Assembly (NCBI GenBank): GCA_002733905.1
Contig: NVXK01000004.1
Coordinates: 1-61,879, forward strand
Direction of reading: 5' to 3'
DNA: 61,879 nt
Source of the DNA: Robiginitomaculum sp.
GTDB lineage: Bacteria; Pseudomonadota; Alphaproteobacteria; Caulobacterales; Maricaulaceae
This document shows positions 1 to 61,879 of this stretch, piece after piece. Within the stretch, counting starts at the first letter, position 1. Each line of letters begins with the position of its first letter. The position numbers were made by a program, and so were the translations under genes. Below the pieces are notes generated by a model. It saw nothing but the letters and a program-made list of their open reading frames with translations. It was not told the origin of the DNA and searched no databases.

Positions 1-2
1 TT

Positions 3-845
3 GAAAAAGTTAAAAATGATGATTTTGACTTGGTACTCTGTGATATTAAGATGCCCAAAATGGATGGCGTTGAGGTATTAGAAGCTATTAAGAAGATTAA
101 ACCTGAAATCCCTGTAGTCATGATCTCTGGTCATGGTGATTTAGATACAGCAGTAAATACTATGCGTTTAGGTGCTTTTGATTATATATCTAAACCACCA
201 GATTTAAATAGATTACTAAATACTGTGCGTAATGCACTTGATAGAAAGGAGCTAGTGGTTGAAAATAAGCTGCTAAAGAAAAAGGTAAGTAAGAATTACG
301 AAATGATTGGAGATAGTGAAGCTCTTTCTCAAATCAAAGACATTATAGAAAAAGTTGCTCCAACAGATGCAAGAGTGCTAATTACAGGGCCAAACGGAAC
401 AGGAAAAGAATTGGTAGCACATTGGTTGCATCAAAAAAGCCAACGTTCTAAAGGACCTATGATTGAAGTTAATTGTGCTGCTATACCTAGTGAACTTATA
501 GAAAGTGAATTATTTGGCCATGTAAAAGGAGCGTTTACCAGTGCTAATAAAGACAGAGCTGGAAAATTCGAAGCGGCTAATGGTGGTACTATTTTTTTAG
601 ATGAAATTGGGGATATGAGCCTATCTGCCCAAGCAAAAGTACTAAGAGCATTACAAGAGAGTAGAATACAACGTGTAGGTAGCGATAGAGATATTAAAGT
701 CAATGTTCGTGTGATAACTGCTACTAATAAAAATTTAAAAAAGGAGATTGAAGAAGGAAGATTCAGAGAAGATTTATACCACAGATTAGCGGTTATTTTA
801 ATTAAATCAAGTGCCCTAAACAAGTGTTTAAAAGTTGCTTCATAG
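3..845 (+). pseudogene. Truncated sigma-54-dependent response regulator (NtrC family), Bacteroidetes-like
   Basis: Two-component transcription activator that would use a phosphorylated receiver domain to control an AAA+ ATPase acting on sigma-54 RNA polymerase. The reading frame is open from base 3, so the 5' end lies outside the window. The receiver part shows the phospho-acceptor context LCDIKMPKMDG and the conserved lysine in ISKPPD. The AAA+ part shows Walker A (GPNGTGKE), GAFTSA (a variant of the GAFTGA sigma-54 contact loop) and Walker B (GTIFLDEIGD). Homology stops after EDLYHRLAVILIK near base 806, and the next 13 residues look like read-through into unrelated DNA. The rest of the AAA+ domain and the DNA-binding domain are missing. 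Codon use is AT-rich and Flavobacteriia-like, unlike the rest of the window. Identity of the family is secure; it is a non-functional fragment here. Confidence 0.85.
797..806. other. Palindromic junction between two unrelated gene fragments
   Basis: The 10-bp palindrome TTTAATTAAA lies exactly where the response-regulator reading frame stops resembling its family and where, on the opposite strand, a different coding sequence ends. Both fragments remain plausible up to this motif (ILIK on the plus strand, DLIK on the minus strand). Joining of two strands through a short inverted homology is typical of template-switch chimeras or inversion joints. Confidence 0.55.
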
Positions 846-1041
846 TTTCTTTCAACAAGGTATGCTTCTCCCAATACCATGTTGAAATCCACTTTAACAC
901 CTGTAGCAGTGGTTGATTTTAAAAGTGCTTGTAACGAATCAATTTGATGATTCGCACTGCTGTTAAATGGAATTAAAAATAGAACTATGTAGCTAAACTT
1001 TTTGATGAATCAAATGTATTAATATTAATTAACACCTCCAT
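806..1041 (-). pseudogene. N-terminal fragment of an exported repeat protein, Bacteroidetes-like, frameshifted
   Basis: Not listed as one clean reading frame, but visible by reading the minus strand from an ATG at 1041 preceded by AT-rich DNA. After a few residues there is a hydrophobic stretch (FSYIVLFLIPF) followed by NHQIDSLQALLKS and then KVDFNMVLGEAYLVERNYEA, which resembles the start of a TPR-type periplasmic or sensor-kinase input domain. The frame from the ATG and the frame of the signal-peptide-like segment are joined only if one base is gained in the five-T run at 999-1003, so there is a frameshift or sequencing error. The coding stretch breaks off at the palindrome near 806. The family assignment is tentative; the point is that this coding signal faces the response regulator and both are truncated at the same place. 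Confidence 0.45.
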
Positions 1042-1337
1042 TGTTCTTTCATTTTCTCATTTTTCTTTTATAAAACCTACTTCACCTTTCTTTCTTTCAC
1101 CATCAAGTTGACTTATAAGATTTAAAACTGGATTAAACTAGGCTCTAATGTAGGTAGATCACCTATGTTTCTGACTCTTCTTTACATTACTTTTGGGAGG
1201 GGTGCGCGAAAATGGTTGTCAAATTTATTAAAGAATAAGAACAGTGGAAAATGATAGTACAGTGATAATTTTAAAATATAGGAGGAGGATTAATAGTTTC
1301 ACATGGCATTTTAATGAAAATGTTATGGAGAACGGGA
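1042..1337. other. AT-rich stretch without a recognisable gene
   Basis: No convincing coding sequence on either strand. The composition changes from AT-rich, Bacteroidetes-like DNA to the alphaproteobacterial sequence of the aldehyde dehydrogenase somewhere between about 1200 and 1330; the exact boundary cannot be placed by eye. A purine-rich GGAGGAGG-like string near 1282 is followed by no good reading frame. Confidence 0.5.
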
Positions 1338-2777
1338 ATGCAAACACTAGATAAATTTTATATCAATGGGGAATGGATCGCTGCAAAAAATGCGCGTGTC
1401 ATAGATGTGATCAACCCTGCTACCGAAAATGCCTGTGCTCAGCTTTCATTAGGGACAGCGGAAGACGTTGATAATGCCGTCCGCGCCGCACAAAATGCAT
1501 TCGAAAGTTTTTCCCAAACCAGCCGTCAAGACCGTCTCGCGCTCTTAGATAAAGTCATTAGTGGGTATAAAGCCCGTATGGGTGACATTGCCGAGGCAAT
1601 TACACTCGAAATGGGCGCGCCGAAATGGCTCTCTGGTTCTGCACACGCAGGTGCAGGCCTTGGGCATTTAATGGCAGGGCGTAAAGCACTTGAAAATTTC
1701 GAATTTGAAGAAGAACGCGGCAAAACCGTCATTACCAAAGAACCAATTGGCATATGTGGGTTTATCACCCCTTGGAATTGGCCGATGAACCAAATCGCGT
1801 GTAAACTTGCGCCAGCTTTGGCAACGGGATGTACAATCGTTTGGAAACCCTCTGAAGTCTCGCCAATTTCTGCCAATATTGTGATGGAAATTTTAGAAAA
1901 GGCAGGTGTACCAGCTGGCGTTGTCAATATGATACATGGCGATGGCCCCGAAGTAGGCGCGGCAATTGCGTCTCATCCGGGTATTGATATGGTTTCGTTT
2001 ACAGGCTCGACAAGAGCAGGCATTTTGGTTGCACAGGCCGCAGCGCCTACTGTAAAACGTGTAGCGCAAGAGCTTGGCGGTAAATCTGCGAACATTATCC
2101 TTGATGATTTGAACACAGAAGAATTTGCCAAGGCCGTGTCGGGCGGCATGAGAAGCATGGTGATGAATTCGGGGCAAAACTGTAATGCACCTTCGCGTAT
2201 GCTCGTACCTGCACACCGTATGGATGAAGCTATGAAAGCTGCTGGTGATATGGCCAACGCAATTCAAGTTGCCGATCCGCAATCAGAAGGCATGGCGATG
2301 GGGCCTGTTGTTTCCGCTGTGCAATTTGAACGTATTCAGCATTTGATTGGCGTTGGGAGTGATGAGGCAACCCTTGTCGCAGGTGGCGTTGGTCGTCCTG
2401 ATGGGCTTGAAAGCGGTTTTTATGTCAAACCAACTGTCTTTGGTAATGTTACAAATGACATGACAATTGCCTCCGAAGAAATTTTTGGCCCAGTCTTATG
2501 TATTCTTGCTTATGAAAATGAGGCCGAGGCTGTGGCAATCGCCAATGATACGGTTTACGGATTGTCTGGCTATATATCGGGCAATGATATCGACAATATT
2601 CGCACTATAGCGTCGCGGCTACGTACAGGCATGATACATGTCAATGGGGCACCAGGTGACATGGCCGCACCATTTGGTGGCTATAAACAGTCTGGAAATG
2701 GCCGTGAGTGGGGCGCAGATGGATTTGATGAGTATTTGGAGACAAAGGCCGTCATGGGTGTGCTTGCGCGTAAATAG
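1338..2777 (+). CDS. NAD(P)-dependent aldehyde dehydrogenase
   Basis: Cytoplasmic ALDH-superfamily enzyme oxidising an aldehyde to the carboxylate. It is 479 aa from the ATG at 1338, the usual length. The family N-terminus (DKFYINGEWI), the Rossmann-fold signature ITPWNWP, the SFTGSTRAG cofactor loop, the general-base Glu in QELGGKSANI (about residue 245) and the catalytic Cys in NSGQNC (about 282) are all present, as is EEIFGPVL. An in-frame ATG exists at 1314, but the one at 1338 has a GGAG eight bases upstream and starts at the family's usual N-terminus. Substrate cannot be told from sequence. It is followed 87 bp later by the gsp operon, with no sign of a functional link. Upstream DNA looks foreign, so its native promoter may be missing. 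Confidence 0.93.
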   Translation: MQTLDKFYINGEWIAAKNARVIDVINPATENACAQLSLGTAEDVDNAVRAAQNAFESFSQTSRQDRLALLDKVISGYKARMGDIAEAITLEMGAPKWLSGSAHAGAGLGHLMAGRKALENFEFEEERGKTVITKEPIGICGFITPWNWPMNQIACKLAPALATGCTIVWKPSEVSPISANIVMEILEKAGVPAGVVNMIHGDGPEVGAAIASHPGIDMVSFTGSTRAGILVAQAAAPTVKRVAQELGGKSANIILDDLNTEEFAKAVSGGMRSMVMNSGQNCNAPSRMLVPAHRMDEAMKAAGDMANAIQVADPQSEGMAMGPVVSAVQFERIQHLIGVGSDEATLVAGGVGRPDGLESGFYVKPTVFGNVTNDMTIASEEIFGPVLCILAYENEAEAVAIANDTVYGLSGYISGNDIDNIRTIASRLRTGMIHVNGAPGDMAAPFGGYKQSGNGREWGADGFDEYLETKAVMGVLARK

Positions 2778-2864
2778 TGCGACGGAACATATGTATAAAG
2801 CCGTTTAATAAAAATAGTAATGGGTTGCAAATGACAAAAATAAATGTGAATTAAAGGCTGGGTT

Positions 2865-3677
2865 ATGAATAAAGTTGTGGGCATGATACTAACGCATAAG
2901 AATACATTTCGCGCTATAGAGGCGATACTTGCTTTATTGCTTGTATATTTGCTTGTGAAAATTACGCTCGCACTTGTTCTCACTGGCGATACGGGCTTGC
3001 CGCCAAAACTTGATACGCAAACTGTTCAGGTCAGCTCAAAATCAAAATTTGTTATTGATGATGAAATTTTTAGCGAGTTTGATATCTTTAATCGCGCAAA
3101 GCCTATCACAGAAACTGTGGCCATAGAAGAAAACGCGCCAGAGACGACTTTAAACTTGAAAGTTTACGGCATGCGCGCTGACTTAGGCGGTGATACGTCG
3201 AGTGCAATTATCCAGACGCCAGATTTGAAGCAAGCAATATATTATGTCGGTGATGAAATTATTCCGAATGTGACGTTGAAGAGCGTCTCCATTGATTTTG
3301 TCATCCTTGACCGCAATGGCGTGAACGAACGTCTTTCGCGTCAAGGGCGTAAAGAGGGCGAAGTGAGCGCGAATCAAACACTGCAAATTGGTGGTGTGAG
3401 CTTCAAAGCAAGAGACCTCATAAACAATGTTCGTTTTTACCCAAAACGCATGGGACGCCAAGTCATCGGTTACCGCGTCATGGCGAGACGCGGTGTAAAG
3501 CTTGAAGATTATGGACTCGAGCGCAATGATATCGTCATCGCTATTAATGGCGAAGACATGAGTGGCGGTAAAGTTAACTTGCCAAATTTATGGAAAAATT
3601 TTAAACTTGCTCGGTATGCGAGCATTCAAGTTCTGAGGGATGATGTTCCCATGACAATTGAGGTGAATTTACAATGA
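2865..3677 (+). CDS. gspC: Type II secretion inner-membrane protein GspC
   Basis: Inner-membrane component that links the cytoplasmic-membrane platform to the outer-membrane secretin. 270 aa: short cytoplasmic N-terminus, one membrane helix (about residues 17-38, AILALLLVYLLVKITLALVL), a periplasmic HR domain (about 85-165, beginning NLKVYGMRAD and including IYYVGDEIIPNVTLKSV) and a C-terminal PDZ-like domain (GLERNDIVIAINGEDM). First gene of the gsp operon; its TGA overlaps the gspD start codon (ATGA), implying translational coupling. Confidence 0.88.
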   Translation: MNKVVGMILTHKNTFRAIEAILALLLVYLLVKITLALVLTGDTGLPPKLDTQTVQVSSKSKFVIDDEIFSEFDIFNRAKPITETVAIEENAPETTLNLKVYGMRADLGGDTSSAIIQTPDLKQAIYYVGDEIIPNVTLKSVSIDFVILDRNGVNERLSRQGRKEGEVSANQTLQIGGVSFKARDLINNVRFYPKRMGRQVIGYRVMARRGVKLEDYGLERNDIVIAINGEDMSGGKVNLPNLWKNFKLARYASIQVLRDDVPMTIEVNLQ

Positions 3678-5620
3678 GATTTTTAAGTTCACAATATATA
3701 ATGAGGCACATATTTACGTCAGTTCTTGGCATAAGTTGTTTATCTATGGCGGTAAGTGCCTCGGCGCAAAATCATGTGATTAATTTGAAAGATGCGGATA
3801 TTCGCGCTTTCATTGAAGATACATCTGTCCTTACAGGGAAAACATTTATCGTTGATCCACGGGTTACGGGCACTGTTTCAATTTCGTCACAGGCAAAGCT
3901 GACTAAATCTGAAGTTTTTCAGGTGTTCTTGGATGTATTGCGGGTCAGAGGCTTTACAGCGATCCCGACTGTTAGCGGTGCGTACCGTATCACACTCATC
4001 CAAGGGGCCGCGCAAGACGCGCCATTTACGACTGCTGGTGGGCGAAAGGGCGTGTTTTCGACAGCGATCATCAAGCTTGAACAAGGGGACGCGGCACAGG
4101 CTGCAAAACTCATTAAGCCACTTTTACATTCCCAAGGCCGGTTAATGGCTAACCCGGGGGGGCGCGTGCTTGTCATCACAGATTATCCTGAAAATTTGAA
4201 GAAAGCGCGTGCGATTATTGCCGCTATGGACGTAGAACAAGCTTCTATAATTACCATTCCACTGCAAAACATTGAAGCCCGTGATGCCAAAGAAGCCATT
4301 GATCAATTAATGGGGCTTAGAAATAGCTCTGGACGTAGCAATGCCAACTCTCAGGCCATGAGCGTTAATGTTGTCGCGATTGAGCCGACAAATTCGCTCC
4401 TCATAAGAGGTTCTGTTGCAAAAATAGAACAATTACGTAAAACGATTTTAAAAATGGATACTGTTGGTGTCGCGCCACGTGGGAAAATTAGTATCATGAC
4501 TTTACGTTATGCGAATGGCGAAGATGTCGTGGCGGTATTAGAAAAGCTATTGCCTACCTTTGCGAAGAGCACAGACAAGTCAGCTGCGCCAAGTGTCGCC
4601 TATGATCCGGGCAGTAAAACCCTTATTATCAGTGCGAAGCCCGATGTGCAAAAAGCATTAGAAACAGTTGTCAGGCGCCTTGATGTCCGCCGTGCACAAG
4701 TCTTGGTCGAGGCAATTATTGTTGAAATTTCAGATTCGACAGCTGAAGATTTAGGGCTTCAATTTTTGCTGGCAGGAAAAGAAGGATCAAGCTTACCACT
4801 TATTTCTACCAATTTTTCCAATTCTGCGCCAAATCTACTCGCGATTGCTGGCGCACTCTCTGGCAATGATGCTGTAGCACAAAGTACGCAAGAGGCCGCG
4901 ATTTCTTCGCTTTTAGGTCTTCAGGGCGGTACGATTGGTATTGGCGGTAGCGGAAGTAGCGGTATGTTCGGTGTTGTGTTGAACGCGGTACAAAACGATG
5001 CAGATTCAAATGTGCTTTCAACACCATTTGTCACAACCCTCGATAATGTTGCCGCAACCTTTCTTGTAGGGCAAGAGGTGCCATTTACGAGTGGCGAAAC
5101 CTTGGGAACCAGTAACAGCAATCCGTTTCGCACCATAACCCGTGAAGAAATTGGAATCAAACTTGAAGTCCTGCCGCAAATCATTGAAGGCGGTGTGGTG
5201 CGGCTAGAGATAAAACAGGAAGTTTCTAGTATTTCTGTAGACGCAACTGCGATTGCTTCTGGCCTTGTCACGAACAAACGGGAAATTGAAACCACGGTAC
5301 TCGCGAATGATGGCGAGATCATTGTTCTTGGTGGGTTAATGCAAGATGATGAGCAATTGTCACAAACACAAGTGCCACTTCTCGGTGGTTTACCCGTGAT
5401 TGGTAACCTCTTTAAATCCCATAGCAATACGCGCCGCCGTACCAATTTGATGGTGTTTATCCGCCCAACGATTATTCGTAATGGACAAGACGCAATTCCA
5501 ATTACGCAGCAAAAACTAGACATTATGCGACAAGAAGAATTCAAGAAAAGCGGCACTACACGTTTGGATGATACACTTACACGCATGAATATCGCGACTG
5601 CTCCCCAAAGCCGCCGATAA
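3674..5620 (+). CDS. gspD: Type II secretion secretin GspD
   Basis: Outer-membrane secretin forming the multimeric export channel. 648 aa with a Sec signal peptide (hydrophobic core about residues 13-28, cleavage likely after ASAQ or ASA). The N0 domain (INLKDADIRAFIEDTS) is followed by N1-N3 ring domains (VLVITDYPENL, TNSLLIRG, ANGEDVVAVL, KTLIISA) and the C-terminal secretin domain with NVLSTPFVTTLDN, VGQEVPF and the VPLLGGLPVIGNLF signature. The C-terminus ends soon after the barrel, so there is little room for a pilotin-binding S-domain, and no pilotin gene is seen nearby. Start overlaps the end of gspC by 4 bp. Confidence 0.95.
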   Translation: MRFLSSQYIMRHIFTSVLGISCLSMAVSASAQNHVINLKDADIRAFIEDTSVLTGKTFIVDPRVTGTVSISSQAKLTKSEVFQVFLDVLRVRGFTAIPTVSGAYRITLIQGAAQDAPFTTAGGRKGVFSTAIIKLEQGDAAQAAKLIKPLLHSQGRLMANPGGRVLVITDYPENLKKARAIIAAMDVEQASIITIPLQNIEARDAKEAIDQLMGLRNSSGRSNANSQAMSVNVVAIEPTNSLLIRGSVAKIEQLRKTILKMDTVGVAPRGKISIMTLRYANGEDVVAVLEKLLPTFAKSTDKSAAPSVAYDPGSKTLIISAKPDVQKALETVVRRLDVRRAQVLVEAIIVEISDSTAEDLGLQFLLAGKEGSSLPLISTNFSNSAPNLLAIAGALSGNDAVAQSTQEAAISSLLGLQGGTIGIGGSGSSGMFGVVLNAVQNDADSNVLSTPFVTTLDNVAATFLVGQEVPFTSGETLGTSNSNPFRTITREEIGIKLEVLPQIIEGGVVRLEIKQEVSSISVDATAIASGLVTNKREIETTVLANDGEIIVLGGLMQDDEQLSQTQVPLLGGLPVIGNLFKSHSNTRRRTNLMVFIRPTIIRNGQDAIPITQQKLDIMRQEEFKKSGTTRLDDTLTRMNIATAPQSRR

Positions 5621-5622
5621 TA

Positions 5623-7098
5623 ATGAGTGTTCAGCCAAAAAAACTATCCTACAGTTTCGCCAAACAATGGGGCGTTGTCGTTCTTGATCAAGATGACGGT
5701 CAGCACATAGGTGTTCGCGCTGGTATTCGCCGCGAAGCGATATTAGAGACACGCCGTGTTCTTGGTGAAAGTTTTGATATTCAAACATTAACTCACGCCG
5801 AATTTGACAAAGCGCTGTCTCATTCCTATGCGAGCAATGGTCTTGAAAGTTCTGTTGCCGACGCGGTGAGCGAACATGGGGATTTATACTCGCTAGCCGA
5901 AGATATTCCCCAAACGGAAGACTTGTTAGACAGTGATGATGACGCGCCGATTATTCGTTTGATTAATGGATTGATCCAAGAAGCTATTCGGCTCAAAGCG
6001 TCTGACATTCATGTGGAGCCACATGAGACCCGTTTGTCCGTCCGCTTTCGAATTGATGGTGCATTACGCGAAATGCTCTCTTTATCAGGGAAGTTATCGG
6101 CGGTATTGGTGTCACGTATTAAAGTCATGGCGCGGCTTGATATCGCAAAAAAACGTATTCCACAAGATGGACGTTTTTCTTTAAACCTTGGGGCGCAGGC
6201 CGTAGATGTACGGGTTTCGACTTTGCCATCTAGGTTTGGCGAACGGGTAGTGTTGCGCTTGCTGAACAAAGAACAAGCCTTATTGAGTGTAAACGAGCTT
6301 GGCATGGTTTCCGATATGGCCGACGCATTTTCAAATGCACTGACTGCGCCAAATGGAATCATACTGGTCACGGGGCCAACAGGGTCAGGTAAAACAACCA
6401 CACTCTATGCGGGCCTTACCACTTTAAATCAAACCCACCGCAATATTCTCACCGTAGAAGATCCAATTGAATATGCGTTGGACGGGATTGGGCAAACGCA
6501 AGTCAATAATAAAGTCGGCATGACATTCGCCGCTGGATTACGCGCGATACTACGCCAAGATCCAGATGTGGTGATGGTCGGGGAAATTCGTGACCCAGAA
6601 ACCGCTGAAATAGCCGTACAGGCAAGTTTAACAGGACATTTAGTCCTTTCAACCGTGCATACGAATTCAGCCGTAGCGGCGATTACGCGGTTGCGCGATA
6701 TGGGGGTAGAGCAATTTTTGCTGGCCTCAACAATTACGGCCATCGTGGCACAACGCCTTGTGCGAAGATTATGCGAGGACTGTAAAACAGCTTACCAACC
6801 CGATGCCGCAGAACTGAAATTACTTAATTTAAAAGGTAAGAAAACTTTCTACAAAGCGAATGGGTGTGAGGCGTGTCACAATATTGGCTATACAGGGCGT
6901 ATTGGTTTGTACGAAATTGTCCTTATGGATGATGTTCTCAAAGCCATGATACATGAGGGCGCACGTGAACAAGATATGGCGGCTCATGCCTTTCGTACGG
7001 CAGATACACTCATGCAAAGTGGTGTACGTTATGTCGAACAAGGTGTCGTCAGTTCCGATGAGGTGCTGCGTGTATGTCGTCACAGCGGTGATATCTAA
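5623..7098 (+). CDS. gspE: Type II secretion ATPase GspE
   Basis: Cytoplasmic hexameric ATPase that drives pseudopilus assembly. 491 aa: N-terminal GspL-binding domain, then the ATPase with Walker A GPTGSGKT (about residues 250-257), Asp box ILTVEDPIEY, Walker B VVMVGEIRDPETAEIA and the His box. The C-terminal zinc tetracysteine is complete (CEDC near 384 and CEAC near 417), which distinguishes GspE from PilT-type ATPases. Starts 2 bp after gspD; its TAA overlaps the gspF ATG (TAATG). Confidence 0.95.
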   Translation: MSVQPKKLSYSFAKQWGVVVLDQDDGQHIGVRAGIRREAILETRRVLGESFDIQTLTHAEFDKALSHSYASNGLESSVADAVSEHGDLYSLAEDIPQTEDLLDSDDDAPIIRLINGLIQEAIRLKASDIHVEPHETRLSVRFRIDGALREMLSLSGKLSAVLVSRIKVMARLDIAKKRIPQDGRFSLNLGAQAVDVRVSTLPSRFGERVVLRLLNKEQALLSVNELGMVSDMADAFSNALTAPNGIILVTGPTGSGKTTTLYAGLTTLNQTHRNILTVEDPIEYALDGIGQTQVNNKVGMTFAAGLRAILRQDPDVVMVGEIRDPETAEIAVQASLTGHLVLSTVHTNSAVAAITRLRDMGVEQFLLASTITAIVAQRLVRRLCEDCKTAYQPDAAELKLLNLKGKKTFYKANGCEACHNIGYTGRIGLYEIVLMDDVLKAMIHEGAREQDMAAHAFRTADTLMQSGVRYVEQGVVSSDEVLRVCRHSGDI

Positions 7099-8312
7099 TG
7101 CAAGCATTCGATTATGAAGCGATTACGGTAAAGGGAAAAACGAAACGCGGCACAATTATGGCCGCCAATGCGCGTGCGGCACGTCGTGATTTACGTGCAC
7201 AAAATCTAACCCCTTTAAAAATGAACGAGGCGAATACTCAACATACGAAAGAAAAAACCGCCCGAAAACCAAAAGGTAAAGTCAGTAAGCGCATTCTGAC
7301 CCAAGCGACACGGCAGCTTTCAATTTTGGTTAAAGCCGATACGCCAGTAAGCGAAGCGTTGAAAGTGACAGCATTACAGTTTGAAAACTCGGCAATGCGC
7401 GAAAGCCTGCTCAATATTCGGTCGCAAATTTTGGAAGGTCGTAAAATGTCGGACGCGCTTGCGGCACAACCCGATACCTATTCAGAACTATATTGTTCGA
7501 TGGTCGCGTCTGGTGAGGCAGGGGGGCAACTTGGTCATGTATTGGAACGCTTGGCCATAGATTTAGAGGCGGCGCAAAAAGTACGTCGACAAATCATGGG
7601 CGCGACCGTTTACCCGATTGTTCTCAGCGTTGTTGCGCTTGGTGTGATTGTTATTCTCATGACATTCGTTGTGCCAAAAGTGGTGTCACAATTTGATAGT
7701 TTTAATCAAGAATTGCCCAAGCTGACGCGAATGACAATTGGGTTGTCAGAGTGGATACAAGAATACGGATTTTGGGCTGCAGGGGTGATTGCGTTGCTCG
7801 GGTTTGGCGGTTCGCAAGCACTTAAAGTCAAGACAGTTCGTTTCCGTTTTGATAAAATCATGCTGTCATTACCTTTTATTGGTAGATTAAACCGCGATCT
7901 GAACGCCGCAAGATTTGCGCGTACAATGAGTGGCTTACTGGAAAGCGGAACACCTGTCTTACAAGCCCTCGACACCGCGAAGACGACACTCAAAAACCTT
8001 GTTATGCAAGAGGCGACACAGTCCGTCATCGATCAAGTTCGTGAGGGTAATTCGGTTGGGAATGCTTTAAAAAAAGTCGCTGTCTTTCCACCGCTTATGG
8101 TACATATGATTGCGAGTGGTGAAACCAGTGGGGATTTGGGACAAATGTTTACCATCGCGGCTGAATACCTCGAAGGTGAATTTGAAAGTTCTACGACGAT
8201 TGTACTTAGCCTGCTTGAACCGCTGATCATCGTCTTTCTTGGCGGTGTTGTTTTGCTGATTGTCGCGGCGATATTCTTACCTATTTTGAGACTTAACTCA
8301 CTCGCCTATTAG
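7098..8312 (+). CDS. gspF: Type II secretion platform protein GspF
   Basis: Polytopic inner-membrane platform protein that contacts GspE and the pseudopilins. 404 aa, the family's usual length, with the N-terminal FDYEAITVKGKTKRGTI segment and two tandem T2SF domains each containing GEAGG/GETSG-type motifs (VASGEAGGQLGHVLERLA and IASGETSGDLGQMF). Three membrane helices are visible (about 170-190, 215-235 and the C-terminal IVFLGGVVLLIVAAIFLPI). Start codon overlaps the gspE stop. Confidence 0.95.
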   Translation: MQAFDYEAITVKGKTKRGTIMAANARAARRDLRAQNLTPLKMNEANTQHTKEKTARKPKGKVSKRILTQATRQLSILVKADTPVSEALKVTALQFENSAMRESLLNIRSQILEGRKMSDALAAQPDTYSELYCSMVASGEAGGQLGHVLERLAIDLEAAQKVRRQIMGATVYPIVLSVVALGVIVILMTFVVPKVVSQFDSFNQELPKLTRMTIGLSEWIQEYGFWAAGVIALLGFGGSQALKVKTVRFRFDKIMLSLPFIGRLNRDLNAARFARTMSGLLESGTPVLQALDTAKTTLKNLVMQEATQSVIDQVREGNSVGNALKKVAVFPPLMVHMIASGETSGDLGQMFTIAAEYLEGEFESSTTIVLSLLEPLIIVFLGGVVLLIVAAIFLPILRLNSLAY

Positions 8313-8321
8313 GAGGCTGTT

Positions 8322-8765
8322 ATGAAAAATGAAAAAAATAACCAAGAGCAGAAATGCAATAATCAATCAGGGTTTACCCTTGTTGAGGTCATGGTGACAA
8401 TGGTGATTATTGGCCTACTAACCGCGACAGTCGTTATTAATGTATTGCCAAGTCAAGATAAAGCAATGGTAAAAACGGCAAAAATTAACATAAGCCGACT
8501 AGAGCAAGCGATTGAATTATATAGACTCGATATGAAAAAATACCCGGAAGCCCTCACTGAATTACGTAGGCTGTCGTCAGGGAATAATGACGAGCGGTAT
8601 CAGCCTGGGGGCTATATCAAAACACTCCCAAAAGACCCGTGGGGAAATGAATATCTTTACCAATATCCCGGCGAACATGGTGTTGTCGATATATGGAGCT
8701 ATGGCGCGGACGAAAAAGAGGGCGGCGAAAAACAAGACGCAGATATTACGAACTGGGAAGAATAA
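8322..8765 (+). CDS. gspG: Major pseudopilin GspG
   Basis: Main subunit of the periplasmic pseudopilus. 147 aa with a 16-residue charged leader, prepilin peptidase site G/FTLVEVM (Glu at +5) and one hydrophobic helix. The C-terminal globular part shows the family's LPKDPWGNEYLYQYPGEHG and the calcium-loop segment DIWSYGADEKEGGE. An AGGAGG sits 8 bp before the ATG, a strong ribosome site fitting high expression. Processing needs a GspO/PilD prepilin peptidase encoded elsewhere. Confidence 0.95.
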   Translation: MKNEKNNQEQKCNNQSGFTLVEVMVTMVIIGLLTATVVINVLPSQDKAMVKTAKINISRLEQAIELYRLDMKKYPEALTELRRLSSGNNDERYQPGGYIKTLPKDPWGNEYLYQYPGEHGVVDIWSYGADEKEGGEKQDADITNWEE

Positions 8766-8780
8766 TTTTTACCAATTATC

Positions 8781-9284
8781 ATGCACACACCTCTCCCACG
8801 ATCCAAGCATAAACAAGCAGGCTTCACCCTTGTCGAAGTAATGGTCGTTCTCTTGATCATGGGAGTGATGGCGGGCATGGTTATTATGAATTTACCGCCT
8901 CAAAAAGACCCTGCACTTGTCATCGGTGAAAAACTGATGAGCCGTCTGCGTATTGCCGCCCAATCAAGCATGGTTGAAAATCGAAGCTTTGGCGTGAAAC
9001 TGGACGAGAGTGGGTATAGTATTGTCAGTTATGAAAACAATGAATGGCTGGAAATTTCTAGACATGAATTTGAACTGGAGCGAAAACCAATTCTAAGCCT
9101 GTCACGCAATGAAGAGGTTTTGAACCTTGCAACGCTCAAGAAACAAAACATCCCTGTTATTCGTTATGACAGCACAGGTCTTGCTACCCCTTTCACGCTT
9201 TCCATTGAAACGCAGACATTGCGTTTTCAGATAGAGGGTGCTGTTGACGGGGGCGTGACAATGACGAGAGGTGTTGGTTCATGA
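8781..9284 (+). CDS. gspH: Minor pseudopilin GspH
   Basis: Minor pseudopilin thought to sit near the pseudopilus tip. 167 aa; leader of about 13 residues, prepilin cleavage motif AGFTLVEVMVV, hydrophobic helix, then a beta-rich GspH-type globular domain (SFGVKLDESGYSIVSYENNEWLEI). Its last bases overlap the gspI start (ATGA). Assignment to H rather than another minor pseudopilin rests on operon order and this domain. Confidence 0.87.
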   Translation: MHTPLPRSKHKQAGFTLVEVMVVLLIMGVMAGMVIMNLPPQKDPALVIGEKLMSRLRIAAQSSMVENRSFGVKLDESGYSIVSYENNEWLEISRHEFELERKPILSLSRNEEVLNLATLKKQNIPVIRYDSTGLATPFTLSIETQTLRFQIEGAVDGGVTMTRGVGS

Positions 9285-9655
9285 GCAATAATGCCTCGCA
9301 ACAAGGTTTCACACTGGTTGAAGTACTCGTCTCGCTTCTTATTTTTAGCACGGCAATACTGGGGCTTATGCATGCGGGAACACAAAATCTAAATGCAGTT
9401 TATGTGGCCGAGCAAAAACAAATCGCAGGCATAATTGCTGACAATCAACTTATTCTTGCTTTGCATACTGAGTTGGAAATAAGTGCAGGCACACAAAAAG
9501 ATAGTGTTGATATGGACGGACGTATTTGGAATTGGCAAATTTTGATCAAAAAAACCCCACAAGCTGGATTTTATCAACTCGATATTATTGTGCGTGAGCA
9601 AGGGTCTGAACAAATCATTGTTTCGCGAACAGCCTATGCTCAGGGGCGATTATGA
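9281..9655 (+). CDS. gspI: Minor pseudopilin GspI
   Basis: 124-aa minor pseudopilin that would nucleate the pseudopilus with GspJ and GspK. Prepilin motif QGFTLVEVLVSLLIF at residues 8-22, followed by the helix and the short GspI globular domain (WNWQILIKKTP). Overlaps both gspH (4 bp) and gspJ (4 bp). Confidence 0.88.
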   Translation: MSNNASQQGFTLVEVLVSLLIFSTAILGLMHAGTQNLNAVYVAEQKQIAGIIADNQLILALHTELEISAGTQKDSVDMDGRIWNWQILIKKTPQAGFYQLDIIVREQGSEQIIVSRTAYAQGRL

Positions 9656-10281
9656 GCGCTCGGAACACAAACAAAACTGAACAGGGCTTTACACTGGTTG
9701 AAGTCATGGTGGCGTTGTTTTTGTTCTCGATATTGTCTGCGTCAAGCCTTGCTGTACTTACCACAACGATCCAAAGCAAAACCTCTCTTGAGGCCAAAAG
9801 CAAATTACTTCAAAGTCGTACACTCATGCGTGTCTTGTTAAAATCTGATTTTGAAAATGCAATCGCAATACCAAAAACGGATGAGTTCGGCCAAATTCAA
9901 CCTGTTAGTTTTTCAGCTGGTGAAAATGGCGGCGAATATCTGATCACATTATCACGCACGGGATGGGATAATCCTGGCGGAATAGAACGGCGTTCGAACT
10001 TGCAATCTGTATCCTATAGCTTGAAAGCTGGTGTGCTGCGGCGGCATATTCATGCGCGGTTTAACGCCCTCACGACAACCCCGGTCCTTGAACAAGAACT
10101 GTTACATGGCATACGCAGTGCGCGACTGACATTTTTTGATGGGGAATACTGGGTTGAAAATTGGGTGGTAGGCGAACCTCCACAGGGCGTCAAAAATTTA
10201 CCAAAACTCGCGGGCGTTGAATTTGTTTTTGACAATGGTGATAATTTGAAACAGATATTTTATGTGGGAGCAGATCAATGA
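9652..10281 (+). CDS. gspJ: Minor pseudopilin GspJ
   Basis: 209-aa minor pseudopilin with prepilin motif QGFTLVEVMVALFLFSILSA and a GspJ-type globular domain (LITLSRTGWDNPGGIERRSNL, VSYSLKAGVLRRH). Part of the tip complex with GspI and GspK. Overlaps neighbours at both ends, indicating coupled translation. Confidence 0.9.
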   Translation: MSARNTNKTEQGFTLVEVMVALFLFSILSASSLAVLTTTIQSKTSLEAKSKLLQSRTLMRVLLKSDFENAIAIPKTDEFGQIQPVSFSAGENGGEYLITLSRTGWDNPGGIERRSNLQSVSYSLKAGVLRRHIHARFNALTTTPVLEQELLHGIRSARLTFFDGEYWVENWVVGEPPQGVKNLPKLAGVEFVFDNGDNLKQIFYVGADQ

Positions 10282-11249
10282 TGCCTATGCCCGTAAAACA
10301 TGATGAAAATGAGCGCGGTGCTGTCTTGCTCACAACACTTCTTTTACTCGCGGTAATCGCCGCGATTACTGTCGCAATTGTTGATGATATTCGCTTTAGC
10401 ATTCGCAGAACGGCAAGTGTGCAGTCGGCGGAACAATTATCATGGTATCAACGCGGTGCAGAGAGCTTTGGATCGGCTTGGCTTGAATCTCAAATCACGG
10501 ATACCCAAACAGAACTCAGCCAATTTATAAATGCAGGTGAGCCTGTCATATTCCCGATAGACCAAGGCATGTTGGCATTCGAGCTGCAAGACGGCGGAAA
10601 CTGTTATAATGTGAACGTCTTGGCGGTAACAAAGAATAAAAACATAGCTCTCAAAAAGTTCGCAAGCTTTTTAAACTTGCTCGAAATTGATAGTCTGGAC
10701 GCCCATAGCATCGGGGCAAGTATTCAAGACTGGGTCGACGCGGACGGTATTCCTACATCAGGCGGCGCAGAGGGCATGAGCTATGCAAACCTTAAACCTG
10801 CATACCATGCGGCAAATACGCTTATGGTGGATATTAGCGAGTTGAGAGAAGTACAGGGCATAGACGAAATTACCTATCAAAACCTGCTTCCATTCGTATG
10901 TGCACGCCCCACACTAAAGCAAAGCCGTGTCAATTTAAATACACTTACCTTGGAGCAAGCGCCGTTATTAGCAATTACTTTAGGTGGACGTGATGGTGTG
11001 TTAGCAGCTCAGACAATAATAGAGCAACGCCCCTTAGAGGGGTATGCGAGTGTAAATGTCGTATGGAAAATGGACGTTATTCAAGACTTGGATTTGAAGG
11101 GGGAGGGCAAAGAAATGTTACGTACCACAACTGATCTCGTAAAATTGATTATTCGCACTCAACTGGATACCCAAACACGTACACGTCTCGTATTTTATAA
11201 ACTTTCCGATAGTACAGGGGTAAAACTTGTGTCCCGTCGCCCAATATAA
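10278..11249 (+). CDS. gspK: Minor pseudopilin GspK
   Basis: 323-aa large minor pseudopilin that caps the pseudopilus. The leader ends in ERGAVLLTTLLLLAVIAAI, which lacks the +5 glutamate, the known hallmark of GspK. The long globular part contains SAM-like helix-hairpin regions (LLEIDSLDAHSIGASIQDW and ITYQNLLPFVCARP, SRVNLNTLTLEQAPLLA) typical of the family. The start overlaps gspJ by 4 bp. Confidence 0.9.
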   Translation: MMPMPVKHDENERGAVLLTTLLLLAVIAAITVAIVDDIRFSIRRTASVQSAEQLSWYQRGAESFGSAWLESQITDTQTELSQFINAGEPVIFPIDQGMLAFELQDGGNCYNVNVLAVTKNKNIALKKFASFLNLLEIDSLDAHSIGASIQDWVDADGIPTSGGAEGMSYANLKPAYHAANTLMVDISELREVQGIDEITYQNLLPFVCARPTLKQSRVNLNTLTLEQAPLLAITLGGRDGVLAAQTIIEQRPLEGYASVNVVWKMDVIQDLDLKGEGKEMLRTTTDLVKLIIRTQLDTQTRTRLVFYKLSDSTGVKLVSRRPI

Positions 11250-11261
11250 TAGAGAATATCT

Positions 11262-12356
11262 ATGTCAGCACTTATTCTACTTATCAGTGAAAATATCGAC
11301 GAGCCATGGGATTGGGCTAATGTTTCTACCAATGAAATTGGCCGCGCCGAGAGTAATACGGATAAAACCGCTCTTACTCAATTAGACCATAAACAGCTCA
11401 TCGCCGTTTTACCCGGCATGCAAATCATTACAAAGCTAAATACGTTGGAGGCTTTGAACACTAAACAATTACACCAAGCCATCGGTTTTGATATTGAGGA
11501 TGATTTGGCACAGCCCTTGGACGCCGTGCATATTTCTTTTGACAAAAGCAATACACGCCTTGCAATTGTTTCTAAAACATATCTTGGGGAAGTCATTACC
11601 TGTCTTGAAGAAATAGGATTGTCACCAGATATTCTGTGTGCTGATTATGACATCTTACCTACAGATATTGGATTGGTTTATGATAACCGTTTTATCCAAA
11701 GCGCTGAAAATGGTCTCGGCTTTTCTATTGATACACATTTGTCCTCACATGTCTTAGGGGCACATCAAAACCTACCATCTCCAATAACGGTGCAGCAATA
11801 TTTACAAAAAATAACCAGTGCATATGCACAAGGGCATACCGCCCTGAATTTGCGGCAAGGGGAATTTGTCAAGCGTACCGCTTTGGGAGCAGGACGCTAT
11901 AAGCGCGCACTTATTCTTGCCGCTGCATGTTGTGTCATGTTTGTCGGGCTTAATATTGGGCAAGGGCTTGTTCATGCAAAAAACACGAAAGCAGCAAAGA
12001 CAAATACGGATAAAATTTATGCCGAAATTTTTAAGACAGACGAGAAATCACCAAACCCTGTGCTTGCTGTCCTCAAAGCGCAATCCGAGGTAAATGCAAA
12101 ATCTGAAAATGAATTCATCAAGCTTTCCAAAGTGTTAGCGGTAAGTATTAAACAGGTAAAGGGTGTTGAAATTGTAGCGGTGACATATGACAAAGGCCGT
12201 TCTCAGCTCGCACTATCTGTAACGTATAAAAGTTTTGATGATGTGGAAAAACTGGCGGCGGCTATTCAAATAAATGGTGGAATTTTCATCGAAGGCGGTA
12301 CGCGGCAAGATGGCGACAGTCTTTCAGGAGATGCCATTCTTAAGGAGGCGTCGTAA
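11262..12356 (+). CDS. gspL: Type II secretion protein GspL
   Basis: Bitopic inner-membrane protein that tethers the GspE ATPase to the platform. 364 aa: cytoplasmic actin-like domain (about 1-205), one transmembrane helix (about 210-228, LILAAACCVMFVGLNIG) and a periplasmic ferredoxin-like domain. The sequence is divergent, so the call depends strongly on position between gspK and gspM and on the topology; the stop overlaps the gspM start. Confidence 0.82.
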   Translation: MSALILLISENIDEPWDWANVSTNEIGRAESNTDKTALTQLDHKQLIAVLPGMQIITKLNTLEALNTKQLHQAIGFDIEDDLAQPLDAVHISFDKSNTRLAIVSKTYLGEVITCLEEIGLSPDILCADYDILPTDIGLVYDNRFIQSAENGLGFSIDTHLSSHVLGAHQNLPSPITVQQYLQKITSAYAQGHTALNLRQGEFVKRTALGAGRYKRALILAAACCVMFVGLNIGQGLVHAKNTKAAKTNTDKIYAEIFKTDEKSPNPVLAVLKAQSEVNAKSENEFIKLSKVLAVSIKQVKGVEIVAVTYDKGRSQLALSVTYKSFDDVEKLAAAIQINGGIFIEGGTRQDGDSLSGDAILKEAS

Positions 12357-12835
12357 TGAAATTTTGGGATAACTTCGCAAAACGTGAAAAAATGCTGATT
12401 GTGATTGCGGGCGGGTTAAGCATTTTGTTTTTTGGCAATCAGTTTTTGATGAAACCTTTATTGGCATATCCTAAAACTCAAAAGCTTGAACGTGACGCGG
12501 CACGTGCTGATTTAGAAATTATGCACAAGGGCAAGGTCGTGTTGTCGGAAGAGAACCTGAATGATGACGGGAATGAAGTTCAACATCTCTCCGCCGCCGA
12601 GATGCAATCAGAAATCACGAGAAGTGCTTTGAAACATGGTTTGGTCATTGCACGTCGTCAACCTAATGGTGATTCTGGATTAAGTATTTGGCTAGAGACT
12701 GCGCCGAGCACATCCGTATATGAGTGGATAAATGCACTTACATCTACATATGATGTGGAATTACTAAGGGTGAATATTAACAAGAATGACAACGGTTCGG
12801 TACGTTTGCAAATCACATTTAAGGCAGGTGCATAA
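12356..12835 (+). CDS. gspM: Type II secretion protein GspM
   Basis: 159-aa bitopic protein: short cytoplasmic tail ending FAKREKMLIV, one membrane helix (about 13-30) and a periplasmic ferredoxin-like domain (about 75-158; ITRSALKHGLVIARRQ, VYEWINALTSTYDVELLRVNI). Partner of GspL in the platform. Overlaps both gspL and the downstream lipoprotein gene by 1 bp. Confidence 0.85.
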   Translation: MKFWDNFAKREKMLIVIAGGLSILFFGNQFLMKPLLAYPKTQKLERDAARADLEIMHKGKVVLSEENLNDDGNEVQHLSAAEMQSEITRSALKHGLVIARRQPNGDSGLSIWLETAPSTSVYEWINALTSTYDVELLRVNINKNDNGSVRLQITFKAGA

Positions 12836-13290
12836 TGCGAGTATTTTCACTCCTCCCTTTGGTGTTCTTGTTGGTGTTCTTGGTCTCATGCGCCACGGTA
12901 CCACCAACGAAATCATCAAAGCCCCAGATCGAGCATGATGGGCTAGCAGCGCAAGAACTCAGTGTAGGGGAATGCGGAATATTCCTATGGACGCTTTCTA
13001 CACCGCCTGTATTTAGTTTTTTCCAAAAGCAAGAAAGCAGTGAAGCAAAACTCTTTTTGGAGGATAGCCAAACCATACTTACGACGCTTGCGAATACACA
13101 AAATTTGAAAGATCTCGCAAATATTGACATTTCGTATCTGACGCCAGCAGGTAAGACCGTGAAATTGAAAGCGCAATTTGGTGAGGAATTAACGGGGGGG
13201 CGCCGTATTCATTCTGGAGCCTTGCATGTGCAAGACACTCATGGTTGGCAAAAAATCATTCCTGTCTCAGGTGTTTATGTTTGTCGCTAG
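12835..13290 (+). CDS. Small lipoprotein closing the gsp operon, function unknown
   Basis: 151-aa protein, not recognised as any standard Gsp component. It has a lipoprotein signal peptide with a lipobox LVSC (Cys19). The mature part has a Cys in ECGIFLW, a FSFFQKQ patch, and a C-terminal segment HGWQKIIPVSGVYVCR ending in a Cys; the two Cys could form a disulfide. Its ATG overlaps the gspM stop (ATAATG), so it is translated with the operon. A position in the gspN slot suggests a role in secretin assembly or substrate handling, but there is no visible GspN, GspS or pilotin signature. Function is open. Confidence 0.75.
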   Translation: MRVFSLLPLVFLLVFLVSCATVPPTKSSKPQIEHDGLAAQELSVGECGIFLWTLSTPPVFSFFQKQESSEAKLFLEDSQTILTTLANTQNLKDLANIDISYLTPAGKTVKLKAQFGEELTGGRRIHSGALHVQDTHGWQKIIPVSGVYVCR

Positions 13291-13347
13291 CATAGTGCAT
13301 GTTCGTGCTGTATAGCATGTTCGCATAATAATCCATGAGGGCACAGC

Positions 13348-14787
13348 ATGAAACTTTTGAAATCCTATCCATATTTTCTCGCTAATAGGGCTGTATTTGC
13401 CAATACAGACTTGGCGGTCACCGATAAATATACAGGTGAAGTTGCGACCCATGTTGCAATCGCAGATCATGATGCCATTGACGCGGCGATAGAGGCGGCA
13501 AGCAAAGCGGCCGCACCGTTTGCGCTTATGCCGGCCTATGCCCGTAAAGATATTCTCCTTCATTGTGTTACGAGGTTTAAAGAACGTTATGACGAACTTG
13601 CCTACGCGCTGTGTGTAGAAGCAGGTAAGCCGATCACCGCGTCACGGGGGGAAGTTGACCGTTTGATCGATACCTTCCAAATTGCCGCCGAAGAATCTGT
13701 ACGTATGAAAGGAGAATTACAAACCCTTGATATATCTGCGAGGGCAGAGGGATATCGGGGTATGTGGAAACGTGTGCCGATTGGCGCGTGTTCCTTTATC
13801 TCGCCGTTTAATTTCCCGCTCAATCTTGCAGCTCATAAAATTGCACCTGCGATTGCCGTCGGCTGCCCATTTGTTATGAAACCTGCTAGCCGTACACCAT
13901 TAGGCGCTCTTATTATTGGCGAGATCCTTGCCGAAACGGATTTACCAAAAGGGGCGTTTTCAATATTGCCCTGTGCGCGTGGTGATGCCGCGCAATTCAC
14001 CGAAGATGACCGTCTAAAACTGCTCAGTTTTACAGGCTCACCAGATGTCGGTTGGGAATTGAAGGCCAAGGCGGGTAAGAAAAAAGTCGTATTGGAACTT
14101 GGCGGCAACGCGGCCGTTATTGTTGACGCGGACACAAACCTTGAAGACGCAGCAACGCGCATTGTCGCAGGTGCATTTTACCAATCAGGGCAGAGCTGTA
14201 TTGGCGTGCAACGTATTATTATCCATGAAAAAGTTTATGATGAGTTGAAGGTCTTGCTTGTGCAAAAAACCAAGGCGTTAAAAACAGGTAATCCACATGA
14301 TGAAGATACATTTGTCGGCCCTCTGATCGCGCAATCCGAAGCGATACGCTTAGAAAACTGGATTGAAGAAGCCATTGAGATGGGCGGTGTTGTTTTATGT
14401 GGCGGCGCTCGAGACGGTGCAATGCTCGCGCCAACGCTTCTTGAAAACGTCCCTCGTATTGCCAAAATTTGCGCCGAAGAAGCGTTTGGCCCCGTGGCTG
14501 TACTTTCGAAGTTCAAAACATGGTATGAAGCCCTTGCGGCCGTAAATGACAGCAAATTTGGCTTGCAAGCAGGTGTATTCACCCGTGATTTTTATAAAAT
14601 TCAACAAGCATGGGATGAACTTGACGTTGGCGGTGTCGTCGTAGGAGATGTGCCGTCTTACCGCGTTGATAATATGCCATATGGCGGCGTGAAAGATTCT
14701 GGTCTTGGCCGAGAAGGTATTATATTCGCTATGGAAGATATGACGGAAATACGAAATTTAATCATCCGTACACCACCTGAAAAATAA
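13348..14787 (+). CDS. Aldehyde dehydrogenase, lactaldehyde/phosphonoacetaldehyde-dehydrogenase-like subgroup
   Basis: 479-aa cytoplasmic NAD(P)-dependent aldehyde dehydrogenase. Signatures: ISPFNFPLN in the cofactor fold, LSFTGSPDVGW, general-base Glu in LELGGN, catalytic Cys in SGQSCIG (Cys284), EEAFGPVAV and the C-terminal MPYGGVKDSGLGREG. The SPFNFPLN and RVDNMPYGGVKDSG forms point to the subgroup that includes lactaldehyde, phosphonoacetaldehyde and non-phosphorylating GAPDH-like enzymes rather than betaine-aldehyde types. GAGGG lies upstream of the ATG. It converges on the minus-strand acyltransferase/E1 pair, with only about 20 bp between stop codons; whether it works with them is unknown. 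Confidence 0.9.
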   Translation: MKLLKSYPYFLANRAVFANTDLAVTDKYTGEVATHVAIADHDAIDAAIEAASKAAAPFALMPAYARKDILLHCVTRFKERYDELAYALCVEAGKPITASRGEVDRLIDTFQIAAEESVRMKGELQTLDISARAEGYRGMWKRVPIGACSFISPFNFPLNLAAHKIAPAIAVGCPFVMKPASRTPLGALIIGEILAETDLPKGAFSILPCARGDAAQFTEDDRLKLLSFTGSPDVGWELKAKAGKKKVVLELGGNAAVIVDADTNLEDAATRIVAGAFYQSGQSCIGVQRIIIHEKVYDELKVLLVQKTKALKTGNPHDEDTFVGPLIAQSEAIRLENWIEEAIEMGGVVLCGGARDGAMLAPTLLENVPRIAKICAEEAFGPVAVLSKFKTWYEALAAVNDSKFGLQAGVFTRDFYKIQQAWDELDVGGVVVGDVPSYRVDNMPYGGVKDSGLGREGIIFAMEDMTEIRNLIIRTPPEK

Positions 14788-14806
14788 TTCGGCATTATAG
14801 CCAGCT

Positions 14807-15838
14807 CTATTTTACATGTTTTCTCTGATCATCCATGCCCATGCTGATGAGGTAAGGATCGCTGGATTGTGCTTTTTTAAAACTCTCTTTACCCGTTAGG
14901 CCATTCCAGTTTTGAGCAATCATCACTTGGGCTACAGGTGCCCCCATGGTTGTACCGGGGCCAAGCACAATAATTTTGTCTGGAGCGAACTCTTTTATGC
15001 CCACATTTACGGCTTGTGAGAAATCATAAGTGCTATTTAACTGCGCGCCCAATGTATAGTCATACAAAGCGCTCGTGTCCGTACTATTGGGGGCCCAAAT
15101 ATTTCCTTGTCCGTCAATGAGCGGCACTTTGGGCTGTGTAAAGAGGGAGGACGAGAGCTTGGCCTGCGCCAAAGGGACAATATGGTCAAGTAACGGGCTA
15201 TGAAAGCCATTATGGCCACGTAGGCGCATTGGGAAATGCTCGTCAACGGGAAGATTATCCATTAAGTATTTCAAACCTGCGGTGTCTGCTGCGAAAACTA
15301 CCATGCCGCCCAAACGAATGGAAATATGAATTTCCACATCATTTTTATGACTATAAGCAAGCATTTTTTCAACGAGGGCAATTTTCGCTGGAGCAGGTTT
15401 CCAATCGCTATCGACAATAGAATATACGACTTGTCCGCCTTTACCGCTCTCGTGCATAAGCGTACCCATTTCGTTGACGATTGTCGCGCCGTCCTCAAGA
15501 CTAAGCGCGCCACTGGCGGCGAGGGCAAGATACCAGCCCATTGAATTGCCTGTAATCGCAACAATATCGTACTTTTCTGCGTTGATGGACATAAAGTCCG
15601 CCATAGCGCAGGCATAGATTAAGAGAGATGCATTTTCGCCCGTACCATGTAGGCTGGGTTTGAACGTGAGGGCTGTATCCAAATCAGCAATGCTGGTTTG
15701 TGATTTTTCAGATCGAATGACATCAAGCCTGTTTAGAAACTCTAATTTGTCACTATGGTGTGTGTGAAAATAGCCGAGTTCTGCGGCGTTATAAGTGCCG
15801 CGGCCAGGGCAAATGACAAGTGCTGTTGGTTTAGACAT
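14807..15838 (-). CDS. FabD-like acyltransferase, probably not malonyl-specific
   Basis: 343-aa member of the FabD/PKS acyltransferase fold. The nucleophile elbow is GNSMGWY (Ser99; FabD has GHSLGEY) and the catalytic His is in GFHSPLL (His213); LGPGTTMG matches the C-terminal GPG loop. Two residues important in FabD differ: the oxyanion-hole Gln of GQGSQ is Arg13 (PGRGTY), and the arginine that pairs with the malonyl carboxylate is replaced by Met124 (EMGTLMHE aligned to MRGKFMQE). By analogy with PKS acyltransferases lacking this Arg, it should take a non-carboxylated acyl group. The start overlaps the stop of the upstream E1 gene (TAATG), so the two are coupled. Fold assignment is firm; substrate is inference. 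Confidence 0.82.
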   Translation of the reverse strand: MSKPTALVICPGRGTYNAAELGYFHTHHSDKLEFLNRLDVIRSEKSQTSIADLDTALTFKPSLHGTGENASLLIYACAMADFMSINAEKYDIVAITGNSMGWYLALAASGALSLEDGATIVNEMGTLMHESGKGGQVVYSIVDSDWKPAPAKIALVEKMLAYSHKNDVEIHISIRLGGMVVFAADTAGLKYLMDNLPVDEHFPMRLRGHNGFHSPLLDHIVPLAQAKLSSSLFTQPKVPLIDGQGNIWAPNSTDTSALYDYTLGAQLNSTYDFSQAVNVGIKEFAPDKIIVLGPGTTMGAPVAQVMIAQNWNGLTGKESFKKAQSSDPYLISMGMDDQRKHVK

Positions 15839-18048
15839 TATACCACTCCCACAAGGTTTTTCGCGGCTTCAATAATTTGCTCTCTACTGACAAGGACAGT
15901 ATTTGCAGCCGCGCCAAGAGGAATGAAGCTGTCTTCGGCACAAATACGCGCTGTTTTTGCTTTGATATTTTTTTCGGTAAACAAGGTCAGTATTTGCTCG
16001 CTCAGTGAGGCCGTTTTACGGCACTCATCTACAACAAGAATATGCTTAAATCCTTTAACCGCCTCAAGAATGCCTTGTTCTGGCAAGGGTTGGAGCCAGC
16101 GAATATCAATAATAGTCGATTGAATACCATTCTCATCTTCAAGAATTTTTGCCGCTTGGCACGATAAAAAATGCCCATTCCCATAGCTAAGAATGCAAAT
16201 GTCTTTGCCTTTCCCCAGCACGCCAACCTCTCCAAGGCGCACAATTTTATCATCAACAGGTGGGATATATTTACTAAGGCAAAGCTCGTCACCGTCCTCG
16301 TGTAAATCGGCCGTTTGGTACATAGCAATGGGTTCTAGGAATATCACCACGCGGCGTTCCTCGTGGGCGAGGCGAACACATTCTCGTAAAATTCTGCGCG
16401 CCTCATCACCGCTAGACGGACAGGCAAGGATAACACCGGGAATATCCCGCAAGGCGGCGAGGGCATTATCATTATGAAAATGTCCACCAAATCCTTTTTG
16501 ATACCCAAGACCCGCAATTCTAACCACCATTGGATTTGTGTATTGCGAGTTAGAAAAGAACGACAATGTCGCCGCTTCACCGCGAATTTGATCTGCTGCG
16601 TTATGGAAATAAGCCAAGAACTGAATTTCAGGAATAGGCACAAATCCATTATGTGCCGCGCCAATGGCTAGCCCTAATACAGATTGCTCGTCGAGCAAGG
16701 TATCGACCATGCGTGCAGGGCCGAATTTATCAAGCAACCCACGCGTGACCCCATAAACACCGCCTTTACGCGCTACATCTTCGCCGCACATAAATGTGTT
16801 TTCATATTGCAACATGATATCCGCAAGCGCCGTTCCGATGTGCCGTGCCATAGGCATTGGCTTGGCCAGCATACGGGCGTCGCGTTTAAACGTTTTATCA
16901 CGTAGGGCTTGGCTTGGAAGGTTTGGTGATGTGAGGTGAGAAAATTTCTTTGGAATAATTGGGGCCATGACATCTTCAGCACTGGTCAGTTTTGCTCGTG
17001 TAAAAACTTGCGTCGCAATGCGTGAAATTTTAGCTTCAATATCATTATATATTTTTAAAATATCATCAGCAGTCAATATGCCCAAGGCGACCAATGTCGC
17101 AGCATTTTGCAATAAAGGGTCTTTGGCTTCATTGGCTTCAAGGGTTTTGATATCCGTATAGACGGTTTCAATATCCGCGCCAGCATGTCCCATAAGGCGT
17201 ACTGTTTTCATATGCAAAAACACGGGCTTACGGCGATGCCTTGCGATATTTATGGCTTCAGATGCACCTTGATAAGCCGTTAAATTATTTGTGCCGTCAC
17301 ATGCAATATATTCAAGACCTGCACGGTTTGCATAATTGGCTTCTACCCAACCTTTGGGCGTTTTTGTTGAAATGCCAATATCATTGTCCTCGCAAATAAA
17401 CACAATGGGCATGGGAGAGTTTTGATAGCTGGCCCATGCGGCGGCGTTCAATGCACCCTGAGCCGTAGAGTGGTTAAGCGATGCATCGCCAAAGGAACAC
17501 AATATAACGGCGTCATCAGGCATGACAGTGTTCTTCAGTCCGAGTTTTCGCGCCTGTGCAATGGAATGCGCGGCACCTACGGCTTTGGGCAAGTGAGACG
17601 CAATTGTACTTGTCTGAGGCGGAATATTTACATCAACACCGCCCAAAACCTTATGGCGCCCACCCGAAATCGGATCTTCCTTGGCCGCAGCAAAAGAGAG
17701 TATCATGTCGTAAAGTGGCGTCGCCCCTGTTACCATTTTCTTGCGCTGTAATAAAAAACTACCGTCACGGTAATGCAAAAACGCCATGTCGGTTAATCGA
17801 GACGCTTTGGCAATCGTAGCAAGACCTTCATGGCCACTACTGCCAAGGGAATAAAAGGTTTTCCCCTTGGAACGTCGCGCCATGATATCGAGGTGGCGGC
17901 TCATGATTTGCGTTTCAAGCAAATCAACAAGATCCAAAGAGTTTAGCCCAACCATTTCGGGTGTGAACTGCGTAGAAATGGCAGGTAAATCACCAGAACG
18001 CAGTCGTGCCTTAAACGCTTCATCGATTGCACTTGCTCTATCAAACAT
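15838..18048 (-). CDS. Fused alpha/beta thiamine-diphosphate 2-oxoacid dehydrogenase E1
   Basis: About 736 aa; E1 alpha (residues about 1-390) fused to E1 beta (about 400-736) of the branched-chain 2-oxoacid/pyruvate dehydrogenase family, which decarboxylates a 2-oxoacid and passes the acyl group to a lipoyl E2. Alpha features: HYRDGSFLL, TSTIASHLPKAVGAA and the ThDP motif GDASLNHSTAQGALNAAAW (GDA instead of GDG). Beta features: MCGEDVARKGGVYGVTRGL, DTLLDEQSVLGLAIGAA, PEIQFLAYFHNAADQIRGE and the C-terminal IDIRWLQPLPEQGI. The ATG at 18048 is preferred because GAGGAG lies 9 bp upstream; a GTG at 18054 is also in frame. No E2 or E3 gene is in the window. Coupled to a FabD-like acyltransferase. 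Confidence 0.9.
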   Translation of the reverse strand: MFDRASAIDEAFKARLRSGDLPAISTQFTPEMVGLNSLDLVDLLETQIMSRHLDIMARRSKGKTFYSLGSSGHEGLATIAKASRLTDMAFLHYRDGSFLLQRKKMVTGATPLYDMILSFAAAKEDPISGGRHKVLGGVDVNIPPQTSTIASHLPKAVGAAHSIAQARKLGLKNTVMPDDAVILCSFGDASLNHSTAQGALNAAAWASYQNSPMPIVFICEDNDIGISTKTPKGWVEANYANRAGLEYIACDGTNNLTAYQGASEAINIARHRRKPVFLHMKTVRLMGHAGADIETVYTDIKTLEANEAKDPLLQNAATLVALGILTADDILKIYNDIEAKISRIATQVFTRAKLTSAEDVMAPIIPKKFSHLTSPNLPSQALRDKTFKRDARMLAKPMPMARHIGTALADIMLQYENTFMCGEDVARKGGVYGVTRGLLDKFGPARMVDTLLDEQSVLGLAIGAAHNGFVPIPEIQFLAYFHNAADQIRGEAATLSFFSNSQYTNPMVVRIAGLGYQKGFGGHFHNDNALAALRDIPGVILACPSSGDEARRILRECVRLAHEERRVVIFLEPIAMYQTADLHEDGDELCLSKYIPPVDDKIVRLGEVGVLGKGKDICILSYGNGHFLSCQAAKILEDENGIQSTIIDIRWLQPLPEQGILEAVKGFKHILVVDECRKTASLSEQILTLFTEKNIKAKTARICAEDSFIPLGAAANTVLVSREQIIEAAKNLVGVV

Positions 18049-18117
18049 CGCCACATTCTCCTCGTATAGAATTTATCTCTCTAAACTGTTTAAAAAATAT
18101 GACTATACAAATTCGGT

Positions 18118-21100
18118 TTATTTCTCCCAGTAATAAGGCGTGCGTTTGCGATCACCACTCAAAATTTCGTTCATAGTATCGGATTCGTATAAACGCCCAC
18201 CAAGCATGACATGTGAAATTTTGTCAGTATTACGGATGTTTTCAAGTGGGTTTGCCTCCATGATGACAAGATCAGCAAGCTTCCCAACTTCGAGAGAGCC
18301 AATGTCCTTGGCGTAGCCTAAATGTTTCGCAGGCGTAATGGTTGCTGTTTTGAGGGCTTGTAATGGACTCATGCCCCCACGTGCAAAACTCCACATTTCC
18401 CAATGACTGCCAAGACCTTCACGTTGGCCATGTGCGCCAATGCTTACATAGACACCTGCTTCGGAGAGTTTTTTTGCTGTACGGGCGCTGACGGCATCGA
18501 CATAGTCACTTTCGGGTGCCATTTGGCGTCTTACGGAACGTGGGTTCAAGACATGCGGCGGTACGTGATTGGTAAGAATTTCATGCTCCCAAACATTGGT
18601 TTGTTGATACCAATAATCTTCACCTGAAATACCGCCATAGGAAACAATGAGGGTCGGCGTATAACCAACTTTTGTGCCAGAGTAAAACTGGATAACATCA
18701 TCATAAAGCTCTGATTGCGGTAAATTATGTTCAATGCCTGTATTACCATCTGCAACCATGGATAAATCCATATGGAAGAGGGACCCACCTTCGGCGACAA
18801 CACTCATATTGGCTTCACGCGCAGCGGTAACGACTTGTTGGCGTTGATCACGGCGAGGTTGGTTATAGTTTTTCACACTATAAGCGCCTTGTGCTTTTAG
18901 GCGTGAAATATGTTCTTTGGCGTCATCAAGATCAGTAATATGCACATAATGGCTAGGCGATTTTGCACCATAAATAATTTCACCAGTGGAGAATGTACGC
19001 GGTGCCAACAACATGCCGGCCCGTTGCATCTCGGCCGCAGAGAAGATTTGGGCAGCTTCGGCAGAAGGATTATGTATGGTTGTGACGCCAAGCGCGAGAT
19101 GGGCAATAGCGGACCAATTTTGTTGTGGGACGAGGCCATTACTGCCTTGTGCGCCATGAGCATGAGCATCGATAATGCCAGGCATGATCGTCTTGCCATG
19201 TGCATCAAGTGTTTTCGCATTGCGAGGGATAGTCACCTGATCGGCATTCCCAATGGCACGAATACGGTTGTTTTCGATAAGAATAACGCCGTTCTCTATC
19301 ACGCCGCCTTGATTGTCAGACATGGTGATTATACGTGCGCCTGTAATGGCGATAAGGCCTTCAGGGCGATCAGCTTTTCGCGTTACCGCAAGTGAGGTTT
19401 GGCGCACATCTTTTTGGCTTTCAACATCTTTTGAAAATAAAGTCGGGCCAAGGCTCCAGTTCAGAGTTTTTCCGTCATGAGACCAACTCGGATATTGCGC
19501 GCCGCCAGTCGAGAATTTTGTAACAGGCAGGGCCGAACCTTTTGGCCCCGTCGATACATTTTGCGGCCCCGGCAAGCTTGGCGTTACGTAAAGATTATAG
19601 TTCTGACGAAAGGCTATGTTCTTGGCATCTGGAGAGATGAGGAACATTTGTGCCAATTTCGACGATGTATGAATGCGTAGGGCTTCGCCGTTAATGTCGG
19701 TACTGACGAGCGAGCGTGTGGAATCTTGGCTCTTGGTGAAATATATTCTCTTATCATCATCATCAGCATAATGCGGGTTTTGTCCAGACTTACTAAAACG
19801 CGACATTGTACCGTCGCTAATATCCATGCGGTATAGTCCTGTAGAATTTGACCATTGACCCGAGGTGAGATAACCACCCGATCCTTTTTCAAAAACGAGG
19901 TTTTCGCCGTTCGGAGAGAATACAGGGCGGCGGTAATGCCCGGGCTCTGTCGTGCGTTTCGTGAGAGCTTTTGTCTCCAAATCCATTGTATAAATAGCCC
20001 CAAGCTCATCATCGGTCCAACGTGTGAATACAAGCATCTTCCCATCGCGAGAGAAATTTGGGTGCAGTTCACGGATATTGTCATCCCAATCTGTTAGGCG
20101 GGTTGATGTGCCAGACGGAAGTGATTTGATATATAATTTGCCAAAAGCTTCAAAAACGGTTGATTTTCCATCTGGACTTACCTGTGTAAATTTCACCATT
20201 TTCGCACGTACTGTGTTTGGTGAAACTTCGATATTGGGGCGCGGCGGTGTAACAACTTTACGCGTATCTTTAATGTGGAACGGGATGTCGGAAACAGATT
20301 TGCTTTCCAGATCATAGCGTTTGATTTTACCGCCAGCCCAGAACACCAGAGAACGACTATCGGGCAGCCAATCCATATTTGGGTAAACCCCGTGAACAGC
20401 CCATGTTTCTTGCATGTCTTGATCTAGGGCGTCATAAATTTTCCATTCTTTGCCCGACTGTAGGTCTTTCAAATATAGCTTGCTCTGGACGCGTTCTCGC
20501 CTGACGAAAGCCATGTATTTCCCATCGGGTGAGGGGGTTGGACGTACTGAACCGCCCGCGCCGCTGACGGCTGTACTTGTTTCGCCACTGGCTAAATCAT
20601 ATTCTAGAATTTCAAACAAGGTTGAATTGGAGTCTTGGGCATAGATGAATGTTGAACCAGATGTTGTATTCATTGAATAATAAATGGATTTTCCGTCTGG
20701 GGCATATATAGGCTCGCCCAGTTCTTTTTGGTGGCTTTCATTTGGTCTTTTGACGAGCTTCACACCATCGCCGTCACCGCTGGTATGGTAGAGCCAAATT
20801 TCGCCTGTACCCAGAGAGCGCCCCGTTGTGAAATGTTTACGCGCCGCGATAAAACGCCCATCAGGACTCCATGTGGGGTTGTTTAGGAGGCGAAAGCTTT
20901 CATTTGTGATTTGTGTAGGGCTAGAACCATCCGTATTCATCGTCCAGATATTATCACCACCTTCACGGTCAGATGTGAAGGCAATACGTTTGCCATCTGG
21001 TGAAAAACGCGGCTGAATTTCCCACGCCATGCCTTTGGCAATTGCCTTAGGCGTACCACCAGATATTGGCATTGTGTAAATATCACCAAGCAAATCAAAG

Positions 21101-21294
21101 GCAATTGTCTTACCGTCAGGGCTGATATCAAGGCTCATCCATGTGCCCGTCTGTGTATCGATACGGACATTTTGTTTTTGTCCGGGAGGGTTGGAGACGT
21201 CCCATTTTTGATCTTTGGCACAGGCCGAACTTGAAAGTGCGAAGGCCGAAACGGTAAGTAAAGCGATGAATTTTGTCGTAATGAGTTTTGACAT
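18118..21294 (-). CDS. Exported beta-propeller / amidohydrolase fusion protein
   Basis: 1058 aa with a Sec signal peptide (hydrophobic core residues 9-24, SSSACA near the cleavage point; the lipobox is imperfect). Residues about 30-640 carry repeated TolB/WD40-like PD40 units (SPDGKTIAFD, RFSPDGKRIAFTSDREG, TWSPDGRFIAA), giving one or two beta-propellers. Residues about 660-1050 are a metal-dependent amidohydrolase: TMPGIIDAHAHGA supplies the first metal His pair, GVTTIHNPS follows, and YVSIGAHGQREGLGSHWEM and LADLVIMEANPLENI close the domain. Such proteins act outside the cytoplasm on unknown substrates, often grouped as putative imidazolonepropionase or prolidase-like enzymes. Followed on the chromosome by other exported hydrolases. 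Confidence 0.9.
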   Translation of the reverse strand: MSKLITTKFIALLTVSAFALSSSACAKDQKWDVSNPPGQKQNVRIDTQTGTWMSLDISPDGKTIAFDLLGDIYTMPISGGTPKAIAKGMAWEIQPRFSPDGKRIAFTSDREGGDNIWTMNTDGSSPTQITNESFRLLNNPTWSPDGRFIAARKHFTTGRSLGTGEIWLYHTSGDGDGVKLVKRPNESHQKELGEPIYAPDGKSIYYSMNTTSGSTFIYAQDSNSTLFEILEYDLASGETSTAVSGAGGSVRPTPSPDGKYMAFVRRERVQSKLYLKDLQSGKEWKIYDALDQDMQETWAVHGVYPNMDWLPDSRSLVFWAGGKIKRYDLESKSVSDIPFHIKDTRKVVTPPRPNIEVSPNTVRAKMVKFTQVSPDGKSTVFEAFGKLYIKSLPSGTSTRLTDWDDNIRELHPNFSRDGKMLVFTRWTDDELGAIYTMDLETKALTKRTTEPGHYRRPVFSPNGENLVFEKGSGGYLTSGQWSNSTGLYRMDISDGTMSRFSKSGQNPHYADDDDKRIYFTKSQDSTRSLVSTDINGEALRIHTSSKLAQMFLISPDAKNIAFRQNYNLYVTPSLPGPQNVSTGPKGSALPVTKFSTGGAQYPSWSHDGKTLNWSLGPTLFSKDVESQKDVRQTSLAVTRKADRPEGLIAITGARIITMSDNQGGVIENGVILIENNRIRAIGNADQVTIPRNAKTLDAHGKTIMPGIIDAHAHGAQGSNGLVPQQNWSAIAHLALGVTTIHNPSAEAAQIFSAAEMQRAGMLLAPRTFSTGEIIYGAKSPSHYVHITDLDDAKEHISRLKAQGAYSVKNYNQPRRDQRQQVVTAAREANMSVVAEGGSLFHMDLSMVADGNTGIEHNLPQSELYDDVIQFYSGTKVGYTPTLIVSYGGISGEDYWYQQTNVWEHEILTNHVPPHVLNPRSVRRQMAPESDYVDAVSARTAKKLSEAGVYVSIGAHGQREGLGSHWEMWSFARGGMSPLQALKTATITPAKHLGYAKDIGSLEVGKLADLVIMEANPLENIRNTDKISHVMLGGRLYESDTMNEILSGDRKRTPYYWEK

Positions 21295-21332
21295 TTTATT
21301 TCCCTAATTTTATTTTATTATGCGTCAATGTT

Positions 21333-22712
21333 TTAAAATCTACCTGCGGCACCCGGAAAGACAACAGGGGTTTCGCTACCGTCTTTGGCAACGGACGAAA
21401 CACCGAAATAGTAATTATCAATCACCATATTTTTAAACGTGTATTCACTGACTTTTCCGACATAGCGTGAATGTGTCCATTCTGGCGCGGTCGTCAAACG
21501 CCAATGCACGCGGTAGCCCATAAGGTTCGCTCCCGCTCTCTTCTTTGGAATATCCCATTTAAGAACGGCAGAGGCTTTAACAGCGCCGCTTGCTTCTACA
21601 TTGGATGGAAATGGAGGCGCGCCTGCAATCCCTGCCATCGTAAGTGCATTTAGTGCCGTAAGTTTTGCCGCATATTTCGCATTCACTCCAGACATCGTAT
21701 CACCATATGTAACACCGTTTTCTGTACGTAAATCTTGGTGTTGGCGGTCATAGTGTTCATGGGTTTCCATAATACGAATTGCAGGAATACCCACTTCGTT
21801 AAATGGACGGTGATGACCACCACGCGCAAAGCGGTCAAGGCGGTATATCATCATGACATCTAGGTTTGTAATATACTGATCAGCCATGGTTTTAACATAA
21901 CGGGCAAGATTGCGAGACGGGCTATCAACCTCTCCGCCAGTAAAACGGCGCGTACGCGCTTCGGCTTTAGTTTCATTGTCACGCGTGCCTTCGGAAAATA
22001 CGCGTGCGACCGTGTTGTCTGTGACACCGTCAATGCCAGAGATATTGGAAATCATATCATTATTGAGAACTGCTTTAATGTCCCATCCATTGGCGAGGGC
22101 ATGTTTGGCAACGATTTTGCCGCCAAATAACCCCTGTTCTTCACCAGAGAGGCCTGCGTAAATAATAGAGCCTGCATATTTTTGTTTGGTCAAGACGCGT
22201 GCCGCTTCTAAAACACCTGCCATGCCCGAAGCATTATCATTCGCGCCGGGACTGTCTGAGCGACTGTTGAGCGGATCTGTAACGCGGCTATCAATATCAC
22301 CGCTCATCATGACATAACGATTGGGATCGCGTGTGCCGCGTTGAATGGCCAGAACGCTAACGACTTCCGTTGGATTAGGGATGCGTTTTTCACCAGAAAT
22401 CGTCTCGGACACATAAATAACTTCGAGGCAATTGCCGCAGTCCTTCGAAATCTTTTCAAACTCTGCGAATATCCACCGTCTTGCCGCGCCAATACCGCGT
22501 GTATCTGATTTTGTTTCTGAGAGTGTGTGACGTGTTCCAAAATCTACTAAAGTTTGAATGTCAGCTTGGATACGCTTTGCCGAAGGTGCGGTGGCTATGT
22601 CATAAAGCGCCATAACTTCGGAAGGGGGCGCTGTCTTTGGTGCGCCAGCCAACGCCGCGCTATTGATGAATATTGAAAATGTAAACGTAGTAATTCCTAA
22701 ATACGTTTTCAT
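21333..22712 (-). CDS. Exported M28-family metallopeptidase with Asp as first zinc ligand
   Basis: 459 aa, Sec signal peptide ending near ALAG. Catalytic domain (about 90-370) of M28 aminopeptidases: MSGDIDSR replaces the usual GAHxDS so the first ligand is Asp rather than His; SPGANDNASGMAG, SGEEQGLFGG, NNDMI and MRIMETHEH follow with the bridging Asp, catalytic Glu pair and last His. Residues about 375-459 form a fibronectin-III-like tail (LMGYRVHWRLTTAPEW, NYYFGVSSVAKDGSE). The product would release N-terminal amino acids from peptides outside the cell. AGGGGAA precedes the ATG. Downstream of the desaturase gene, with a hairpin in the short gap. Confidence 0.88.
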   Translation of the reverse strand: MKTYLGITTFTFSIFINSAALAGAPKTAPPSEVMALYDIATAPSAKRIQADIQTLVDFGTRHTLSETKSDTRGIGAARRWIFAEFEKISKDCGNCLEVIYVSETISGEKRIPNPTEVVSVLAIQRGTRDPNRYVMMSGDIDSRVTDPLNSRSDSPGANDNASGMAGVLEAARVLTKQKYAGSIIYAGLSGEEQGLFGGKIVAKHALANGWDIKAVLNNDMISNISGIDGVTDNTVARVFSEGTRDNETKAEARTRRFTGGEVDSPSRNLARYVKTMADQYITNLDVMMIYRLDRFARGGHHRPFNEVGIPAIRIMETHEHYDRQHQDLRTENGVTYGDTMSGVNAKYAAKLTALNALTMAGIAGAPPFPSNVEASGAVKASAVLKWDIPKKRAGANLMGYRVHWRLTTAPEWTHSRYVGKVSEYTFKNMVIDNYYFGVSSVAKDGSETPVVFPGAAGRF

Positions 22713-22725
22713 AAATTCCCCTAAT

Positions 22726-22749
22726 GTAAATTATTGTTTTATAATTTAC
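22726..22749. repeat. Perfect 9-bp inverted repeat at the desaturase stop codon
   Basis: Arms GTAAATTAT and ATAATTTAC flank a 6-base loop. On the minus strand it covers the stop codon of the desaturase gene and ends just before the ribosome site of the M28 peptidase gene. It has no U-tract on that strand, so it is more likely an mRNA hairpin or operator than a standard terminator. Confidence 0.6.
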
Positions 22750-23672
22750 GATGGTACAGCAAATTTCAGGACTTCTCTATAGGAATGTTTGATTTCCATA
22801 TCAGGTAAATGGCCTTCACGCACCATTGCGGCGTGTAGCTTTTTAAGCTGCCAGCAGGGCACAAACATATAGGCATGATGTTCCACATGATAATTAACCC
22901 AATACGGGGCAACAAATACACGCTCAAGCCAATTGGCATAAGTGGTACGCGCGTTGATCAGCGGGTTTTTTTCGTGGCTTGTCATAGCATGTTCCGCAAT
23001 GTTGCGAATGCGGACAACCACTTGAAAAACTGTGTAAAGCGGCACAATCCATAAGGCAAAATACGCCCACCAATATCCTGTTGCCCAACATAGGCCAAAT
23101 AGAATCAGGTTGGAAAGTATTGGCGTTGTTAAATTTCCCAGATAAAAAGCCGTATTTTTAGACCCTGAGGCCTTACGGTTTTTAATGTAGGAAAGAATAG
23201 GCAGATAACGAAGCTTGAAGGCTGTTTGTCCCGTCATGTCACGCACCATTTTACGCACAAAGCTTTTACGTGTGATCGGGAAGGCCGCGGAAAGCGGCAG
23301 GTCTGGATCATTATCCTGTTGCGTGTTCAAATGATGAGTAAGATGGTATTTACGGTAGCTCGCAATATTTGCGCCAACTGGTGAGGCTAAAAATATTTGC
23401 GCGAAGAGAGTATTGAACTTTGCTGTCTTAAATAAAATGCCGTGGGCCGCGTCATGCATTAAAATAGACATGCCCAATTGACGACTGCCTATAATTGCGA
23501 CGGCTAAAACAAAGCTTAGCGGGTTCGGCCAATAAATGAAGAAAGCACCAGCGAGAATTATGGTCCCCCAACAATGCGCGACAAGTAAAAATCCGACTAA
23601 GTCAGAGCGTGCACTTAACTGTTTTACTTCATGTTTTGGTATATATGCTATTTTTTTTGCTGAGTTGGTCAT
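22746..23672 (-). CDS. Membrane fatty acid desaturase
   Basis: 308-aa integral membrane di-iron desaturase/hydroxylase. The three histidine boxes are complete: HDAAH (MHDAAHGIL), HLTHH (followed by LNTQQDNDPDLP) and HVEHH (NYHVEHHAYMF). Hydrophobic stretches lie about residues 25-75 and 175-205. It inserts a double bond (or hydroxyl) in a lipid acyl chain using an electron donor encoded elsewhere. The EHHAYMFVPCWQLKKLH end resembles short-chain proteobacterial desaturases. It lies immediately upstream of the M28 peptidase on the same strand. Confidence 0.88.
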   Translation of the reverse strand: MTNSAKKIAYIPKHEVKQLSARSDLVGFLLVAHCWGTIILAGAFFIYWPNPLSFVLAVAIIGSRQLGMSILMHDAAHGILFKTAKFNTLFAQIFLASPVGANIASYRKYHLTHHLNTQQDNDPDLPLSAAFPITRKSFVRKMVRDMTGQTAFKLRYLPILSYIKNRKASGSKNTAFYLGNLTTPILSNLILFGLCWATGYWWAYFALWIVPLYTVFQVVVRIRNIAEHAMTSHEKNPLINARTTYANWLERVFVAPYWVNYHVEHHAYMFVPCWQLKKLHAAMVREGHLPDMEIKHSYREVLKFAVPS

Positions 23673-23797
23673 ATAAAAAACCTATTGCAACAAGACGAAA
23701 AAGTCAAATTTTTGATATACAACTAGTTTCATATTCGAGAAAAAATCTTTTCTGACACACATTGATAAAAAAACTTTAGGGGGGTAGAGAGAAAAGG

Positions 23798-23825
23798 CAG
23801 GGTTCTATAGTCAGGGTTCTATAGT
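23798..23825. repeat. Tandem duplication of a 14-bp unit
   Basis: CAGGGTTCTATAGT occurs twice in direct succession, 37 bp before the carbonic anhydrase start, in the divergent promoter region between it and the desaturase. It could be a duplicated regulator site or a simple replication slip. Confidence 0.7.
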
Positions 23826-23861
23826 ATTGAAAGAATGCATTTTTCAAGTCGAGGGCGGAGT

Positions 23862-24533
23862 ATGTGTGTGACCAACCAATTGCAAATTCCTAGCTGGAAA
23901 CAAGACCTTATCTCGGGCTATCAAGAGTTCCGCTCTGGAGCGTATAAAACGCAAAGAGGAGAATATGCGCGCCTTGGTACAGACGGACAAAACCCTGAAA
24001 TTATGATGGTTGCGTGCGCCGATAGTCGCGTCAACCCGTCTGCCATTTTTCATGCCCATCCCGGTGAACTTTTTACGCTTCGTAATGTTGCCAATATCGT
24101 ACCGCCATTTGAAAATGAAAAAGGTCTACATGGGGCAAGTGCAGCCATTGAATACGCGGTCTTGAGTTTGAAGGTGAAAGCCATTGTTGTAATGGGGCAT
24201 GAAAGCTGTGGCGGTATACAATGCTATCTTGAAGGCGAACAAGAACTCGCGGATACGGATTTTATTGGAGAGTGGATCCAACTTTTGAGTGACGCTCATG
24301 GACGGTTAACCGAGGCAGAGCGTGCGCCAGCTGTCGCGCAAACCAATTTGGAATACGCAGGCATATTACAATCCCTTGAAAATTTGATGACATTTCCATT
24401 TGTTGCCAAAGCGGTTCAGGCAGGGGAGTTATCACTTCTAGGGGCATATTTCAGTATCATCCAAGGCAAGCTATTATTCGCGGATGAAAACGGTATTTTT
24501 CAAGAAATTTCTAGCGAAAAAATTGGTCTTTAA
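23862..24533 (+). CDS. Beta-class carbonic anhydrase
   Basis: About 223 aa, interconverting CO2 and bicarbonate in the cytoplasm. Zinc-site motifs are canonical: CADSRVNPS (Cys and Asp) and GHESCGGIQCY (His and Cys). Other family features are FTLRNVANIVPP and GLHGASAAIEYAV. The ATG at 23862 is chosen because GAGG lies 7 bp upstream; an in-frame ATG at 23835 would add nine residues. No signal peptide. Convergent with the VOC gene, whose stop overlaps by 4 bp. Confidence 0.92.
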   Translation: MCVTNQLQIPSWKQDLISGYQEFRSGAYKTQRGEYARLGTDGQNPEIMMVACADSRVNPSAIFHAHPGELFTLRNVANIVPPFENEKGLHGASAAIEYAVLSLKVKAIVVMGHESCGGIQCYLEGEQELADTDFIGEWIQLLSDAHGRLTEAERAPAVAQTNLEYAGILQSLENLMTFPFVAKAVQAGELSLLGAYFSIIQGKLLFADENGIFQEISSEKIGL

Positions 24534-24958
24534 GATGCAAAAATCTGATTTTTATCTTTAAAGCTTTTAAATTCCAAGGCATTGCCGCTTGGGTCTAGAA
24601 AAAACAGTGTGGCTTGCTCACCCGTTTCACCTTTAAACCGAATATACGGCTCGATAATAAACGAAACATTTTGTGACTTCAAATGTGCCGAGAGATTATG
24701 CCATTCGTCCCAATCAAGGATAACACCAAAATGGCGGACAGGCACGGATTTGCCGTCAACTTCATTGGTAGGCTCATCAACAAAAATTTCGGGCTTGAGG
24801 TGAAATGACACTTGGTGGCCAAAAAAATTGATATCGATCCACTTTTCTGCTTCACGGCCAATTTCTACTGCAAACATGTCTATATAAAAACGCCGTGTCT
24901 CTTCTTTGTCTTTCATTGGGAAAGCCAGATGAAACGGTGCGAGAGCGCGCGTACTCAC
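24530..24958 (-). CDS. VOC (glyoxalase/bleomycin-resistance) family protein
   Basis: 142-aa small metalloprotein of the vicinal oxygen chelate fold, with two beta-alpha-beta-beta-beta modules. Likely metal ligands are His in PFHLAFP, His in VRHFGV and Glu in GNALEFKSF. The N-terminal HLAFPMKDKEETRRFY and C-terminal FFLDPSGNALE are typical. Start overlaps the stop of the GST gene (4 bp), so a thiol-linked detoxification function is plausible but not shown. Reaction unknown. Confidence 0.85.
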   Translation of the reverse strand: MSTRALAPFHLAFPMKDKEETRRFYIDMFAVEIGREAEKWIDINFFGHQVSFHLKPEIFVDEPTNEVDGKSVPVRHFGVILDWDEWHNLSAHLKSQNVSFIIEPYIRFKGETGEQATLFFLDPSGNALEFKSFKDKNQIFAS

Positions 24959-25590
24959 GACAGCGTTGGCCCATAATCATAATGACCGCCGCGTTTGAGC
25001 GCACGCAGATAAGCAGGACGTGAATGCATACGGTCGACAAAATCAATACAGGCAGCGTAACCTTTCAGCCGCCCATGTTTTTTTGCGGCTTCTAGCGGGA
25101 AAACCATTTGAATGTCGGCGCCACTAATCTCGTCACCAGCAAAAAATGTATGGCCGGTAAGATGGTATTCCATATAGTCAAAATGTGCTTTTAATTCACC
25201 ATTTATCATTGGGGAGAGCGGCGCAGCGGCCTCACCAAGATATGATGTGTACAGGAGCAATAATTGCGGCAACATGGCGGAACCTTCACCATAATGTAAA
25301 AAGTGAATGTAGAGATCATATGCATCAGAACCCATTAGAGGTATGAAATTGCCATCTCCGTGCTCACGAATAATATATTCTATGATAGCCCCCGTTTCCG
25401 CAATGACTTTATCACCACAACTTATGACGGGTGAACGACCAAGCGGATGAATAGCTTTTAATGAGGGAGGGGCGCGGCGCGTTTTTGGATCACGGGAATA
25501 ATGTTTAATCTCATATTCTAGATCAAGCTCTTCAAGCAACCATAAAACACGTTGCGAACGGGAATTATTCAAATGGTGTACTGTTATCAT
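24955..25590 (-). CDS. Glutathione S-transferase family protein
   Basis: 211 aa. N-terminal thioredoxin-like domain (about 1-78): ITVHHLNNSRSQRVLWLLEE, with the active-site Ser in SRSQR and the GSH-binding cis-Pro and Glu/Thr in GRSPVIS and IAETGAIIEYI. C-terminal all-helical domain about 90-211, with FFAGDEISGADIQM. It resembles small beta/GstB-like transferases. Coupled to the VOC gene by a 4-bp overlap. Confidence 0.88.
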   Translation of the reverse strand: MITVHHLNNSRSQRVLWLLEELDLEYEIKHYSRDPKTRRAPPSLKAIHPLGRSPVISCGDKVIAETGAIIEYIIREHGDGNFIPLMGSDAYDLYIHFLHYGEGSAMLPQLLLLYTSYLGEAAAPLSPMINGELKAHFDYMEYHLTGHTFFAGDEISGADIQMVFPLEAAKKHGRLKGYAACIDFVDRMHSRPAYLRALKRGGHYDYGPTLS

Positions 25591-25657
25591 ACCCTAACCA
25601 TCTGCGTGATTACCCGTTTAATCAAGTGGTATTTTATGATGTTCAATGTTTTGCTAT

Positions 25658-26185
25658 TTAAAGTGTGATTTTTTGCTTCTTATCTTCAACGGAAAAAATC
25701 AATGTTTTTAACTCATTCCCAAGCGTAATATTCACCAGATTGGTTTGATCTAGATATATGTCTTGCAGTAAACTATTCTCAATAAACAGTTCGGTAGGGG
25801 TTTTTTCAAAGCTTACTTCTTGATAGACATAAGCATACCCGGAATCGATTTCGGCCCCGACAATACTGAGCTGAATATTGTGCCCTTGCGCGTCATAAAT
25901 TTTAAATCGTTTTTGTGTATAGAGCGCGAGTTGGGCACGAGCGCGTAATGGGCTAAGATCGGGCGTTTTTAACGCACCAATTTTATCAAGTGCTTGTTCC
26001 GCGTCATGCAAATGAAGCGTGTGTGTAATCTCTAATCGGTTTGTACGCGCATTCCACTCAATACTGCTGATGGCGCGTTTTTGGCGATGTGCATGTGCTG
26101 GGATAGGCAACAAACTACAGGCAGTTCCGCAAAGAACCACCTGTAGAAATCTTCGTTTATTCATATTGAGAGAAGTCAGTCTCAT
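25658..26185 (-). CDS. Exported DUF6702-like protein
   Basis: 175 aa. N-terminal signal with twin-arginine-like KRRFLQ followed by a hydrophobic core and PAHA-HR cleavage point. The mature part is beta-rich (ISSIEWNARTNRLEITHTLHLHDAEQ, AEIDSGYAYVYQEVSF), matching what I recall of DUF6702, an orphan family often encoded next to M1 peptidases. Start 3 bp after the M1 stop; an alternative ATG at 26164 begins at MNKRRFLQ and gives a tidier signal peptide. Probably cotranscribed with the peptidase. Function unknown. Confidence 0.75.
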   Translation of the reverse strand: MRLTSLNMNKRRFLQVVLCGTACSLLPIPAHAHRQKRAISSIEWNARTNRLEITHTLHLHDAEQALDKIGALKTPDLSPLRARAQLALYTQKRFKIYDAQGHNIQLSIVGAEIDSGYAYVYQEVSFEKTPTELFIENSLLQDIYLDQTNLVNITLGNELKTLIFSVEDKKQKITL

Positions 26186-26188
26186 AAA

Positions 26189-28762
26189 TTAATCAGTCAT
26201 ACGTTTTAACAGACGTTTCATGAGTGACTTTTCATCTTCGGTCAATCCTGTCTTTTTTTCCTTTTTGATAGGTTGATCCGTCGTAGATTTCATCGGAACT
26301 TTAGCGCTTTCGTCTTGGTTGTCCTCGTCTTCTTCAGTTTTTAATTCTACCAACATGTCGGCCATCAGGTTTTTCGAGCTACGCTTGCCTTTATAAATCT
26401 CCAAACGTGATTGGTAAATTTTCGGTGGGTAGCTATTATTTGCATGATTTGCATCTGCAATTTGATGATAAATATCGACATCAATGGATGAAATCGGTTT
26501 GTCGCGAACAATTAATTTCGTCACAGATACGCTATTACGTCTCCAAATTTCCGCAGGGATCATAAGGTCTTCTGTTGAGCCATCCACATAGTTGAGTGTA
26601 AGGGGAATAGGGCTAACAAGGCCGCCTATATTTTCAAAGTCTGCAAAATAGATGAACTGGTTGTCTTCCAATGCACGCTCATAAGCCGCACGTTCCCAGT
26701 CTTTCAGACCTTTAAGGAATTCTTGGTGCTTGTTACGGTCTTTGTTTGTGACAGTGTATTTGTCATTTTCATTATACATATCATTGATGGATTTAATGCG
26801 GTCTACGCGCATTGAAATACCTTCTTCGCGGTTACGAATTTGTGTAATTGTTTCAGGGTGATCACGCCAGTAACGGCCGCGGTTTTTATCAAGCTCTATA
26901 TCAGGATCTTGTGTCGAGATTTTGTATTCACGAATGTCGTTAATCGCAATATCAACATGGTCTGTACCAAAGTACCAACCACGGAAGAACCAATCCAGAT
27001 CAACGCCAGAGGCATCTTCCATTGTACGGAAAAAATCAGACGGTGTAGGGCGTTTAAACTTCCAACGGTTTGCATATTCTTTAAACGCATGGTCGAATAA
27101 TTCACGGCCCATAACGGTCTCGCGAAGTACGATAAGCGACGCTGCTGGCTTGGAATAGGCATTCGGGCCAAATTTCAAAATAGAATCAGACTGGGTCATG
27201 ATTGGCACTTGGCCAGAACTCATCATATAGCTTGGAATGATGTCGAGAGGGTTTGCGCTACCGCCAGAAATGCCAAATTCTTCTTCCCACTCATACTCAG
27301 CTAAATACTCCATAAAGCTGTTCAGACCTTCGTCCATCCACGTCCATCTACGCTCGTCTGAATTGACGATCATTGGGAAATAATTGTGGCCAACTTCGTG
27401 AATAATCACACCGATAAGACCGTGTTTAATACCCCGAGAATAGGTTATTTTGCCTGTATCGTCGTCTTTGGTACCACGGTAGCCATTAAAGCTAATCATT
27501 GGATATTCCATACCGCCACGTAACCACGTATTCGCAGAAATCGCTGTCGGGTAGGGATAGTCGAATGTGAATTTTGAATAGACGCCCAGAGTATGCGCGA
27601 CCGCATGGGACGAGTATTGCGACCAAATCGGCTCGGCGTCATTTGGGTAATAAGACATAACACTGACAACAGGAACTTTCTTGTTGTCCTGCTTGTGTAT
27701 CATGGCGTCCCAAATATACTTACGTGAACTGGTAAATGCAAAATCGCGTACATTTTCAGCCTTAAAGTGCCATGTTTTTGTACCTTTAGCTTTGCTTTTT
27801 TCATTTTCTTTTGCTTCTTCTGGGGAGACAATGAAAATGATTTTATCTTCTTTTGCTTTGTCCAATCTGCGGCGTTGTTCTGCGCTGAGGACTTGACGTG
27901 GGTTTTGCAAAACACCTGTTGAACCTACAATATGATCAGAGGGTACGGTGATGCTCACATCATAATTACCAAATTCGAGTGTGAACTCTCCGCGACCAAG
28001 AAACTGCTTATGCTGCCAACCTGTATAGTCCGTGTACGCGACCATGCGCGGAAACCACTGGGCGAGGAAATAAATATATGTGTCGTCTTCTGGAAAATGC
28101 TCATATCCGCCACGGCCACCAATAGCCGCTTCGTCAATAATGTTGAATTTCCAATCAATGCTAAAAGTAATACCAGATTCAGGCGCAAGTGGTGTCGGTA
28201 AATCAATACGCAACATTGTATCATTGATGATATATGGCAAGGCGCGGCCATTAGCATCTTTAATGGCGAGAATTTGATGGCCATGATTAGCATCGGAAAA
28301 AGCCTGCATACGACGCAGAGCATTATAACTAATGGAATCGCCAGATTCCGCCCGGTCACGGCGTGACCCTGCATTTGCGGATGTCTCGCTCATACGTGCG
28401 GTACTGTCGGCCTCAAAACGGTTCTGGTCGAGTTGAACCCAAAGATAATTGAGTATGTCAGGGGAATTATTGGTGTAGTCAATTGTCTCTGAGGCTGTGA
28501 TTGTTTTTTTGTCCTCATCAAGCACAACGTCAATTTTATAATCAGCGGATTGTTGCCAATAGGCAGGGCCTGGAGCGCCAGAAGCATTACGGTAGATATT
28601 GGGGGTTGGTAAATCTGTGCCTAGTTGGCGAAATTTTCTGACCTGATCTGTTTTGCTTCCTGCGGGGCCATTGGCAAAGGCTTGGGAGCCAATGGATAGT
28701 ACGAGCGTAGCCGCAATCGTTGTGTAAACCCCATAGCGGATAGCTTTAAATAATGTACGCAT
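26189..28762 (-). CDS. Exported M1-family zinc metallopeptidase
   Basis: 857 aa, Sec signal peptide (core about residues 12-30, cleavage near AFANG). N-terminal beta-sandwich domain of aminopeptidase N type; catalytic gluzincin motif HEVGHNYFP at about residue 455 with the third ligand in WMDEGLNSFMEY; MRGG/RGGMEYPMISF precedes it, corresponding to the GxMEN-like substrate loop. The C-terminus is charged and Lys-rich (after 810). It would trim peptides or act on small proteins in the periplasm or outside. AGGGGG precedes the ATG. First gene of a pair with the DUF6702-like protein. Confidence 0.9.
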   Translation of the reverse strand: MRTLFKAIRYGVYTTIAATLVLSIGSQAFANGPAGSKTDQVRKFRQLGTDLPTPNIYRNASGAPGPAYWQQSADYKIDVVLDEDKKTITASETIDYTNNSPDILNYLWVQLDQNRFEADSTARMSETSANAGSRRDRAESGDSISYNALRRMQAFSDANHGHQILAIKDANGRALPYIINDTMLRIDLPTPLAPESGITFSIDWKFNIIDEAAIGGRGGYEHFPEDDTYIYFLAQWFPRMVAYTDYTGWQHKQFLGRGEFTLEFGNYDVSITVPSDHIVGSTGVLQNPRQVLSAEQRRRLDKAKEDKIIFIVSPEEAKENEKSKAKGTKTWHFKAENVRDFAFTSSRKYIWDAMIHKQDNKKVPVVSVMSYYPNDAEPIWSQYSSHAVAHTLGVYSKFTFDYPYPTAISANTWLRGGMEYPMISFNGYRGTKDDDTGKITYSRGIKHGLIGVIIHEVGHNYFPMIVNSDERRWTWMDEGLNSFMEYLAEYEWEEEFGISGGSANPLDIIPSYMMSSGQVPIMTQSDSILKFGPNAYSKPAASLIVLRETVMGRELFDHAFKEYANRWKFKRPTPSDFFRTMEDASGVDLDWFFRGWYFGTDHVDIAINDIREYKISTQDPDIELDKNRGRYWRDHPETITQIRNREEGISMRVDRIKSINDMYNENDKYTVTNKDRNKHQEFLKGLKDWERAAYERALEDNQFIYFADFENIGGLVSPIPLTLNYVDGSTEDLMIPAEIWRRNSVSVTKLIVRDKPISSIDVDIYHQIADANHANNSYPPKIYQSRLEIYKGKRSSKNLMADMLVELKTEEDEDNQDESAKVPMKSTTDQPIKKEKKTGLTEDEKSLMKRLLKRMTD

Positions 28763-28865
28763 TGTAATCCCCCTAATTATAAGAGCATTGAGTCAAATGC
28801 CGTTATAACGATTTCATATCTTATGACATGTTCACGTGATGGGGTTTATCATATTCGTCTAATAG

Positions 28866-28889
28866 GAGTATTACATTTTTGTAATACTC
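28866..28889. repeat. Perfect 9-bp inverted repeat between a glycosyltransferase-like gene and the M1 gene
   Basis: Arms GAGTATTAC and GTAATACTC surround ATTTTT. It begins 7 bp beyond the glycosyltransferase stop, on its downstream side, and lies about 100 bp upstream of the M1 gene start. With no proper U-tract on the minus strand it could be a weak terminator or an operator for the M1 promoter. Confidence 0.55.
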
Positions 28890-28895
28890 GCGAGC

Positions 28896-29732
28896 TCAGT
28901 AAGTGCGCGCCTCTACGCGTTTATGGGTTAACAGGCCAGCGCCACAGGCGATTTTCCACCCTGACTGCGTCCAAAAACGGGAATTGTTAAGTTCGACCTC
29001 TATTGCCTTAAAACCATTCGCCCCACGGCCGAGAGGGACCGATTTGCAATAAGGAATGATTGTATCCAAAAAAAACTGTCGGTTTATAATTATACTCTGG
29101 TTCGTCCACGCCATAGTCGCGCAATCAACCAGAAAAAACCCATCGCCCACGTCTTCGATATATTGGGGAAACTGATGAGAAGGGGCATCAGATACATAGA
29201 CAGCATTCCCGCAGAGACGCTTGGCTTTGCTTGGCCGTAAAAGGCGTCGCGCTTTTGCGGCTACCGTATCCATTATAGGGAAATAGCGTAAATATTTATC
29301 ATATATATTGAATTTTTCTCCGAAATGTTTTGTGTGACGCATACGTGCCATACAGGCGTTATCTTGAGAAAGAAGCGCCAAAGCTTTTGTGATTTGTCGC
29401 TCGCATTCTGCTTTATCTTCTAACAAAGGACAGTCATTTTCAGTGAAGAAAATATAGTCAGTTTTCAGCCGCTTTGCGATCTCTTCCATGCCGTTCATAA
29501 TGCCAAAATTATCTGGCGACGTTTCAATACGGTAGGGGTGCTGAGCCGCGATAGATTTGGATTCGTCGTCAACTTCGGGTAGGAAAATCATAGCTTCGTC
29601 AAATAATGCGTAAAACCCAGCATCCGCATAGGTTTTGAGGGCATATTCAAGAGAACTTTGGCCACGCCAACTTAGCGTGCCAAGACCAATGCTGCCATAT
29701 GGATATTTGTCTACCAATGCTCTGTGATCCAC
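28896..29732 (-). CDS. Glycosyltransferase-like protein (GT-A-type), function unknown
   Basis: 278 aa, no signal peptide and no membrane helix. The layout of an early SSLEYALKTYADAGF helix, an alternating hydrophobic core and IFFTENDCPLL (where a nucleotide-sugar enzyme would have its acidic motif) suggests a GT-A fold. CARGxHT-like loop RGANGFKAIEVELN follows. It overlaps the upstream glycosyltransferase-like gene by 22 bp, so the two are coupled. I cannot name the family; it could be a cell-surface glycan enzyme. Confidence 0.6.
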   Translation of the reverse strand: MDHRALVDKYPYGSIGLGTLSWRGQSSLEYALKTYADAGFYALFDEAMIFLPEVDDESKSIAAQHPYRIETSPDNFGIMNGMEEIAKRLKTDYIFFTENDCPLLEDKAECERQITKALALLSQDNACMARMRHTKHFGEKFNIYDKYLRYFPIMDTVAAKARRLLRPSKAKRLCGNAVYVSDAPSHQFPQYIEDVGDGFFLVDCATMAWTNQSIIINRQFFLDTIIPYCKSVPLGRGANGFKAIEVELNNSRFWTQSGWKIACGAGLLTHKRVEARTY

Positions 29733-30439
29733 GGCGTTGGGCGTACATGTTTATATGTCTTTTTGATCCAGTGTTTAACAGGCCATTTTCCGACGGCAGC
29801 CTCATCTTGATCCGGCTTGCCCGTAAAGGCAACGATCCGTGTTTCTGTTGGTAGTTTGGGAGATATGAAAAAATTCAATGGCCATTTTGGCATAAGGCTA
29901 TGTTTAAAACTGACACACCACTCTTGCGGCCAAAATACCATGTCGTCTATTTCACGTGAAATATAGAGTTGCTCGATACGGTATGCATCCAATACAGACA
30001 TTGGGTCTTCCTGTACGCGGTCAAAAATATGAGCGTATTTCCCAACAGGAAAACGAAACGCAGATGTATTGCCCTTGTTTTGACCTTTTTGTGTCCAGTT
30101 TTCAATGACGCAATACCGACCTTTTTCATAGTCAAATAACGCATCAAGATTTCCCGTGATCACCAAGTCTAAATCTAAAAACAACACATCGCCGCTGAGA
30201 TCTGCAAGCGGATATTTCCACATAGCAAGTTTACGCCACGGTAGATTTATAAAGTCCTCAGGCAGGTTGATGTCTGGAATAGGCTCTATTTGCACGTCTT
30301 TGACGACACCGTCTGCGTCATCTGTAAAACAGACAAGACGTGTCGGACGCGTCGTTTGGCGTTGTATCGCGCTATAGAGGCGGTTTACATATTCCGCCCC
30401 ATAACGCGTCCCCCATTTCATGCAGATGATTGTTTGCAT
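29711..30439 (-). CDS. Glycosyltransferase-like protein with DxD motif
   Basis: 242 aa cytoplasmic GT-A-type enzyme. N-terminal IICMKWGTRYGAEYVNRLYSAI and RLVCFTDD resemble GT8-like transferases, and LFLDLDLVITGNLD holds the DxD metal/nucleotide-sugar motif. The later segment WPLNFFISPKLP and VAFTGKPDQ is typical of small surface-polysaccharide transferases. Starts 14 bp after the M28 gene ends on the same strand, so it may be cotranscribed with that exported peptidase and the second transferase-like gene. The near-consensus parS palindrome lies inside this gene. Confidence 0.72.
   Translation of the reverse strand: MQTIICMKWGTRYGAEYVNRLYSAIQRQTTRPTRLVCFTDDADGVVKDVQIEPIPDINLPEDFINLPWRKLAMWKYPLADLSGDVLFLDLDLVITGNLDALFDYEKGRYCVIENWTQKGQNKGNTSAFRFPVGKYAHIFDRVQEDPMSVLDAYRIEQLYISREIDDMVFWPQEWCVSFKHSLMPKWPLNFFISPKLPTETRIVAFTGKPDQDEAAVGKWPVKHWIKKTYKHVRPTPWITEHW
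29948..29963. other. Near-consensus parS-like palindrome
   Basis: TATTTCACGTGAAATA is a perfect 16-bp palindrome sharing the 12-bp core TTTCACGTGAAA with the parS consensus TGTTTCACGTGAAACA; it differs only at the symmetric positions 2 and 15. It lies in the second glycosyltransferase-like gene, encoding YISREI on the minus strand. Likely a second ParB site given the perfect one 4.6 kb away. Confidence 0.6.
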
Positions 30440-30453
30440 TTTGGTGATTGCGC

Positions 30454-32121
30454 CTAGTGGTTTTTCTTCAACATTTCGTCGCGCAGGCCTCTGAACTCAG
30501 TGCCTTCATACCAATTTGGCCACGTGCGGCTATTGGCAATATGACTGCCGAGTTCATAGAAGATTTGACCCGTTTGTTCGATGCCTGAAATATCCCAAGT
30601 ATGATCATATTCATCGCTCGGTGCGTGATAGCGTTCTTTGGTATATTCCGCGTTCATCGCTTCCCCATAAGATTTGCCGTTAATTTCGTGATCAACACCG
30701 CCGTGGGTATAGAGCATGGGCACACCTTTTTTGGCAAGGCTGATATGGTCAGAGCGGTAGTAATAGCCAGCCTCTGGCTTATCATCAGGCGCAACATACA
30801 TGCCCTTTGGATTGATGATTTCTGCGAGTATATCGTCTAGGTCTGAAACCCCAAAACCAACGACCATCATGTCTTTGGTGCGGCCAACAGGCTTGATCGC
30901 GTCAATGTTGAGACCTGCAACGGTTTTATGCAAAGGTACAAGTGGGTCTTCACTATAATAGGCAGAACCTAACAAGCCAGACTCTTCGGCGGTTACGGCA
31001 ACCACAATGATAGAGCGTTCCGCAGGTTTTTGTGCAAAGGCTTCACCGATTTCGATGATTGTCGCTGTACCTGTGGCATTATCAACCGCGCCGTTATAAA
31101 TGCCGTCTTCACCCTCTGGGACGTCTTTCATGCCAAGATGATCCCAATGTGCCATATACATAACATATTCATCTGGATATTTGGTGCCTTTCACCGCACC
31201 TGCAACATTACGGGACTGGATGGTTTCAATTGTATTGTTGATTTGCGCGTTCATGCTGAGGCCGTTCATCATACGCGGTTTGAAACCTTGAACCGCAGCC
31301 GCCGTTTTCATTTCGTCAAAATCAAGACCTGCACGCGCAAACAATGCTTTTGAGCTGTCCAAAGATATCCAACTTTCTAGACCTGCACGTGACGCGCCTT
31401 TGTCTGGACGAACAAGATCAATCTGAGAGCCGCCCCAACCACCAGAAATAACACTCCAGCCATAACTCGCAGGTGCGGTCTCGTGGACAATAATAACGCC
31501 TGCAACGCCTTGGCGTGCGGCTTCTTCGAATTTATATGTCCAGCGACCATAATAGGTCATGGCATTACCTTTGAATAAATCTTTGTCTTTCGTCGCAAAA
31601 CCCGGATCATTGACGAACATAACAACGGTTTTGCCTTTTACGTCTATGCCTGCATAATCATCCCAGTTATATTCGGGGGCAACAACGCCGTAGCCGACAA
31701 AAACAAGTTCAGAATTATTGATACTGACCGAGTCTTGGTAACGTTTTGTCCAAAACACAGCATTGTTTTGATCGTCATAATCTGTCGCCGTGCCGTCTGC
31801 ACTGCTGATTTTCATGAACGATCCATCAGCGACAGTCGTCTTTGTCAGGGTGATTGGTTGAAAATAACTACCGTCTTTGCCCATAGGGACAAGGCCAGCC
31901 GCTTTCATCTCATCGGCAATATATTGACTTGCAAGTCTGCCGCCTTTTGTACCTGGGTCGCGGCCTTCAAAATCATCAGAGGCAAGGCGCTCAATACGTC
32001 GCCCAATATCAGCCGCCGAAATACTCGGCGCCACAGATGTATCTGCTTTTGGTGCAGGTGGCGTACAGGCCAAAAGTGCGAGTGTTGATGTTGCGAATAA
32101 AAAAGACTTGGCTAAAGACAT
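30454..32121 (-). CDS. M28-family metallopeptidase lipoprotein with PA domain
   Basis: About 555 aa from the ATG at 32121, which follows GGGGGATTATT and opens a lipoprotein signal peptide (lipobox LLAC, Cys about 18). The frame is open further upstream to 32292, but that part does not look like protein. A PA-type insert (FVGYGVVAPEYNWDDYAGIDV) precedes the catalytic core with metal ligands in MAHWDHLG, GAVDNATGTA, AEESGLLGS, NIDAI and YYRSDHISLAKKGVP. Expected role: releasing amino acids from peptides at the cell surface or periplasm. It diverges from another M28 gene across a 222-bp intergenic region. Confidence 0.9.
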   Translation of the reverse strand: MSLAKSFLFATSTLALLACTPPAPKADTSVAPSISAADIGRRIERLASDDFEGRDPGTKGGRLASQYIADEMKAAGLVPMGKDGSYFQPITLTKTTVADGSFMKISSADGTATDYDDQNNAVFWTKRYQDSVSINNSELVFVGYGVVAPEYNWDDYAGIDVKGKTVVMFVNDPGFATKDKDLFKGNAMTYYGRWTYKFEEAARQGVAGVIIVHETAPASYGWSVISGGWGGSQIDLVRPDKGASRAGLESWISLDSSKALFARAGLDFDEMKTAAAVQGFKPRMMNGLSMNAQINNTIETIQSRNVAGAVKGTKYPDEYVMYMAHWDHLGMKDVPEGEDGIYNGAVDNATGTATIIEIGEAFAQKPAERSIIVVAVTAEESGLLGSAYYSEDPLVPLHKTVAGLNIDAIKPVGRTKDMMVVGFGVSDLDDILAEIINPKGMYVAPDDKPEAGYYYRSDHISLAKKGVPMLYTHGGVDHEINGKSYGEAMNAEYTKERYHAPSDEYDHTWDISGIEQTGQIFYELGSHIANSRTWPNWYEGTEFRGLRDEMLKKNH

Positions 32122-32343
32122 AATAATCCCCCTAAAGATGGTCGAAACCCTGATATTTAAAATATGAAATACGCGAGGCAAGTTGCGCCGAAACTTAAAT
32201 GTTTGCAAGTTGTAATTCACATGGGGTTCTACAAAATTTTCTATACAAAAAACATATTCAGCTATGCAAATAATTTTCTTGCGACAAAACAATGCACGCT
32301 TATGGTAGGGGGGTAAAACACAATTTCATTTTAAGGGTGAGCC

Positions 32344-33768
32344 ATGACTTCTTTTAAACTTCTTACCGTGTCCGTATTGGCGCTAACACTCGCAAGCTGT
32401 GGCGCACAAACAGAACTCTCTTTAGATATCACAAACGAAGACACTATTATTGTGAGTGATAATGCAGATGTAAAAGCTTTGTCTGAACTTGCCCTGTCAA
32501 AAGGCTATGGCTATAATATCACCAAATCATTGACAACAGAGATTGGCCCGCGTTTGGCGGGGACTGCCGCCGAAGAAAATGCGCGTGCATGGGCTGTCGC
32601 CAAATTTAAAGCATTGGGCTTTGAAAATATCAGTGTTGAGCCTTTCAGTGTTGACGGTTGGGAGCGCGGTGTTGAAACGGCGCGTATCACATCACCATCA
32701 CAACAAAACCTGTTTGTAACGGCACTTGGCGGTTCTGTCTCGACGCCGCGTGGGGGCATTGAAGCGCCTGTTGCCTATTTTAAAACATTCGATGATCTTG
32801 CAAATGCGCCAGAAGGTGGTCTTGATGGAAAGATTGTCTATATATCAGGTCGCATGGAGCGTGCGCGGGACGGTGCAGGGTACGGCCCGGCCAACAAAAA
32901 ACGACGCAGCGGCGCAACCGAGGCCGCCAAACGCGGCGCTGTCGCTGTGTTAATTCGTTCTGTCGGTACTGACTCACACCGTTTCCCTCACACAGGTCAA
33001 ATGCGGTACGCGGAAGACGCCAAGAAAATCCCTATCGGCGCAATCTCTGGGCCAGATGCAGATCAGCTTGACCGTGTTTTTGCAACAGATCAATCTGTTA
33101 CGATTCATATGGATTTGAACACACGTGCCACTGGCGCGAAAATGTCGGGTAATGTGATTGCCGAAATCGTAGGCAGTGAAAAGCCTAATGAAATCATATT
33201 GATAGGCGCACATCTGGATTCATGGGACTTGGGAACAGGTGCTATTGATGACGGCGCAGGTGTCGGTATTGTTATGGGGGCGGCTAAAATGTTGATGGAT
33301 TCTGGTTTAAAGCCAAAACGTACAATCCGCGTCGTATTGTTCGGCGCCGAAGAAATCGGCCTTAAGGGTGGTTTTGCATATGTAGACGCGCACAAAGACA
33401 CTGATCTCGCCAATCATATTCTTGCAACGGAATCCGATTTCGGTGCAGGACGTATATATAGTATTCAGGCTGGCGCGGGCGAGGAAAACATTGCAGGTGT
33501 CAAAGCTATCGCACCCGAGTTTAAATTCTTAGGGATTGAATTTCAAGATGGGGCAAGTACAGGCGGGCCAGACATTGGGCCAATGGCGCGCGAAGGTGTA
33601 CCGACGATTCGCTTGAACCAAGACGGTACAGACTATTTTGATCTTCATCATACACCTGATGATACATTTGATAAAATCGACCCAGAGGCCATGGCGCAAA
33701 ACGTAACGGCTTATGCAACGATGATATGGCTAGCGTCAGAATCTGATTCAAATTTCAAAGGCGAGTAA
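32344..33768 (+). CDS. M28-family metallopeptidase lipoprotein with PA domain
   Basis: 474 aa, lipoprotein signal peptide (lipobox LASC, Cys about 19). N-terminal TEIGPRLAGTAAEENAR, PA domain (about 140-240, VAYFKTFDDLANAP, GKIVYISGRM), then the M28 core with GAHLDSWDLGTGAIDDGAG, FGAEEIGLKGG, ESDFGAG and HHTPDDT supplying the canonical two-zinc ligands and catalytic Glu. Resembles carboxypeptidase Q/aminopeptidases of gammaproteobacteria and Hyphomonadaceae. Divergent from the minus-strand M28 lipoprotein, so the two are probably controlled from a shared region. Confidence 0.92.
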   Translation: MTSFKLLTVSVLALTLASCGAQTELSLDITNEDTIIVSDNADVKALSELALSKGYGYNITKSLTTEIGPRLAGTAAEENARAWAVAKFKALGFENISVEPFSVDGWERGVETARITSPSQQNLFVTALGGSVSTPRGGIEAPVAYFKTFDDLANAPEGGLDGKIVYISGRMERARDGAGYGPANKKRRSGATEAAKRGAVAVLIRSVGTDSHRFPHTGQMRYAEDAKKIPIGAISGPDADQLDRVFATDQSVTIHMDLNTRATGAKMSGNVIAEIVGSEKPNEIILIGAHLDSWDLGTGAIDDGAGVGIVMGAAKMLMDSGLKPKRTIRVVLFGAEEIGLKGGFAYVDAHKDTDLANHILATESDFGAGRIYSIQAGAGEENIAGVKAIAPEFKFLGIEFQDGASTGGPDIGPMAREGVPTIRLNQDGTDYFDLHHTPDDTFDKIDPEAMAQNVTAYATMIWLASESDSNFKGE

Positions 33769-33826
33769 TAAAGAGCGAATAATAAGAGTGAGCAAACATA
33801 TAATATCGAAAGAATATGGGGGAAAT

Positions 33827-35113
33827 ATGCGTAAAATTATTTTAGGAACACTTGTGAGTTTGGCCGCAATGGGGGCGTCTCACGCCGCGAATGCAGAAGA
33901 TTTACTTAAACTATACAAATACTTACATGCCAATCCTGAGCTATCACGCGTGGAGTTCAAAACCGCTGCGCTTATGGCGGATAAACTTGATGCCCTTGGG
34001 TTTGATGTAACCCGTGAAGTCGGAGAAACGGGCGTTGTCGCCGTTATGAAAAATGGCAATGGCCCAACCGTGATGATTCGCGCCGATATAGACGGTCTAC
34101 CTGTGAAAGAGAAAACAGGGCTAAGTTACGCGAGCACAGTTATGACCAAGGATTATGGCGGCAATGAAGTGCCTGCTATGCACGCCTGTGGTCATGATAT
34201 TCATATGACAGTTTTGATTGGCACGGCCGAGAACCTTGTCGCGCAAAAAGAAAACTGGTCAGGAACACTTATTATGATCCTTCAGCCTGCCGAAGAATTG
34301 GGGCAGGGTGCGCGGCTTATGATTGATGATGGTTTGTTTACACGTTTCCCACGTCCAGACTATAATCTCGCTCTACATGATAGCGCCAGCCTCGAAGCTG
34401 GACAAATCGGACTTGTGAGCGGTTACGCAATGGCCAATGTCGATTCTGTTGATATAACTGTACGCGGTATTGGTGGACATGGCGCATATCCACATACGAC
34501 TAAGGACCCCGTTGTACTGGCAGCGCAAATCGTAACCTCTTTGCAGACAATTGTTTCACGTGAAACATCTCCGCTTGAATCTGCTGTTGTGACGGTTGGC
34601 TCCATCCACGGCGGTACAAAACACAATATTATTCCAGGTGAAGTCAAGCTGCAATTGACCATTCGTTCCTATACGGATGAGGTACGCGAAAGTACACTTA
34701 AGTCTATTGAACGTATCGCTCTGGGGTTGGGGCTTGCTTATGGCCTGCCTGAGGACAAATTACCAATCGTCAAGCTTAAAGATGAGTATACGCCCGCACT
34801 TTATAATAACCCAGAATTAACCGCACGTCTTACGCCAATTATCGGCAAAGCCATTGGCCAAGACGTTCTGGCGTTAAAGCCTGTTATGGGCGGCGAAGAT
34901 TTTAGTCAATTTGGCCGCGTAGAACCAAAAATTCCAGGGCTTCTGTTCTGGGTCGGCGCTGTAAATGCCAAGACGATGAAGAAAGCCAAGAAAAAGGGAG
35001 TGTCACTCCCGTCACTTCATTCAGCCTTGTTTGCCCCTGATCCAAAACCAACAATTGATAATGGTGTGAAAGCTATGACGGCTTCCGCGCTAGAACTTTT
35101 ACAAAACAAATAG
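33827..35113 (+). CDS. Exported M20-family amidohydrolase/peptidase
   Basis: 428 aa from the ATG at 33827, which has GGGGGA upstream and begins a Sec signal peptide (cleavage near AANAE); a GTG at 33788 would put 13 extra residues in front. M20D signatures: HANPELSRVEFKTA, IRADIDGLPVKEKTG, MHACGHDIHM, LQPAEELGQGA and MGGEDFSQF, matching the hippurate/IAA-amino-acid amidohydrolase branch. It would hydrolyse N-acyl amino acids or small amides in the periplasm. Follows the M28 gene by 58 bp and precedes the nitronate monooxygenase by 9 bp. A perfect parS palindrome lies inside the coding sequence. Confidence 0.9.
   Translation: MRKIILGTLVSLAAMGASHAANAEDLLKLYKYLHANPELSRVEFKTAALMADKLDALGFDVTREVGETGVVAVMKNGNGPTVMIRADIDGLPVKEKTGLSYASTVMTKDYGGNEVPAMHACGHDIHMTVLIGTAENLVAQKENWSGTLIMILQPAEELGQGARLMIDDGLFTRFPRPDYNLALHDSASLEAGQIGLVSGYAMANVDSVDITVRGIGGHGAYPHTTKDPVVLAAQIVTSLQTIVSRETSPLESAVVTVGSIHGGTKHNIIPGEVKLQLTIRSYTDEVRESTLKSIERIALGLGLAYGLPEDKLPIVKLKDEYTPALYNNPELTARLTPIIGKAIGQDVLALKPVMGGEDFSQFGRVEPKIPGLLFWVGAVNAKTMKKAKKKGVSLPSLHSALFAPDPKPTIDNGVKAMTASALELLQNK
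34552..34567. other. Perfect parS consensus palindrome (ParB binding site)
   Basis: TGTTTCACGTGAAACA matches the chromosomal parS consensus at all 16 positions. It lies in-frame inside the M20 amidohydrolase gene, encoding VSRET. VSRE-like text is common in this protein family, so part of the sequence may reflect coding constraint, but the full 16-bp identity is striking. Confidence 0.8.
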
Positions 35114-35122
35114 GAAACAATA

Positions 35123-36070
35123 ATGTCACTACCCGAAATACTGCAAAATTTAGAGCTTCCCGTCATTGGCGCACCTTTGTTTATCGTGTCAGGCCCAGAG
35201 CTTGTAATTGCACAATGCAAAGCGGGAATCGTTGGGTCATTCCCTGCGCTAAATGCACGTCCTGCAGAGGAGCTGGAAAAATGGATCATCCGCATCAAAG
35301 CGGAACTTGCAGAATACCAAGCCGCTAACCCAGATAAAAAAGTAGCGCCATTCGCCGTTAATCAAATCTGTCATGCCTCTAATGATAGATTACAACACGA
35401 CATGGAAGTCTGTGTGCGCCAACAAGTGCCGATTGTCATTACCTCACTACGTCCACCAAAGGCTGTTATTGACGCTGTGCATTCTTATGGCGGTATCGTC
35501 TTGCATGATGTTATCAATATTCGTCATACGAAAAAAGCCCTTGCAGAAGGCGCAGACGGTATCATTGCTGTATGTGCTGGTGCTGGTGGACATGCTGGCC
35601 AATTATCGCCTTTCGCACTGGTTCCTGAAATTCGCGCTTTCCATGATGGGCCGCTCTTGTGTTCAGGATCTATTACGACAGGTGGCAGTGTTTTGGGCGC
35701 GCAAGCAATTGGTGCGGATCTGGGTTATATCGGGACTCGTTTTATTGCGACTCAAGAAGCAAATGCCCCTGATGAATACAAACAAATGATTGTTGATTCT
35801 GCTGGTGATGACATTGTGTACTCATCTTTGTTTACAGGGATTTCTGGGAATTACCTTAAAGGCTCAATCAGCAAAGCTGGCTTGGATCCAGATCAGTTAG
35901 AAAGTGCGGATAAAACGTCGATGAATTTTGGATCATCCGACGCAAAAGCATGGAAAGACATTTGGGGTTCTGGGCAAGGGGTTGGCAGTATTCATGCAAT
36001 TCCAACGGTTGCTGAAGTTGTCGAGCAAATGAAAAAAGAATACGCCGCAGCAAAAGCACGTATCGCCTAA
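35123..36070 (+). CDS. Nitronate monooxygenase family FMN enzyme
   Basis: 315-aa TIM-barrel flavoprotein of the 2-nitropropane dioxygenase/NMO family, oxidising nitronates with O2. Signatures: PVIGAPLFIVSGPELVIAQCKAGIVG at the start, SLRPPKAVIDAVHSYG, ADGIIAVCAGAGGHAGQLS (containing the catalytic-type His of AGGHAG) and GADLGYIGTRFIATQEAN. Starts 9 bp after the M20 gene and is probably cotranscribed. Some NMO-family members serve other FMN-dependent reactions, so substrate is uncertain. Confidence 0.88.
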   Translation: MSLPEILQNLELPVIGAPLFIVSGPELVIAQCKAGIVGSFPALNARPAEELEKWIIRIKAELAEYQAANPDKKVAPFAVNQICHASNDRLQHDMEVCVRQQVPIVITSLRPPKAVIDAVHSYGGIVLHDVINIRHTKKALAEGADGIIAVCAGAGGHAGQLSPFALVPEIRAFHDGPLLCSGSITTGGSVLGAQAIGADLGYIGTRFIATQEANAPDEYKQMIVDSAGDDIVYSSLFTGISGNYLKGSISKAGLDPDQLESADKTSMNFGSSDAKAWKDIWGSGQGVGSIHAIPTVAEVVEQMKKEYAAAKARIA

Positions 36071-36199
36071 GCTTTTGTATTGGCTTCGTTACCAACTTAC
36101 CTGTAATTATGCCTCAATCGTTAAGCTTTTGCCATAGGTAACGGAAACCTACTGTAAAAGCACTGCATTGTTGGTTGCGTTTTCGTCTGTGTTAATGTT

Positions 36200-36215
36200 A
36201 TTAACAATAGTTAAT
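36200..36215. promoter_or_regulatory. Inverted repeat upstream of the OmpA-like gene
   Basis: ATTAAC AATA GTTAAT, a 6-bp-arm dyad, about 30 bp before the start of the OmpA-like gene in a 174-bp non-coding gap. It could be an operator; the TTAA spacing does not fit the CtrA consensus. Low support. Confidence 0.3.
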
Positions 36216-36244
36216 ATGAATCGATATCCATACAGGGGGAGATT

Positions 36245-37342
36245 ATGGGAAGTTTTGGTAAGTGGCTTACTGGCTTTATTATTCTAGCTATTGCCGCGCT
36301 TATTCTTGAATTATTCACACCATGGGGTGCGAAAGCAAACTCGGCGGCAATGGGTAATTCAGTTTCAACGGCTTTGAATGATGGCGGGTTTAAGAACGTG
36401 ACATCTGCTATGGCTGGTAATGTCGCGAAACTTAGCGGCGTGGTGACAAGTGCAGACGCAAGGAGCAATGCAATTACTGCTGCTGAAAATGCACAGTGTG
36501 AAAAATGCACAAACCGTGAAAGCGGGAAACGCTGGCATGAAGTTGACGGCACAGATATCAATGTCGTGAAGCCTGTTGTTACGGTTAGCCCTTACACGTT
36601 AACGGGCGAACGGACTGATGATGGCGGCATTGTATTGAATGGCTATGTCCATGATGATGATGCCAAGGCAGCATTACTTATGGCGGCAGAGAAAGCCTTT
36701 CCTGGCAAAGTGACCGATAACAAGGTAAGAATCGGGCACGGCGCTCCGACAGAAAACTGGTTGGCGATTGCGACGGCAAATATGGCTGGACTTTCAAACC
36801 TTGATACGGGCCGTTTTACCATGAAAGATATGGATTGGACGCTTGCAGGCAAAGCAAGCAGCGTTGCTATTCGTTCAAGAGTAAATTCTAGTGTCGATAG
36901 TCTTGGTGTTTCCACCAATATTAGTGTGGACAATGCTGTTGCTGAAAACGTTGGCCAAATCAAAGACGGGAATGTGTGTCAGCAAACATTTGATCGCCTT
37001 AAAGGTGGTACTAAAATTCAATTTGCCTCAGGAAGTGCGGAAATCACAGATACTGAGAGTTTGAAATTGCTCAGTGATCTTGCTGCAGCTGCCCAACAAT
37101 GTTCTAGCTTTAATATTACGATTGCAGGGCATACAGATTCTACGGGTATTGCAGAAAGCAATCGTGTGTTGAGCGAGAGTCGTGCAACAGCTGTTGCCGA
37201 TGTTCTATTTACAAGCGGGGTTGTGCAAACTCAACTCTTTACACGTGGTTACGGACAAGATCGTCCTGTAGCAACGAATGGTACACGTGAGGGTCGCACC
37301 CAAAATCGTCGTATCGAATTCACAATTACTAAGTCTAAATAA
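36245..37342 (+). CDS. OmpA-family envelope protein with N-terminal membrane anchor and BON-like domain
   Basis: 365 aa. One N-terminal membrane segment (about 6-24, WLTGFIILAIAALILELF), uncleaved in appearance. Residues about 30-200 contain two BON-like repeats (NGYVHDDDAKAALLMAAEKAFPG; the first carries CEKC). The C-terminal OmpA peptidoglycan-binding domain has IQFASGSAEI, IAGHTDSTGIAESN, LSESRATAV, RGYGQDRPVATN and TREGRTQNRRIEF. The layout resembles mycobacterial ArfA/OmpATb. GGGGGAG precedes the ATG. The next gene follows 11 bp later and encodes another anchored envelope protein, so they likely form a unit. Confidence 0.85.
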   Translation: MGSFGKWLTGFIILAIAALILELFTPWGAKANSAAMGNSVSTALNDGGFKNVTSAMAGNVAKLSGVVTSADARSNAITAAENAQCEKCTNRESGKRWHEVDGTDINVVKPVVTVSPYTLTGERTDDGGIVLNGYVHDDDAKAALLMAAEKAFPGKVTDNKVRIGHGAPTENWLAIATANMAGLSNLDTGRFTMKDMDWTLAGKASSVAIRSRVNSSVDSLGVSTNISVDNAVAENVGQIKDGNVCQQTFDRLKGGTKIQFASGSAEITDTESLKLLSDLAAAAQQCSSFNITIAGHTDSTGIAESNRVLSESRATAVADVLFTSGVVQTQLFTRGYGQDRPVATNGTREGRTQNRRIEFTITKSK

Positions 37343-37353
37343 GGGGAAATCTC

Positions 37354-38430
37354 ATGGACAATATTATTTCTTACATTACTTGTTTTGGTTGGATACCTCA
37401 TCTGCTAATGGGTCTCCTTGGTCTTCTTCTTGGCTGGCTCCTTTTTAGAGGCAAAGTACAAACTGGCGATTTAAATATTGAGGGTGAAGGTCAACTTCGC
37501 GCTGAATCAGATGGCCTTCGTACACGTATCAATGATCTTGAAGGCCGTGTTGGGCGTCGTGACGTAACAATCACAGGTCTAGAATCACAAATGAATGCGG
37601 GTGGTGAAGTTGCATCAGATGACGATGACAGCTACGCGCTTGAATGGCGCAACCGTTATCTTGCGGCACGTGTGAAATATCTTGAAGGTCGTATCGTTGA
37701 TACACCAGCGCCTAAGAAAAAAGCTGCACCTAAAAAGAAAGTAGCACCAAAGAAAAAACCTGTAGCGAAAAAAGCAGCCGTGAAAAAACCACAAGTGCTT
37801 TATAAAACTGCATCTGATGGCAAGCCTGATGACCTTAAGCTTATTTCTGGTGTTGGTCCAAAACTAGAGAAACTTCTCAATAAAAACGGTGTTTATTATT
37901 TCCGTCAAATTGCCAACTGGAATAAAGGCAATGTGAAAATGGTAAATGACAAGCTAGACGCATTTCCTGGTCGTATTGAACGCGATGAATGGGTGCGCCA
38001 AGCGAAAGGTCTCGCAAAAACGAAGACAGCGAAGCCTGTGGCCAAAGCCAAAGCAGCCAGTGCGAAAAAGGCAGTTGTTAAGAAAGCTCCTGCGAAAAAA
38101 GCAGCGTCTAAGCCAACTGATATGGATAAGTATTTTGCCAATGTTCGTAAATATGATCCAAAAGCAAATCGGACTATTGTTGAAAACATTGTTAAACATT
38201 GTGGTATTTCTCTTCGCTCACGTGACGCTTCATTGGTTGCATGTTCTGACGAAAAAGAGCTGGACCGTGTTGTTAAAAACTTCTGTACAAAGAAGCTTGG
38301 CATGACATCGAAACAAAAAGAAACAGTTGCAGGTGTATGTACGCAAATGAAACCAGACCGTTTCAAAAACCGCGTAACATTCTACTATCTGTGTGCTAAA
38401 TCTGCACGCAAACTTGCAATGTTCAAGTAA
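37354..38430 (+). CDS. Membrane-anchored helix-hairpin-helix / DUF2853 fusion protein
   Basis: 358 aa. N-terminal membrane segment (about 13-32, GLLGLLLGWLLFRG), short coiled-coil-like part (about 45-110), Lys/Ala/Pro-rich linker with PKKK repeats (about 117-145), a helix-hairpin-helix domain (about 160-195, LKLISGVGPKLEKLLNKNG), a second Lys/Ala linker, and a C-terminal DUF2853-like domain (about 255-325, KYFANVRKYDPKA, LGMTSKQKETVAGVC). Cationic linkers and an HHH next to a membrane anchor suggest the protein may hold a nucleic acid or other polyanion at the membrane; this is inference. Cotranscribed with the OmpA-like gene and followed by a terminator. Confidence 0.8.
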   Translation: MDNIISYITCFGWIPHLLMGLLGLLLGWLLFRGKVQTGDLNIEGEGQLRAESDGLRTRINDLEGRVGRRDVTITGLESQMNAGGEVASDDDDSYALEWRNRYLAARVKYLEGRIVDTPAPKKKAAPKKKVAPKKKPVAKKAAVKKPQVLYKTASDGKPDDLKLISGVGPKLEKLLNKNGVYYFRQIANWNKGNVKMVNDKLDAFPGRIERDEWVRQAKGLAKTKTAKPVAKAKAASAKKAVVKKAPAKKAASKPTDMDKYFANVRKYDPKANRTIVENIVKHCGISLRSRDASLVACSDEKELDRVVKNFCTKKLGMTSKQKETVAGVCTQMKPDRFKNRVTFYYLCAKSARKLAMFK

Positions 38431-38457
38431 CACTCCTCTACACAAAAGTGTATAGAA

Positions 38458-38489
38458 AGGCTCGCCGTTCTGGCGGGCCTATTTTTTTG
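38458..38489 (+). terminator. Intrinsic terminator after the HHH/DUF2853 gene
   Basis: Stem AGGCTCGCC / GGCGGGCCT (one G-U-type mismatch pair) with a GTTCT loop, followed by ATTTTTTT. It closes the OmpA-like/HHH transcription unit. Confidence 0.82.
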
Positions 38490-38565
38490 CCAAAATAAAA
38501 CTTGAATACAAAATAGCATAAGGGAGTTTTATCCACGGTGGGGTGTTGGGCCCCATAGTGGCGAA

Positions 38566-38988
38566 ATGAAACTTTCTAAGCCACAACAATACCCAAAAAT
38601 AAAATCACGCACTCACAGGTGGGCATGGCGCTCTTTTACGCCATCTGAAATGGCTTGCCCGCATTGTGGCGAAATATATGACTGGCCAGAATTTATGACG
38701 CGTTTACAGGCTGCGCGTGACCGCAATGGGAATCCATTTGTGATTAACTCTGCTCATCGGTGCGGTTTACACAATGCCCGTGTAGGCGGCGCGCCATTAT
38801 CCCAACATTTGAAACTCGCTGTTGATATTAGCCTTAAAGGACATGATCGGCACATCCTATACCAAAATTGCAAAGAGGCGGGATTTACAGGGTTTGGATT
38901 TTATACATCATTTTTACATGTCGACCTTGGGCGAAGACGTCATTGGTTCGGAAATCAGAAAGCAAAACAATTATGGCAAATTTATTAG
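38566..38988 (+). CDS. Phage-type M15 peptidase (putative endolysin)
   Basis: 140-aa peptidase M15-family (D-Ala-D-Ala carboxypeptidase-like) protein, of the short phage-borne kind. Features: SFTPSEMACPHCGE, INSAHRCGLHNARVGGAP and the zinc motif SQHLKLAVDIS (His and Asp ligands), and the last His in FLHVDLG. It would cut the peptide crossbridge of peptidoglycan. No signal peptide, consistent with export through a holin. It overlaps the next gene, which encodes a holin-like protein, and there are no other phage genes beside it. Start chosen as the first ATG; no strong ribosome site. Confidence 0.82.
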   Translation: MKLSKPQQYPKIKSRTHRWAWRSFTPSEMACPHCGEIYDWPEFMTRLQAARDRNGNPFVINSAHRCGLHNARVGGAPLSQHLKLAVDISLKGHDRHILYQNCKEAGFTGFGFYTSFLHVDLGRRRHWFGNQKAKQLWQIY

Positions 38989-39443
38989 GCTTGGGATTAG
39001 ACGCGGCTGCAGGCGGCGTATTCGGGATTATTGGCACTGGTCTTGGACGAGTCGCGGGTTATTTCGAACGTAAACAATCATTTGTGCAAGAGGAGAAACG
39101 CTGGGGGCATGAATTAAAGCTCCATGAATTACAGATGAAAGCCCACAAGCAAGAAACCGAAATGGAACTTGCGATCGAAGCCCAGAAGGGCAGTTGGAAA
39201 GGCTTGGAAGCATCTTTGCACGCAGATGCCAACACGGGCATTGCCAGCAAATGGGTTATCAATATTTTGCGTTTGGTGCGACCCGTTCTCACACTGTTAT
39301 TGTGGCTAATTACTGGCTGGATTTTTTCAAAAACCCAAGACAGTACGATTGCAAGTTCAGCTGTATTTGCGGCTACAGCGTCGACGCTATGGTGGTTTGG
39401 TGACCGAGCGCCTAAGCCTAAATTGTCAAATACTGTTCTGTGA
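38973..39443 (+). CDS. Putative phage-type holin-like protein
   Basis: 156 aa from ATG at 38973 (the upstream frame from 38868 overlaps the M15 gene in another frame and looks artefactual). It has a Gly-rich start (GLGLDAAAGGVFGIIGTGLG), a charged, helical middle (about 28-75), and two C-terminal membrane helices (about 90-113 VLTLLLWLITGWIF and 120-140). Overlap with the M15 endolysin and this topology suggest a holin/lysis partner resembling the GTA-type three-helix holins, but I cannot confirm the family. Confidence 0.6.
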   Translation: MANLLGLGLDAAAGGVFGIIGTGLGRVAGYFERKQSFVQEEKRWGHELKLHELQMKAHKQETEMELAIEAQKGSWKGLEASLHADANTGIASKWVINILRLVRPVLTLLLWLITGWIFSKTQDSTIASSAVFAATASTLWWFGDRAPKPKLSNTVL

Positions 39444-39455
39444 TATGTGAACGCT

Positions 39456-40622
39456 TTATATTTCTAATGCGGTCGCGGTAAGGGCATAGGTCACAATAGC
39501 GGCCATGATCATGAACAATATAAACCAGTATAAAAACCCGCCCATCAACGTCGTCCAGACAGTTTTAATCCATCCGCGCTTGAACATATGTTTTATGGAA
39601 AGCATGAAATATATGCTCATAAAACTAAACAGGCCTAATGCCGAGCCAAGTCCTGACAAAAGTTGAGATGCGCTAATTGTTATGAGTATGCCTAAGAACA
39701 GGGCGGACTGTAAATAGATTGCGTGTATCAAATGATCAATCAAAAGGGCTTTCGGCCCAGAATTAAAGAACCAGCCAAGTAGCATAGCAAATGGAACCAT
39801 CAAAAACATTGCCCTCGGCAGCCATGTATTGACGGTACTATTAAATGATTTCGGGTTGGAGAGGACTTTACGAATAATTTTTTCAGACTGATCAAAACCC
39901 AAATTTAGGTCTAATGCAGTATTACTGTTGCGTGTGTTCGGCCTCACGAAATTATTCAGTTCTTCGTCGGTGAGTTTGTAAATTTCTTTATCTTGGGTGA
40001 AAAACTTAACCTGTAGCTCGAAATCTGTGAAATTCAGGCTGGCTTGATTGTCCGCGCCTGTTCTTCCAATACTGATAACAATGTCATCAATTTCTTCTTT
40101 AGCAAGGTCTTCGGAGTTCTCCTCCGTGTCAACGATATCTGGAATATCCGTTGCCAATTGCGATTGAGTTTGTGCTTTATCTTTTGGTGACACTTCAAAG
40201 CTTATGAAATGTGTGTTGGATACAGACATAAATGTAAAAAACAAAATACTCACGACAAGATAGGTACGAATCGGAGACGAGTAACGTGTGCGCGCACCAT
40301 CTGCATATTGACGGGCAATCTTACCTGGCTTGAATATAAGGGCGCCGAATGTTTTCCACATCCGCGATTCGAACGAAAAAATTCCGCCAAGTGTGTCTGC
40401 GATCAACGCAAAAAGAGAACGCCGCATATCATCATTTTTCTGACCGCAATTTGGGCAAAATGCATCTGACACAGCAGTATTACACGAGAGACAATGCGTA
40501 TATGGTATTATTTCTTGGCGTTTATTGTTCTTTTTTTTGCTTTTGACTTTTGTTGTTTTACGGTTTTTTATGTCTAAACTAGCAAAGGCCAAAGCTTCTT
40601 CTTCTAAGTCCATCCCCGTCAT
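39456..40622 (-). CDS. DUF3667-like membrane protein with N-terminal zinc ribbon
   Basis: About 388 aa. N-terminal zinc-ribbon-like pair HCLSCNTAVSDAFCPNCGQK, then DMRRSLFALIADTLGGIFSFESRMWKTF and RPGK-type motif (KPGKIARQYADGARTRYSSPIRTYL), the DUF3667 pattern. Membrane helices near 130 and four near the C-terminus; a soluble, Asp/Glu-rich loop (about 150-260) lies between. Starts at 40622 or 40613 are likelier than 40664, because the longer frame's first codon overlaps the palindrome at 40660. Function unknown. Confidence 0.75.
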   Translation of the reverse strand: MTGMDLEEEALAFASLDIKNRKTTKVKSKKKNNKRQEIIPYTHCLSCNTAVSDAFCPNCGQKNDDMRRSLFALIADTLGGIFSFESRMWKTFGALIFKPGKIARQYADGARTRYSSPIRTYLVVSILFFTFMSVSNTHFISFEVSPKDKAQTQSQLATDIPDIVDTEENSEDLAKEEIDDIVISIGRTGADNQASLNFTDFELQVKFFTQDKEIYKLTDEELNNFVRPNTRNSNTALDLNLGFDQSEKIIRKVLSNPKSFNSTVNTWLPRAMFLMVPFAMLLGWFFNSGPKALLIDHLIHAIYLQSALFLGILITISASQLLSGLGSALGLFSFMSIYFMLSIKHMFKRGWIKTVWTTLMGGFLYWFILFMIMAAIVTYALTATALEI

Positions 40623-40659
40623 CCCATCAAATACCCATGTGAATACATTTTTGTATATA

Positions 40660-40673
40660 TGCAATTAATTGCA
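40660..40673. promoter_or_regulatory. Palindromic operator candidate upstream of the SDR/acyl-CoA dehydrogenase operon
   Basis: TGCAATTAATTGCA, a perfect 14-bp palindrome, between the divergent DUF3667 gene and the first SDR gene, about 60 bp before the SDR start. Position and symmetry fit a repressor (TetR- or LacI-type) site, but no regulator gene is nearby. Confidence 0.45.
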
Positions 40674-40732
40674 CATTAGCGATTGTGTTGCCCGAATACT
40701 TAGTTATCATGGAAAAAAAGGAGAAACACAAT

Positions 40733-41536
40733 ATGGTTTCAGGACAAAGCGTCGCAATAACAGGCGCAGCCGGGGGAATAGGGCGCGCAATAGCAGAAAA
40801 ATGCATTGCCGCTGGCGCCAAAGTAGCCATTAGCGATATTAATGAAGAGCTTGTAAATCAAACGGCTAAAGAAATCGGCGCTAGCCCATTTGTGTGTGAT
40901 GTTGCCGATGAAATGGCTGTAAAAGCATTTATTGAGGGCGCAGAGGCCGTAAACGGCCCTATTGATATGTTTGTATCCAATGCAGGTGTTGGCTTCTCTG
41001 ACGAACCGGGCGGTCACGCCGCTGGTGGCTCAAATGAGGGGTGGGAGCTTTCTTGGAAAATCAATACTATGTCAAACGTCTATGCGAGCCGCTATCTGCT
41101 GCCGCAATGGCTAGAGCGCAAAGACGCTGATGTCGCAGGGCGCTTTGTTGTTGTTGCTTCGGCGGCAGGGCTTTTGGCGCAAGTAAATACAGCCTCCTAT
41201 ACGGTTACGAAACATGGGGCCTTGGCCTTTGCTGAATATATGGCGATTATGCATAAAGGCGATAACGTATGTGTGCATTGTATTTGCCCGCAATATGTAC
41301 AGACAAATATGACCAAAGGCATGAAAGTCATCACCGAAGGGCCCGATAAACACATCATGCCTTCTGACGTCGCCAATGCATTGTTTGCAAGCATGGAGAA
41401 GGGGGAATTCCTTGTCCTGCCGCATCCTGTAATTGGTGATTATTTTCAGGCGAAAGCTGCAAACTTTGACCGCTATATTGGCGGCATGTCAAAACAACTT
41501 AGAACGGCGCAAACGCCCGTTGGATTAAAAAAGTGA
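40733..41536 (+). CDS. Short-chain dehydrogenase/reductase
   Basis: 267 aa from the ATG at 40733, which has AAGGAG upstream; the longer frame from 40685 starts with TTG and lacks a ribosome site. Classical SDR: cofactor loop TGAAGGIG, VCDVAD, SNAGVGF, and the catalytic Ser/Tyr/Lys in VVASAAG and SYTVTKHG. The IGDYFQAKA tail suggests the Asp/NAD(H)-like side of the family. First gene of a six-gene operon with a second SDR, an APH kinase and three acyl-CoA dehydrogenases; likely oxidises or reduces a hydroxyacyl intermediate. Confidence 0.9.
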   Translation: MVSGQSVAITGAAGGIGRAIAEKCIAAGAKVAISDINEELVNQTAKEIGASPFVCDVADEMAVKAFIEGAEAVNGPIDMFVSNAGVGFSDEPGGHAAGGSNEGWELSWKINTMSNVYASRYLLPQWLERKDADVAGRFVVVASAAGLLAQVNTASYTVTKHGALAFAEYMAIMHKGDNVCVHCICPQYVQTNMTKGMKVITEGPDKHIMPSDVANALFASMEKGEFLVLPHPVIGDYFQAKAANFDRYIGGMSKQLRTAQTPVGLKK

Positions 41537-41544
41537 GAGAGAAA

Positions 41545-42303
41545 ATGGCAAGATTTGATTTAACAGGAAAAGTAGCCTTAATCGCTGGCGCAAGTCGCGG
41601 TATTGGCGAAGCGATTGCTCACGCTATGGCAGAGCACGGCGCGACAGTGATTTGTGCGTCTCGTAATGTCGAAGATTGTCAAAAGGTCGCAGACGCGATT
41701 GTGGCAAAAGGCGGCATCGCAAGCGCAAAGACGGTTCACCTTGGCCGTATGGCTGATCTTGATGCCGTGATTGCCGACATAGAAAAAGAACATGGGCGGT
41801 TAGATATTTTAGTGAATAACGGCGCGACAAATGTATTTTATGGCCCTGCACATAAATGTCCGGAATCGGCTTATGATAAAACAATGGAAGTCAATGTTAA
41901 GGGGCCTTACTTTTTAAGTGCGGCTGCAATTCCTCTCATGCTGAAAAATGATGGTGGTTCAATCGTAAATGTCGCGAGTATTGATGGTTTACAGCCTGGT
42001 GCTCTGCGTACTGTGTACGGTATGACGAAAGCCGCCGTTATCAATATGACAAAAGGTTTTGCAAAAGAATATGGCAGAAAGGGTATTCGTGTGAATGCGC
42101 TTCTCCCCGGTTTTACCGATACAAAATTAGCATCTGCACTGAAAGAAATGCCAAATTTACAAGCTATGATGGATGAAAACCTTGCAATTCCACGTATGGC
42201 CGCTCCAGAAGAAATGGTTGGGGCCGTTTTATTCTTGGTCTCTGACGAAGCTTCTTATGTCACAGGCCACAGCATGGTCGTCGATGGCGGGATGACAATA
42301 TAA
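41545..42303 (+). CDS. Short-chain dehydrogenase/reductase
   Basis: 252 aa from ATG at 41545 (a GTG at 41533 overlaps the previous gene). Classical SDR of the FabG-like type: GASRGIGEAIA, LVNNGATNVF, IVNVASIDG with the catalytic Ser, VYGMTKAAV with the Tyr-x-x-x-Lys, and C-terminal TGHSMVVDGGMTI. Nine bases after the previous stop, with a GAGAGAG ribosome site. Second dehydrogenase of the operon; substrate probably a hydroxyacyl-CoA by context. Confidence 0.92.
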   Translation: MARFDLTGKVALIAGASRGIGEAIAHAMAEHGATVICASRNVEDCQKVADAIVAKGGIASAKTVHLGRMADLDAVIADIEKEHGRLDILVNNGATNVFYGPAHKCPESAYDKTMEVNVKGPYFLSAAAIPLMLKNDGGSIVNVASIDGLQPGALRTVYGMTKAAVINMTKGFAKEYGRKGIRVNALLPGFTDTKLASALKEMPNLQAMMDENLAIPRMAAPEEMVGAVLFLVSDEASYVTGHSMVVDGGMTI

Positions 42304-43370
42304 TGAGCGTTAACCCAACAATTGATTTGCGCGAGGGCGAAGCTTTCGATCTGGACGCTGTTGACCGTGTTTTGAAACAATCAATTGATGGGTTGAGCGG
42401 AACGCCCGTGTTAAAGCAATATGCGAGTGGCGCGTCTAATCTAACATATGCGCTTGATTACCCTGAACGTCGCTTGGTGTTGCGGCGTCCACCATTTGGC
42501 ACCAAACCTAAATCTGGCCATGACATGTACCGTGAATATCGGGTGATGACGGCGTTAAAGCCAGCATTCCCTGCGGTGCCCGACACCCTCTATTATGTAA
42601 ATACGCCGGATAGTGTTCTGGGGGCTGAATTTTATGTGATGGAGCGTTCCGAAGGTCATCTTATTCACAAAGACATTCCAAAGGAATGGAATTGGGACGA
42701 GGACAAAACGCGGACATTATGTCATAATTTCTTCGACAAGCTGATCGAACTTCACCAAGTCGATTACAAAGCAATCGGTCTCGAAGATTTTGGGCGGCCA
42801 GAGGGCTATGTTGCCCGCCAAATCCATGGTTGGAATAAGCGATACGAAAAAGCATATACACCTGATGTAGATGCATTCGAGGATGTTCGTGATTGGCTCG
42901 CGGCCAATATCCCTGCGAAAGAAAATAGCGGCGCGATTTTACACGGTGATTTCCGTATTGATAATCTCATTTTAGATTTGGATGACCCGACAAAAATTGT
43001 CGCAATTTTGGATTGGGAAATTTCTGCACTTGGTGATCCATTAATGGATTTGGGCAATACGCTCGCATATTGGATCATGCCAACTGACCCTGCGCCAATA
43101 CAAATGCTCAGTCGTCAACCAAGCGGTGCGCCGGGCATGTTAACGCGCAAAGAAATACTTGCATATTACGCCGAGAAAACTGGCGCGGATGTCAATAATT
43201 TCCATTTCTATTATGTGTACGGAATTTTCCGTCTCGCTGTGATTATGCAGCAAATTTACTATCGTTATTATCACGGTCAAACCAAAGATGACCGATTTAA
43301 AACTTACGGCTTAATGGTCAATATATTAGGGGGCGTAGCCCGCGACCGTATTGCTGACGGCGAAATATAA
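42303..43370 (+). CDS. APH-family phosphotransferase, ACAD10/11 kinase-domain-like
   Basis: 355-aa protein-kinase-like fold enzyme. Features: YASGASNLTYALDYPERRLVLRRPP at the nucleotide loop, ILHGDFRIDNLILD (catalytic Asp in HGDF and metal-binding Asn) and ILDWEISALGDPLMDLG (metal-binding Asp). This matches the aminoglycoside-phosphotransferase-like kinase domains of ACAD10/11 and of LvaA, which phosphorylate the hydroxyl of 4-hydroxyacyl-CoA so that an acyl-CoA dehydrogenase-like partner can remove it. Not an antibiotic-resistance gene. Start overlaps the SDR stop by 1 bp (TAATG). Confidence 0.88.
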   Translation: MSVNPTIDLREGEAFDLDAVDRVLKQSIDGLSGTPVLKQYASGASNLTYALDYPERRLVLRRPPFGTKPKSGHDMYREYRVMTALKPAFPAVPDTLYYVNTPDSVLGAEFYVMERSEGHLIHKDIPKEWNWDEDKTRTLCHNFFDKLIELHQVDYKAIGLEDFGRPEGYVARQIHGWNKRYEKAYTPDVDAFEDVRDWLAANIPAKENSGAILHGDFRIDNLILDLDDPTKIVAILDWEISALGDPLMDLGNTLAYWIMPTDPAPIQMLSRQPSGAPGMLTRKEILAYYAEKTGADVNNFHFYYVYGIFRLAVIMQQIYYRYYHGQTKDDRFKTYGLMVNILGGVARDRIADGEI

Positions 43371-43380
43371 GGAGATAAAA

Positions 43381-44538
43381 GTGTCTGACTTAAAAGAGTT
43401 CCGTTTAGAAACGAGAACATGGCTCGAAGAAAATTGCCCACCAAAAATGCGTACACCTGTTAAATCAGACAAAGATGCATGTTGGGGCGGTCGCAATTGG
43501 GAATTTGCCAATGACGATCAAAAACTATGGCTAGACCGCATGGCGGCAAAGGGGTGGACATCACCAAGCTGGCCAAAAGAATATGGTGGTGCGGGACTTA
43601 GTCGCGCCGAAGCAAAAGTGCTCCAACAAGAAATGAATGCTATTGGTGCAAGATCACCGCTTTCTAGTTTCGGTATTTGGATGCTTGGCCCAGCCTTGTT
43701 AAAATTCGGCACTGACGAGCAAAGACTGCGTTTTTTGCCAGAGATATGCCGTGGCGAAATTCGCTGGTGTCAAGGCTATAGCGAACCTGCCGCAGGGTCT
43801 GACCTTGCAAGCCTTGCGACAAAAGCCGAAGATAAGGGTGATCATTTCCTCGTAAACGGTCAAAAAATCTGGACGAGTTACGCAGATCAAGCTGACTGGA
43901 TTTTCTGTCTGGTACGTACTGATAATACGGGCAAAAAACATCACGGCATTAGTTTTGTACTCTTCGATATGGAAAGCAAAGGCGTCACAACCAAACCAAT
44001 TTTGCTCATCTCTGGGCGCTCACCGTTTTGCGAGACGTTCTTTGAAGACGTGCAAGTACCGAAAGAAAACCTTGTCGGTGATCTTGATAAAGGTTGGTCA
44101 ATTGCGAAATATTTGCTGACCCATGAACGCGAAATGATCGGTGATATTTCTGGTACGAAAACATTAAACCAGATCATTACAGAGAAAAAATATCAACTTG
44201 GCCCAATGTTACGCGCAAGAGTGGCTGAATACGAAGTCGATGAATGGGCGTTTTCACAAACACTTAGCCGCATGCTCTCCGAAGCGAAAGCAGGGGCGAG
44301 CCTTGGGGCAAAATCATCTATGTTGAAATATTACGGCACTGAGTTGAACAAGCGAAAACATGAATTGCTAATGGACATAACAGGCCATGATGGTTTGGAG
44401 TGGGAAGGCGACGACAGTAATGACGGCGAGATTTCACGCATGTGGTTGCGGACCAAAGGCAATTCGATTGAGGGCGGTACTTCCGAAGTACAGCTCAATA
44501 TCATTTCTAAACATATTCTACAATTACCAGGCGCGTAA
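43381..44538 (+). CDS. Acyl-CoA dehydrogenase
   Basis: 385 aa from GTG at 43381, preceded by AAGGAG; an ATG at 43351 lies inside the kinase gene. FAD-dependent acyl-CoA dehydrogenase of the type named ACAD FadE17/CaiA-like: WPKEYGGAGLSRAE, CQGYSEPAAGSDLAS, FLVNGQKIWTSYA, TSEVQLNI and IEGGTSEVQLNIISKHILQLP at the C-terminus. In actinobacteria and proteobacteria such proteins often form heteromers with a second, degenerate partner; the next gene fits that partner. Confidence 0.9.
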   Translation: MSDLKEFRLETRTWLEENCPPKMRTPVKSDKDACWGGRNWEFANDDQKLWLDRMAAKGWTSPSWPKEYGGAGLSRAEAKVLQQEMNAIGARSPLSSFGIWMLGPALLKFGTDEQRLRFLPEICRGEIRWCQGYSEPAAGSDLASLATKAEDKGDHFLVNGQKIWTSYADQADWIFCLVRTDNTGKKHHGISFVLFDMESKGVTTKPILLISGRSPFCETFFEDVQVPKENLVGDLDKGWSIAKYLLTHEREMIGDISGTKTLNQIITEKKYQLGPMLRARVAEYEVDEWAFSQTLSRMLSEAKAGASLGAKSSMLKYYGTELNKRKHELLMDITGHDGLEWEGDDSNDGEISRMWLRTKGNSIEGGTSEVQLNIISKHILQLPGA

Positions 44539-44549
44539 GGAAAATATAA

Positions 44550-45671
44550 ATGGCACTTCTCTTAAACGAAGACGAGAAAATGTTAGCCGAAAGTGCGGCT
44601 GGTTTTTTCGCAGATAAAGCACCTGTTCGTCAACTGCGCGCACTGCGCGATGATAAAGACGAGACAGGTTTTTCAAAAGCACTTTGGTCTGAAATGGCCG
44701 ATATGGGCTTTACAAGCGTACTTGTTCCAGAAGAATTTGGCGGCGTAGACATGGGCTTTATGGCCGCAGGTTTGATCGCAGAAGAAATGGGCAAAAACCT
44801 GTCTGCATCTCCGTTCTTGTCAACGGCGGTTTTGGCGGCGCAAGCTTTGAAACAACATGCGAGTACAGAGCAAAAGGCGAAATACCTTCCCCAAATTTGT
44901 ACGGGTGAAACATTGTTCTCTGTCGCCCTAGACGAAACGTCTAAGCACACACCATCACAGATGGAGTTAAGGGCAACAGCTTCCGGCAACGGTTTTAAAT
45001 TGAACGGTAGCAAATGCATGGTCATTGACGGGCATGTCGCAGATCAAATCCTTGTCTTTGCCAATACGGACGATGGTCTAAGCGTATTTATCGTGCCTGC
45101 AAATGCGGACGGGCTTTCTATAGAGCGGACGATTATGGCTGATAGCCGTAATGCCGCTCGTATGGATTTTGATAATGTTGAGGTTACAGGCGAACAACTT
45201 GTTGGGGCTCTTGGCGGCGGTGTCGAAGTCTTGGACACAGTATGTAATGCAGGTCGGGCGCTTTTGGCGGCTGAAATGCTCGGCGCGTCTTCACAGGTTT
45301 TTGAGATCACAACAGCATTTTTGAAAGAGCGTAAGCAATTTGGAAAAATCATTGGCGAATTTCAGGCCTTACAACACAGGGCGTCGCATTTGTATTGTGA
45401 GTTAGAGCTCTGTCGTTCCGCTGTATTTAGCGCCTTAACGGCACTTGACGATAATGCCGAAAATGTGGGCGCAATCGTTGGTATGGCAAAAGCCAAGCTC
45501 AGTTCTGTTGCTAAACTTGCGGCCTTAGAAGCCGTGCAAATGCATGGGGGCATGGGCATGACAGACGAAATTGATGTGGGACTTTATTTAAAACGTATTC
45601 GCGTTGCACAAGAATTACTTGGTGACGCAGACTTCCACCGCGAACAAATCGCAAACCACAAGGGATATTAA
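44550..45671 (+). CDS. Acyl-CoA dehydrogenase, likely partner subunit
   Basis: 373 aa. ACAD fold: LVPEEFGGVDMGF, a middle beta domain lacking the usual TEPxxGSD form (it has FSVALDETSKHTP), LNGSKCMVIDGHVADQILVFANTD, VTGEQLVGALGGG and C-terminal QMHGGMGMTDEIDVGLYLKRI. The atypical FAD-binding middle suggests it is the non-classical half of a heteromeric dehydrogenase with the preceding gene, 11 bp upstream. Pattern known from paired FadE proteins; pairing here is inferred. Confidence 0.88.
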   Translation: MALLLNEDEKMLAESAAGFFADKAPVRQLRALRDDKDETGFSKALWSEMADMGFTSVLVPEEFGGVDMGFMAAGLIAEEMGKNLSASPFLSTAVLAAQALKQHASTEQKAKYLPQICTGETLFSVALDETSKHTPSQMELRATASGNGFKLNGSKCMVIDGHVADQILVFANTDDGLSVFIVPANADGLSIERTIMADSRNAARMDFDNVEVTGEQLVGALGGGVEVLDTVCNAGRALLAAEMLGASSQVFEITTAFLKERKQFGKIIGEFQALQHRASHLYCELELCRSAVFSALTALDDNAENVGAIVGMAKAKLSSVAKLAALEAVQMHGGMGMTDEIDVGLYLKRIRVAQELLGDADFHREQIANHKGY

Positions 45672-45672
45672 A

Positions 45673-46902
45673 ATGGATCTAGGTATTACAGAAAAGGTAA
45701 AGCCGTTAATTGCGCAAGTACGCCAAATGGTACGTGAAGAAATCATTCCATTGGATGAAGAATATCATGCAGAAGTCGGTAAGGCGGGCGACCGTTTTAA
45801 ATTTACCGATCGTCAAAATGAAATCCGCGAAGGTTTGAAAGCCAAAGCCCGTAAAAAAGGCCTCTGGAATTTTTGGCTTACGAATTCTGAACGTGGATAC
45901 GGATTGACGACTGTTGAATATGCATATCTGGCCGAGCAAATGGGTTGGTGCATGCTTGCCGCAGAAGTATTTAACTGTGCCGCGCCTGATACAGGTAATA
46001 TGGAAGTGCTTGAACGTTATGGCGATGCTGAGCATCAAGAAAAATGGTTGAAACCACTCCTTAACGGTGAAATTCGTTCAGCCTATTTGATGACAGAGCC
46101 CGATGTTGCGTCATCTGACGCAACGAATTTGGCATTTGAGGCCAAGCTTGACGGTGATGAATGGGTATTAAACGGCGAAAAATATTTTGCGTCAGGTGCC
46201 GGTGATCCACGTTGTTCAGTCTATATTCTTATGGCAAAAACATCGGATGATCCGTCTCGCCATAAACGCCATTCTATGTTTGTTATGGATGCAAAAGCTA
46301 AAGGTGTAGAAACACTTCGCCCGATGCATGTCTTTGGTCATGATGACGCACCCCACGGTCATATGCATCTTAAGTTTACAAATGTACGTATTCCTGCAAA
46401 TGGTCTTTTGCTCGGCGAAGGTCGTGGTTTTGAAGTGTCACAAGGCCGCCTCGGCCCTGGCCGTATTCATCATTGCATGCGTGCAATCGGTCAGTCGGAA
46501 CGGGCTTTGGAATTATTGTGTAAACGCTCATTGTCTCGTGAAGCATTCGGAAAAGTGTTGGCGAAACTTGGCGCGAATTACGATATTATCGCCGAAGCAC
46601 GTATTGAAATTGAACAAGCACGTTTATTATGTCTAAAAGCGGCATGGTTGATGGATCAAGGTGATTTCAGAGCGGCTGCACCATTTATCTCAATGATCAA
46701 AGTTGCTGCACCGCGCACAGCTTTGAAAATTGTTGACGAAGCAATGCAAATGTATGGTGGTACAGGGATTACACAAGATACACCGCTTGCTATGATGTGG
46801 ACGGGTATTCGTACCTTGCGCTTGGCCGATGGCCCAGACGCCGTTCATCGTATGCAGGTGGCGCGTAAAGAGTTGCGTCAATATACGAACGAAAAAATTT
46901 AA
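45673..46902 (+). CDS. ACAD10/11-like acyl-CoA dehydrogenase
   Basis: 409 aa from ATG at 45673, one base after the previous stop; AAGGGAT is the ribosome site, and the longer frame from 45604 overlaps the previous gene. It resembles the C-terminal half of animal ACAD10/11 across many motifs: FNCAAPDTGNMEVLERYG, YLMTEPDVASSDATN, ASGAGDPRC, FEVSQGRLGPGRIHHCMR, LRLADGPDAVH. In this subfamily the catalytic base is Asp near the last motif rather than the usual Glu. Its kinase half is encoded separately three genes upstream. Confidence 0.92.
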   Translation: MDLGITEKVKPLIAQVRQMVREEIIPLDEEYHAEVGKAGDRFKFTDRQNEIREGLKAKARKKGLWNFWLTNSERGYGLTTVEYAYLAEQMGWCMLAAEVFNCAAPDTGNMEVLERYGDAEHQEKWLKPLLNGEIRSAYLMTEPDVASSDATNLAFEAKLDGDEWVLNGEKYFASGAGDPRCSVYILMAKTSDDPSRHKRHSMFVMDAKAKGVETLRPMHVFGHDDAPHGHMHLKFTNVRIPANGLLLGEGRGFEVSQGRLGPGRIHHCMRAIGQSERALELLCKRSLSREAFGKVLAKLGANYDIIAEARIEIEQARLLCLKAAWLMDQGDFRAAAPFISMIKVAAPRTALKIVDEAMQMYGGTGITQDTPLAMMWTGIRTLRLADGPDAVHRMQVARKELRQYTNEKI

Positions 46903-46916
46903 CGCACTTGATATGG

Positions 46917-48641
46917 TTATGGCGCTTTGTAGATGATTTTACCGTCTACAATCGTCATAACCGTTTTCACTTTTAAGATTTCAATTTCTGGAATTGTCAT
47001 AATGTCTTTATCAAAAATGGTGAAGTCAGCGTTCTTCCCAACAGCTATTGTACCAGCGGTGTCTTCTGCAAATGCAGAATAAGCAGGCCAAAGCGTAAAC
47101 ATTTTCAATGCTTCCGCGCGCGTAACTTTCTCTTGTGGGTACCAATCTTCATTACTGAAACCAGTTTGGTCTTTACGGGCAATCGCCGCATAAAATTCGA
47201 TGCGTGGATCACCGCGTTCAACAGGGGCGTCAGACCCACCAACAATCACTGCGCCACTGTCAATAAGGCTTCTCCATGCATAGCCGCCTGCGAGCCTGTC
47301 ATGGCCAATACGGTTTGGTGCAAAGTGTAAATCACCTATGGCATGTGAGGGCTGCATGGACGCAATTACGCCCAGTTTTGCAAAACGGCCAATGTCTTTC
47401 GTGTTCAATATTTGCGAATGCTCGATACGCCAACGGGGCTGCACGACCTTACGCTCGCTCTCTGGGACATTGGCAAATGCCTCTTCAAACCAATCAAGGA
47501 CATTACGGTTCGCACGGTCGCCAATCGCATGTGCAAAAATTTGAATCCCGTTTCTGAGAGCATTTTCAAGAATAGGCAGTGTCGCCTGTTTTTCACTGAG
47601 CATTAACCCGATATTTTCTGGGTCATCATCATAAGGAGCGAGTAGGGCGGCGCCGCGAGAGCCGAGAGCACCGTCCATATATAGTTTTATGCCGCGTGTG
47701 ATTATGTGGCCATTTTTACTTGTTCTTGGCCCATCTTTCGCAATGCTTTCGAGCAAAGCCTCGGCATTATTCATATCAATGCCGTTATAAACCCGTAGCC
47801 CGATTTTTCCTGTGTCAGACAAATTTTCCAACATTTCAATATTCAGCGGGTCAGTAGACATCGAATGTGTGCCTGTCCAGCCATAGGCAGCATAGACTTC
47901 GCCGCCCTTGATGAACCCTGCTTTTCTGCGCTCAAAACTCATTTTAGGGAGTAAATCACTTACCAAGGTCGTCGCTGCATCAATTAACATGCCTGTTGGC
48001 GTCCCGTCTTTACCGATTAATATATCACCTCCGAATGGCGGCTTGGTGTTTTTCGTGATGCCGGACATTTCGAGTGCTTTTGAATTCACCACAAAGGCAT
48101 GACCATCTGCACGCTCTAAAATCACGGGTATATTAGGTGCGATTTCGTCCAAATCTTGACGTGTAGGGAAGCGGTTTTCAGGCCAATGGGTTTCTATCCA
48201 TCCTCGCCCAAATATAACGGGGGTTGAAGGGGTGTCTTTTAATGTGGCCGCAAGGCGTTGTTTTAAACAATCAATGGACGGAATATCTTCTAGATTGAGC
48301 GTCAATTCCCTGAGGCCAATATGCATTAAATGAGAATGTGCATCTACGAAACCTGGATATATATAGGCATTTTTCAAGCTGATTATTTGCGTTTTATCTG
48401 ACGGGAATTGGGAGCAATCTTTACGAGTTTGAGAGCTAAATACTTTCTCAATGACGCCGTCTGTGATGTAGATAACCCCCTTTGTCAGTACGTCGCCTTC
48501 GCCTGTATAGACAGTGGCGCGTTCAATGCATAAATCGGGGGCATATGTGTTTTTATGTGCTTCTGATTGTGGAGAATCATTACATGCGGCAAGTGCGACC
48601 GAAATCGCCAGTCCGCTGACTGATATATATGATTTCATCAC
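46917..48641 (-). CDS. Exported YtcJ-like amidohydrolase (lipoprotein)
   Basis: 574 aa with lipoprotein signal (lipobox LAAC, Cys about 20). Metal-dependent amidohydrolase of the YtcJ/amidohydrolase-3 type: YPGFVDAHSHLMHIG (His pair), IFAHAIGDRANRNVLDW, IEHSQIL, ASMQPSHA and IVGGSDAPVERGDP. LAAC-lipid anchoring means it acts at the membrane surface outside the cytoplasm. It converges on the acyl-CoA dehydrogenase operon (14 bp between stops). Substrate not predictable. Confidence 0.9.
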   Translation of the reverse strand: MMKSYISVSGLAISVALAACNDSPQSEAHKNTYAPDLCIERATVYTGEGDVLTKGVIYITDGVIEKVFSSQTRKDCSQFPSDKTQIISLKNAYIYPGFVDAHSHLMHIGLRELTLNLEDIPSIDCLKQRLAATLKDTPSTPVIFGRGWIETHWPENRFPTRQDLDEIAPNIPVILERADGHAFVVNSKALEMSGITKNTKPPFGGDILIGKDGTPTGMLIDAATTLVSDLLPKMSFERRKAGFIKGGEVYAAYGWTGTHSMSTDPLNIEMLENLSDTGKIGLRVYNGIDMNNAEALLESIAKDGPRTSKNGHIITRGIKLYMDGALGSRGAALLAPYDDDPENIGLMLSEKQATLPILENALRNGIQIFAHAIGDRANRNVLDWFEEAFANVPESERKVVQPRWRIEHSQILNTKDIGRFAKLGVIASMQPSHAIGDLHFAPNRIGHDRLAGGYAWRSLIDSGAVIVGGSDAPVERGDPRIEFYAAIARKDQTGFSNEDWYPQEKVTRAEALKMFTLWPAYSAFAEDTAGTIAVGKNADFTIFDKDIMTIPEIEILKVKTVMTIVDGKIIYKAP

Positions 48642-48764
48642 GTCTCTCCCTTGGATTTCTCTGCCATATTAGCTCATTTGGTATAAAAGGATAGGGAGAA
48701 ACTATATAGGGTATATGGGGATTAAATGCACATTAAGACAAATTACGCATTGCATTTTTAAAGG

Positions 48765-48787
48765 CTTGGTAATAGTTTTCCACCAAG
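48765..48787. promoter_or_regulatory. Inverted repeat in the nuo promoter region
   Basis: CTTGGT and ACCAAG, 6-bp arms with 11 bases between, about 100 bp before nuoA in a 246-bp non-coding gap that must hold the nuo promoter. It could be an operator or leader hairpin. I could not assign -35/-10 boxes. Confidence 0.3.
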
Positions 48788-48887
48788 TTGAGCGTTGGGA
48801 GGCGTGAGTCTTTTTCCTGCGCTGAAATTTGAGACCAATAAAACGTGACCGAAATGTCATGTATGACCATCTAAGAAAGTAAGACGT

Positions 48888-49298
48888 ATGTCTGACGGTT
48901 CACAAGTTCAAGAAGCGGTGCAATCTACCGCGTATCTGGCCTTTTTATCTGATTATTTGCCGATTGTGTTCTTATTGGCGATTGCGCTCATTATCTCTTT
49001 GGCATTTTTGTTGATGGCGAAGATATTCGCGCCGTCTAGCCCAGATGCAGAGAAAATATCGACATATGAGTGCGGATTTAACGCATTCGATGATTCGCGC
49101 ATGAAATTTGATGTGCGTTTCTACCTTGTCGCAATTTTATTCATCATTTTTGACCTCGAAGTCGCATTTTTGTTTCCGTGGGCCGTGTCCTTGGAACAAA
49201 TTGGGGTGTATGGTTGGTCAGTCGTAATGATATTTTTAGTAGAACTGGCCATTGGCCTTATTTATGCTTGGAAGAAAGGGGCTTTGGACTGGGAGTAA
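48888..49298 (+). CDS. nuoA: NADH-quinone oxidoreductase subunit A
   Basis: 136-aa membrane subunit of complex I at the interface of the membrane and peripheral arms. Three helices; conserved loop KISTYECGFNAFDDSRMKFDVRFYLVAILFI with the quinone-site Cys, then EVAFLFPWAV. First gene of the nuo operon, its N-terminus somewhat longer than in many relatives. Confidence 0.95.
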   Translation: MSDGSQVQEAVQSTAYLAFLSDYLPIVFLLAIALIISLAFLLMAKIFAPSSPDAEKISTYECGFNAFDDSRMKFDVRFYLVAILFIIFDLEVAFLFPWAVSLEQIGVYGWSVVMIFLVELAIGLIYAWKKGALDWE

Positions 49299-49325
49299 TC
49301 CTAAGAAAAGGCTTTAGAGAAGGGT

Positions 49326-49868
49326 ATGTCGCAAATAATCGTAAATTCTACACCAACATACGATCCCAAAAAACATGATCCGTTTTTTGATGGAATGTCT
49401 GACCAATTGGCTGACAAGGGATTCCTTGTTGCGCCTGCCGATGATCTGATTAATTGGGCGCGTACGGGTTCACTGATGTGGATGACGTTCGGCCTTGCGT
49501 GTTGCGCGGTCGAGATGATGCAAGCGGCGATGCCGCGTTATGATCTTGAACGTTTCGGGTTTGCACCCCGCGCCAGTCCGCGCCAGTCCGATGTAATGAT
49601 TGTTGCGGGAACGCTGACAAACAAAATGGCACCTGCGCTCCGTAAAGTTTATGACCAAATGCCAAACCCACGCTATGTGATCTCTATGGGGTCATGCGCG
49701 AATGGTGGCGGGTATTATCATTATTCCTACGCAGTTGTGCGCGGTTGTGACCGTATTTTGCCTGTCGATATTTATATCCCGGGCTGCCCTCCAACAGCGG
49801 AAGCTTTGGTTTATGGGGTGCTGCAATTGCAAAAGAAAATTCACCGTCAAGGTAATATTGAACGCTAG
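49326..49868 (+). CDS. nuoB: NADH-quinone oxidoreductase subunit B
   Basis: 180-aa peripheral-arm subunit that holds cluster N2, the last iron-sulfur cluster before quinone. All four cysteines are present: tandem pair in [19 protein letters not shown] and [11 protein letters not shown]. The conserved [14 protein letters not shown] is intact. Confidence 0.96.
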
Positions 49869-49879
49869 AAAAGAGAAGA

Positions 49880-50476
49880 TTGTTGGAAGATTTAAAAACA
49901 CATATTCTTGAAGCCCTCGGAAGTGCGGTTAACGGTGCCGAGATTAGCTTTGGTGAGTTGGTTTTGCATGCGCGCCGCGAAGAAATTGTCAAGACAATGG
50001 CATTTTTACGCGATGATCCATTGTGCAGGTTTACAACACTCATTGATCTGTGTGGTGTTGACTATCCCGAGCGTGAACGTCGTTTCGATGTGGTTTATCA
50101 TATGCTGTCCATGCATTTAAACCACCGTATCCGCATTAAAATCACGACGGATGAAGACACGGCTGTGCATACGCTTATCGGTCTGTTCCCAAATGCCAAT
50201 TGGTATGAACGTGAAGCGTTTGATATGTATGGCATTGCATTTGACGAACATCCTGATTTACGCCGTTTGCTCACCGATTATGGTTTTGAGGGCTATCCGC
50301 TCCGCAAAGACTTCCCGTTAACAGGTTTTGTCGAAGTTCGTTATGACGAAGAACGCAAATCTGTCATCTACGAACCCGTCAATCTTCCGCAAGAATTCCG
50401 CGATTTCGATTTCATGTCTCCATGGGAAGGCGCAAAATATGTGCTCGACGAAGAGACTAAGGGTGAGGAGGCTTGA
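49880..50476 (+). CDS. nuoC: NADH-quinone oxidoreductase subunit C
   Basis: 198-aa peripheral-arm subunit that stabilises NuoD/NuoB. Motifs LIDLCGVDYPERERRFDVVYHMLS, WYEREAFDMYGIAFDEHPDLRRLLTDYGFEGYPLRKDFPL are canonical. The start is TTG at 49880 (second TTG alongside), with AAGAGAAG upstream. Separate from nuoD, unlike the NuoCD fusion of enterobacteria. Confidence 0.93.
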   Translation: MLEDLKTHILEALGSAVNGAEISFGELVLHARREEIVKTMAFLRDDPLCRFTTLIDLCGVDYPERERRFDVVYHMLSMHLNHRIRIKITTDEDTAVHTLIGLFPNANWYEREAFDMYGIAFDEHPDLRRLLTDYGFEGYPLRKDFPLTGFVEVRYDEERKSVIYEPVNLPQEFRDFDFMSPWEGAKYVLDEETKGEEA

Positions 50477-50479
50477 TCG

Positions 50480-50899
50480 ATGACAAAAACTAAATCAGGG
50501 TCTTGTCTTTGTGGCGCTGTGACATTCACGGCAACACCGCATACAATGGGTATGCGTGCATGCCATTGCAATACTTGCCGCCGTTGGAGCGCTGGGCCAT
50601 TTATGACCTTAGGGTGTGATGATGTAGCGTTTGATGATGAATCTCAACTTGGTGTGTTTAAAACATCAGAGTGGGGCGAACGGGGATTTTGTAAAACATG
50701 CGGTACGTCTTTGTTTTGGCGCATGCAAGATAAGTCAGGCTATGGTGTTTCTATATCTGCTTTTGAAGAGACTGACGATATCCCTTTCGGGTTAGAGTTC
50801 TTCATTGATGAAAAGCCCGCGAACTACGAATTTGCAGGCTCTGCTAAAAAGCTAACGGGTAAAGAGGTCTTCGCAATGTTTACGCAGGATGATAATTAA
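50480..50899 (+). CDS. GFA/CENP-V family zinc protein inside the nuo operon
   Basis: 139-aa Mss4-like zinc-binding domain, known from glutathione-dependent formaldehyde-activating enzyme and CENP-V. Zinc cysteines: [19 protein letters not shown] and [12 protein letters not shown]. The real catalytic function of most members is unknown. It begins 3 bases after the nuoC stop and its stop overlaps the nuoD ATG by one base, so it is an integral part of the transcript. Complex I does not need such a protein in other bacteria; it may be a hitch-hiker or have a role in zinc/thiol chemistry. Confidence 0.88.
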
Positions 50900-52086
50900 T
50901 GACTGAAGTCACTCAAATCGACGACCGTAAATTTACGATCAATTTTGGCCCTCAGCATCCTGCTGCCCATGGTGTGTTGCGCCTTGTGCTTGAGCTTGAA
51001 GGTGAAGTTGTAGAACGTGTTGATCCGCATATTGGTCTTTTACATCGTGGTACGGAAAAGCTGATCGAGCATAAAACATATATGCAGGCCATCCCGTATT
51101 TTGACCGCCTTGATTATGTTGCGCCGATGAACCAAGAGCATGCATTCTGTATGGCTGTTGAGAAAATCATGGACATCGAAGTGCCACGCCGCGCACAATT
51201 TATTCGCGTTATCTTCTCTGAAATCGGCCGTATTCTTAGTCATATTTTGAACGTAACCACACAAGCCATGGACGTTGGCGCACTTACGCCACCTGTTTGG
51301 GGCTTTGAAGAGCGTGAAAAACTAATGGTGTTCTATGAGCGTGCCTCTGGTTCGCGTATGCATGCGGCCTATTTTCGTGTAGGCGGCGTTCGCCAAGATT
51401 TACCACAAGATTTGCTTGATGATATTCTTGAATGGTGCGAGCAATTCCCGCAGAAAATGCATGATATTGAAACGCTGCTCACTAATAACAGAATTTTCAA
51501 ACAACGTAATGTCGATATTGGCGTTATCTCAAAGCAAGACTGTTTTGATTGGGGCTATAGTGGTGTTATGGTACGTGGTTCCGGCATGGCGTGGGATTTA
51601 CGCCGTTCGCAACCCTATGAAGTTTATGACGAGCTAGAGTTTAAAATCCCTCTCGGTAAAAACGGCGATTGCTATGACCGTTATTTGTGCCGCATGGAAG
51701 AAATGTACGAGAGTACGAAAATTATTCAGCAATGCTTGAGAATGATGCCAGAAGGCCCTGTTTTATCTGATAATAAAAAAGTAACGCCGCCGCGCCGCGC
51801 AGAAATGAAACAATCAATGGAAGCGCTCATTCATCACTTTAAACTCTATACAGAGGGTTTTCATGTGCCTGCCGCTGAAGTTTACACCGCCGTAGAAGCG
51901 CCAAAAGGCGAATTCGGCGTGTATTTGGTCGCTGATGGTTCTAACAAGCCATATCGTTGCAAAGTCCGCGCACCGGGCTTTACCCATTTGGCATCTATGG
52001 ATTACGTTTGTCGTGGCCATATGCTTGCTGATGTATCTGCCATTCTTGGTTCACTAGATATCGTATTCGGGGAGGTGGACCGATGA
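50899..52086 (+). CDS. nuoD: NADH-quinone oxidoreductase subunit D
   Basis: 395-aa 49-kDa subunit forming the quinone pocket with NuoB. Typical motifs: [71 protein letters not shown] and the C-terminal DIVFGEVDR. The stop overlaps nuoE start by 4 bp. Confidence 0.96.
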
Positions 52087-52772
52087 GTTCAAGACGTCTT
52101 GCCAAAAATCAACCTACTGATTTCAAGCTTTCCAAAAAAGCACTTAAAGAAATCGAAGTTTGGGCGAAAAAATATCCAAAAGACCGCCGCCGTTCCGCGC
52201 TTATTCCTGCGCTTTGGATCGCGCAAAAAGACGCTGATGGTTGGTTGCCCGAAATGGCAATCCGTGAGCTAGGCGACTTGCTCGGCATGGCGTATATCCG
52301 TGTCTACGAAGTGGCGACATTCTATACCATGTTCAATCTAGAACCTGTCGGCACACATCATATTCAACTTTGCGGTACAACACCGTGTTGGTTGCGTGGT
52401 GCGGGTGAACTTAAAAAAGTTTGCGAAAGTAAAATTGGGCCAAAGGGTTCCGTGAGCGCAGACGGTAAATTAAGCTGGATCGAAGTCGAATGCCTCGGTG
52501 CATGTGCAAATGCACCAATGGTGCAAATCAGCAATGCAGACGGCGACGATTATTACGAAGATTTGACCGAAGAAAACTTTGGTAAACTTATCGATGATCT
52601 GGCCGCAGGCCGTCCTGTAAAAGCAGGCCCGCAAAATGATCGTCATACATCAGAACCAACGGGCGGCGCGTCTACGCTGAACACCAAGGGGCTGTATAAT
52701 AAAATCAAAGCTAAAAAGCTTCCAAATAGTCAGGCGAAAAAAGCCGCTGCTAAGAAAAAGGTGAAATCATAA
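52083..52772 (+). CDS. nuoE: NADH-quinone oxidoreductase subunit E
   Basis: 229-aa 24-kDa subunit with the N1a [2Fe-2S] cluster: cysteines in [15 protein letters not shown] and [34 protein letters not shown] is conserved. The C-terminal tail after about residue 175 is longer than the E. coli form and becomes Lys-rich at the end ([19 protein letters not shown]). Overlaps nuoD and nuoF. Confidence 0.95.
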
Positions 52773-54088
52773 TGGTTGAACTTTTACAAGATAAAGACCG
52801 TATTTTCACGAATCTTTATGGCCTACAAGATTGGCGTCTTGAAGGCGCGAAAAAACGTGGCGCATGGCTTGGTACAAAAGAAATTCTCGAAGAAGGTCGC
52901 GACTGGATTATCGACAATATGAAAGCCTCTGGCCTTCGTGGTCGTGGCGGTGCGGGGTTTCCAACAGGCCTGAAATGGTCATTCATGCCCAAAGAAGTCA
53001 CTAACCGCCCGCATTACCTCGTGGTCAATGCCGATGAGAGTGAGCCGGGTACGTGTAAAGACCGCGAAATGCTTCGCCATGACCCGCATTTGTTAATCGA
53101 AGGCTGTTTGGTCGCGAGTTTCGCTATGCAAGCACACAAATGCTATATCTATTTGCGCGGCGAATATGTTCAAGAACGTAACCGCCTACAAGCGGCCATT
53201 GACGAAGCGTATAAAGCTGGCCTCGTGGGTAAAAATGCCTGTGGGTCTGGTTGGGACTTTGATATTTATATGCACCATGGTGCAGGGGCTTATATTTGTG
53301 GCGAAGAAACTGCACTCCTTGAAAGCCTTGAAGGTAAAAAAGGTCAACCACGTCTAAAACCACCATTCCCTGCTAACTCAGGTCTTTATGGTTGCCCGAC
53401 TACGGTCAATAATGTCGAATCTATTGCCGTTGTACCGACAATTCTTCGTCGTGGCGCGACTTGGTTTAAATCATTTGGCCGTGAAAATAACGCAGGGACG
53501 AAAGTCTATTGTATCTCTGGCCATGTCAATAAACCGTGTAATGTTGAAGAAGCTTTGTCTATTCCAATGAAAACGCTTATTGAGGAATATGCAGGCGGCG
53601 TACGCGGCGGTTGGGATAACCTTAAATGTGTAATTCCAGGTGGCTCCTCTGTGCCACTTTTGCCAAAAGAAATATGCGACACAGTCTTGATGGATTTTGA
53701 TGCACTTCGTGAAGTGCAATCTGGTCTAGGGACTGCGGGTATGATTGTCATGGACAATTCAACCGATGTTGTCGCGGCGATTGCGCGTCTTTCGTATTTT
53801 TATAAACATGAGAGCTGTGGTCAATGTACGCCGTGCCGCGAAGGTACAGGTTGGATGTGGCGCGTTATGGAACGCATGGTACGCGGCGAAGCCGAAACTT
53901 CGGAAATTGATATGCTGCTCGCAGTAACCAAGCAGGTGGAAGGCCATACGATTTGTGCGCTTGGAGACGCGGCCGCTTGGCCTATCCAAGGCCTGATCCG
54001 TCATTTCCGCCACGAAATCGAAGACCGCATAGACAATTACCGCGCAGGCAAGCCTGTATTCGTATCAACCAATATTGCGGCGGAGTAA
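52772..54088 (+). CDS. nuoF: NADH-quinone oxidoreductase subunit F
   Basis: 438-aa 51-kDa subunit: NADH and FMN binding and cluster N3. [18 protein letters not shown] and [17 protein letters not shown] form the FMN/NADH sites, and [14 protein letters not shown] plus [13 protein letters not shown] supply the [4Fe-4S] cysteines. [18 protein letters not shown] is standard. Confidence 0.96.
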
Positions 54089-54091
54089 GAG

Positions 54092-54544
54092 ATGCTAGGA
54101 CGGATATTAACATACGATTATAGACGTAAAAATGGTATCATCTCAGGCGAAGATGGTGACAGATACGACTTCATTGGCGGCGAATTTAGAGGCGAACTCC
54201 CAACACTCCGCGTTGGCGCGAGCGTCGATTTCAAACCGCATGATGAAATTGCTACCGATATATATTTGTCCGTCCATGCCGCCCAAGGCGCAACAGGCAA
54301 TAAAGATAAAATTGTAGCCGCACTGCTTGCCTTTTTTCTGGGCGGACTGGGTATACACAAGTTTTACCTCGGAAAAACTTCAGCAGGTGTCATTATGCTC
54401 TTAATGGGGACGATTGGATGGCTTCTGATTTTGCCGGGTTTAGCGGTTTGTATCATAGCATTTATTGAATTTATTATCTATCTGACTAAGTCAGATCAGG
54501 ATTTTCATGACCAATATGTTCTTGGCAATAAGGCTTGGTTTTAG
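54092..54544 (+). CDS. Cold-shock-like OB-fold / TM2 domain protein inside the nuo operon
   Basis: 150 aa. N-terminal domain (about 1-62) looks like a cold-shock-type OB-fold: GRILTYDYRRKNGIISGEDG, then GASVDFKP and ATDIYL. C-terminal TM2 domain (about 68-150) has AALLAFFLGGLGIHKFYLGK, VIMLLMGTIGWL and a second helix. The N-terminus would face the cytoplasm and the DxF-type TM2 motif is partly replaced. It lies 3 bp after nuoF and overlaps the alternative nuoG start, so it is cotranscribed. The same layout is not part of known complex I; a role in assembly or RNA handling near the membrane is speculation. Confidence 0.8.
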   Translation: MLGRILTYDYRRKNGIISGEDGDRYDFIGGEFRGELPTLRVGASVDFKPHDEIATDIYLSVHAAQGATGNKDKIVAALLAFFLGGLGIHKFYLGKTSAGVIMLLMGTIGWLLILPGLAVCIIAFIEFIIYLTKSDQDFHDQYVLGNKAWF

Positions 54545-54564
54545 ACCAAAAAATAGAGAAAAGC

Positions 54565-56670
54565 ATGACCGATCTACGTAAAGTAAATATTGATGGCACA
54601 GAAATCGAAGTCCCTGCGGACTATACGGTTATGCAAGCCTGTGAGAGCGCAGGGGCGGAAATTCCGCGCTTTTGTTATCATGAGCGCCTGTCGATTGCGG
54701 GCAATTGCCGTATGTGTCTTGTCGAATGGGTCGGCGCGCCGAAACCACAGGCGTCTTGTGCGTTGCAAGTAAAAGATTTACGTCCGAACCGTGACGGCAC
54801 ACCTGCCAATATCCGTACAGATTCCGAAGTCGTGAAAAAAGCCCGTGAAGGGGTGATGGAATTTCTTTTGATCAACCATCCACTTGATTGCCCAATTTGT
54901 GACCAAGCAGGTGAGTGCGATTTGCAAGACCAATCTATGGGTTATGGTTCTGGTACGTCTCGTTATGACGAGCACAAACGCGCTGTAGACGACAAATTCA
55001 TGGGCCCATTGGTGAAAACCGTCATGACACGTTGTATTCAATGTACCCGTTGTGTGCGTTTTATTACCGAAGTTGCAGGCGTCGAAGAAATTGGCTTGGT
55101 TTCACGTGGTGAAGACGCGGAAATCACAACATATCTTGAAAAATCACTGACATCTGAAATGTCTGGTAATGTGATTGATTTGTGTCCTGTTGGCGCACTG
55201 ACATCAAAGCCATATGAGTTTAACGCCCGTCCGTGGGAATTAGAAGCAACGGAATCTATCGACGTGATGGACGCGGTTGGTTCAAATATTCGTGTCGATA
55301 GTCGTGGCGGCCGCGTGATGCGTGTCCTACCGATTATCAATGATGATATTAACGAGGAATGGATTTCTGATAAAACCCGTTTCATCTGGGATGGTCTTGG
55401 ACGTCAACGCCTTGATAAACCATATATCCGCAAAGACGGAAAACTTGTAGCCGTAACATGGGGCGAAGCTCTCGACCTCGCGGCGAGTAAATTAAAGGCT
55501 GATCCCGAAACAATCGGCGCGGTCGCAGGTGATCTTGCAGATAGCGAGTCCATGAAAGCTCTCAAAGATTTGATGGATGCTCTTGGTGTGAAGAATATGG
55601 ATTGTCGCCAAGACGGTTCACCGCTCGGCAATGGCCCACGTCAAGAATACCTCATGAATACGACGATTGCAGGTATCGAAGAAGCTGACGCGCTTCTTAT
55701 TGTTGGCGCAAATGTTCGTCACGAAGCGCCTCTTGTGAATACGCGTATTCGTAAAAGCTGGATATATTCAGAGCTTGAAATTGCCATGGTCGGCGAAGCC
55801 TATGACCTTACCTATGATTATGATCATATCGGTGAGAGCGCGGTAGAACTGGAAGCCTTGCTTAAGTCTACAAAAGGATTTGCCAAAAAGCTAAAAGCTG
55901 CGAAAAACCCAATGATTTTGATCGGTCAAGGCGCATTAAACCGTAAAGACGGTTTGCAAATCTTGCGTTTGTGCGGTGAAATTGCCAAGAAATACAATAT
56001 GGTACGCGAAGGTTGGAACGGCTTTAACGTACTTCACACGGCGGCAAGTCGTGTTGCTGGTCTTGATATGGACTTTTTGCCAAAGAATGACGGACTTGAT
56101 TTCACAGGCATTTTAGACGGTGCGAAAAACGGCACAATCAAAACAGTGTTTTCGCTTGGCGCGGACGAAATTGCACCAAATGCATTTGGTGATGCTTTCG
56201 TAATTTACCTCGGCAGTCACGGCGACCAAGGTGCACATCGTGCAGACCTTATTTTACCTGCGGCGGCGTACACTGAAAAAGATGCGCTTTGGGTCAATAC
56301 CGAAGGTCGCGTACAAATGGGCCGTATGGCTGTACCGCCAAAAGGTGAGGCTAAAGCTGACTGGGCAATTATTCGCGCCTTGTCTTCTAAGTGTGACCGT
56401 ACATTGCCATATAATAATATCGAAGAATTACGTACGAAACTCTTTGCGGATTACCCAACATTTGCAGGTGTCAATGTGGCGCCAGGTGCAGAGGGGGCTA
56501 CTGATTTTGACCCATCAAAACTGGGGAAAACAGGCAAGGTGAATAAAGCTCCGCTCCGCTCACCCATCGCAGATTTCTATTTCACCAACCCAATCGCGCG
56601 CGCAAGTACGGTGATGGCCGAATGCTCGGCGGTGGCGAATGAAAATATGATCAATGAGGCGGCAGAATAA
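54565..56670 (+). CDS. nuoG: NADH-quinone oxidoreductase subunit G
   Basis: 701-aa 75-kDa subunit with several iron-sulfur clusters. N-terminal [2Fe-2S] site ([19 protein letters not shown]), His-ligated [4Fe-4S] in [18 protein letters not shown], and [10 protein letters not shown]. The C-terminal part is a molybdopterin-oxidoreductase-like scaffold. The ATG at 54565 begins [11 protein letters not shown] and is the better start; a GTG at 54535 overlaps the previous gene. Overlaps nuoH by 1 bp. Confidence 0.96.
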
Positions 56671-57731
56671 TGGAAGTCTTTGGCATAGAATTTAGCTGGT
56701 TAGCCGTAAAACTAATCCAAATTGGATTGTTTGTTGCGGTGCTTTTGGTTGGTCTCGCATTTTTGCTCTTAATGGACCGCAAGGTCTGGGCGGCTGTGCA
56801 AATGCGCCGTGGTCCTAATGTTGTTGGTGCGTTTGGTTTATTGCAATCTTTCGCCGACTTTATTAAATTTGTGGTCAAAGAATTGATCATTCCAGCAGGT
56901 GCAGACAAAGCCTTGTTCATCATCGCGCCTATTTTAACGCTCGTTATGGCATTTGGCGCGTGGGCGGTTATTCCTGCGGCGCCGGGTTGGGTCATTTCTG
57001 ATCTCAATATCGGTATTTTATACTGGCTCGCTATCTCCTCCCTTGGGGTTTACGGTATTATCATTGGTGGGTGGGCGTCTAACTCGAAATATCCGTTCTT
57101 GGGCGCATTACGTTCAACTGCACAGATGGTTTCATATGAAGTCTCAATCGGGTTTATCCTTATTCCCGTTATTCTTTTGGTGGGTTCCCTAAACCTGACT
57201 GAAATTGTAGACGCGCAAGCGGGTGGCTTTTGGCATTGGCACATTACTTTGCTTGATTTTAGTAATCCAAAATCTCTCGTTCTTTTCCCGATTATGTTTT
57301 ATATGTTTGTGCTGTTCTTCATATCGGCACTTGCGGAAACCAACCGTCCACCGTTTGATTTGGCCGAGGCCGAGTCAGAATTGGTTGCTGGTTATCAGGT
57401 CGAGTATTCTTCAACGGCTTATTTGCTGTTTATGATCGGCGAATACCTAAATATCGTATTGATGTGTGCAATGTTGACATTGCTCTTTCTTGGTGGTTGG
57501 CACGCACCTGTAGATATTGGTGTGCAATTCATGCCGCCATTCTTCTGGTTCGCCATCAAACTCGTCTTTATGTTCTTCTTGTTTGCTATGGTGAAAGCAA
57601 TCGTACCACGTTACCGCTATGACCAACTTATGCGTTTGGGCTGGAAAGTTTTCCTTCCAACGTCATTGGTAGCAGTCGTTCTTGTATCTGGTTATGTGGT
57701 TATGTTTGGCCGCTTGGCAGTAGGAGGTTAA
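56670..57731 (+). CDS. nuoH: NADH-quinone oxidoreductase subunit H
   Basis: 353-aa polytopic subunit at the quinone-site/membrane-arm junction. Canonical [58 protein letters not shown] and [17 protein letters not shown]; eight helices expected. Overlaps nuoG stop by one base. Confidence 0.97.
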
Positions 57732-57732
57732 G

Positions 57733-58224
57733 ATGTTTCTTCGTATTCGACAATTTATCAAAGCTGCGTTTTTCTTGGAATTTATCAAGGCGTTTATGCT
57801 TGCGATGAAGTATTTCTTCGCCAAAAAAGCCACGATTAACTACCCATTTGAAAAAGGCCCCTTATCCCCACGTTTTCGTGGTGAACATGCGTTGCGTCGT
57901 TATCCGAACGGCGAAGAGCGCTGTATTGCCTGTAAGCTTTGCGAAGCGATCTGCCCGGCGCAAGCCATTGTGATCGAAGCCGAGCCTCGTGATGATGGTT
58001 CACGCCGTACAACGAAATACGATATTGATATGACCAAATGTATTTATTGCGGTCTATGCCAAGAAGCCTGTCCAGTTGACGCGATTGTCGAGGGGCCAAA
58101 CTTCGAGTTTGCGACGGAAACCCGCGAAGAGCTATTTTACGACAAAGATCGTTTGCTTGCCAATGGTGACCGTTGGGAACGCGAAATCGCTATGAATTTA
58201 GAAAAGGATGCACCCTACAGATAG
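57733..58224 (+). CDS. nuoI: NADH-quinone oxidoreductase subunit I
   Basis: 163-aa ferredoxin-like subunit with clusters N6a and N6b. Two complete [4Fe-4S] motifs: [13 protein letters not shown] and [13 protein letters not shown]. Alphaproteobacterial signatures [30 protein letters not shown]. Two bases after nuoH. Confidence 0.97.
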
Positions 58225-58236
58225 GGGAAGTGGATT

Positions 58237-58839
58237 ATGTTACCAGTTATTGCCTTTTATGTTCTGTCTGCATTTGTTGTCGGTGCTGCCTTTATGGTTG
58301 TCGCCGCGCGTAACCCTGTTCACGCGGTTATGTACCTCATTTTGACATTTTTCTCTGCCGCAGGTCTATTTATTTTGATGGGTGCAGAGTTTCTCGCACT
58401 CCTTCTCATCATGGTATATGTGGGTGCGGTTGCCGTATTGTTTATGTTCGTCGTCATGATGCTTGATGTTGATTTCGTCGAGCTGAAAAAAGGCTTCTTA
58501 CAACATGTGCCAATGGGCGTTGTTGTCGGTGGCGTTTTGTTAACTGAAATGATTCTTGTCGGGGCATATTCCTTGGCAAAACCGTCTCAAGGCGTTATTT
58601 TAGCACCTAAAGATAGCTCGAATATCAAAGAATTGGGCAATGTACTTTACACCGAATATGCATTTTTCTTCGAAGGTGTCGGCCTTGTTCTTCTGGTTGC
58701 GCTGATCGGTGCAATCGTATTGACATTGCGGACACGTGAAGGCGTTAAACGTCAAAATATTGCAGACCAAATTGCACGTACACGTGAAGAGGGCGTTGAG
58801 CTTGTTGACGTGGAATCAGGAGAGGGAATTGGATCATGA
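58237..58839 (+). CDS. nuoJ: NADH-quinone oxidoreductase subunit J
   Basis: 200-aa membrane subunit. Conserved [60 protein letters not shown] including the pi-bulge helix region and the Glu in GAEF. Stop overlaps nuoK start (4 bp). Confidence 0.94.
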
Positions 58840-59144
58840 GTATCGGACTTTCACATTATCTGATTGTTGCGGCGATTTTGTTCACCATTGGCGTGTTCGG
58901 TATTTTCGTAAATCGTAAAAATATCATCATTATTATGATGTGCATCGAGCTTATCCTTTTGGCTGTGAATATTAATTTTGTCGCCTTTGCGACCCATTCA
59001 GGTGATCTAGCAGGGCAAGTTTTTGCTATGTTTATTCTTACTGTTGCCGCCGCCGAAGCCGCTGTTGGCCTCGCTATTCTCGTCGTTTATTTCCGTAACC
59101 GTGGTGACATCGCCGTGGAAGACGCCAATTTGATGAAGGGCTAA
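58836..59144 (+). CDS. nuoK: NADH-quinone oxidoreductase subunit K
   Basis: 102-aa three-helix membrane subunit. Both proton-channel glutamates are present: [15 protein letters not shown] and [17 protein letters not shown]. Typical length. Confidence 0.96.
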
Positions 59145-59147
59145 AGA

Positions 59148-61190
59148 ATGCACACCGAAATTCTTATAATTGTCTTTGGCCCCTTAATTGGCGCAATGAT
59201 TGCGGGTCTATTTGGTCGCAAGATTGGCCATAATGCGGCGCAAACAGTTACGACCGGTTTCTTAATCCTGTCTGCGCTGTTGTCATGGCATGTCTTTATT
59301 CAGGTCGGCTTTGGCCATGAAACAACTGAAATCAATTTGTTTAGATGGATTGATGTCGGCAGTTTCCAAGCCAATTGGGCGCTAAAAATTGATACGCTTA
59401 CTGCGGTTATGTTCGTGGTCGTTAACTCTGTGTCTGCGCTCGTGCATATTTATTCATGGGGCTATATGAGCGAAGATCCGCACAAAGCGCGCTTCTTCTC
59501 GTATTTGTCTTATTTCACATTCGCCATGTTGATGCTCGTAACCTCAAATAACTTCATCCAATTATTCTTTGGTTGGGAAGGGGTGGGCGTTGCCTCATAT
59601 CTCTTAATCGGTTTTTGGTACAAAAAACCATCAGCCAATGCGGCGGCGATCAAAGCCTTTGTAACCAACAGAGTTGGCGATGTAGGTTTGGCGCTTGGTA
59701 TTTTTGCCATCTATTTTGTATTCGGAAGTGTAAATTTCGACACTGTCTTTGCACACATCCATGACAAGAAAGACCTCGTTCTTCCTTTCTTAGGCTTTGA
59801 ATTCAGCGCAATGGAATTAATTGCAGGGCTTCTGTTTATTGGCGCTATGGGGAAATCGGCACAATTCGTACTCCATGTTTGGCTACCAGATGCTATGGAA
59901 GGCCCGACACCTGTGTCCGCGCTTATCCATGCGGCGACAATGGTGACAGCAGGGGTGTTCCTTGTTTGCCGCGCTGCGCCAATTTATGACGCCGCGCCTT
60001 ATGTTGCGGGCTTTATTACTGTCCTTGGTGCGTTCACAGCTTTCTTTGCAGCCACGGTTGGTCTTGTACAAAACGATATCAAACGCGTGATTGCATATTC
60101 AACCTGTTCACAGCTTGGCTATATGTTTTTTGCCGCAGGTCTTGGTGCATATAATGCGGCCATGTTCCATCTCTTTACCCATGCGTTCTTTAAAGCGCTT
60201 TTGTTCTTGTGCGCGGGTTCCGTAATTCACGCTCTACATCACGAACAAGATATGCGTAAAATGGGCGGTATTTGGAAGAAGGTTAAGCTTACCTATGTCT
60301 TGATGATTATCGGTACGCTCGCGCTTACAGGCGTAGGTATCCCGGGCTTTGTCGGTTTTGCAGGTTTCTATTCAAAAGACGCGATTATCGAAGCGGCTTA
60401 CGCCGCAGGTGCCGCAGGACATAACGCGCCGGGTGTGATTGCATTCTGGGCAGGTTTAATCGCAGCGGCGATGACATCCTTCTATTCATGGCGTCTTATC
60501 TTTATGACCTTCCATGGTAAGTTTCGTGGCGACCATCATACATTTGATCATGCACACGAATCTCCGAAAGTCATGCTCGTGCCTTTGATCGTGTTATCAA
60601 TAGGTGCTTTGTTTGCAGGTGGTTTTTTCTTTGCCAAATTCATGGGCGTAGATGTCAACGCATTCTGGAACGGTGCTTTACCGGGACTAGGCGGCGGACA
60701 CGAAGTCGTGAGTGCACACGGCGCTGTTGCTGATGCTCATGGCGTCGTAACGACAGGCCACGGCGAAGAGGCAGCACACGGCGGCGGTCATCATGATTTC
60801 CCAACTTGGGTATTGTGGGCACCATTCGCAGTCACACTCGGCGGGTTTATTGTGGCGTGGTTTATGTATATCTGGAAAAACGGTACGCAAAAACGTATCG
60901 ATGCAGAGGGCGGAATGGTTTATAATTTCCTTCTCAACAAATGGTATATTGATGAGCTTTACGAAGCGACAATTATACGCGGTACGCGTAAGCTTGGTGA
61001 TCTCTTCTGGAAAATCGGTGATGTGAAAATCATTGATGGTCTCGGGCCAAACGGTATTGCCGCAGTCACCATGGCCGCAGGTCGCAAAATGTCTAAGTTC
61101 CAAACAGGCTTTATCTTCCAATATGCATTGGTCATGTTGGTCGGGGTCGCCGCTTTGGTTGGTTATATTTCAATGAATGTAGGTGGTTAG
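59148..61190 (+). CDS. nuoL: NADH-quinone oxidoreductase subunit L
   Basis: 680-aa proton-pumping antiporter-like subunit at the distal end of the membrane arm. Conserved FFGWEGVGVASYLLIGFWYKKPSANAAAIKAFVTNRVGD, HVWLPDAMEGPTPVSALIHAATMVTAGVFLVCR and KALLFLCAGSVIHALHHEQDMRKMGG are present. Between the last helices, about residues 515-550, there is an unusual Gly/His-rich loop. The C-terminal lateral helix and final helix follow. Confidence 0.97.
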   Translation: MHTEILIIVFGPLIGAMIAGLFGRKIGHNAAQTVTTGFLILSALLSWHVFIQVGFGHETTEINLFRWIDVGSFQANWALKIDTLTAVMFVVVNSVSALVHIYSWGYMSEDPHKARFFSYLSYFTFAMLMLVTSNNFIQLFFGWEGVGVASYLLIGFWYKKPSANAAAIKAFVTNRVGDVGLALGIFAIYFVFGSVNFDTVFAHIHDKKDLVLPFLGFEFSAMELIAGLLFIGAMGKSAQFVLHVWLPDAMEGPTPVSALIHAATMVTAGVFLVCRAAPIYDAAPYVAGFITVLGAFTAFFAATVGLVQNDIKRVIAYSTCSQLGYMFFAAGLGAYNAAMFHLFTHAFFKALLFLCAGSVIHALHHEQDMRKMGGIWKKVKLTYVLMIIGTLALTGVGIPGFVGFAGFYSKDAIIEAAYAAGAAGHNAPGVIAFWAGLIAAAMTSFYSWRLIFMTFHGKFRGDHHTFDHAHESPKVMLVPLIVLSIGALFAGGFFFAKFMGVDVNAFWNGALPGLGGGHEVVSAHGAVADAHGVVTTGHGEEAAHGGGHHDFPTWVLWAPFAVTLGGFIVAWFMYIWKNGTQKRIDAEGGMVYNFLLNKWYIDELYEATIIRGTRKLGDLFWKIGDVKIIDGLGPNGIAAVTMAAGRKMSKFQTGFIFQYALVMLVGVAALVGYISMNVGG

Positions 61191-61193
61191 ATC

Positions 61194-61879
61194 ATGTTTA
61201 ACGGTGTTCCTTACTTACTGTCTGTCATTACTTTCATCCCGTTCCTGACGGCGGTGTTCTTGATGGGTATGTCAAAAATGTCCCGTGCGGATTCAAAAAG
61301 CCAAATCGAAGCGAATGCGCCACTTGTCGCGCTTGTTTCGACACTGGCTGTCTTTGGGCTTTCATTATTGATGTTATTCAATTTCGACCCGACAACGGCG
61401 GATTACCAATTCCTCGAAGAGGTTGATTGGCTCGGCGGCGGTATTAAATACCGCATGGGCGTAGACGGAATCTCCGTGCTCTTTATCGTGCTGACAACAT
61501 TTTTGACCCCATTGTGTATCATTGCCAGCTCTAAAACCATCAAGACGAGAATGCTCGAATATATGGTGGCATTTCTGATCTTGGAAACGCTGATGATTGG
61601 CGTGTTTTGTGCACTTGATATGGTGTTATTCTATATCTTCTTTGAAGCGGTTCTCTTGCCAATGTTTATCATTATTGGTGTTTGGGGCGGTGCAAACAAA
61701 GTCTATGCGGCGTATAAATTCTTCCTCTTCACTTTGCTTGGCTCAGTCTTGATGCTCGCAGCAATGCTCTGGATATATTATTATTCTGGCACAGTCGGAG
61801 ACCCTACAACCGATATTCGCGCGCTTTCTAAACTGGATATTCCTGGGAGTGCACAGACATGGCTATGGCTTGCATTCTT
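61194..61879 (+). CDS. nuoM: NADH-quinone oxidoreductase subunit M (partial, 3' end beyond window)
   Basis: Read directly: ATG at 61194, open to the window end (228 codons). Antiporter-like subunit of the membrane arm. Recognised by SVITFIPFLTAVF, KYRMGVDGISVLFIVLTTFLTPLCI, FYIFFEAVLLPMFIIIGVWGG (proton-pump Glu in FFEA) and AAYKFFLFTLLGSVLML. Starts 3 bases after nuoL. Confidence 0.95.
   Translation, partial: MFNGVPYLLSVITFIPFLTAVFLMGMSKMSRADSKSQIEANAPLVALVSTLAVFGLSLLMLFNFDPTTADYQFLEEVDWLGGGIKYRMGVDGISVLFIVLTTFLTPLCIIASSKTIKTRMLEYMVAFLILETLMIGVFCALDMVLFYIFFEAVLLPMFIIIGVWGGANKVYAAYKFFLFTLLGSVLMLAAMLWIYYYSGTVGDPTTDIRALSKLDIPGSAQTWLWLAF

Follow-up and report, generated by a model that had tools for sequence, protein, structure and literature searches.

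A perfect parS palindrome inside an M20 amidohydrolase gene of Robiginitomaculum sp. as a putative ParB-binding site, in a genus with dispersed parS

Several well-described systems provide a frame for the parS palindrome considered here. The ParB protein of Hyphomonas neptunium, likewise from a marine alphaproteobacterium, binds the identical 16-mer in vitro, and the two sites reported for this species both lie upstream of parAB (PMC6650430). The sites of Caulobacter crescentus, an alphaproteobacterium sharing the consensus and the ParB type, are clustered ~8 kb from ori (PMC5815017). In Caulobacter, a parS placed ectopically close to ter attracts ParB and initiates arm alignment of the SMC type, and SMC-dependent alignment levels out ~600 kb from parS (PMC5583512). 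Cells tolerate a second parS cluster across ~500 kb surrounding the native one and, to a lesser degree, within ~100 kb of ter, tolerance of an ectopic parS being partial there; extra parS at mid-arm are disfavoured and harm segregation (PMC5815017). Multiple parS across a wide region are described for Bacillus subtilis, the eight sites of which span ~0.75 Mb, and scattered parS in general are reported to be restricted to few lineages and to be seemingly counterproductive for condensin collision avoidance (PMC8357415). Pseudomonas aeruginosa PAO1 carries ten parS, four near oriC and six elsewhere, with 8/10 in the ori domain; the six weaker sites, with two mismatches, are unable to substitute for those at oriC (PMC4368675).

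The genome analyzed here (Robiginitomaculum sp., G000) combines an origin cluster with probably distal sites and differs in some respect from each of these systems. Unlike the two H. neptunium sites and the Caulobacter cluster, natural perfect sites occur within genes that lie, in closed relatives, at 28-51% (xseA), 70-74% (M20), and 88-97% (sufD) of the distance from parS to the antipode; whereas the B. subtilis sites span ~0.75 Mb, the host genes in this Robiginitomaculum-like genus reach the terminus side in those relatives, and the distal sites of G000 are perfect, unlike the weaker ones of PAO1. Given the reach of arm alignment in Caulobacter, the disfavour shown to mid-arm sites, and the few lineages with scattered parS, a genus with perfect sites in genes of the arms and terminus would constitute a natural exception. 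Its close relatives carry the origin cluster alone, so that the reasons for the usual restriction of centromere sites to the origin, and the ways in which distributed ones are tolerated or used, can be studied in a natural comparison. The literature search returned no title or abstract opening that reports dispersed parS in Alphaproteobacteria (most papers being judged on these parts alone), and no paper found for Robiginitomaculum and parS concerned parS by its title. The site described below is best read as a putative ParB-binding site, one of a set of dispersed parS with slow turnover.

The window comprises 61,879 nucleotides, positions 1-61879 of contig C7 of G000 (Cn denotes contig n; G001 and further numbers denote the compared genomes; NCBI taxonomy places Robiginitomaculum in Maricaulales). 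The features discussed are collected in Table 1.

Table 1. Positions of parS sites and related features; numbers without a contig label refer to the window.
Feature	Position	Strand	Remarks
Perfect 16-bp parS palindrome TGTTTCACGTGAAACA	34552..34567		0 mismatches to consensus
M20 amidohydrolase gene with parS inside	33827..35113	+	PF01546 Peptidase_M20 and PF07687 M20_dimer; TIGR01891
Degenerate 16-bp palindrome TATTTCACGTGAAATA	29948..29963		2 mismatches to parS; encodes YISREI
Gene block collinear with G014:C1 ~1,869-1,896 kb and G001:C12 ~58-83 kb	24530..48641		
Four clustered perfect parS of G000	C9:96376-99808		beside parB, rsmG, mnmE, mnmG
HTH_ParB match (parB)	C9:93888-94175		2.2 kb from first C9 cluster site
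Isolated perfect parS of G000	C2; C4; C7; C32		in sufD; in xseA; in M20 gene; between genes

The first-pass annotation of the window had described TGTTTCACGTGAAACA as identical to the ParB-loading consensus, as lying within coding sequence, and as encoding residues whose codons are partly fixed by the protein family, all of which proved correct: the palindrome matches the consensus throughout, it is read in frame as ATT GTT TCA CGT GAA ACA (I-V-S-R-E-T), and the IVSRET peptide is conserved in the family. Because of this conservation, the expectation of ~1e-5 given there is too small to serve as a test; conditional on IVSRET and on codon usage taken from 429 kb of G000, the probability of a perfect parS is 0.0047. 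(The genome-wide expectation of 0.23 from the same codon calculation is inflated, since VSRET peptides at the very parS sites contribute almost the whole of it.) The codons for S-R-E (TCN CGN GAR) are intrinsically near-palindromic. Among 13 M20 orthologues of the genus, the peptide at the site is IVSRET in 7, IISRET in 5, and IVSREI in one; the palindrome is perfect in one alone, and five stand two mismatches from parS, so that the relatives were not found to keep it. Its bases are not conserved even in the sister species G001, and in the codon alignment of the M20 gene parS does not emerge as a conserved codon run. The orthologues therefore retain the peptide and not the bases, contrary to the possibility, raised in the first pass, that homologues keep the same bases purely for codon reasons. 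An origin of the palindrome on an inserted element was rejected, as the M20 orthologues align without a gap across the site and the surrounding genes are collinear with those of G001 and G014.

The genome to which the window belongs (3,476,002 bp in 43 contigs, 96.9% complete) contains eight perfect parS, no one-mismatch site, and five two-mismatch sites, whereas the reversed control pattern, searched likewise at up to two mismatches, gave a single match against 13 for parS. As every perfect parS has 48 one-mismatch variants in sequence space, a ratio of eight to zero to five makes chance a poor explanation genome-wide. Four of the perfect sites form a cluster on C9 and four are isolated (Table 1); the one on C32 had no match among the other site regions compared. 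The ParB protein encoded beside the cluster scores above the TIGR00180 parB cut-off and has as its best solved match 6t1f (E 3.2e-66), which we take to be Caulobacter ParB, and the neighbouring gene product is ParA-like but under the model cut-off (109 of 180 bits). The consensus palindrome, a cognate chromosomal ParB, and a cluster beside parAB are accordingly all present in this genome. A second HTH_ParB match occurs at G000:C41:124944-125198, within a 622-aa open frame.

Dispersal of this kind appears confined to one genus within the family sample of 37 genomes (G000-G036). Of the 25 genomes with at least two perfect parS, 21 have them confined to ≤4.2 kb on one contig, and the four with dispersed sites (G000, G001, G005, and G010) all belong to the same genus. 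Besides the eight sites of G000, there are four clustered and eight isolated sites in G001, two on the contig with mnmE and three isolated in G010 (83% complete), and two isolated in G005 (79% complete), in which no cluster site was found. Provided that the contigs of G001 belong to a single chromosome, all its parS fit into a minimal arc of ~1.37 Mb, out of 3.1 Mb in total. Nine of the 17 isolated sites fall in coding sequences (M20, sufD twice, xseA three times, glyS, valS, and trpE) and eight between genes. The notion that the host genes form a paralogue set sharing the motif was rejected, as they are six different, unrelated genes.

Four of the isolated loci, namely xseA, sufD, rluD, and rplA, are common to more than one species. 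The xseA site is present in G000, G001, and G010 (3/12 alignable orthologues of the genus), the sufD site in G000 and G001 (2/12 genus genomes with sufD), and the site upstream of rluD in G001 and G010 (2/12, with a two-mismatch version in the same place in G013); G010 and G005 share a site immediately downstream of rplA. In the three xseA genes with parS, the longest run of identical codons is parS itself (AAT GTT TCA CGT GAA ACA TTT, 7 of 466 aligned codons), against a background codon identity of 0.297 and a next longest run of 5; in sufD the longest run is again parS, with 6 codons against a background of 0.484 and a next longest run of 4. In a tree of four proteins, G000 is the sister of G001 (support 1.0) and G010 groups with G003-G012 (0.996); support is 0.147 at the deeper node that unites the G010 group with G005/G013. 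Given these placements, the shared sites are either ancestral and lost elsewhere or were gained repeatedly. Several xseA genes of the genus that lack parS show peptides such as NVSREA, TVSREA, or NLSREV at this position, which are absent from the outgroups in the family and from the basal G011. These VSRE-like peptides are consistent with, though no proof of, decayed parS, and may represent protein fossils of a DNA site.

The flanks of the sites were compared between the 17 isolated sites, that of the window included, and 10 cluster sites, orthologous sites not being independent of one another. Both groups have in common the flank AAW...WTT: A at -2 is found in 16/17 isolated and 10/10 cluster sites (mirror position, 15/17 and 10/10), and A at -3 in 14/17 and 9/10 (mirror position, 15/17 and 9/10). 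The M20 site fits five of the six flank positions; two of these are forced by the Ile codon, by which its flank match is thus largely dictated. A longer palindrome of 22 bp, AAWTGTTTCACGTGAAACAWTT, is common to the parS sites of the genus.

Since most parS of other bacteria lie near ori (PMC7022226, PMC5815017), the first-pass annotation had proposed that the window site is an origin-proximal parS, a reading that now appears highly improbable. The parS cluster, parAB, and the GC-skew origin, the remoteness of which it had itself named as refuting evidence, are, in their computable parts, indeed elsewhere: parB, the parS cluster, and a change of skew sign lie on C9, whereas C7 has a single skew sign, positive in all 20 ten-kb bins. 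Along C9 the skew stays negative over the first 60 kb, is slightly positive between 60 and 80 kb, has a value of -0.04 at 86-96 kb, and becomes strongly positive beyond 105 kb. Even if C7 joined C9 so as to minimize the distance, the window site would be at least 125 kb from the nearest cluster site. A comparison with the closed relative G014 (one contig of 3,450,490 bp, parS cluster at 3,168-3,170 kb), which belongs to another genus and relative to which the unclosed G000 is rearranged in gene order, extends this picture. Across 28 compared stretches of G014, C7 is anchored at three places: 4-8 kb corresponds to 2,253-2,257 kb, 25-48 kb to 1,869-1,896 kb, and 169-171 kb, on the basis of two genes, to 1,474-1,476 kb. 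The gene order of C7 is broken relative to G014. These anchors all lie 0.9-1.7 Mb from parS, at 53, 74, and ~98% of the way to the antipode, with the M20 block at 1.28 Mb (74%) and the anchor to its left at 0.91 Mb (53%). The anchors of C9, by contrast, flank parS on both sides (2,663-3,120 kb on the left; 3,151-3,154 and 211 kb on the right). The skew of G014 is weak: all 12 samples between 50 and 1,494 kb are positive, and all 12 between 1,560 and 3,110 kb are negative; farther on, the samples at 3,150, 3,170, and 3,320 kb are positive and that at 3,200 kb is negative, the one sample of 28 off the trend. From skew and anchors together it follows that C9 spans the origin and that C7 is part of a single arm, extending in the direction of the terminus; the window site is therefore probably far along one chromosome arm. 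In G014, sufD (97% to the antipode) and xseA (28%) likewise stand in collinear blocks. In G027 and G036, which provide weaker evidence on position than the collinear blocks of G014, the corresponding values are 70% for M20, 94% for sufD, and 50% for xseA (G027, with one neighbour 15 kb away) and 88% for sufD and 51% for xseA (G036, where M20 had no match at 1e-80). The rluD gene lies at 80, 30, and 38% in G014, G027, and G036, respectively. Around the parS cluster of G001 (C6, 113-153 kb), the skew samples are weakly positive and rise after the cluster, with no change of sign.

We consider it probable that the window site is a genuine parS that nucleates chromosomal ParB and belongs to a dispersed set of perfect sites beyond the origin cluster; binding by ParB would be expected from its bases, and selection is likely to act on the site itself. 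The strongest competitor is a coincidence of codons, in which the conserved IVSRET happens to be spelled as parS, so that ParB may bind at a place which was never selected and where it does nothing useful. With IVSRET and IISRET common at this position and five of 13 orthologues two mismatches away, codon drift could have produced the window site; the unconserved bases in G001 point in the same direction, as does a second palindrome encoded through S-R-E, TATTTCACGTGAAATA, 4.6 kb off and likewise not kept in that species. Even so, the conditional chance of 0.0047, which makes such an accident conceivable, is still small, and besides the window site G000 contains three isolated perfect ones, of which two are also conserved in G001, and lacks any site at one mismatch; for these reasons we hold this coincidence to be unlikely. 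As a general explanation, codon constraint alone was rejected: it fits the M20 gene, but xseA and sufD keep bases beyond codon expectation. A role of the dispersed palindromes as targets of a different DNA-binding protein or in local gene regulation, in place of a centromere function, is very unlikely; they are single, they stand in or between unrelated genes (8/17 are intergenic, some beside rluD, rplA, and accA), and a role in gene expression has been proposed for some parS of P. aeruginosa (PMC4368675), but their core is identical and their flanks are similar to those of the cluster sites linked to parAB, and 9/17 sit inside the coding sequences of six unrelated genes.

The palindrome TATTTCACGTGAAATA, degenerate relative to parS but in itself a perfect palindrome, is located in a gene that is conserved in G001 and has no Pfam match. 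When the window was shuffled, 10 of 100 shuffles reached two or more matches with up to three mismatches allowed, so that TATTTCACGTGAAATA is not significant by itself; the near-palindromic codons for S-R-E would account for it as well. It combines, as we assume, features of parS and of a Noc-binding site, and a literature search for the Noc site found nothing. A third 16-bp palindrome in the window, ACCAAATGCATTTGGT, is perfect and occupies positions 56175-56190.

If the window site is the genuine parS that we favour, ParB-CTP clamps would load there after passage of the replication fork, spread by sliding across a few kb of the region with M20/M28 peptidase genes, and recruit SMC locally, as at ectopic parS in Caulobacter. 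The dispersed sites could in this way act as secondary condensin-loading points on arms perhaps beyond the reach of SMC loaded at the origin. New sites may arise most easily where a protein already requires S-R-E codons, as in the M20 gene, and later be kept or lost. The SMC_hinge profile PF06470 had no match in any of four genomes searched (G000, G001, G010, and G014), and the Caulobacter control was likewise blank; the model seems unsuitable for Alphaproteobacteria.

A broader scenario, which we offer tentatively and regard as possible but doubtful, is that the ancestor of the genus had perfect parS chromosome-wide, down to the terminus, as a distributed array for centromere function or condensin loading, and that its daughter lineages are losing this array, with VSRE 'fossils' such as those of XseA left behind; multiplication of parS would then probably have arisen several times in the Alphaproteobacteria. 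In a census of 385 genomes of Alphaproteobacteria, 282 carry one or more perfect parS, usually one to three, and the reversed control gave no exact match. The highest count, 78, belongs to a genome of 1.8 Mb (G290), followed by 18 each in G271 and G429, 13 in G262, nine each in G065, G352, and G378, and then the eight of G000; positions were seen for G352, G429, and part of G290, and the other high counts (G271, G262, G378, and G065) are counts alone, which need not mean dispersal. On contig C1 of G352, single sites lie 1.2 and 1.7 Mb from the cluster. G352 and G429 belong to another genus, in which several perfect parS are single and on different contigs; the compared stretches around their parS sites gave no cross-match. 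Ten stretches of G290 (25,452 bases) contain 31 perfect parS together with 21 variant copies (TGTTTCnCGnGAAACA). The copies in these stretches often form short arrays, some of them intergenic and some within long open frames, and one array consists of six copies at 37-bp spacing (L278, 1889-2089).
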